DNA from: an uncultured Thermomicrobium sp.
Lineage (GTDB): Bacteria > Chloroflexota > Chloroflexia > Thermomicrobiales > Thermomicrobiaceae
Assembly (NCBI GenBank): GCA_938028665.1
Contig: CALIMB010000056.1
Coordinates: forward strand, 1 to 32,937
DNA length: 32,937 nucleotides
Direction of reading: 5' to 3'
Shown: in pieces, positions 1 through 32,937 of the stretch
Layout: each line of letters begins with the position of its first letter
Numbering within the stretch: the first letter of the stretch is position 1
Notes under the pieces: model-generated
Told to the model about the DNA's origin: nothing
Databases searched by the model: none
What the model saw: only the letters and a program-made list of their open reading frames with translations
Made by a program: the position numbers and the translations under genes

Positions 1-410
1 CTTTTCAGATCGCCGGGGTGACGGCCCACGGGCTCTGGGGGCGGATTAAACATATGGCGAATCCGCCGTTCCTTCTGCCGATCGAGATTATTAGTGAGCT
101 CTCACGTATTGTATCACTCTCATTCCGTCTTTTCGGCAACATTTTTGCTGGTGAGACATTGCTGACTGTGATGTACGGCATCGCCAATGCGATCAAGATA
201 AGCGTCATTGGTCTCCTTCTTCCTGTGATTTTCCTGTACCTGGAAGTCCTTTTCGGTTTCATTCAGGCGCTAATCTTTGCGGTTCTCACGTTGATCTACA
301 TTGCGCTGGCTTCGGCTGACGAACATCATGAAGAGGGGCACGAGAGCGGCGACCGGCAAGTCTCTCATGCCACAGCTCACGCTGTTGCGCGTGGTGCCGG
401 TGGCGACTAA
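1..410 (+). CDS. atpB: ATP synthase F0 subunit a (5' truncated by window edge)
   Basis: Only the C-terminal 135 residues are visible; the open frame runs off the left edge, so the gene is partial and not broken. Subunit a forms the two proton half-channels beside the c-ring in the membrane. The diagnostic helix is present: the LSFRLFGN segment carries the essential Arg that faces the c-ring carboxylate (R42 of the visible fragment, equivalent to E. coli aR210), followed by IFAGE. A second hydrophobic hairpin follows, then a hydrophilic His/Glu-rich tail (about 30 residues, with DEHHEEGHE) that is longer than in many homologues. It is the first visible gene of an a-c-b-delta-alpha-gamma-beta-epsilon operon, 68 nt before atpE. 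The identification is secure. Confidence 0.96.
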
Positions 411-478
411 GCGATACGTGATTGACGAGCGAGTAGGGTTCGAGTTGTTGGGTCGGTTGGTGAAGGGAGGACAGGAGC

Positions 479-724
479 GTGTTCGCGAATGTGACCGAAC
501 CGGGTGTCGTCGTACCGATGGCGGCGGCTCTGGCGATCGGGCTGGGTGCGCTTGGGCCTGGTATCGGCATTGGTCTCGCCGTCAAGGGTGCGATGGAGGC
601 GATCGGTCGCAACCCTGAGGCTGAGGGTGCGGTACGTTTGACCATGATCATCGGCGCGGCGCTGGCAGAGGCGGTAGCAATCTATGCATTCGTCGTTGCG
701 GTGATCATTGCGTTCGTGCTGTAG
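479..724 (+). CDS. atpE: ATP synthase F0 subunit c
   Basis: This 81-residue proteolipid forms the rotating c-ring. Two membrane helices are seen: a Gly-rich first helix (GPGIGIG, residues 26-32) and a second helix carrying the proton-binding carboxylate E64 in the context LAEAVAIYAF. The polar loop RNPEA (44-48) contacts gamma and epsilon. The Ala after E64, instead of the Ser/Thr seen in sodium-binding rings, suggests proton coupling; that is an inference from one motif. The GTG start is supported by a purine-rich GGGAGG/CAGGAG stretch just upstream. A perfect 13-bp inverted repeat follows the gene before atpF, which may help give atpE its own mRNA stability or stoichiometry. Confidence 0.96.
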   Translation: MFANVTEPGVVVPMAAALAIGLGALGPGIGIGLAVKGAMEAIGRNPEAEGAVRLTMIIGAALAEAVAIYAFVVAVIIAFVL

Positions 725-755
725 GCATCGTGGGGCGAACTGCCCAAGCTGGTGA

Positions 756-796
756 GGTTGCACCAGCAGCCCGGGAGGCGAGTTGCTGGTGCAACC
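756..796 (+). promoter_or_regulatory. Intercistronic stem-loop between atpE and atpF
   Basis: Two 13-nt arms, GGTTGCACCAGCA (756-768) and TGCTGGTGCAACC (784-796), are perfectly complementary around a 15-nt loop. No T-run follows, so it does not look like an intrinsic terminator. It sits 31 nt after the atpE stop and ends 48 nt before the atpF start. A 3' stabilising or processing hairpin for the c-subunit message is a reasonable inference, because c is needed in many copies per complex. Confidence 0.6.
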
Positions 797-844
797 CGCT
801 CGCGAGACAATCGCAGCAAGTCGTAGGAGGGGCTAGGCAGGAGC

Positions 845-1342
845 ATGGGCCAGCTGGGAATCTCCGGTGAAAATCTACTCGTCCAGCTCATCGCCTTCCT
901 GCTCTTTCTTGCCGTATTTTGGCGCTTTGCGCTTGGGCCGATCACGCGAATGATCGATCAGCGGCAGGAGCGGATCCGCGAGGGGTTGGAGGCAGCGGAG
1001 CGGATGAAGCGCGAACTCGCTGAGACCCAGGCGCGAAACGAAGAGATTCTCACTGAGGCGCGGCGGGAAGCCCAGCGCATCGTGGCAAGTGCGCGCGAGA
1101 GTGCCGAGCAGCTGATGGCGCGTGCGCGTGAGGAGGCGCAGCAGCAGGCGCAGCAACTGATTCAACAGGCTCAGGAGGCGATCGAGGCGGAACGGCAACG
1201 TGTCTGGGCAGAGCTGCGCCGAGAAGTGGCTGATCTGGCCATTCTCGCCGCAACGCGCATCCTCCGTGAGGAGCTGGATCGCGAGCGGCATCTGAAGCTC
1301 GTGGAGCGAGCACTCGCCGAGCTCGATGGTGCGCGTCGGTAG
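845..1342 (+). CDS. atpF: ATP synthase F0 subunit b
   Basis: This is the peripheral-stalk subunit, 165 residues. A single N-terminal membrane helix (about residues 11-28, LLVQLIAFLLFLAVFW) is followed by a long, highly charged helix rich in Glu, Arg, Ala and Gln (about residues 38-150). That is the dimerising right-handed coiled coil that reaches the F1 head and binds delta. Length and layout match ordinary bacterial b subunits. Only one b-type gene is visible here, so the stalk is probably a homodimer unless a b' gene lies elsewhere. The ATG start is preceded by AGGAGG-like sequence (TAGGAGGGGCTAGG). It is followed by atpH after 15 nt. Confidence 0.95.
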   Translation: MGQLGISGENLLVQLIAFLLFLAVFWRFALGPITRMIDQRQERIREGLEAAERMKRELAETQARNEEILTEARREAQRIVASARESAEQLMARAREEAQQQAQQLIQQAQEAIEAERQRVWAELRREVADLAILAATRILREELDRERHLKLVERALAELDGARR

Positions 1343-1357
1343 GGTAGGGGGAGCAGC

Positions 1358-3453
<2,096 letters not shown>

Positions 3454-3478
3454 TAGGTCGGAGAGGGGGCCAGAGGCT

Positions 3479-5813
<2,335 letters not shown>

Positions 5814-5825
5814 GCGGGGGGAATC

Positions 5826-6281
5826 ATGGCCGGGAAGCTCCGTGTGGAAGTGGTCACCGCTGAGCGCCTTGTCTATCAGGTAGATGATGCTGACATGGTC
5901 ATCGCGCCGGGTGCTGAGGGGACGCTTGGGATTCTGCCGCGCCATGCGCCGCTGGTCTCGCTGCTCAGTATGGGCGAGATGCGCGTCAAGCGTGGGCGGG
6001 AAGAGGACAGCCTGACCATCTTTGGTGGCTTCCTTGAGGTTGCCAATAACGTTGTCCGTGTCTTGGCGGACGTGGCGGAGCGGGCTGAGGAAATCGACCT
6101 CGCACGGGCGGAGGAGGCGAGACAGCGGGCGCTTGCACGCTTGCGCGAGCGTCGAGCCGATATTGACCGTCGGCGTGCGGAGATGGCGCTCCGGCGTTCG
6201 ACGGTGCGGATTGCGGTCGCCCGGAAGCGGCGGGCACGACTGGTCTCTGGTGGGCCACCCTTGCCCGAGGCCCAGTCTTGA
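5826..6281 (+). CDS. atpC: ATP synthase F1 subunit epsilon
   Basis: The epsilon subunit (151 residues) links gamma to the c-ring and can inhibit ATP hydrolysis. The N-terminal beta-sandwich shows the expected PGAEGTLGILPRHAPL and FGGFLEV segments and the ADVAERAEEIDLARAEEA start of the C-terminal helical hairpin. The helical part is very Arg-rich and about 15 residues longer than in typical 130-140-residue homologues. The stop codon overlaps the AAGGAGG ribosome site of murA, so the two genes are probably co-transcribed. Confidence 0.94.
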   Translation: MAGKLRVEVVTAERLVYQVDDADMVIAPGAEGTLGILPRHAPLVSLLSMGEMRVKRGREEDSLTIFGGFLEVANNVVRVLADVAERAEEIDLARAEEARQRALARLRERRADIDRRRAEMALRRSTVRIAVARKRRARLVSGGPPLPEAQS

Positions 6282-6292
6282 AGGAGGATGCC

Positions 6293-7567
6293 GTGGTAGT
6301 CACAACGGCCACCGAACGGATCGTCACGGTGGGCGGACGAACGTTGCGTGGTCGTGTGGCAGTGAGTGGGGCGAAAAACGCAGCACTCCCAGCCATAGCC
6401 GCAGCGCTCCTCACCGACGAGGAGTGTGTCCTGGAGAACGTGCCATTGCTCGATGACGTCTTCGTGATGGCGGAGCTGCTGCGTGCGCTCGGTGCCGAGG
6501 TCGATCTCGATACCGAGCGCCATCGCGTCCGAATCAGAGCCGCCGAAATTGATGCTTTCCAACCGCCACCCGAACTGGTCGCGCGCATGCGAGCGTCGTT
6601 CCTTGTGACCGGCCCACTCCTTGCCCGGTTCGGTCGGGCACGCTCTGTTCCTCCAGGGGGTTGCCAACTTGGTACACGGCCAGTTGATGTTGATCTCCGT
6701 GGTTTCCGCAAATTGGGGGCCCACGTCGAGATCAGAGAACAAGAATTCGAGTTCCGTGCTGGTCGGCTCCGAGGGTGTGAGATCTACATGGACTATCCGA
6801 GCCACACTGGCACAGAAAATCTGTTGATGGCTGCTGCGCTTGCCCAGGGGCGCACCACAATCATCAATGCGGCAGCGGAACCGGAGATCGTCCATCTTGG
6901 CGAAATTTTGCAAGATATGGGTGCGCGAATCAGCGGCCTGGGAACGTCCCGGATTGTTGTCCATGGTGTTGATCGGCTCCGTGGTTATCGCGCCTTGGTA
7001 CTACCAGATCGCCTCGAGGCGGGGACGCTGGCGATTGCCGCCGCAATTACGCACGGGGAAGTGATTTTGGACCACGTGCGCGAACCGGACATGGCGCCAC
7101 TCACTCACAAGCTGCGCGAAGCAGGCGCTGAGGTTTGGTGGAGTGAATCCTCAATGCTGGTGCGGGCTCCCCAACCGCTTCGCGCAACCGAAATTCAGGC
7201 ACTCCCCTTCCCAGGTTTCCCGACGGACCTACAAGCAGCTTTTGCTGTCTTGATGACCCAAGCACATGGGCGAAGCCGTATCTTTGAACGTGTCTTCAAC
7301 GACCGGCTCCGCTATACGACAGAACTCCGCAAAATGGGGGCACGGATCGAACTGATTGATCGTCAGCAGGCATGGATCGATGGCCCAGTTCGTCTGTTTG
7401 GGGCTGAAGTGCGTGCATTGGATATTCGCAGCGGGGCATGTTTAGTGCTCGCTGGGCTCGTCGCCGAGGGGGAAACGGTTATTCTTGATGCGCAACATCT
7501 GCGGCGTGGTTACGAAGACCTCGTTGGGAAGCTCGCCACGCTGGGGGCGAACGTCCGTTACGCCTGA
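6293..7567 (+). CDS. murA: UDP-N-acetylglucosamine 1-carboxyvinyltransferase
   Basis: MurA transfers enolpyruvate from PEP to UDP-GlcNAc, the first committed step of peptidoglycan synthesis in the cytoplasm. With the GTG start at 6293 it is 424 residues. Key residues are visible: K28 in SGAKNA and the reactive Cys C124 in PPGGCQLGTRPVD, the position targeted by fosfomycin (a Cys here and not the resistant Asp). An in-frame TTG at 6278 is possible, but AAGGAGG at 6281-6287 lies five bases before 6293, which decides the start. murA directly after atpC is a pairing I recall from other bacteria. Presence of MurA indicates a peptidoglycan wall. Confidence 0.96.
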   Translation: MVVTTATERIVTVGGRTLRGRVAVSGAKNAALPAIAAALLTDEECVLENVPLLDDVFVMAELLRALGAEVDLDTERHRVRIRAAEIDAFQPPPELVARMRASFLVTGPLLARFGRARSVPPGGCQLGTRPVDVDLRGFRKLGAHVEIREQEFEFRAGRLRGCEIYMDYPSHTGTENLLMAAALAQGRTTIINAAAEPEIVHLGEILQDMGARISGLGTSRIVVHGVDRLRGYRALVLPDRLEAGTLAIAAAITHGEVILDHVREPDMAPLTHKLREAGAEVWWSESSMLVRAPQPLRATEIQALPFPGFPTDLQAAFAVLMTQAHGRSRIFERVFNDRLRYTTELRKMGARIELIDRQQAWIDGPVRLFGAEVRALDIRSGACLVLAGLVAEGETVILDAQHLRRGYEDLVGKLATLGANVRYA

Positions 7568-7579
7568 CGGGTCAGCCAG

Positions 7580-7654
7580 ACTCACTCGTGCAGGGAGCTC
7601 TATTCCTCTCCAGTGGAGGCACGCAGAGTGAGTGCTCCCGAGAAGGCAGCTCCC
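7580..7654 (+). promoter_or_regulatory. Structured leader upstream of the ccm cluster
   Basis: The 113-nt gap between murA and the first ccm-region gene holds a long hairpin: ACTCACTCGTGC (7580-7591) pairs with GCACG (7619-7623) and AGTGAGT (7627-7633), interrupted only by a 3-nt bulge. Inside the loop a small CTCC-AGT-GGAG hairpin lies at 7608-7618. The loop segment GGGAGCT (7593-7599) is also complementary to AGCTCCC at 7648-7654, just before the probable ribosome site, and partly to GCTCCC at 7634-7639. This would form a pseudoknot. No T-tract follows, so a simple terminator is unlikely. Function is unknown; a translational control element is an inference. Confidence 0.4.
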
Positions 7655-7680
7655 CTCTTGAGGTAAAGGGCGATGCGTCG

Positions 7681-8292
7681 ATGACAACGCGAGAATCCAC
7701 GTCAACGCTGCGTGTTCGTCTCCCTGCCCTCATCGCCGGGGTAATGGTTCTCTCCTTTATCGGCCTCGTCGCTTACGCTCTGCAACGAATGCAGGGTACG
7801 AGCGAGCTTGGTGTGGGCGGTCGAATCAATACTGTTGGTACTTTGGTGCGTTTCACAGATCGAGCAGCACCGGATTTTGTCCTCCCCGATCTCCGTGGTG
7901 GGGCTGCGATCCGACTCGCCGACTACCGCGGGAGGGTCGTCATCCTGAACTTTTGGGCCTCGTGGTGCCCTCCGTGCCGCGAAGAAGCGCCCATCCTGCG
8001 GGAGTTTGCCCGACGATACGCCGAAGCCGGAGTTGTCATACTTGGGATCGATGTCTGGGAGAAGAACTGGGACGACGGCCGCGCCTTTCTTGACGAGTTC
8101 GGCGTGTCCTATCCGAATGCGTATGACACAGAGGGGCGAGTAACCATCGACTACGGTGTCTCGGGCGTCCCGGAGACGTTCATAGTGAGTCCGGATGGGC
8201 ACCTGCTCGGGAAATACACCGGGCCGGTGAAGTCTGTAGAACAGCTCATTGGACTACTGAACGAGCTTGGGATCGCCCCGGTACGGCGGTGA
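7681..8292 (+). CDS. ccmG: Membrane-anchored thioredoxin-like protein, CcmG/ResA type
   Basis: A 203-residue redoxin with one N-terminal membrane helix (about residues 15-34) and a thioredoxin fold outside the membrane. The active site WCPPC has C96 and C99 in the typical NFWASWCPPCREE context; the cis-Pro is P164 in GVPETF. Such proteins reduce apocytochrome c CxxC motifs before heme attachment. Position at the head of the ccm genes supports that role, although a ResA/TlpA name is equally defensible. I chose ATG 7681 over an upstream in-frame start, since the longer form adds a low-complexity, non-conserved stretch. The next gene overlaps its stop codon or starts shortly after. Confidence 0.9.
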   Translation: MTTRESTSTLRVRLPALIAGVMVLSFIGLVAYALQRMQGTSELGVGGRINTVGTLVRFTDRAAPDFVLPDLRGGAAIRLADYRGRVVILNFWASWCPPCREEAPILREFARRYAEAGVVILGIDVWEKNWDDGRAFLDEFGVSYPNAYDTEGRVTIDYGVSGVPETFIVSPDGHLLGKYTGPVKSVEQLIGLLNELGIAPVRR

Positions 8293-8792
8293 CGGCTGGC
8301 GGAAGGTGGATGGAAGGTACGGACTTTGCGGCACTCGCGCGTATTGTCTTGCGGGTTGCTCATGCCCTGGCTGCGGCCCTCTGGTTAGGGAGCGGTACCT
8401 TCCTGGTTGTCGCGCTCCTACCGCAACGGCGCTCCAGTCCGGCAGCGAGCGAGACGGTGCGGACTGCCCAAGAACGCTTCCGCCGTTGGTGGATCGCGTC
8501 GAGTGCAATCTTGGTTGGTAGCGGCGTGGCTCTCATGTTCGACCGAGTTGCCGATGGCCGCGGTACTGCAACCTATCTTGGCCTTCTCGGTATCAAGGTG
8601 GTGGCAGGGCTCGTGGCTCTAGCAGCAAGTGGAGGGCTCTTGCCGCGCCCAACGAGACCGACGCTGCGTCCAGCTCGGAGCGCGTGGCGCGTTCCGGACC
8701 GCATTGTTCTGGCACTGGGAGCGTTGGCCTACCTGCTCGGTGTACTCTTATCGGTGATCTATCCGCCAGACCCCACGGCAGGCTGGCGGTGA
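8289..8792 (+). CDS. Four-helix integral membrane protein, CopD-like
   Basis: I do not recognise this gene with certainty. The product (167 residues from GTG 8289, 160 from ATG 8310) has four predicted membrane helices at about 18-45, 67-84, 95-117 and 137-157. The first contains H25 in RVAHALAAALWLGSGTFL, which resembles the His-containing first helix of CopD/DUF4149-type membrane proteins. The RFRRWW loop after helix 1 is also typical of that group. It lies between the ccmG-like gene and ccmE on the same strand, so a role in cytochrome or copper/heme handling is suggested by context only. GTG 8289 overlaps the previous stop; ATG 8310 has GGAAGG close upstream, and either could be the true start. 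Confidence 0.75.
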   Translation: MTAGGRWMEGTDFAALARIVLRVAHALAAALWLGSGTFLVVALLPQRRSSPAASETVRTAQERFRRWWIASSAILVGSGVALMFDRVADGRGTATYLGLLGIKVVAGLVALAASGGLLPRPTRPTLRPARSAWRVPDRIVLALGALAYLLGVLLSVIYPPDPTAGWR

Positions 8793-8820
8793 GCAGGCGG
8801 CGCGAGGCGAAGGGGGCGAC

Positions 8821-9267
8821 ATGAGCGGCGCGGTCGTGACACGGACATCCACACGCGGACTGCGTGTCGATGTTCGGCTCTTCGGGATCGCTGTGGTCAT
8901 TGCGGCAGCAGTCGGATATCTCTTGTATACAGGCCTCCAGGGAACAGCAGCATCTTATTTTGTCACAGTTAGTGAACTTCAAGCGAAAGCGGAGAGCGTG
9001 GATGGTCGACGTGTTCGTGTTGGGGGTGACGTCGTTGCCGGCAGCATTGTGCGCGGTGGGCCGGCGGATCCGATTCGTTTCCGGATCAGTGATGGTAGCA
9101 GCGAGCTTGAGGTCGTCTACGCGGGAGTGTTGCCGGACATCTTTGCTGAAGGACGACATGTGATTGTGGAAGGGTTGTATCGGAGTGGTCAGCCGATTCA
9201 AGCAGACAGCGTTCTCACCCAATGCCCCTCGCGTTTTGAAGCTATGCCGACTGCTCCAACGAGTTGA
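8821..9267 (+). CDS. ccmE: Cytochrome c maturation protein CcmE, Cys-type variant
   Basis: CcmE carries heme covalently outside the membrane and hands it to the CcmF/H ligase. The 148-residue product has one N-terminal membrane anchor (about 18-38) and an OB-fold domain (residues 45-138), with VRVGGDVVAGSI and IRFRISDG as expected. In classical CcmE the heme-binding site is HxxxY; here the same place reads TQCPSRFE, so Cys (C135) replaces His and Phe (F139) replaces Tyr. Cys-type CcmE proteins are known from some bacteria and archaea, usually as CxxxY. The tail after the motif is only nine residues. ATG 8821 follows GGCGAAGGGGGC. Confidence 0.9.
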   Translation: MSGAVVTRTSTRGLRVDVRLFGIAVVIAAAVGYLLYTGLQGTAASYFVTVSELQAKAESVDGRRVRVGGDVVAGSIVRGGPADPIRFRISDGSSELEVVYAGVLPDIFAEGRHVIVEGLYRSGQPIQADSVLTQCPSRFEAMPTAPTS

Positions 9268-9282
9268 GCGAGGGAGTGTTCC

Positions 9283-11268
9283 ATGGCTCACCTCGGATCT
9301 GGCGCGCTGATCCTCGCGCTCATTTTGGCGATCTACGGGATGGTCGCAAGTCTCCTTGGTGCGCGGCGACGAGTACCAGAGCTTCTCCAAAGCGGATATC
9401 GGGCAACATACGCGGTGGCGTTCCTCGTCGCGGTTGCTCTCATCGCGCTGGTGATCGCGTTCGTCCGGCACGATTTCCGTCTCGCGTATGTGGCTGGCCG
9501 TTCTAGTCGCGACATGCCGCTGCATTATGTCATCGCTGCCTTCTACGGGGGCCAAGAAGGGAGCCTGCTCTACTGGACGCTGGTGGCAAGTGGTCTAGGG
9601 GCGTTGGCGCTCTATCTCCACCGACGCTCGGATCGCACGCTTCTCCCGTACATGAACGCCACGCTCCTTTCGGTCGTTACTTTCCTGCTGCTTGTCCTTA
9701 CCGTTGTGTCTAGCCCCTTCCGGCTCCTGCCGGTCACGCCACCTGATGGGGCAGGGCTCAATCCGCTGCTGCGTGATCCGGGGATGATGGCGCACCCGCC
9801 GTTGCTCCTCTCGGGATATGCGGGCTTTACTGTTCCGTTCGCTTTCGGGATGGCTGCACTGATCACTGGGCGGCTCGGGAGCGATTGGTTGCGAGCGATC
9901 CGCCGCTGGACGCTTCTGGCCTGGACGCTCCTTGGTCTTGGCCTTCTCATTGGTGCGTGGTGGGCGTATCACGTCCTCGGCTGGGGCGGTTACTGGGGCT
10001 GGGATCCGGTCGAAAATCTTGCCCTTCTGCCGTGGTTGACCTCGACGGCCTTCCTCCACTCAGTGATTGTGCAGGAGCGCCGCGGCATGTTAAAAGTTTG
10101 GAATCTCGCGTTGCTCCTTGCCACCTTCGCTCTGTCCATTTTCGGCACCTTCATTGTGCGTAGTGGCATGCTGTCATCTGTTCATGCTTTTGCCGTCTCC
10201 AGTATTGGGCACTGGTTTCTCTCGTTTCTCGCGCTCGTTTTGGTTGTGGGTATCGGCTTGTTGGTGTATCGGTTGCCCGGTCTCCAGAGCGAGCGGCAGA
10301 TCGAGTCAGTGAGCTCACGCGAGGCAGGTTTCCTTTATAACAATCTGCTGCTCACCGCGATGGCGTTCGCGGTGTTCTGGGGTACCACGTTTCCACTCTT
10401 CAGTGAGCTCTTTTGGGATACCCGTATCACGGTAGGACCCCCCTTCTACAACCGGGTCGTAGGGCCGCTTTTACTCGTGTTGTTACTTCTTATGGCGATC
10501 GGGCCGCTTCTGGCTTGGCGGCGCACGGATGTGCGACTCCTCCTTCACAATGTGCGTTGGCCAGCAATGACTGGGATCGTTGTCGGACTTATCGGCCTGG
10601 TCGCGTTCAGTCGTCCCTGGGCTGCGGCAGCCTATGCGGTTACGATGATTGCGGCGGGGGTGACACTGCAAGAGTTCTGGCGTGGCATCCAAGCTCGTCG
10701 GCGCAACGCGCGAGAGAACGTGTTTCTTGCCGCATGGGAATTGCTTCGGCGGAATAACCGCCGGTACGGCGGGTACCTCGTGCATCTGGCCATACTGCTC
10801 ATGGCAGTTGGGATCATCGCCTCAAACGCCTTTCAGCTTGAGCGCCAGTTTGTGTTGCGGCCAGGTGAGCAGGGAACAATTGGCCCGTACACCGTTGTTT
10901 ACCGGGGGCTTGAGGATCGACGTATGGCAGACGCCGAAATCGTCGCTGCGCAGGTCGATATCTACCGCGGGCAACGGTACGCGGGGACTGTAGAGAGTTT
11001 CCGGTTCTTCTACCGCAACTATGAGGATCAGCCGACGGCACGCATGGGCATTAAGCTGGTTGGTATGGACGATGTTTATGTGGTGCTTGACCGGTGGCAA
11101 GATGATGGGATGGCGAGTCTGCGCGTGTATGTGAACCCGTTGGTGATCTGGATTTGGATTGGTGGTGTCGTGTTTGTGCTTGGGACGTTAACACTGTTCT
11201 GGCCACAGCCGGTACCGGCTTTGCTCCGTGTCCCGCAAAGCGTCGTCGGAGCGACAAGTGAGGCCTGA
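9283..11268 (+). CDS. ccmF: Cytochrome c heme lyase subunit CcmF
   Basis: A 661-residue polytopic membrane protein (about 15 helices) that binds and attaches heme to apocytochrome c together with CcmH. Family hallmarks include YGGQEGSLLYW (88-98), RDPGMMAHPPLLLSGY (164-179) with the conserved H171, and the tryptophan-rich WWD heme-handling loop WGGYWGWDPVEN (234-245). A large extracytoplasmic domain lies before the last helix (about residues 535-620). Length agrees with family members (about 630-680). The ATG start is preceded by GAGCGAGGGAG. The reading frame is intact and ends one base before the ccmH start. Confidence 0.96.
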   Translation: MAHLGSGALILALILAIYGMVASLLGARRRVPELLQSGYRATYAVAFLVAVALIALVIAFVRHDFRLAYVAGRSSRDMPLHYVIAAFYGGQEGSLLYWTLVASGLGALALYLHRRSDRTLLPYMNATLLSVVTFLLLVLTVVSSPFRLLPVTPPDGAGLNPLLRDPGMMAHPPLLLSGYAGFTVPFAFGMAALITGRLGSDWLRAIRRWTLLAWTLLGLGLLIGAWWAYHVLGWGGYWGWDPVENLALLPWLTSTAFLHSVIVQERRGMLKVWNLALLLATFALSIFGTFIVRSGMLSSVHAFAVSSIGHWFLSFLALVLVVGIGLLVYRLPGLQSERQIESVSSREAGFLYNNLLLTAMAFAVFWGTTFPLFSELFWDTRITVGPPFYNRVVGPLLLVLLLLMAIGPLLAWRRTDVRLLLHNVRWPAMTGIVVGLIGLVAFSRPWAAAAYAVTMIAAGVTLQEFWRGIQARRRNARENVFLAAWELLRRNNRRYGGYLVHLAILLMAVGIIASNAFQLERQFVLRPGEQGTIGPYTVVYRGLEDRRMADAEIVAAQVDIYRGQRYAGTVESFRFFYRNYEDQPTARMGIKLVGMDDVYVVLDRWQDDGMASLRVYVNPLVIWIWIGGVVFVLGTLTLFWPQPVPALLRVPQSVVGATSEA

Positions 11269-11269
11269 G

Positions 11270-11791
11270 ATGAGGGGGTATCAGCGTGTAAGTCGCCGCA
11301 ATGCTGCAGACTTTAAAGCGCTACTCTGGCGAGCATGTGCAGTGCTCCTGATCGTGACGGTGGCGATTGCATCCCATGGGACATCGGCTGTACGGGCCGA
11401 AGAACCACTCTCTCCAGAAGCTTTGGAGATCGCGAATCAGTTGAACTGCCCGGTTTGCCAAGGGCAGAGCGTGCGCGACTCGAACTCCGAGTTGGCGCGG
11501 CAGATGCGGCAGCTCATTCAGCAAAAGCTCGATGCCGGTGAATCGCGTGACGAGATCCTCCAATACTTTGTCCAGCGGTACGGTGTCAGCGTCTTGCGCG
11601 AGCCCCCAAGACAGGGATATCTGTGGTTGCTTTGGTGGGGGCCGGTGGTTGGGCTTGTGATCGGCATCCTCCTGGTCGCTGTCTATTTGCGGCGTCGGGG
11701 TGAATCCTCGAGCAATGGTATGGTGCCTGTGGAACTTGAGGAGCTGGAACGGGTCGAACGGCTGCTCGGCGCGGAAGGAGACGCGCGCTGA
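11270..11791 (+). CDS. ccmH: Cytochrome c maturation protein CcmH
   Basis: The 173-residue product has an N-terminal signal or anchor segment (about 17-36, possible cleavage after VRA), a three-helix thioreductase domain with the family motif LNCPVCQGQSVRDSN (redox cysteines C60 and C63), and a C-terminal membrane helix (about 117-140). It reduces or presents apocytochrome c cysteines to CcmF. I prefer ATG 11270, one base after the ccmF stop, over a GTG at 11228 inside ccmF. Its stop shares one base with the start of the next gene. It is the short, single-domain CcmH with no fused TPR part. Confidence 0.94.
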   Translation: MRGYQRVSRRNAADFKALLWRACAVLLIVTVAIASHGTSAVRAEEPLSPEALEIANQLNCPVCQGQSVRDSNSELARQMRQLIQQKLDAGESRDEILQYFVQRYGVSVLREPPRQGYLWLLWWGPVVGLVIGILLVAVYLRRRGESSSNGMVPVELEELERVERLLGAEGDAR

Positions 11792-12168
11792 TGCTCATGG
11801 GAACTGTTGTCTTGCTCGTGGTTGCCGTTGCTGTCCTGGCTTTTGTGTTGCATCCCCTGTGGGTGGCGAGTCGACGGTCGGTCAGTCCGTCGCCCTATCC
11901 CTCTCGTCTCCTCGACCTTCTGGCTGAGCGTGATGCGATTCTAGCGGCGCTGCGAGATCTGCATTTGGACCATGAGACGGGGAAGGTGACCGAGGGCGAG
12001 TATCAGGTGTTACGTCTGGCGTTGCTGGCGGAGGCCGCGCGCGTGCTGCGTGCGACCGAAGAGCTTGAGCGTGAGCTTGAGTTGAGTATTGAGCAGGAGA
12101 TTACCCAGTTACGCGAATTGGCTCGGCAGGGTGAGTCGAATGCCTCAACGGCCGGTGTTCCAACATGA
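11791..12168 (+). CDS. Short CcmI-like membrane protein
   Basis: A 125-residue protein with one N-terminal membrane helix (about 3-22) followed by a charged helical segment. The stretch LLAERDAILAALRDLHLDHETGKVTEGEYQ matches the pattern of the CcmI/CycH N-terminal region, where RDAxxxALRxLxxDxxTGK is followed by an acidic helix. CcmI normally continues with a TPR domain that chaperones apocytochrome c; here the TPR part is absent, giving a stand-alone membrane-proximal module. Its start overlaps the ccmH stop (TGATG) and its stop overlaps the ccmA start (ATGA), so translation is probably coupled across the three genes. Assignment is moderately sure. Confidence 0.75.
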   Translation: MLMGTVVLLVVAVAVLAFVLHPLWVASRRSVSPSPYPSRLLDLLAERDAILAALRDLHLDHETGKVTEGEYQVLRLALLAEAARVLRATEELERELELSIEQEITQLRELARQGESNASTAGVPT

Positions 12169-12917
12169 ATCTCACCGTCACTCCGCCTAACCTAGATAAG
12201 CGGTCGCCTGGGGAGCCGATTCTCGTGGCGCACGATCTCACCAAGCGGTATGGCTGGAAGCCGGCGCTTGCTGGGGTAAGTTTTGTGGTCTATCCGGCAG
12301 AATGCTTTGTGATTTTCGGTCCGAATGGGGCTGGTAAGACGACCTTGCTTCGGATTTTGGCTGGACTGACTAGACCGAGCGGTGGAGAAGTGCTCTGGTT
12401 TGGCCAGACCCTTGGAGCTAGTGCGCGTGCTGTTCGCTTACAGCTCGGCGTGGTCATGCATCGCACGATGCTCGATCCGGAACTTACGGTAGAGGAGAAC
12501 CTTGACTACTATGCAAAGCTTTACGGAGTCCGAAACCGTCGCGAGCGCATTTCCTGTGTTGCGGCTGAGCTGAATCTGGATGACCGTCTGAAGGACCGTG
12601 TGCGACAACTTTCCAGAGGACTCCAGCAGCGGGTTGCTCTGGCGCGCGCCTTGCTCCATGAGCCAGCGGTACTCCTCTTAGACGAACCGGATACCGGATT
12701 GGATCGTGCGAGCCGCGAGCGACTTATCAGCCTGATCAAGCGACACTGCGCGCAGGGCGGAACGGTGCTTATGACGACGCATGCACAGGAACTTGGCACA
12801 CGTCTTGCCACGCGAGCGATCTACCTCGATCGCGGGAGGATCGCGTGGTCTGCATCAAGTCGTGAAGACATGGAGCGACGACTCCAGGTGACAAGCTTCG
12901 GGCAGGTTCTCGTATGA
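12165..12917 (+). CDS. ccmA: Heme exporter ABC transporter ATP-binding protein CcmA
   Basis: A 250-residue ABC ATPase. Walker A GPNGAGKTT is at 52-60, the signature LSRGLQQRVALARAL begins at 149 (LSRG in place of LSGG), Walker B VLLLDEP is at 169-175, and the switch His is H206. CcmA with CcmB and CcmC loads heme onto CcmE and then releases holo-CcmE by ATP hydrolysis. The gene starts inside the preceding stop (ATGA) and ends inside the ccmB start (ATGA). The sequence alone would only give a generic ABC ATPase; the ccmB and ccmC neighbours settle the name. Confidence 0.93.
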   Translation: MNLTVTPPNLDKRSPGEPILVAHDLTKRYGWKPALAGVSFVVYPAECFVIFGPNGAGKTTLLRILAGLTRPSGGEVLWFGQTLGASARAVRLQLGVVMHRTMLDPELTVEENLDYYAKLYGVRNRRERISCVAAELNLDDRLKDRVRQLSRGLQQRVALARALLHEPAVLLLDEPDTGLDRASRERLISLIKRHCAQGGTVLMTTHAQELGTRLATRAIYLDRGRIAWSASSREDMERRLQVTSFGQVLV

Positions 12918-13582
12918 GCGAGTGGCCCCGGTTCGTGGCTATTGTGCGACGTGATCTTCTCGCTGAGTGGCGGACGCGCGAGGTCGTCGTCGGCATGCTC
13001 GTGATGGCGCTCTTGACGCTCCTCGTGTTCAACTTTGCGTTTGATTTAACTGGGGCACAGCGGGCAGCCAGCGGAGCGGGAGCATTTTGGGTAGCGGTCG
13101 TCTTTGCCACCTTACTCGGCCTCACCCGAGCGGTTGCCCTGGAACGGCAAGAAGGAGCATGGGAGGGGTTACTGCTGGCGCCCGTCGATCGGCCCATCAT
13201 CTTCCTCGCCAAACTTGTGAGCATGCTGCTCTTCGTGTCGCTGGTTGAACTCGTGGCGCTGGTCGTGATGGCCACGCTGTTTGGCCTACCTGTGTTCCGT
13301 CCCGGTGTACTGTTTGTCACGTTTCTTGGGACAGTTGGCCTCTGCACACTAGGAACGTTATTTGCCGTGATGACTGCGAGCCTTCGTGCACGCGAGGTAC
13401 TGCTTCCAGCGTTATTGTTCCCACTCAGCGTACCGGTAGTCATTGGAGCGGTGCGGGCGACAACACTTGAGCTGAGCGGCATTGGAAATGAAGCGGGGCC
13501 ATGGAAGAGCTTGCTCGCAGGATTCGCCGTACTGTTCTTTGGCATCGGCGCACTCACGTTTAGTGTGGCGGTCGAAGAGTAA
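12914..13582 (+). CDS. ccmB: Heme exporter membrane permease CcmB
   Basis: A 222-residue integral membrane protein with about six helices, the usual CcmB size. The N-terminal part reads VAIVRRDLLAEWRTREVV, and the cytoplasmic ALERQEGAWEGLLLAPVDR segment after helix 2 is a strong CcmB family feature that contacts the ATPase. A short VTFLGTVGLCTLGTLF helix and a PLSVPVVIGAVRAT segment follow, also typical. It overlaps ccmA by four bases and is followed by ccmC after 28 nt with a strong GGAAGGAGGAG site. Confidence 0.93.
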   Translation: MSEWPRFVAIVRRDLLAEWRTREVVVGMLVMALLTLLVFNFAFDLTGAQRAASGAGAFWVAVVFATLLGLTRAVALERQEGAWEGLLLAPVDRPIIFLAKLVSMLLFVSLVELVALVVMATLFGLPVFRPGVLFVTFLGTVGLCTLGTLFAVMTASLRAREVLLPALLFPLSVPVVIGAVRATTLELSGIGNEAGPWKSLLAGFAVLFFGIGALTFSVAVEE

Positions 13583-13610
13583 CGACCAGGACGAACGGAA
13601 GGAGGAGCTT

Positions 13611-14324
13611 GTGACGCAGCGGCGATTTTCGGCACAAGGATCGTTAAACTGGCTGTCGTTGCTTGCTAGAGCGTCAGTTGTCCTCGTGGCGCTTTCAGTG
13701 GTACTGATCTTTCTGTATGCGCCGCGGGATGGAACGCAAGGTGACGTCCAGCGACTGTTCTATCTTCATTTGCCGACGGCATGGTTGGCCTATGCTTCAT
13801 TCTTCATTATCTTTGTGAGCAGTATCGCGTATCTGCTGCGAGGCACCACGCGGTGGGACCGACTCGCCCGCTCGGCTGCTGAACTCGGATTTATTTTCAC
13901 GACACTCGTGCTCCTCACAGGTTCGATCTGGGGTCGCCCAATCTGGGGAACTTGGTGGACTTGGGACGCGCGCCTCACAACGACATTGATCCTGTGGTTC
14001 ATTTATCTCGGGTACTTTCTGCTCCGCGCTTATGTCTCGGATCCGGAACGAGGGGCTCGCTATGCAGCCGTGTTGGGGATTGTCGGCTTTGTTGATATCC
14101 CAATCATTCATATGTCTGTCCGCTGGTGGCGAACACTGCACCCGCAGCCGATTGTTGTGCGGAGCGAAGGGCCAGCCATGCCGCCAGAAATGTTGACGAC
14201 GTTGCTGGTTACCCTGGTGGCTTTTTGTCTCCTTTACATCTTCCTCCTCGTGATGAAGTATCGGATCGAGTCTGCGCGTGACGAGGTGATGGCGCTTCGT
14301 GCGGTGCTGGATGGTGGAGAGTGA
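13611..14324 (+). CDS. ccmC: Heme exporter membrane protein CcmC
   Basis: CcmC delivers heme to CcmE. The 237-residue product has six membrane helices, the WWD loop WGTWWTWDARLTTTLILW (112-129), and two candidate axial heme ligands, H53 in YLHLPTAW and H167 in IIHMSVRWW, matching the two conserved His of the family. The GTG start at 13611 is chosen because GGAAGGAGGAG lies a few bases upstream; longer in-frame starts would run inside ccmB and add a polar, unrelated stretch. Its stop is 13 nt before ccmD. Confidence 0.95.
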   Translation: MTQRRFSAQGSLNWLSLLARASVVLVALSVVLIFLYAPRDGTQGDVQRLFYLHLPTAWLAYASFFIIFVSSIAYLLRGTTRWDRLARSAAELGFIFTTLVLLTGSIWGRPIWGTWWTWDARLTTTLILWFIYLGYFLLRAYVSDPERGARYAAVLGIVGFVDIPIIHMSVRWWRTLHPQPIVVRSEGPAMPPEMLTTLLVTLVAFCLLYIFLLVMKYRIESARDEVMALRAVLDGGE

Positions 14325-14337
14325 AAGGGAACGAGCG

Positions 14338-14529
14338 ATGGACGCGCTGTGGTACCTCTTCGCCGGCTTCTTCGTGACCTGGTTGATTTTGGGGATCTAT
14401 CTTTTCTCGCTGCGTCGGCAGATCGAGGTACTGCGAAGTGAACTCGCAGCACTGCGGGGAGAGCACGGGACTTCTGATGAACAGGAGGTGTCACCAGCAA
14501 AGGCGATTGGGGACACCACTCGTTCGTAA
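14338..14529 (+). CDS. ccmD: Small membrane protein CcmD-like
   Basis: A 63-residue protein with one N-terminal membrane helix (about 5-24, WYLFAGFFVTWLILGIYLF) followed by a basic/charged helix (SLRRQIEVLRSELAALR) and a polar tail. That layout and its place right after ccmC fit CcmD, the small protein needed for release of holo-CcmE from CcmABC. CcmD proteins are poorly conserved, so the call leans on context. The ATG at 14338 has AAAGGGAACGAG upstream; a longer in-frame ORF beginning inside ccmC is rejected. Confidence 0.8.
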   Translation: MDALWYLFAGFFVTWLILGIYLFSLRRQIEVLRSELAALRGEHGTSDEQEVSPAKAIGDTTRS

Positions 14530-14567
14530 GCATTGCTGAGGGAATAGGGGACGCTGGAATAGCTGCC

Positions 14568-14873
14568 ATGGCAGAGGCCCTTTCTGGCACGCGTCAGCAA
14601 CTGGCCGGGAATTGGGCCCTGGTGAAGTGCCTACTCTTTCTGGTCGGGAGTGGATGGCTGGTCGAGGCGAGTGCCTCGGAGTGGGACGAGTACAGGCACG
14701 GTGGCGTTGACGGCAGCCGTCTAGGGGACGAAGATTCCTGGAAGCTCCTCGTAGTCGACAAGAATTCCCCTGCAGGATTGGATGTGGTAACGGCGCCTTC
14801 GGTCAGCACTACGAGAACTCTCCCGCCGACAAAGCCCACGCCATCAGCGGTGCGAGGAGAGGGGGTGGTGTAG
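14568..14873 (+). CDS. Hypothetical small secreted or membrane protein (uncertain)
   Basis: I do not recognise this 101-residue ORF. It lies 38 nt after ccmD on the same strand. The N-terminus has a basic region, a hydrophobic core at about 21-34 (LLFLVGSGWLVEA) and a plausible signal-peptidase site after ASA. The rest is polar with a Thr/Pro-rich tail. By eye its third codon positions are GC-rich, as in the neighbouring genes, which favours coding. Against it, no clear ribosome site precedes the ATG, and a similar-sized ORF exists on the opposite strand. It could be an accessory protein at the end of the ccm cluster or a chance ORF. Confidence 0.3.
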   Translation: MAEALSGTRQQLAGNWALVKCLLFLVGSGWLVEASASEWDEYRHGGVDGSRLGDEDSWKLLVVDKNSPAGLDVVTAPSVSTTRTLPPTKPTPSAVRGEGVV

Positions 14874-14984
14874 TTGCACCGCCGCGAATGGGGGTGGCGT
14901 GGGGAGCGGGTGTAAGCACGTCGCTGTTTCTCCCCCGTTAATTACCGTCACAACACGAGGAACAGTCGGAGGTTTGGGTTCATC

Positions 14985-15052
14985 GATGCTGAGGATGAGC
15001 ATCCCTGCTTTGCAGCTTGAAAGGGCAGGTCGGTGATCGCTGCGGTGAGCGA
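14985..15052. other. Cluster of short hairpins in the gene-free gap
   Basis: Three closely spaced inverted repeats are visible: GATGCT/AGCATC with a 7-nt loop (14985-15003), CTGC/GCAG with a 3-nt loop (15005-15015; alternatively CCTGC pairs with GCAGG at 15025-15029), and TCGCT/AGCGA with a 6-nt loop (15037-15052). Each is short enough to arise by chance; their density is the only reason to list them. The strand cannot be decided. Confidence 0.2.
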
Positions 15053-15195
15053 CGCTTTTGTAGGTATAGGTAAAGGTGAGCGATGAGCAGAGAAACGGCT
15101 CGTCTGTTATCGGGCAAAGAGCTTGTCCAACGGCGGCGGACGTTGTCATCTTGAGTCTTCGCTTCCGAGGTGAGTGCTCTGGCGAGGAAAGGAGC

Positions 15196-15230
15196 TGGCG
15201 TTAAATCTCGCTCAGAACGAGACAGCGCCA
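15196..15230. other. Hairpin with internal loop in the gene-free gap
   Basis: TGGCG (15196-15200) pairs with CGCCA (15226-15230), and TCTCG (15206-15210) pairs with CGAGA (15218-15222). An asymmetric internal loop and a 7-nt apical loop separate them. There is no T-tract on either side. It could be part of a structured RNA or a chance fold. Confidence 0.25.
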
Positions 15231-15309
15231 CGTCCTTGAGGGCATCACAGCGGCTGCTATCTTGTTGGGGAGCCTATCCTATCTAGCGGTGCGGAAGGAG
15301 AACAGAGGT

Positions 15310-15390
15310 GCTATAGTGTGCATAATATACCTACCTTATAGAATGGTACCTCGTAGAAGATCATATTATATAAAGTGACATCAAGGACAC
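15310..15390. promoter_or_regulatory. AT-rich patch with promoter-like hexamers
   Basis: This is one of the most AT-rich stretches of the window (the 23907-24326 intergenic region is the other). It contains TATTATATAAAG-type sequence on the plus strand (about 15363-15374), and TATAAT is readable on the minus strand in the same place. No confident gene lies downstream on either strand, so the patch may be a promoter of an unrecognised transcript or a remnant. Confidence 0.2.
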
Positions 15391-16350
15391 TATGATGCTG
15401 TTGAGGAGACTGTGCACAGTGATAGAAGTACGGCACAGTCAGCGGAGATAGGTGTTGCACGTCTCCGTGCGATTCTGTCACGACTTCCTGTGGGAAGCGA
15501 GTGCCGACGGCGTTGCCAGGTGTCTTTCTTGCCCTTCCATCCTCTGCACCCATCACGGCTGCAGAACAGGTGCCAAGAGACAATCCAGCGGCGCTTTCAG
15601 CGGAAGAGACGCGGGAGGCTCTCGCAGACGATACAGCGCCCCAAAAGGTTCGATGGATGGCTCGCAGTGTCGTATGGCCTCCTGCAAGTGCCACCGAAGA
15701 ACATCGGTGGCAAGATAAGAGAACAGGAGCGGGTTGATCGGTGGTATTTGTCAGCTGTCCACAGAGGAACGCTGCTCCCCTGAGAAGGTCGGATCTCTCG
15801 ACAGCATTCAGCTCCTCTCTGTTGGATTCCGTCGCAGTTTAACGGTGGATATACATAATCGCCGTTCTCAGAGTACAAGGCATGCAAGCAGGAACGAAGG
15901 ATAGCTCACCGATGATCATGTACGTGCCGCTCCAGATGCGGCACTAGTGAGAGATGAAGCAGCAGACGTGTCGCCAAAGAGTACGGTTACCCTGCACGAC
16001 TTCGTGTTTGCTCAAGGTCTCCTCATTACAGAGCCGGTACGGACAATGCTGCCTGCCCTTCCTCGTGAGTCGTTGCAAGCAGAATCGGAGCTGTACGTTC
16101 GATATGACGAAGGGTGCTTTATCAGGAAATCGTTGGTGGCTCACGAATTGGGTCACTCACCAGTCACTAGGCTTGGGTACAGAGAGATGTACTTGCCCCT
16201 GCCCATTATGGCGAGTCACGAGACGAACTGTTCCCTCTCTCAGGATATCCACTAGTGTCACGGCAACCGTGCTGTTGTAGGGTCGGCGATGCCAACCTAG
16301 ACAGCAAGTCGCAGCGGCACTACCGTCGGCAAACTAGCCGTCAGTCCTAA

Positions 16351-16398
16351 GGAAAAGCAGGGGTCCCCGCTTGTACCTGGAAACGTCGAGTTTCCAGG
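16351..16398 (-). terminator. Double hairpin, probable terminator of the molybdoenzyme operon
   Basis: Read on the minus strand, a 9-bp perfect stem, CCTGGAAAC/GTTTCCAGG (16376-16384 with 16390-16398, loop of five), is followed directly by a second stem. The second pairs AAGC-GGG with CCC-GCTT (16355-16372) with a one-base bulge, and it ends in a TTTT run. It lies about 90-135 nt beyond the stop of the last operon gene and is the natural end of that transcript. Confidence 0.45.
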
Positions 16399-16487
16399 CC
16401 TTAGCGGCAGTCACAGCTCGGCGCGTGCCAACGACTTGTCTAGCGCAGAAATGGTCGTCGTTAGCTATTGATGGAGTGAGGACTCCC

Positions 16488-18146
16488 TCACGTGTCATGC
16501 TCAGGTCGTCCTGCCGCAGGGCCGGCAATGAATCGGCAGGAGGCACAATACTGAGCCAGGTTCTCGCGAAGGCCAGGGGACTCGTTCCCCAACAGTGCCA
16601 TGACACGATCGACCATCCGTGCTGGCGCGATTGAAGCACCACATCTGACACAGCGTGTTACCCGATCCTGGGCCAAAACCCGTGGGCCTGCCAAAAGCTG
16701 CTCCCAGCTGATCATCCGGTGCACACGAATTGCGCCTCGTGTCTGTTCGGGGCAGACGCTGACGCACTGTGCGCAGGCGATGCAGGACGCTGCCTCAAAG
16801 CGGAGTGTCCAGTGCTCTGCTGTCGTCTCGGCCTGGAGAGCCTCAGTGGGGCAGATAGCAGCACAGAGCCCACACGCGGTGCACACGGCCTGATCGATCT
16901 GGACAATGCCGAGAGGTGCCGCGTGGTGTGCAAAAGCGCTCTGCTGGCTCGGAGAACTCGCACCTGAGGGATCTGACCCGAGTCGTGCGAGCTCCAACAG
17001 GAGGCTTGCGATGATCTTCGGTTGTAGACTGAACACTGCCCCTGGTGGTTCGGGATATCTCCGGAGGGACTGAATATCGCTCCGTTCAGCCACTGGCCCT
17101 GAAGCATCTATGGGTCGAAACTGAATAAGATCAGAGGGGAAGCCGACCGCTTGGAGAAAGTGCTGTGCAAACTGGACCCGCTCCTCAATCGTTTGGGTCA
17201 GCGCCGGCGGGCAGTGTGCTGAGCAGGGTAAGACGCCAACCACGCTTGCGCCGAGCAGGAGCGGAGCAAGATACCAGGTTGGTGGCACCATCGCCACACA
17301 GGGAAGCCGGACAGGTAGCCATCCGGGCTGCACTGCGGCGAGAGTTGTTGCAACCTCTTCACAGACATAAAGAAGCCCATAAGGCTGCACCTCCCCCGGC
17401 TCTGGTGCGAGCAACGCGCGCACTTGGGCTTCAATTTGGGCGCTCGTCGATCCTGGGAAGAAGAGAGCCTCCCGAGGACAGGTGGTGACGCAAAAAGCAC
17501 ACGATTGACACCGCATTTTTTCAAGGACGATTTCACCGTCCTGAGGTTGGAGAGCGCCATGGGGACAAGCTTGTGCACACAGTGTACAACCGCGCTCCGC
17601 CGCGCACTGGCGACGGAGAATGGAGGGAACTGTCTCATTGGTCAGAAGCGGTAGACCCAAGAAACCGCGACGACTCAGACGATGAGGTAGGCGCGGTTTC
17701 ACGTTGTCGACGCTACTTCCGGGATAGCTTCGCACCTTGGCTACTGCTCCCGCCAGAAGGCGGCGGGCCGTTCTTGTCGCGGTCTCAGGGTCGGTCGGCC
17801 CGACGATCGCTACACCCAGATTCACCGTCTCTAGCCCGAGCGGGTCTAGACCAGCTTGACGGACCTGCGCGGCAATGCGCTCGAGATGGCGTTGTTCTCG
17901 GCAAAGTCCGAATACGATGCGATCGACAGCCAAAGCGGCCAGGAGGTCTGGTAGTCCAGCAGGCCTGGCGGTACACAGCTGCGGTACCACCCGAAGAACC
18001 ACCGCAGGATCGTGTTCCGCAAACCATTGTTGGATTGCCGCGAGGTTCACGGCGTTGCCGAGGCCCTCCACATGCTCACACAGGAGGATTGCGATGCGAA
18101 GCGATGAGTTAGGCTGCTCTGCCCCGTTGCCACGAAGAGCGGTCAT
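16488..18146 (-). CDS. HdrA/MvhD-like polyferredoxin, four 4Fe-4S motifs
   Basis: This 552-residue protein is an electron relay of mixed architecture. Residues 15-120 resemble the N-terminal domain of heterodisulfide reductase HdrA (Cys at 23, 58 and 82; DRIVFGLCREQRH then LGLETVNL). Two 4Fe-4S motifs follow (C181, C187, C190, C194; C213, C216, C219, C223). Next comes an MvhD/FlpD-like domain (258-346; C262, C283, C308, C312), then two more clusters (C422, C425, C428, C432; C455, C458, C461, C465). A C-terminal CxxC pair (C499/C502 and C534/C537) looks like a zinc ribbon or rubredoxin-like knuckle. A twin-arginine-like SRRGFLGL sits internally at 158-165. It is the last gene of the operon, 2 nt after the chaperone gene. 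A cytoplasmic electron-transfer role is inferred; partner and direction are unknown. Confidence 0.82.
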   Translation of the reverse strand: MTALRGNGAEQPNSSLRIAILLCEHVEGLGNAVNLAAIQQWFAEHDPAVVLRVVPQLCTARPAGLPDLLAALAVDRIVFGLCREQRHLERIAAQVRQAGLDPLGLETVNLGVAIVGPTDPETATRTARRLLAGAVAKVRSYPGSSVDNVKPRLPHRLSRRGFLGLPLLTNETVPSILRRQCAAERGCTLCAQACPHGALQPQDGEIVLEKMRCQSCAFCVTTCPREALFFPGSTSAQIEAQVRALLAPEPGEVQPYGLLYVCEEVATTLAAVQPGWLPVRLPCVAMVPPTWYLAPLLLGASVVGVLPCSAHCPPALTQTIEERVQFAQHFLQAVGFPSDLIQFRPIDASGPVAERSDIQSLRRYPEPPGAVFSLQPKIIASLLLELARLGSDPSGASSPSQQSAFAHHAAPLGIVQIDQAVCTACGLCAAICPTEALQAETTAEHWTLRFEAASCIACAQCVSVCPEQTRGAIRVHRMISWEQLLAGPRVLAQDRVTRCVRCGASIAPARMVDRVMALLGNESPGLRENLAQYCASCRFIAGPAAGRPEHDT

Positions 18147-18148
18147 GG

Positions 18149-18898
18149 CTACACCTCATCCACCTGGGAAAGCAAGATAGCAAGGAGGTCAAGATCATGC
18201 CGAACAAGCGCGGTTGCGGCCTCTGCTGCAGCGGAATACACACCGGTCATGTCATCGTGGACGAGTCGACGTGCGAGCTCAGGAAGCCACGAGCCCACGA
18301 ACGTATCGAGAAAATGCCGCTCTTGCTGCAGTATGGCACGGAGGTGTGCGGCGGCTCGGGCTTGCCACGCTTCTGCCTCGTACGCGCAGAGCGCCGCAAC
18401 GAATTCGAGCTCGATAGCGAGGTGGTCAGGAAGCTCATGCATCTGAGGTGCGAGAACGAATCCTGCTGTTCGGTACTGCTGTTCGACCTGGAGAGAAATA
18501 AAGCCTGCCAAGCGGCGGTCGGGATCGAGGTAGCTCGAAGCATAGAGTGAGCAGCTTGGGCGACCGCCGGGGCCGATGACAAAGAGCGAGGTGTAGGCTC
18601 GCAGAAGCTCGGCCACGTTTGGAGGATGCTCGTTCGTCAGGTGGTCAAGCAGGGGCTGCCAGTGGAGATACCAGTGGAAGTGGGCAAGCAAGGCTCGATC
18701 CGCCCGGATTGTCCTTGCAGCCTCAAGCAGTTGTCGGTAGCGGTCCTCATCGGGAGGAAGATATATCACGGCCAGGAAGCGATAGAGGGCTCGGCGTAGT
18801 GTCGCCAACTGAGCCCAGGCAGCCGGATCAGGAGCAGCCAAGCGGGTCGCTGGCTGCCCCTGAGCCGGTCGTTTTCCCTCTGTGTTCCTTCTGGTCAT
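18149..18898 (-). CDS. TorD/DmsD-family molybdoenzyme maturation chaperone
   Basis: A 249-residue, mostly helical cytoplasmic protein. The family core is visible: YTSLFVIGPGGRPSCSLYAS (about 102-121) and the helix beginning ELPDHLAIELEFVAAL (155-170), which matches the E-x-x-DHL-x-x-ELEF signature of TorD-like proteins. Such chaperones bind the Tat signal of a DMSO-reductase-type enzyme, help insert bis-MGD and hold back export until folding is complete. The obvious client is the Tat-tagged catalytic subunit encoded in the same operon. The ATG overlaps the preceding stop (ATGA). The first 25 residues are polar and not part of the fold. Confidence 0.9.
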   Translation of the reverse strand: MTRRNTEGKRPAQGQPATRLAAPDPAAWAQLATLRRALYRFLAVIYLPPDEDRYRQLLEAARTIRADRALLAHFHWYLHWQPLLDHLTNEHPPNVAELLRAYTSLFVIGPGGRPSCSLYASSYLDPDRRLAGFISLQVEQQYRTAGFVLAPQMHELPDHLAIELEFVAALCAYEAEAWQARAAAHLRAILQQERHFLDTFVGSWLPELARRLVHDDMTGVYSAAAEAATALVRHDLDLLAILLSQVDEV

Positions 18899-19098
18899 TG
18901 GACTTGCCTGTCCGGGAGAAGCTCATAGACAACCGCTGCCAGGAAGACGAGCATCACTCCTAGGATAAATAAAGCAGGGGCAAAGGGGATGCGTGGGTTA
19001 CTGTAGACGGGATCCCAGGGTGCAGTGAGGAAAAAGTATGTGATGAACTGCAGGAAGAAACCCAAGAGCACCATCGCGATAGTGAGTACTGTTCGCAT
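18895..19098 (-). CDS. Small two-helix membrane protein in molybdoenzyme operon
   Basis: A 67-residue hydrophobic protein of unrecognised family. Two membrane helices (about 4-24 and 40-60) flank a short loop, TAPWDPVYSNPRIPF, with several Pro and aromatic residues. ATG at 19098 overlaps the NrfD stop by one base (TGATG) and AAGGAG lies seven bases upstream; a GTG one codon earlier is also possible. Its stop overlaps the chaperone start. Tight coupling between the membrane anchor and the chaperone genes suggests that it is a small accessory subunit of the membrane part, but no function can be assigned from sequence. Confidence 0.8.
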   Translation of the reverse strand: MRTVLTIAMVLLGFFLQFITYFFLTAPWDPVYSNPRIPFAPALFILGVMLVFLAAVVYELLPDRQVQ

Positions 19099-20588
19099 CA
19101 CGCAGCTCCTTCCTCATGAGCGTGTACTTCCATCACGGGAAAGATCTTAAAGAAAAGAGTGTAAAGTAAAGCGCCGAGTGCGAAGAGTCCCACAATGATG
19201 CTAATCTCACTCCATGTTGGTTGATACCAGCCTGTTCCATATGGCAAGAGGTTGCCATGTGTCTGCGAAGGTACTACGATCAGTATTCGCTTGCCAATCG
19301 CGGCCAAGTTGACCAAAATTCCGGCAATGACGCTCGCAGCCACAAGATTACGGCTCAGGTACGGGAGAGAGAGCACGAGGGCAAGAAGAGCCAGAACGGC
19401 AGCCACGGAGGCGAGCCACCGTGCAGTTGTCGCCGAGAATGGCGAGATCAGGTCAAGACCCTGAAGAGCTAGTAGTCCCGTAAGGAGAAGAGCTCCAATC
19501 AACAACAGCACTGGCCAGCGTGGCGACACACTTGGTAGACGTGTCTGGACATTTGTGGGTAAGAACCGGAGAGAGAGGACTAGGGCTCCAAGGACGAGTC
19601 CGGTCACCGAACCCCAAAAGAGCCAGGCATACTCTCCGACGAGCAAGCTCCGCGAGATCTCAGCCTCGTGGCGGGTTCCGGTATACAGGGTTGTCAGGAG
19701 TTCAGCGACCATGAAGTACAGATAGACAACAGTCAGGAAAAGAAGCAGCGTTCCCAACCAACGAAAGATTCCTACATGCACCTCTTTACCCTCGGGGAGT
19801 GTGACACGCATAATGGCCGCAATAATCAGCAGGAGTCCGATGCCCGAAACTCCAGCCAGCACGACAAAACCGGGGGCTTGAAGAGTGCTATACCAGCCCG
19901 GGCGACCAGACTGGATCCCAAAGACAAATCCCAGCGTCGAGTGAGCCGTGACGAGGAGGGGGACAATGGCAAGAGCGAGCCAGAGTGTCACCCGCTCGTG
20001 GCGGGCGCGCTCTGCCGGGGTATCACGGTACCCTGCTGCCCAGAGGCGGTAGAAGCCTTGGAGTCGACTGGGACGGCGAGCCATGAGCGCCGCATCACGC
20101 CGGCCATCTAGATAGAGGTAGACGAGACTCGCAAAGAGATATCCTGAGACGACCAGGCTGAAAGTTCCAAAGAATGGTGATTGCGGTCGAGCATAACGAA
20201 ACAAGTTGATGATTCCCCGTAATGGCTGTCCGAGGTCAGCCACAACACAGGACGCTGCCAGAATCAGGGCAATGATGGTCAATGCCTCTGCCATCCGTGA
20301 CACGGGTCGAAGGTGATCAAGATGGAAAAGCCGAATCAGTGCTGCGACGGTGATTCCGGCGAAGCTTACCCCGACGAAGTAGATAACGAAGGCGACGTAC
20401 AGTCCCCACGTCGCTCCACCCATCGTTCCGATGTCACGGAGTCCCTTAACCACAAGACCCTCTGCAAGCTGGTGAGCATAGGCAAAAAGGCCCCAAACCA
20501 CAACACCAGTGAGCACAGCAAGGAGGATGAGGAAACGGTGAGAAAAGCGACCAACACCGTAGGGAAGGGCATGAGGCTGCTCAGCCAT
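19098..20588 (-). CDS. nrfD: NrfD/PsrC-family quinone-interacting membrane subunit
   Basis: A 496-residue polytopic membrane protein with about ten helices. NrfD/PsrC proteins bind menaquinone or ubiquinone near the outer face and pass electrons to or from the ferredoxin subunit. Family-like features include GLYVAFVIYFVGVSFAGI in helix 2 and the CVVADLGQPLRGINLF-type segment (CVVADLGQPLRGIINLF), close to the DLGxP motif of NrfD proteins. The protein is longer than the roughly 320-residue NrfD/PsrC and closer to the 400-500-residue class seen with ActC- and DsrP-like complexes. ATG 20588 lies two bases after the ferredoxin gene stop, so translation is coupled. Direction of electron flow cannot be read from sequence. 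Confidence 0.9.
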   Translation of the reverse strand: MAEQPHALPYGVGRFSHRFLILLAVLTGVVVWGLFAYAHQLAEGLVVKGLRDIGTMGGATWGLYVAFVIYFVGVSFAGITVAALIRLFHLDHLRPVSRMAEALTIIALILAASCVVADLGQPLRGIINLFRYARPQSPFFGTFSLVVSGYLFASLVYLYLDGRRDAALMARRPSRLQGFYRLWAAGYRDTPAERARHERVTLWLALAIVPLLVTAHSTLGFVFGIQSGRPGWYSTLQAPGFVVLAGVSGIGLLLIIAAIMRVTLPEGKEVHVGIFRWLGTLLLFLTVVYLYFMVAELLTTLYTGTRHEAEISRSLLVGEYAWLFWGSVTGLVLGALVLSLRFLPTNVQTRLPSVSPRWPVLLLIGALLLTGLLALQGLDLISPFSATTARWLASVAAVLALLALVLSLPYLSRNLVAASVIAGILVNLAAIGKRILIVVPSQTHGNLLPYGTGWYQPTWSEISIIVGLFALGALLYTLFFKIFPVMEVHAHEEGAA

Positions 20589-20590
20589 GG

Positions 20591-21328
20591 CTATACCCTC
20601 ACTCTCACCTCTTCGATCTGATGCGATTCGCTGCTCGGTGGATGTCCACCAACATAATAGACCCGCGGCTCAGTTCCCAACTCCTCGAGCAACCGAAATG
20701 AGGGCTTGCGACGGAGGAGTTGGGAAACAGTGCTGTTTGGATCATCAAGGTCACCAAAATGGAGCGCGAAGAGCGGGCAGTTTTGGACACACGCTGGTTT
20801 CTGCCCGCGTTCAACTCGGTGCACACAGAAGGTGCATTTCTCGATCACGCCCTTGAGCCGTCCGCCACCAGCTGTTCGGCGGCGCTCAGCACCGTACGGC
20901 TGATCGAGGTCCGGGTTGCGGTAAGGGGGCACGGCTCCACCGGTGACTTCCTGAACGTCTTTGGCCTGCCAGTCTAAATAATAGTTCTTGGACGGCTTCT
21001 TCCAGTTGAAGTAGTTCACCCCATATGGACAAGCAACTTCGCAGTACCGGCAGCCGATGCAACGGTCCCAGTCCGTTGCTACTAACCCATCAACACGCTT
21101 GTAGCGGGCACCCACTGGGCAGACCTTGGCACACGGCGGATTGTCACAGTGCATGCAGGGACGAGGCATGAACCAGATGTGCGTGTTGGGATAGTGACCT
21201 TCCTCGAAGCGGAAGACGTACATCCAGAAGTTGGCTTGGGGTGTGTTGTTTTCCACTTTGCAGGCCATCATACAGGCGCGGCATCCGGTGCAGCGATCAA
21301 GATCAATCACCATCGCATAGCGAGCCAT
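20591..21328 (-). CDS. 4Fe-4S ferredoxin subunit of molybdoenzyme, DmsB/PsrB type
   Basis: The 245-residue electron-transfer subunit carries four cubane cluster motifs: C13-C16-C19-C23, C58-C61-C66-C70, C90-C93-C96-C100 and C165-C168-C180-C184. Spacing matches the DmsB/PsrB/NrfC family. The usual cluster order (ligands swapped between pairs I/IV and II/III) would wire the catalytic subunit to NrfD. There is no signal peptide, so it is probably exported by riding on the Tat-tagged catalytic partner. I chose ATG 21328, with AAGGAAGG upstream and 16 nt after the catalytic stop. The longer in-frame ORF to 21640 runs over the catalytic gene and adds unrelated sequence. Confidence 0.94.
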   Translation of the reverse strand: MARYAMVIDLDRCTGCRACMMACKVENNTPQANFWMYVFRFEEGHYPNTHIWFMPRPCMHCDNPPCAKVCPVGARYKRVDGLVATDWDRCIGCRYCEVACPYGVNYFNWKKPSKNYYLDWQAKDVQEVTGGAVPPYRNPDLDQPYGAERRRTAGGGRLKGVIEKCTFCVHRVERGQKPACVQNCPLFALHFGDLDDPNSTVSQLLRRKPSFRLLEELGTEPRVYYVGGHPPSSESHQIEEVRVRV

Positions 21329-21344
21329 CCCAGCGCTTCCTTCC

Positions 21345-23906
21345 TTACTTGTACACCCGTACTTTGACGTGGAACGACTGGTCGGAGGTGTTGGCGACAT
21401 AGCCTTCACCGGTGAAGAAGAGACTATTGGCTGCTGCGCCATTGGCTGCAGCCCAGGGATGGCGAACGGCTTCGCCGAAATGATGAGGTATGGCCACGGT
21501 ATCAGGTCGAATCCCTTCCCGATAGCGCGCAACAATTCGGACTCTGCGTGTCTCCCCGGTGAGCGCGTTATGCGACTCAACCCAGACCTCGTCACCGTCC
21601 TGAATTCCCCGTTCTCGAGCGGTGCGCGGGTTGATATCAAGCCACGCCCTAGGGGCTAACTCGGCCAGGAGAGGAATCTGTGCGGAGCGCGATTGCTTAT
21701 GTTCAATGAGTTTATAGCTAATGAGATACAGGTCATAGGTCGGCGGCGATTCCTCCATAGTGGGTTTGCGCCAGGTGGGGAAGGGGGTATAGTCACGCCA
21801 ATAACTGGTATCGACTCCCCGCTGTTGCATGTCCCGCTGATAGCGAAGCAGCGATTCGCCGTACAAGCGGTGCCGAACACCGCCAAAGGGTGGATCAGTC
21901 ACGTATCCGTAAAACTTCTTTGGTGGGATTGGTCCCGCAACTTTGACCCCATACTTTTCGAAGTAGGCGACGCCTTCGGAGATACCCGCCGACTTCGCCC
22001 ACCGATCAAAGATTTCTCTGACAGTCGGCTTACGGTCGAGAGGGAGACGGTGTTCGTCGCTCAGATGAAGTGCCTTATTGACCTGGTCAAGGTACCCTCC
22101 TGGGCCATAGAGAATTCCTGCCTTCTCGCAGAGATCAAGGTAAATCTCGATTTCACCGCGACTTTGAAAGAGCGGTTCCATTACCGGGAGGCGCAGTGCA
22201 GTGGCATCAAGGTACTGATCGCTCGCCGCAGCTGGTCCCTCATATTTCTCGAGAACGGCGGCTGGTAAGACGACGTCGGCGAAGAGATCAGCGGTCGTCG
22301 AGAGCCACGCGTCAATGACGACCACAAATTTGAATTTCTTGTACCCCTCGAAGAGGTCGGGTGTTGATGCGAAGGCAGCGAGCGGATTACACATGTGGAT
22401 GATAATGACTTCTGGGATATAATCAACACCATACTTATCGGGATTTTGCATAACCTTTGCGACGATAGCTGAACTGTTGCTATTGATAGGGAAGTAAGGG
22501 GAATCCTTCAGATAAATATTATACGGTGGATCCTTAATCTGAATCTTGTCAAGCTTTTCAAAGTTCTCGTGAAGCTTCCATGGGCCGAGGTCGATTCGCT
22601 GCCCGCCGGCAGCTCCGATTGCCCCCAGAAGCATCATGATGAGGAGCATGGCGCGAACTGCTTGAAAGCCAAGCTCTTGCTGGGCAACGTGATACGTCAT
22701 AATTGCCACCGGGCGATACGGCACCTCGATACCATCGATGACGATGGTACTCCCGATTCGCGCGTTTTCACCCAGCTCTTGAGCCAGCCGCTCGATCGCT
22801 TCAGCGGGCACTCCACAGATCTCTGCTGCCCATTCAGGTGTATACTGCGCAACATGCTCCCGAAACAGTTGGAACGCTGGTTTGGCCGACCTGCCATCAA
22901 CCAGGTATTCTCCCTCCAAAGCGGGCACGATTCCGGGTGCATCGTAGGGGCGCGGCGCATTGCTCGCCATATCCCATACAAGTTCCTTCCCATGGTGCCG
23001 CAAGAAGAAGCCATCTTCTCCAACGAGGAAAGGCGCATTGGTGTACTGGCTAAGATAAGCGCGATCTATCGTGTCCCGAGCAATCAGTTGCTGACACAGT
23101 GCCAAAGCAAGCGCAAGATCGGTCGCTGGCCGAATGGGTAGCCATTCATCGGCAAAATGGCCAGCACCGCGCAAGCGGGGATCGATCGCGACAAGTTTCA
23201 TGCCCCGCTCTTTAGCCTGAATCAATTGCTGCGGCCACGTGATCCAACAGAGTCGGTTTCCCCCAGCAGCGGTAAGATTCCAACCCCACGCGAGCACGAA
23301 TTGCGTATACCGAAAGTCCGGATGAAGTCCGCCGGAGAGACCGATCGTATATTCACTGGCACGGTAGGCTGCGTCAGAGCAGAATGCTCCGTGAGTGAGT
23401 TTCGTCGCTCCCGATGCCTTCACAAACGCTTCGTCGTAGAACGGCTTGGCTTTACTGCGCCCCTTCTGCCACACGAGAAGGCGGGGATCACGTTCACGAA
23501 CCTCCCGGATCTTCTGCGCCACTATGGTCAACGCCTCGTCCCAGGAAGCTTGCCGCCACTGGCCGGGGATCCCCTTCTCGTTGGTCCGGATCAGCGGCGT
23601 CTTGACCCGGTTGGGATCGTACAGTGCCATAATCTGCGCGACCCCTTTGGGGCAGAGTGTTCCCCGGTTCCGCGGATGATCCGGGTGACCATAGAAGTTT
23701 ACGACTCGTCCATCAATGCGTCTGGCCACCATGCCGCAGTCTTGCTTGCCAATCCAGCAGGTGGTGGGAATCCAGTCTTCTTTTGGTGAGGACCCTGATT
23801 GCTGGGCGACGAGCGTCTCAAGTTGCCTACTGAGAAAGTGACTCGCAAGTAGTCCTCCGCCGGCTGTTGCGGAGCCTTTGAGAAATGTTCTTCTCTTGAT
23901 TCTCAT
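21345..23906 (-). CDS. Tat-exported molybdopterin oxidoreductase catalytic subunit
   Basis: An 853-residue member of the DMSO reductase superfamily (bis-MGD, Mo or W). The N-terminus has a twin-arginine signal, KRRTFLKG (residues 4-11), plus a weak hydrophobic stretch. The FS0 region reads TTCWIGKQDCG: C50 and C57 are present but the expected Cys at 53 is Gly; the fourth ligand C85 is in GTLCPKG. The residue expected to bind Mo is C176 in THGAFCSDAA, as in polysulfide, thiosulfate, tetrathionate and arsenate reductases and unlike the Ser or Asp classes. The C-terminal MGD domain (about 735-853) shows LDINPRTARERGIQDGDEVWV. ATG 23906 follows GAGGTGAG; an upstream in-frame start adds 28 polar residues before the Tat motif and is rejected. 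The substrate cannot be named; sulfur or arsenic oxyanions are possible. Confidence 0.93.
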   Translation of the reverse strand: MRIKRRTFLKGSATAGGGLLASHFLSRQLETLVAQQSGSSPKEDWIPTTCWIGKQDCGMVARRIDGRVVNFYGHPDHPRNRGTLCPKGVAQIMALYDPNRVKTPLIRTNEKGIPGQWRQASWDEALTIVAQKIREVRERDPRLLVWQKGRSKAKPFYDEAFVKASGATKLTHGAFCSDAAYRASEYTIGLSGGLHPDFRYTQFVLAWGWNLTAAGGNRLCWITWPQQLIQAKERGMKLVAIDPRLRGAGHFADEWLPIRPATDLALALALCQQLIARDTIDRAYLSQYTNAPFLVGEDGFFLRHHGKELVWDMASNAPRPYDAPGIVPALEGEYLVDGRSAKPAFQLFREHVAQYTPEWAAEICGVPAEAIERLAQELGENARIGSTIVIDGIEVPYRPVAIMTYHVAQQELGFQAVRAMLLIMMLLGAIGAAGGQRIDLGPWKLHENFEKLDKIQIKDPPYNIYLKDSPYFPINSNSSAIVAKVMQNPDKYGVDYIPEVIIIHMCNPLAAFASTPDLFEGYKKFKFVVVIDAWLSTTADLFADVVLPAAVLEKYEGPAAASDQYLDATALRLPVMEPLFQSRGEIEIYLDLCEKAGILYGPGGYLDQVNKALHLSDEHRLPLDRKPTVREIFDRWAKSAGISEGVAYFEKYGVKVAGPIPPKKFYGYVTDPPFGGVRHRLYGESLLRYQRDMQQRGVDTSYWRDYTPFPTWRKPTMEESPPTYDLYLISYKLIEHKQSRSAQIPLLAELAPRAWLDINPRTARERGIQDGDEVWVESHNALTGETRRVRIVARYREGIRPDTVAIPHHFGEAVRHPWAAANGAAANSLFFTGEGYVANTSDQSFHVKVRVYK

Positions 23907-24326
23907 CTGCTCACCTCGCTGCTTCGCCTCGCTACACCATGTCGAACCGACAAGGCGCTGTGCCTGCCGCTTATCCCTTTCTTTCGCCACTGGTATTTTA
24001 AGGCCATCTCCCCCGGGATGACATCCTCCAACAAGGGGGGTATATCCTATCCGATTGGGTAGTTTTTCCTTTTCGAAGTGGGCGGTCTCATGTACTTCGG
24101 AAGAATCGTTCTACTCAAGAATATGGTATAACTAGCTGTTCATCACTCATACTATTTGTGATTATTTCACTAACAACCAGTGCTTGATGTGAGTACTTGA
24201 GATACGCACGAGGCCAAGTATGTTTTTGAGGGACTTTTTGTGAGTACGGGAAATGGCAGTATCCTCTTCTGCGCTCCCGATGTCTGTGACCATCATGGGT
24301 TTCCGGTCGTCTCCGCTGTGTCTTGG
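23907..24326 (-). other. Intergenic region upstream of the molybdoenzyme operon
   Basis: The 420 bp between the Nudix gene end and the catalytic-subunit start are AT-rich and contain no supportable gene. They hold the candidate promoter listed separately. A GGATG-A-CATCC inverted repeat (24016-24026) would lie in the 5' leader. I see no clear terminator for the upstream Nudix gene, so read-through from the cox accessory genes into this operon cannot be excluded. Confidence 0.5.
24149..24176 (-). promoter_or_regulatory. Candidate promoter with operator-like repeat for the molybdoenzyme operon
   Basis: On the minus strand, TTGTTA (24176-24171) and TAGTAT (24154-24149) are separated by 16 bases, a plausible -35/-10 pair. 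The spacer contains GTGA-N5-TCAC (24158-24170), an inverted repeat resembling the half-sites of CRP/FNR-type regulators but with N5 in place of the usual N6 or N4. The leader to the start codon would be about 235 nt. This rests on sequence resemblance only. Confidence 0.3.
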
Positions 24327-24926
24327 TCATTCACTGGGGATATCCTCGCCAGACGCCTTGTTCTGTTTCTCGCGGCGGAGGTGGTACGGCTCGAGGTGCC
24401 GCTGCAGATCGTTCAAACCGGTCCCGTGTCGTGTTCTCTGCCAGTCTTGGAGAATGACAAGGTCATGAGGGAAGGCGAGAGGTGGTAAGGCATCCAGCGG
24501 GAACCACGCCACCGCGCTACTTTCCTCACTGGCTTGCAGCTGACCACCAACGACGCGCGCTTGATACACGGCAAGAACGACTGGATGCCCACGGTGAGAA
24601 TAAAGCCCCACCAGTCGTTCCAGTTCGACAAGAAGTCCGGTCTCTTCACGGACTTCCCGCAGCGCGGCCTCCTCAACTACTTCACCCCGGTCCACAAATC
24701 CCGAAGGAAAGCTCCAAAGCCCGATCCCTGGCTCAATCGCCCGTCGCTGCAAGACAATTTGGCCCTCATGGTAGATAATGACGGCAACAGCAAGTTTGGG
24801 ATCGCTGAAAAAGGGACGGGCGCAGGCGGGGCAGTAGGGACGTTCCCGACCAGCGATGAGGCGCAGCTCTAACTCGCTGCGACAATAGGGGCAGTAGCGA
24901 ATATCATCTGCAAGGCTTGATGTCAT
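24327..24926 (-). CDS. Nudix hydrolase with N-terminal zinc ribbon
   Basis: A 199-residue protein. A zinc-ribbon (C12, C15, C32, C35; YCPYC and YCPAC) precedes a Nudix domain with a complete box at 76-98 (GFVDRGE, seven residues, then REVREETGL). Nudix enzymes hydrolyse nucleoside diphosphates linked to another moiety. The zinc ribbon recalls NADH pyrophosphatases, but the SQPWPFP motif of NudC is not seen after the box, so an ADP-ribose or dinucleotide substrate is as likely. ATG 24926 overlaps the stop of the MocA-like gene (ATGA); a GTG at 24950 is an alternative. Position beside the cofactor genes suggests housekeeping of nucleotide cofactors, by context only. Confidence 0.88.
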   Translation of the reverse strand: MTSSLADDIRYCPYCRSELELRLIAGRERPYCPACARPFFSDPKLAVAVIIYHEGQIVLQRRAIEPGIGLWSFPSGFVDRGEVVEEAALREVREETGLLVELERLVGLYSHRGHPVVLAVYQARVVGGQLQASEESSAVAWFPLDALPPLAFPHDLVILQDWQRTRHGTGLNDLQRHLEPYHLRREKQNKASGEDIPSE

Positions 24927-25537
24927 GAGTGACGAGCTCGCTCCTGACACGTGCGACGGGCGCGTTCGACATCCTCCGCGGTATCGAGATCAAGTGGGCT
25001 CGCAAGTGCCGGGATTTCGCATTCGACGATCTCCTGAGCGTGAGCAGCCAGTACAGGTCTGGCCCCAGTGTCACCCTGGAGAGCCATCAACTCTGAGAAA
25101 AGGTCGCGGGCGATCAGCACTGGATTGCCCGGGCCGTCGACGTATCGCGGACGCACAATGGGTGCTTGGGTGCACTCGAAGCAATCGATGATCCGATTGA
25201 TCACCGCGGGGTCAACGAACGGCTGATCACCAAGAAGGAACAGCACTGCATCCACGTTGGGTGGCAGTTGAGCAAGTCCAACATGGACTGACGTACTCTG
25301 CCCTTCGTGGGCTCGTTCGTTAATGACAAGGTTGACACCGCTCATCTCAAGTGTTTTGGCAACTTGAGCAACAGCGGGATTCAAAACAAGAATGATCGGA
25401 TCAAGGCGTGAGTGGCGAGCGGCGTCCAAGACGTATTGCAGCGCAGGCTGCCCACAGAGGTTGACCAGCTGCTTGGGTTGACCGAGCCGACGCGAGAATC
25501 CGGCAGCTAAGATGATTCCCGCGACCTTTGCCACCAC
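24923..25537 (-). CDS. mocA: MocA-like molybdenum cofactor cytidylyltransferase
   Basis: A 204-residue nucleotidyltransferase of the MobA/MocA group. The NTP-binding loop LAAGFSRRLG is at 10-19, with K22 just after, and the metal-binding LLGDQP is at 101-106. MocA-type enzymes attach CMP to molybdopterin to give the cytosine dinucleotide used by CO dehydrogenase and other xanthine-oxidase-family enzymes; adjacent cox and XdhC genes favour this over a MobA (GMP) role. The GTG start at 25537 is preceded by AGAGGAG and lies 19 nt after the previous stop. A longer ORF to 25651 would overlap the upstream gene and is rejected. Confidence 0.85.
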   Translation of the reverse strand: MVAKVAGIILAAGFSRRLGQPKQLVNLCGQPALQYVLDAARHSRLDPIILVLNPAVAQVAKTLEMSGVNLVINERAHEGQSTSVHVGLAQLPPNVDAVLFLLGDQPFVDPAVINRIIDCFECTQAPIVRPRYVDGPGNPVLIARDLFSELMALQGDTGARPVLAAHAQEIVECEIPALASPLDLDTAEDVERARRTCQERARHS

Positions 25538-25556
25538 AAGAGCTCCTCTGGCCCTG

Positions 25557-26348
25557 CTAGCTACCTTTACCAGAGATGACCGCAACTGAAGACTTTGCCG
25601 GTCGAGGCTGAGGGCTGTACCGTCCACGACGCACTGCAATGATCTCAGCAAGGATACTTAAAGCAATTTCCTGCGGAGTCTTGGCTCCAATATCAATGCC
25701 GATTGGAGCATGGATCCGGCGCAGATCCTCATCGGTAAATCCAGCGCGACGCAGTCGATCCACACGCTGCTGACTTGTCTTCCTGCTGCCAATTGCTCCG
25801 ATGTAGCCCGCACGTGAGCGCAACGCAACGTGCAAAGCGGGGTCCTCAAACTTCTCGTCGTGTGCCAGAATAACAATGTCCGTCTGCGGCGTAATCTTGA
25901 TCTGAGTAAGCGCTTCATCCGGCCAGGCCACAATGAGGTGGTCTGCGTGCGGGAAACGCTCGCGGGTCGCGAAGAACGCGCGGGCATCAATAACTGTTGT
26001 GCGGTAGCCAAGTTCCTTCGCCATAGCTACTAGCGGAATCGCGATGTGGACCGCACCAATCACCACCAAATGCCGCGGAGGAAGATGTGCCTCAAGGAAG
26101 ACCTCAACTTCGCGGCCATCGGAAAGACGGTAGGTCCGCGTCTCTGCTTCACCGCTTTGGAGGAGCCTCTCGGCATCGCTGAGGACGGCGGCTTCGAGCT
26201 CTTCCGAGCCGAGCGATCCGACCGTCCGTCCGTGCTCGAACACCAGGAGTTTGGCACCAAGAGGTTCACCCCTGATGACGGTTGCGCAGACAACAGCTTC
26301 TTCCTCGTGCAAGGCTTGCCGGAGGGCAGAAAAGACTTCGCCACTCAT
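25557..26348 (-). CDS. XdhC/CoxI-family protein with Rossmann domain
   Basis: A 263-residue member of the XdhC/CoxI family, which inserts or sulfurates the Mo cofactor of xanthine-dehydrogenase-type enzymes. Residues 1-88 form an N-terminal domain in which the usual catalytic-looking cysteines are missing (GSEELE where GGCVE is expected; SDGREVEVFLE where SCGG is expected). Residues 92-230 form the Rossmann part with VVIGAVHIAIPLVAMAKELG and VIDAR. The C-terminal PIGIDIGAKTPQEIALSILAEI block is characteristic. It overlaps the short XdhC-type gene by four bases (ATGA), suggesting the two proteins act together. The name coxF or coxI could apply. Confidence 0.88.
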   Translation of the reverse strand: MSGEVFSALRQALHEEEAVVCATVIRGEPLGAKLLVFEHGRTVGSLGSEELEAAVLSDAERLLQSGEAETRTYRLSDGREVEVFLEAHLPPRHLVVIGAVHIAIPLVAMAKELGYRTTVIDARAFFATRERFPHADHLIVAWPDEALTQIKITPQTDIVILAHDEKFEDPALHVALRSRAGYIGAIGSRKTSQQRVDRLRRAGFTDEDLRRIHAPIGIDIGAKTPQEIALSILAEIIAVRRGRYSPQPRPAKSSVAVISGKGS

Positions 26349-26665
26349 GCCTTTCTCACCAATGGTTCAACAAAGACATCGATGGTCCCACCGCAACTAA
26401 GCCCAACATCCCAGGCCTGCTCATCGCTGATCCCGTAGCGGACGAGTCGTGGCTGTCCAGTTTCCAGGACCTCAAGTGCGACTTCGAACACCGCGCCTTC
26501 CACGCAACCACCGCTCACTGAACCAGCCATCCGCCCGGAGCGTGTCACGGCCATCTTGGCCCCGAGGGGGCGAGGTGAGGAGCCGATCGTTCGCACCACA
26601 GTGGCGAGGGCGATCTCTTCACCCTCACTGATCCAGCGTTCGATTTCTGGAAGAATGTCTCGCAT
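26345..26665 (-). CDS. Single-domain XdhC/CoxI N-terminal protein
   Basis: A 106-residue protein corresponding to only the XdhC_CoxI domain. It has the conserved GSSPRPLGAKM (28-38), SGGCVEGAV (51-59, with C54) and LSCGG (89-93, with C91). In XdhC these segments are needed for sulfurated cofactor handling, so this small protein carries the cysteines that its downstream neighbour lacks, while the neighbour carries the Rossmann domain. Starts at ATG 26665, 20 nt after coxE, with GGAGGGAGAG just upstream. It is complete for this family's single-domain form and not a truncated pseudogene. Confidence 0.88.
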   Translation of the reverse strand: MRDILPEIERWISEGEEIALATVVRTIGSSPRPLGAKMAVTRSGRMAGSVSGGCVEGAVFEVALEVLETGQPRLVRYGISDEQAWDVGLSCGGTIDVFVEPLVRKA

Positions 26666-26685
26666 AGCCTGGTCTCTCCCTCCTG

Positions 26686-27942
26686 TTACGCAGCCGTCGT
26701 CTCGGGCAAGAGCGCGTGCTGACGTCGAACGGGACGCTTGTTGTCGATCTGGCTCAGATGCTTGGCGAGTGCCTCGAGACTGGCGAAGTTATGGATGGGC
26801 ATGAAGTCATCGATATACGGTAGAGCAGCTTGCATACCCCGCGTCAGCGGTTCATACCGTGGGGAACCGAGCAACGGGTTGAGCCAGATCAGGCGATAGC
26901 AGCTCCGTTGGAGTCGTGCCATCTCTTGGGCGAGAAGCTGCGGATCTCCCCGGTCCCAACCATCACTAATGATGAGCACCACGGCTCCGTTCCGGAGGAC
27001 GCGGCGTGCCCACTCTTGGTTGAACGTCTGCAGAGATTGTCCGATGCGCGTGCCTCCAGACCAATCTTGCACCTCCCGGGCAACGCGCCGCATCGCCTGA
27101 TCGATGTCCTGGTGTTTGAGGAGCCGTGTGACCCGCGTAAGTCGGGTCCCGAACACGAACGCCTCGACCTTGGCCATGCCGTTCTCAATCGCGTAGATAA
27201 ACTGCAAGAGGATCCGGCTGTAACGATCCATTGACCCGCTGACGTCGCAGATAACAACAAGCTGGCGGGGCTTGGTCTTCGTCTCCCGGCGTGCGATCGT
27301 CAGGGGAACCCCACCGGTTTGCAGTGATCGTCGCATTGTTCGTCGGGGATCAATGAAACGGCCCTTTGATGAAGCGATCTTGCGTCGGGAGCGCCGGCGG
27401 CCGATCTCCCACGTCAGCTGCTGCATGAAGCGACGAATTTGTGTGAGCTCCTCTTCCGTGCAGTCCGCAAAGTCTTTTTCGCGGAGCACTTCTACCGGGC
27501 TATAGCTAAAAGTATCAGCGAGTGATTCTTCGTCGCTGGCCGCTCCGGTGTCTTCCTCCTCACCAGCCTCAACAGTTTCGAGTCGGCGACCGCGCATACC
27601 CTTCAACGTGGTACTCTCTGCCTCCTCCGCCTCTTCACCTTCTTCGGGTGCCAGCTCGATCAGCTCCTCTGGCTCGATCTCCTGCTGAAGTAAACCGTCA
27701 CTGTATTCAGGCTTCGCCCGCCAATAAAGGTCAAAGAGTCGATCGAAGACTGGCATATCGTCTTTGTGTGTCACCAAACAGGCACGAGCTGCCTCTCGGA
27801 ATTCTTCCCGACGGCTAATGTCGATGTGCTCGATCGCGCGGACGAAGTCCATGGCCTGTCCAGTAGTGGTATTGACGCCGGCGCGCCGCAACAGGCGGGC
27901 AAAGGTTAGTGCGCGCTGGGCAAAGTTCATCATCGCAGTCAT
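26686..27942 (-). CDS. coxE: CoxE-like von Willebrand factor A domain protein
   Basis: A 418-residue protein. The C-terminal VWA domain (about 226-400) has the metal-ion site D233-V-S235-G-S237 in VICDVSGSMDRYS and a later LIISDGWDRGD loop. A middle acidic segment (about 88-135, Glu-rich) and a basic stretch, RRRSRRK (182-188), precede it. In CO dehydrogenase clusters CoxE works with the AAA+ ATPase CoxD in maturing the Mo-Cu active site, as shown for form I enzymes; for form II the role is inferred by homology. ATG 27942 has GAGGTG upstream, 31 nt after coxD. Confidence 0.93.
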   Translation of the reverse strand: MTAMMNFAQRALTFARLLRRAGVNTTTGQAMDFVRAIEHIDISRREEFREAARACLVTHKDDMPVFDRLFDLYWRAKPEYSDGLLQQEIEPEELIELAPEEGEEAEEAESTTLKGMRGRRLETVEAGEEEDTGAASDEESLADTFSYSPVEVLREKDFADCTEEELTQIRRFMQQLTWEIGRRRSRRKIASSKGRFIDPRRTMRRSLQTGGVPLTIARRETKTKPRQLVVICDVSGSMDRYSRILLQFIYAIENGMAKVEAFVFGTRLTRVTRLLKHQDIDQAMRRVAREVQDWSGGTRIGQSLQTFNQEWARRVLRNGAVVLIISDGWDRGDPQLLAQEMARLQRSCYRLIWLNPLLGSPRYEPLTRGMQAALPYIDDFMPIHNFASLEALAKHLSQIDNKRPVRRQHALLPETTAA

Positions 27943-27973
27943 TGGTACCGCACCTCAGCGAAGCGGATGTCCC

Positions 27974-28870
27974 TCATTCCTGGGTCGCTGCAGTAACCAA
28001 TTCCTCGAGCCGCTTCTTCCGAATATGCTGGAGATCCTCCTGGTGTTTGAGGATCGCACCGAGCGTGGCGGAGGTAATCTCCAGACTGAGCTGGCTCTGG
28101 TTCAGTGCAAGAAGCGCTGCGGCCCAGTCGAGTGTCTCAGCCACACCTGGGAGCTTGTAAAGATCCTCGTGCCGCAGGGCCTGAATGAAGCGGGCGACTT
28201 GCAGTGCCAGTCGCTCGGGAATGCCAGGCAGCTTGACCCGCAGAATCTCGAATTCCTTCTCAAGCGATGGGTAGTCGATCCAATGATAGAGGCAACGTCG
28301 CTTCAGCGCGTCATGGAGTTCTCGTGTTCGGTTCGAGGTGATGATGACATATGGGGGGTATTCGGCCCGGATCGTCCCGATTTCGGGAATTGTGATCTGG
28401 AAATCGGACAGCAGCTCGAGCAAGAAGGCTTCGAACTCCTCATCGGCACGGTCGATCTCATCGATCAAGAGAACGGGCGACTGCCCACGATGCCGAATTG
28501 CTTTCAGCAGTGGGCGCTCGATCAAGAACTCTTCGCTGAAGATCTCGTGCATTGCCGTATCCCAGCCAATTTGCTGGTCCTCCAACAGGCGGATGGCCAG
28601 CATCTGACGTGGGTAATTCCACTCGTAGACTGCGTGGTTGACGTCAAGCCCCTCGTAGCACTGGAGCCGAATGAGCTCTGTGTCCAAGACCTGCGCCAGA
28701 ACCTTGGCGACTTCCGTCTTTCCCACACCAGCTTCCCCTTCGAGGAGTAGCGGTTTGGGAAGCTTGAGTGCCAAGAAAATTGCCGTCGCCAAACTCGTAT
28801 CACTGACGTAGCGATGCGCCGCAAGCGCTCGCTGCACTGCCTCAACCGATGTCAGTTCTGCAACTCTCAC
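27974..28870 (-). CDS. coxD: CoxD-like MoxR-family AAA+ ATPase
   Basis: A 298-residue AAA+ ATPase of the MoxR group. Walker A GEAGVGKT is at 45-52, Walker B VLLIDEIDRAD starts at 133, and the sensor-1 region YVIITSNRTREL follows. MoxR/CoxD proteins act with a VWA partner to remodel metal enzymes; CoxD is reported to be needed for the sulfur/copper step in form I CO dehydrogenase. It starts with GTG 28870 after GAGGTGAGGC. It is separated from coxM by 120 nt holding a terminator-like hairpin and a possible own promoter. Confidence 0.94.
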   Translation of the reverse strand: MRVAELTSVEAVQRALAAHRYVSDTSLATAIFLALKLPKPLLLEGEAGVGKTEVAKVLAQVLDTELIRLQCYEGLDVNHAVYEWNYPRQMLAIRLLEDQQIGWDTAMHEIFSEEFLIERPLLKAIRHRGQSPVLLIDEIDRADEEFEAFLLELLSDFQITIPEIGTIRAEYPPYVIITSNRTRELHDALKRRCLYHWIDYPSLEKEFEILRVKLPGIPERLALQVARFIQALRHEDLYKLPGVAETLDWAAALLALNQSQLSLEITSATLGAILKHQEDLQHIRKKRLEELVTAATQE

Positions 28871-28905
28871 GCCTCACCTCAACTCTTCGGATGCGCCGGC
28901 TCCGT

Positions 28906-28933
28906 AGTATACCAAAGTACGGTACAGAAGGAA
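28906..28933 (-). promoter_or_regulatory. Possible promoter for coxD-coxE genes
   Basis: On the minus strand TATACT (28911-28906) is a good -10 match and TTCCTT (28933-28928) a weak -35, 16 bases apart. It lies just downstream of the terminator-like hairpin and about 36 nt before the coxD GTG. If used, it would separate expression of the accessory genes from the structural genes. Confidence 0.3.
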
Positions 28934-28965
28934 CAGAGAAACGCCCGGAGAGCTATCTCCGGGCG
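28930..28965 (-). terminator. Terminator-like hairpin after coxM
   Basis: A perfect 10-bp GC-rich stem, CGCCCGGAGA (28942-28951) and TCTCCGGGCG (28956-28965), has a 4-nt loop. On the minus strand the stem is followed by TTTCTCTGTTCC, an imperfect T-rich tail. It lies 26 nt after the coxM stop and before coxD. It could end the structural transcript or only attenuate it. Confidence 0.6.
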
Positions 28966-28990
28966 ATCGAACTTCCAGCTGCAGCACGAC

Positions 28991-29857
28991 TCAGCCGCGG
29001 GCGCGCTCGATGGCGGCGGTCAGTGCGCGCTTCACGAAGACGCGGGTGAGATGGGCCCGGTACTCGTCACTTGCAAAGATATCGCTGTTGAACGTCATCC
29101 CCTCGCTCGCCAGCTGGCTTGCTGCCTCGATGGCTGCCGCAGTCGGTTCCTGGCCTGTCAACGCTTGCTCGACATTTTGTCGCCGCACGGCGTAGGGTCC
29201 CGCACCGGTCACGCCGACGCGTACCGCGGCGACTTTGCCATCGTCGCCCAAGGTGACGACGGCCGCGGCACCAACAACAGCATAGCCAGACGCTGGGTTG
29301 GCAAACTTCTGATAGGACATCCCCGTATGGGCAGGTGGCTTGGGGAAGGAGATCTCGGTGAGAATCTCGTTCGGTTGCAGCGCTGTCGTGAAGAGATCGA
29401 CGAAGAACTGATCTGCGGGGATGGTGCGTTCACCATCCGGACCAAAGGCCGTGAGTTCGGCACCAAGGGCAAGGACAACAGCAGGTAAATCAGCGGCAGG
29501 ATCAGCATGGGCGAGCGCACCACCAATCGTCCCCATGTTGCGCACTTGGAGATCGCCGATCACCTCGATCGCCTCGGGCAAAATGGGCAGGACCTGCCGG
29601 ACAAGCTCCGAACGCTGAATATCGTCGTAGCGGGTGGTCGCGCCAATGACAATACGGTCGCCACGATCGCGAATGCCAGCGAGTTCAGGGACACGCGAAA
29701 TATCGATCAAAGCGGGAGGGCTAGCCAGGCGCAGCTTCATGGCTGGGATAAGGCTATGCCCGCCAGCCAAGAGCTTGGCATCGGGGTTCTCCATCAGGAG
29801 CTTAAGCGCCTCTTGGACGGAACCCGCCCGATAGTAGGTGAACGCACTTGGATACAT
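28991..29857 (-). CDS. coxM: CO dehydrogenase-type medium (FAD) subunit
   Basis: The 288-residue flavoprotein subunit passes electrons from the 2Fe-2S clusters to an acceptor. FAD-binding motifs are present: AGGHSL (31-36) and TIGGALAHADP (110-120), both typical of CoxM-like proteins of the xanthine oxidase family. The later QKFANPASGYAVVGAAA segment is also conserved. Length matches the family. It follows coxL after 56 nt (with a hairpin between). The S-L-M order is characteristic of form II clusters; form I clusters run M-S-L. Confidence 0.93.
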   Translation of the reverse strand: MYPSAFTYYRAGSVQEALKLLMENPDAKLLAGGHSLIPAMKLRLASPPALIDISRVPELAGIRDRGDRIVIGATTRYDDIQRSELVRQVLPILPEAIEVIGDLQVRNMGTIGGALAHADPAADLPAVVLALGAELTAFGPDGERTIPADQFFVDLFTTALQPNEILTEISFPKPPAHTGMSYQKFANPASGYAVVGAAAVVTLGDDGKVAAVRVGVTGAGPYAVRRQNVEQALTGQEPTAAAIEAASQLASEGMTFNSDIFASDEYRAHLTRVFVKRALTAAIERARG

Positions 29858-29882
29858 TGTTCGCTCCCCTTCCGTTTCCCTG

Positions 29883-29903
29883 GGGGTCGGAGTAGCCGAC
29901 CCC
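29883..29903 (-). promoter_or_regulatory. Intercistronic hairpin between coxL and coxM
   Basis: GGGGTCGG (29883-29890) and CCGACCCC (29896-29903) form a perfect 8-bp stem with a 5-nt loop, 10 nt after the coxL stop. No T-run follows on the minus strand, so a processing or stabilising role is more likely than termination. Confidence 0.35.
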
Positions 29904-29913
29904 GCTATGCGTA

Positions 29914-32265
29914 TCAGCGTGACCGCTCGAGAACAGCTCGCCAGATCCGCTCCGGTGTCAACGGTATGTCGATGTGCTCGATACCGAACGGTGCGAGCGC
30001 ATCGATCACTGCGTTGACGACTGCTGGTGTCGACGCGATGGTTCCGGTCTCGCCAGCCCCCTTCACACCCATTGGGTTCACGGGGGTGGGTGTGACCGTT
30101 CGATCCACAGAGAACGAGGGCAGCATACTTGCCTTTGGGATCGCATAGTCCATCAAGGATGCACTGAGGAGCTGTCCATTGGCGTCATATGCCGCATACT
30201 CATAGACGGCCTGGGCCAATCCTTGGGCAATGCCGCCGTGGACCTGCCCGTCCACAATCATCGGATTAATCACATTCCCTACATCATCGACAGCCACGTA
30301 CTGGAGGAAAGTCACTTTGCCCGTCTCAGGATCGACCTCGACGACACAGATATGGCAGCCAAAGGGGAAGGTGTTGTTCGTCGGATCCCAGAAGTGCGTG
30401 GCTTCCAAGCCGGGCTCGATATCCCGCGGAAGCTTCCAGGCGAGGTATGCCTGGAGGGCCACTTCCTGGATAGTCATACCACGGTCTGGAGCACCCTTGA
30501 CAAAGAAGCGACCGTTTTCGAAGACAACATCTTCCGGTGCCACTTCGAGAAGGTGAGCAGCGATGCGCTGTGCCTTCTCTTTCACTTTCCGACAGGCAGC
30601 GACCAGGGCAGCGCCCCCGACCGCGGTGCTTCGGCTCCCGTAGGTCCCCATCCCAAACGGTACCATTTCGGTGTCGCCGTGGATAACTTCAACATCTTCG
30701 AAGGGGACGCCCAGCTCGTCGGCCACGAGTTGCGCGAAAGTTGTCTCCTCCCCTTGCCCGTGGGGATTCGAGCCGGTGAAGACGGTGACCTTCCCGGTCG
30801 GATGAACGCGGACGATGGCACTTTCCCAGAGACCACCCTGGAAGCCCATCGCCCCTGCAGCTTGAGACGGTGCGAGTCCGCACACCTCGACATAGGTGGA
30901 AAAGCCGATGCCAATATAGCGACCTTGCTGTCGCAGCTCTGCTTGTTGATGACGCAGGTTATCATAATCGACGAGTTCAAGTGCCCGATTCAAAGTTGCC
31001 TCGTAGTCTCCGCTGTCGTAGACCAGCCCGCTTGGCGCGGTATAGGGGAATCGGTCCTTGGGGATAAAGTTCTTGCGGCGGATCTCCACGGGATCCATTC
31101 TCAGTTCGCGGGCCAAAAGATCGACCATACGCTCGAGCAGATATGTCGCCTCTGGCCGGCCCGCCCCACGATAAGCGTCGGTCGGGGTTGTATTGGTGAG
31201 CACACCGAAAACGTCGCAGTGAATTACCGGAATAGCATAGGGTCCCTGCAGCATTAGCCCGAAAAGCCACGTCGGGATACCCGGAGCAGCGGTGGAGAGA
31301 TACGCACCCAAATTCGCATAAGCCCGAACGCGAACACCCGTGATGGTCCCGTCGCGCTGCGCAGCAATATCGACATATTGGACGTGATCGCGCCCGTGGA
31401 TGGTCGCCACGTAGTTCTCCTGCCGTGTCTCAATCCACTTAATTGGGCGACCAAGATCACGGCTCAGCGCTGCGGCGATCATTTCTCCGGCGTACATCGG
31501 AATCTTGCTGCCGAAGCCGCCGCCCACGTCAGTAGCAATGACGCGGATCCGTGTCTCGGGGAGTCCCGTCACAGCAGAGAGAAGCAACCGATGGATGTGA
31601 GGATTCTGGCTGGTGCACCAGATGGTGAGTTCGCCAGTGCCCGGATTGTATGCTGCAAGAGCACCACGCGGTTCCATTGCCGTTGGAATCAAGCGATGGT
31701 TGATGAGGCGGCGTGACAATCGTACTTCAGCTTCCTTCCAAGCAGCGTCGAAATCGCCCGAGTGTAGCTTCCAGTGGAAGGCAAGATTATTCGGAACCTC
31801 TTCGTAGAGCTGAGGTGCTCCCGCTTCAAGAGCCTTTTCTTGATCCACAACCGCAGGCAAGGGTTCATATTCGACCTCGATCGCCTCCAGGGCATCCTGA
31901 GCGACGTACCGATCTTCGGCCACGACCACCGCCACGGCATCGCCGACGTAGCGGACCTTATCCACGGCGACAGCTCGATACGTCGGAACCTTTAGGTCAC
32001 TGTCTGGAACGAGCCATGCACACGGCACCGGGGCGAGTTTATCAATGAGATCCTGGCCGGTGTACACGGCAACGACACCGCGCATGACACGGGCCTTACT
32101 CGTGTCGATTCGCACAATCCGCGCGTGTGCGTGCGGACTGCGCTTAATCGCCATCACCAACGTTCCTGGAAGCCGAATATGGTCAGTGAAATTGCCACGG
32201 CCAGTGATCAGGCGTGGGTCTTCCCGTCGCTTAATCGGTGCCCCAAAGAGTTTTGTGACAGCCAT
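29914..32265 (-). CDS. coxL: Form II CO dehydrogenase-type large (Mo) subunit
   Basis: A 783-residue molybdenum hydroxylase catalytic subunit. The active-site loop reads AYRGAGR (364-370), the signature of form II CoxL-like enzymes; true form I CO dehydrogenases have AYxCSFR with the Cu-binding Cys. Other family features are VGGGFGSK (248-254) and the catalytic Glu E739 in GVKGAGETG. It binds Mo-pterin-cytosine dinucleotide in the cytoplasm and works as an (LMS)2 complex. Whether form II enzymes oxidise CO at useful rates is debated, and other aldehyde or heterocycle substrates are possible. ATG 32265 follows AAAGGAGGGAG, 57 nt after coxS. Confidence 0.94.
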   Translation of the reverse strand: MAVTKLFGAPIKRREDPRLITGRGNFTDHIRLPGTLVMAIKRSPHAHARIVRIDTSKARVMRGVVAVYTGQDLIDKLAPVPCAWLVPDSDLKVPTYRAVAVDKVRYVGDAVAVVVAEDRYVAQDALEAIEVEYEPLPAVVDQEKALEAGAPQLYEEVPNNLAFHWKLHSGDFDAAWKEAEVRLSRRLINHRLIPTAMEPRGALAAYNPGTGELTIWCTSQNPHIHRLLLSAVTGLPETRIRVIATDVGGGFGSKIPMYAGEMIAAALSRDLGRPIKWIETRQENYVATIHGRDHVQYVDIAAQRDGTITGVRVRAYANLGAYLSTAAPGIPTWLFGLMLQGPYAIPVIHCDVFGVLTNTTPTDAYRGAGRPEATYLLERMVDLLARELRMDPVEIRRKNFIPKDRFPYTAPSGLVYDSGDYEATLNRALELVDYDNLRHQQAELRQQGRYIGIGFSTYVEVCGLAPSQAAGAMGFQGGLWESAIVRVHPTGKVTVFTGSNPHGQGEETTFAQLVADELGVPFEDVEVIHGDTEMVPFGMGTYGSRSTAVGGAALVAACRKVKEKAQRIAAHLLEVAPEDVVFENGRFFVKGAPDRGMTIQEVALQAYLAWKLPRDIEPGLEATHFWDPTNNTFPFGCHICVVEVDPETGKVTFLQYVAVDDVGNVINPMIVDGQVHGGIAQGLAQAVYEYAAYDANGQLLSASLMDYAIPKASMLPSFSVDRTVTPTPVNPMGVKGAGETGTIASTPAVVNAVIDALAPFGIEHIDIPLTPERIWRAVLERSR

Positions 32266-32322
32266 GGCTCCCTCCTTTACTGCGAGGCGACCAGCTTCTA
32301 ATGGATGGGTCCCAGTGCCACA

Positions 32323-32793
32323 TCAGCTCCCACTGCGCATTTTCTCTGCAGCATATTGGATCGCCCGTACGATGTTCTGATAGCCAGTGCAGCGGCAGAG
32401 ATTGCCCTCAATGGCGTGGCGGATTTCCTCTTCTGTGGGGTTCGGGTTCCGCTGCAAGAAGTCGACCGCGGTCATGATCATCCCCGGTGTGCAATAACCG
32501 CACTGCAGACCGTGCTTCTCCCAAAAGCCTTCCTGGACTGGATGCAATTGACCGTCGCGTGCCAAGCCCTCGATGGTCGTAATCTCAGCGCCGTCTGCTT
32601 GGACGGCAAAGACCGTGCAGGACTTGACAGCCTTACCGTTCAGAAGAATCGTGCACGCACCACACTGGCTCGTATCACAACCGATGTGAGTTCCGGTCAG
32701 ATTGAGCACGTCGCGGAGATAATGAACCAGCAAGAGACGTGGTTCGACGTCATGCGTATAGGTGACGCCATTGACCGTGACCGTGATCTGCAT
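32323..32793 (-). CDS. coxS: CO dehydrogenase-type small (2Fe-2S) subunit
   Basis: A 156-residue iron-sulfur subunit with two [2Fe-2S] clusters. The plant-type N-terminal cluster uses C39, C44, C47 and C59 ([10 protein letters not shown]); the C-terminal four-helix cluster uses C98, C101, C133 and C135 ([12 protein letters not shown] and CRCTGYQN). Q97 next to C98 is the residue that usually contacts the pterin cofactor. Length is normal. ATG 32793 has AAAGGAG just upstream. It lies 45 nt after the end of the coxG-like gene, at the head of the visible S-L-M structural genes. Confidence 0.95.
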
Positions 32794-32838
32794 CTGACCG
32801 CTCCTTTCCTTGCTCGTTCCCCAATCCTATTCCCTATG

Positions 32839-32937
32839 TCACGCGCTGGCACTCATTTGCCGCTCGATGCAGGAGAAAAATTGTTCGATCATCCGCTTGG
32901 CGACACCACCGAGCATCCGTTGAGCGACACCAGCGAA
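32839..32937 (-). CDS. coxG: CoxG-like SRPBCC protein, C-terminal end only
   Basis: Only the last 32 residues are in the window. They read FAGVAQRMLGGVAKRMIEQF and on to a stop at 32839-32841. This amphipathic helix, with the LLGGVAKRxIxQFF pattern, is typical of the C-terminus of CoxG (CO dehydrogenase subunit G, SRPBCC fold). CoxG is thought to recruit or anchor the enzyme to the membrane in CO oxidisers. The frame is open to the window edge and is on the same strand as coxS, 45 nt upstream of it. The call rests on a short fragment plus context. Confidence 0.6.
   Translation of the reverse strand, partial: FAGVAQRMLGGVAKRMIEQFFSCIERQMSASA

Follow-up and report, generated by a model that had tools for sequence, protein, structure and literature searches.

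A composite polyferredoxin that adjoins TorD-type chaperone genes and may assist in the assembly of exported molybdoenzymes

Results

The molybdoenzyme operon

The window, that is the whole stretch of 32,937 nucleotides analysed here, contains on its minus strand an operon in which the genes follow one another in the order MopB, FeS, NrfD, a 67-aa membrane protein, TorD and, as the last gene, a composite polyferredoxin that we refer to as PolyFd. MopB (21345..23906, minus strand) is the catalytic subunit of a PhsA/PsrA-like molybdopterin oxidoreductase and carries the Tat signal KRRTFLKG. It is followed by a four-cluster iron-sulfur subunit that resembles DsrO, ArrB and PsrB (20591..21328, minus strand), the start of which was placed at MARYAMVIDLDRC by homology, and by a 496-aa membrane anchor of the NrfD/PsrC type (19098..20588, minus strand). 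The TorD/NarJ-family chaperone, of 249 aa (18149..18898, minus strand), ends 2 nt before the start codon of PolyFd. Between nrfD and torD lies the unannotated gene for the 67-aa protein (18895..19098, minus strand), which falls below length cut-offs and overlaps both of its neighbors by 1-4 nt. Its product has two likely membrane segments, judged by eye, and recurs in some 48 related loci. Pfam assigns this protein to no family, the match to DUF3098 (E 0.014) being under the cut-off; its position is reminiscent of that of NapE beside NapF and NapD.

Elsewhere in the window, positions 24327-32793 (minus strand) hold genes for the large, medium and small subunits of an aerobic CO-dehydrogenase-like enzyme, together with XdhC/CoxI, MobA-like, MadB/MadC-like ATPase and VWA protein genes. 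Positions 845-14324 (plus strand) hold ATP synthase genes and then genes that by eye are ccmF-, ccmE-, ccmH-, ccmB- and ccmC-like.

PolyFd is encoded at 16488-18146 (minus strand) as a protein of 552 aa with an ATG start. Homologues were found at 24-55% identity and reveal strong constraint on this reading frame, which is real at these coordinates and on this strand. A scan of genome contigs with PolyFd as a single sequence returned no confirmed relative.

Domain make-up and metal ligands

From its N terminus to its C terminus, PolyFd comprises the N-terminal domain of HdrA, 2x[4Fe-4S], MvhD/FlpD and again 2x[4Fe-4S] domains, and lastly a metal site of four Cys. This is the order claimed in the initial annotation, and it is borne out by sequence profiles and by fold comparison. 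For the profile comparisons, a family profile was built from 10 Chloroflexota homologues and searched against solved structures. The HdrA N-terminal domain (17727..18098, minus strand; aa 17-140) matched 9sfi_A with an i-E of 8e-7 when the single sequence was used and of 2.7e-14 with the family profile. The first 2x[4Fe-4S] domain (17478..17606, minus strand; aa 181-223) is of the HdrA C-terminal type, and its first motif has the unusual spacing C-x5-C-x2-C-x3-C. The MvhD/FlpD domain (17100..17363, minus strand; aa 262-349), with C262, C283, C308 and C312, passes the curated cut-off of Pfam PF02662 (FlpD) with E 3e-5. Here the family profile matched MvhD (9sfi_K) over 120 of 134 residues with E 2.6e-11, and in an archaeal relative the FlpD model was matched over its full length with E 5e-27. 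The second 2x[4Fe-4S] domain (16752..16883, minus strand; aa 422-465) is of the HycF type, and it is followed by a HycF-type CxxC-x31-CxxC metal site (16536..16652, minus strand; aa 499-537), C499-x2-C502-x31-C534-x2-C537. This C-terminal part matched HycF both when the family profile was compared with solved structures (7z0s_F, E 1.8e-17) and by structural alignment (7z0t_F, Z 14.2, 127 of 136 residues). Similarity to HdrA and MvhD outside the ferredoxin motifs is therefore found by Pfam, by profile and by structure, and such a set of domains with such conservation cannot have arisen by chance.

The four cubane sites that had been proposed are likewise confirmed by the conservation of their ligands: 15 of the 16 Cys residues are kept in all 56 homologues and the remaining one in 55. 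The four Cys of the MvhD part are kept in 52-56 of the 56 and form a site that could hold the [2Fe-2S] cluster suggested earlier. Less constant are the Cys residues of the HdrA N-terminal domain (34-48 of 51-52 homologues). C23, C58 and C82 align with Cys residues of HdrA, C82 is often His in the homologues, and His25 of PolyFd takes the place of the second Cys in the CxC of HdrA.

All 56 homologues retain the four C-terminal Cys residues, as do 37 of 37 archaeal and formate-dehydrogenase-linked relatives. This site had been described as a zinc knuckle; four Cys are indeed present, but the site is better described as the metal site of HycF. In HycF, subunit 6 of formate hydrogenlyase (FHL), a single metal ion, tentatively iron, lies on the patch that faces the molybdoenzyme FdhF, and it has been proposed that the redox state of this site controls the binding of FdhF (PMC9474812). 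The resemblance to HycF covers the last 130 residues of PolyFd, that is, the 2x[4Fe-4S] domain and the CxxC...CxxC site, with a spacing of CxxC-x34-CPxC in HycF versus x31 in PolyFd, and the remainder of PolyFd is unrelated to it. Further, HycF sits with a membrane-bound [NiFe] hydrogenase, whereas the PolyFd operon has no hydrogenase genes.

Apparent excision of the flavin core of HdrA

As the initial annotation had noted, the FAD-binding core of HdrA is missing; in HdrA this core is thioredoxin-reductase-like and is the electron-bifurcating site. PolyFd contains no GxGxxG, HdrA residues 139-575 have no counterpart in it, and there is no room for an FAD domain because only about 40 residues separate the HdrA N-terminal part from the first cluster domain. 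The AlphaFold model of PolyFd (pLDDT 82, pTM 0.84) found as its best structural matches, in this order, HdrA, HycF and MvhD. With VIA-align, residues 16-247 of the model superposed on residues 12-654 of HdrA (Z 19.6, 204 residues, 2.4 A). Since a single superposition covers HdrA 12-654, both ends of HdrA are fitted at once with the flavin core absent. The family profile gave the same picture with a 665-aa HdrA encoded in another Chloroflexota locus, L031, residues 12-143 aligning with HdrA 3-138 and residues 155-240 with HdrA 576-664. Structural matches with Z of 7-8 (NMDA receptor, lumazine synthase and others) were set aside as common Rossmann-like arrangements.

The order of the N-terminal part, the C-terminal 2x[4Fe-4S] domain and MvhD is the same in PolyFd as in HdrA and HdrA2 (the HdrA-MvhD fusion), and the two HdrA parts have the same spatial arrangement. 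PolyFd differs in that the whole FAD core (residues ~139-575 of HdrA) is absent and in its additional second ferredoxin domain and metal site. It looks as though PolyFd descends from an HdrA-MvhD fusion, from which the flavin core was deleted and which was joined to a HycF-like tail. In L031 (positions 1-6533), genes for HdrA, HdrB, HdrC and a second HdrA set adjoin a MopB-FeS-NrfD-PolyFd operon that has no torD, an arrangement that may offer a clue to the origin of the composite protein.

A twin-arginine-like motif

PolyFd contains the twin-arginine-like motif S-R-R-G-F-L (17655..17672, minus strand; aa 159-164) at the site from which the FAD core of HdrA is missing. The pattern SRRx[FL][LF] is present in 47 of 56 members of the bacterial type and in 20 of 20 from Thermoproteota, and it is similar to the Tat motif that the cognate MopB carries. 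It is not universal in the family, as it occurs in none of the 16 formate-dehydrogenase-linked members (haloarchaea and Variovorax). An inheritance of the motif from HdrA was also rejected, SRRx[FL][LF] being found in 0 of 11 HdrA proteins. Because the motif is internal, it is unlikely to direct the export of PolyFd.

Distribution and partner genes

Related operons were gathered by scanning genome contigs with an alignment of MopB, which yielded 80 loci from many phyla. PolyFd is present in 46 of the 55 MopB operons for which more than 6 kb downstream of MopB was available. In all 46 of these it lies directly 3' of torD, mostly overlapping it by a few bases. It is absent from the other nine, eight of which have torD. 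The PolyFd operon is kept in Chloroflexota, Acidimicrobiia, Rokubacteria, NC10, Nitrospinota and Armatimonadota. In two Chloroflexota loci (L029 and L031) PolyFd follows nrfD with no recognised torD, and L031 lies beside hdrABC-type genes, as described above.

The enzyme that accompanies the torD-PolyFd pair is variable. In Variovorax and haloarchaea the pair lies beside MopB genes of the formate-dehydrogenase type. Thermoproteota possess NrfD-MopB-FeS-TorD-PolyFd sets with a giant MopB, which measures 1240-1434 aa in the operons of the homologues L188-L200. In four other Thermoproteota contigs PolyFd occurs with mobB, with torD near and with mobA and moeA in two to three of them, and no MopB was seen within view of these mobB-linked copies. 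The type of membrane anchor also varies, between NrfD and a cytochrome-b-type FdhC, while torD stays. As the type of MopB changes, or MopB is absent, and torD is kept, the constant partner of PolyFd is the chaperone and, more broadly, the assembly of the molybdenum cofactor. Where MopB lies beside torD-PolyFd it is nearly always Tat-type, 67 of 75 by a strict pattern and the other eight by eye. The converse does not hold: PolyFd was rejected as a two-way marker of Tat-type enzymes, as Thermoproteota have many Tat-type MopB genes without it. Given these genes and its absence from 9 of 55 operons, PolyFd is not generally required.

Four Thermoproteota polyferredoxins (L185, L187, L190 and L192) have a different N-terminal domain and have kept the twin-arginine motif; no molybdoenzyme, torD or molybdenum-cofactor gene was recognised near them.

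Comparison with known polyferredoxins

A survey of torD-fdh operons found that 43% contain additional genes, for example for lipoproteins and hypothetical ferredoxins (PMC4464133). These ferredoxins (fer4) pair with torD as PolyFd does, and the Variovorax and Haladaptatus members are homologues of it; their annotations go no further than "4Fe-4S protein" or "hydrogenase iron-sulfur subunit". In the literature we found no functional or domain analysis of the torD-fdh ferredoxins and, for proteins of the PolyFd type, no described function past "unknown".

NapF, from the periplasmic nitrate reductase system, provides a second point of comparison. Like PolyFd it has four cubane motifs, and its gene lies beside those for a signal-peptide chaperone and a Tat-exported MopB. 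In NapF from seven species the same SRRxxL motif is N-terminal, just before the first cluster (20-30 residues ahead of it), whereas PolyFd has it in its interior, at aa 159. NapF is only ~165 aa long, without the HdrA-N, MvhD and HycF-type parts, and its system uses NapD as the chaperone in place of TorD. With the NCBIfam NapF model TIGR00402 (an equivalog) PolyFd scored 42.6 bits, where the cut-off is 102.2, and since this is far too low PolyFd is not NapF by descent. Among the matches, a NapF-like 4Fe-4S protein (~30% identity) was seen on many Escherichia coli plasmids (hits H32-H42).

The third comparison is with SreD, from the sulfur reductase (SR) operons sreABCDE of Acidianus ambivalens and Thermoproteus tenax. 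These operons have a gene set equivalent to that of the PolyFd operon, comprising a Tat-type MopB, FeS, a membrane anchor, a polyferredoxin and a NarJ/TorD-type chaperone. The gene order is different, and SreA1 is of 100 kDa, smaller than the MopB (1240-1434 aa) of the Thermoproteota PolyFd operons. Published work lists SreD as a polyferredoxin without assigning it a function (PMC3189178; likewise PMC8551704). Among the Thermoproteota MopB loci, the PsrA-type operons had no adjoining torD or PolyFd, and no protein could be matched to a named SreD. Going by gene set and published description, PolyFd is probably the same kind of protein as SreD.

Discussion

The domain reading of the initial annotation stands, but its picture of a long wire within a bifurcation or hydrogenase/Hdr complex finds no support in the gene context. 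The constant neighbor of PolyFd is a TorD-type chaperone and MopB is Tat-signalled; the mature enzyme should therefore face the outside, out of reach of a cytoplasmic wire. In bacteria and archaea PolyFd is nearly always encoded next to the chaperone that assembles an exported molybdenum enzyme. It is therefore most likely a cytoplasmic aid to assembly and not an electron wire that stands on its own, and by analogy it most likely operates like NapF without being NapF. NapF is cytoplasmic, carries four clusters and binds NapA, and in R. sphaeroides it is needed for the Fe-S cluster of NapA before Tat export (PMC10609526, PMC4159696). By this analogy we think it fairly probable that PolyFd is a cytoplasmic accessory or assembly factor that serves, together with TorD, a Tat-exported bis-MGD molybdoenzyme.

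Such a factor might work as follows. PolyFd, in which no export signal was seen, would stay in the cytoplasm, and its HycF-like C-terminal half would dock on MopB, as HycF does on FdhF. Ahead of the insertion of the molybdenum cofactor that TorD oversees, or in the course of it, the cubanes of PolyFd could then provide apo-MopB with its [4Fe-4S] cluster, load this cluster or check its redox state. The internal SRRx[FL][LF] motif may contact TorD or the Tat system in the manner of a signal peptide, and this contact would couple the status of the cluster to release for export. The motif-contact step cannot be general because the haloarchaeal and Variovorax forms lack the motif. An independent hint of a maturation role comes from T. 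tenax, in which the Tat-type SR operon has sreD and sreE and the Tat-less paralogous operon has neither (PMC3189178). Gene adjacency alone does not prove maturation, and the MvhD domain, for which a factor that only delivers clusters has no obvious need, counts against it.

A bolder proposal, which we regard as improbable, is that PolyFd is a dismantled bifurcating enzyme that serves as an export checkpoint, an imitation Tat signal (SRRx[FL][LF]) having replaced the flavin core of HdrA-MvhD. TorD or the Tat system would then take the motif for a second signal peptide, and TorD and MopB would be held in the cytoplasm until the clusters of PolyFd report that the Fe-S site of MopB is filled.

PolyFd might instead be a cytoplasmic electron-transfer subunit, which takes up electrons from a donor in the cytosol and hands them on to the NrfD/FeS/MopB enzyme, or draws them from it. 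Four conserved cubanes and a likely [2Fe-2S] cluster would make a plausible wire, SreD is annotated as an "FeS electron transfer protein" in T. tenax (PMC3189178), and HycF is itself an electron relay in FHL (PMC9474812). This role is nevertheless unlikely. Given the Tat signal of MopB, the catalytic and FeS subunits should be outside, the anchor changes between NrfD and FdhC while torD is constant, and some copies of PolyFd accompany moeA, mobA and mobB with no enzyme. Moreover, judging from PsrC, we know of no cofactor in NrfD that would carry electrons across the membrane.

It is also conceivable, although we give the idea rather little weight, that PolyFd senses redox state or oxygen and, acting through the chaperone, gates whether the molybdoenzyme is exported or expressed, with no supply of clusters. 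The surplus of clusters, the overlap of its gene with torD and the twin-arginine-like motif would suit a sensor, as would a metal site of the HycF type, proposed to regulate FdhF binding by redox (PMC9474812). The precedent of NapF favors a direct role in cluster assembly (PMC10609526).

Finally, the fold of residues 16-247, which superposes on HdrA and is followed by an MvhD domain, and the hdrABC-type genes that adjoin PolyFd in L031 might point to a flavin-free HdrA/MvhD-type adaptor that joins a hydrogenase or an Hdr-like complex in another part of the cell. A search of the genome did find candidate complexes, though none is linked to the PolyFd gene. Contig C14 (L036:8972-12007) encodes the large, small and FAD/NAD subunits of a sulfhydrogenase-type (3b-like) NiFe hydrogenase, and contig C72 (L035:1845-13863) an sHdr-like cluster with HdrC, HdrB and a short HdrA (356 aa). 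The latter cluster, which suggests sulfur oxidation or a related pathway, also encodes a fusion that resembles HdrC and HdrB, EtfB-like and HdrD-like proteins, a lipoate-protein ligase and a protein of 278 aa that by eye may belong to DUF1641. We consider an adaptor very doubtful: the candidate complexes are encoded on contigs other than that of PolyFd, the hydrogenase is not of the Mvh kind, the genome has no FlpD/MvhD besides PolyFd, the PolyFd operon has no mvhA/mvhG or HdrABC partner genes, and most homologues adjoin torD, not hdrBC or mvhAG.

With an assembly factor as the preferred interpretation, these data join SreD and the "hypothetical ferredoxins" of torD-fdh operons (PMC4464133) with a wide bacterial and archaeal family, of which TorD is the constant partner. 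In its make-up PolyFd looks like a clear case of an electron-bifurcating flavoprotein that was reused after the loss of its flavin core. A polyferredoxin dedicated to this task and inherited alongside the chaperone would allow the order in which Fe-S clusters and the molybdenum cofactor are loaded ahead of Tat export, a matter described as unsettled (PMC10609526), to be tested directly in strains amenable to engineering.
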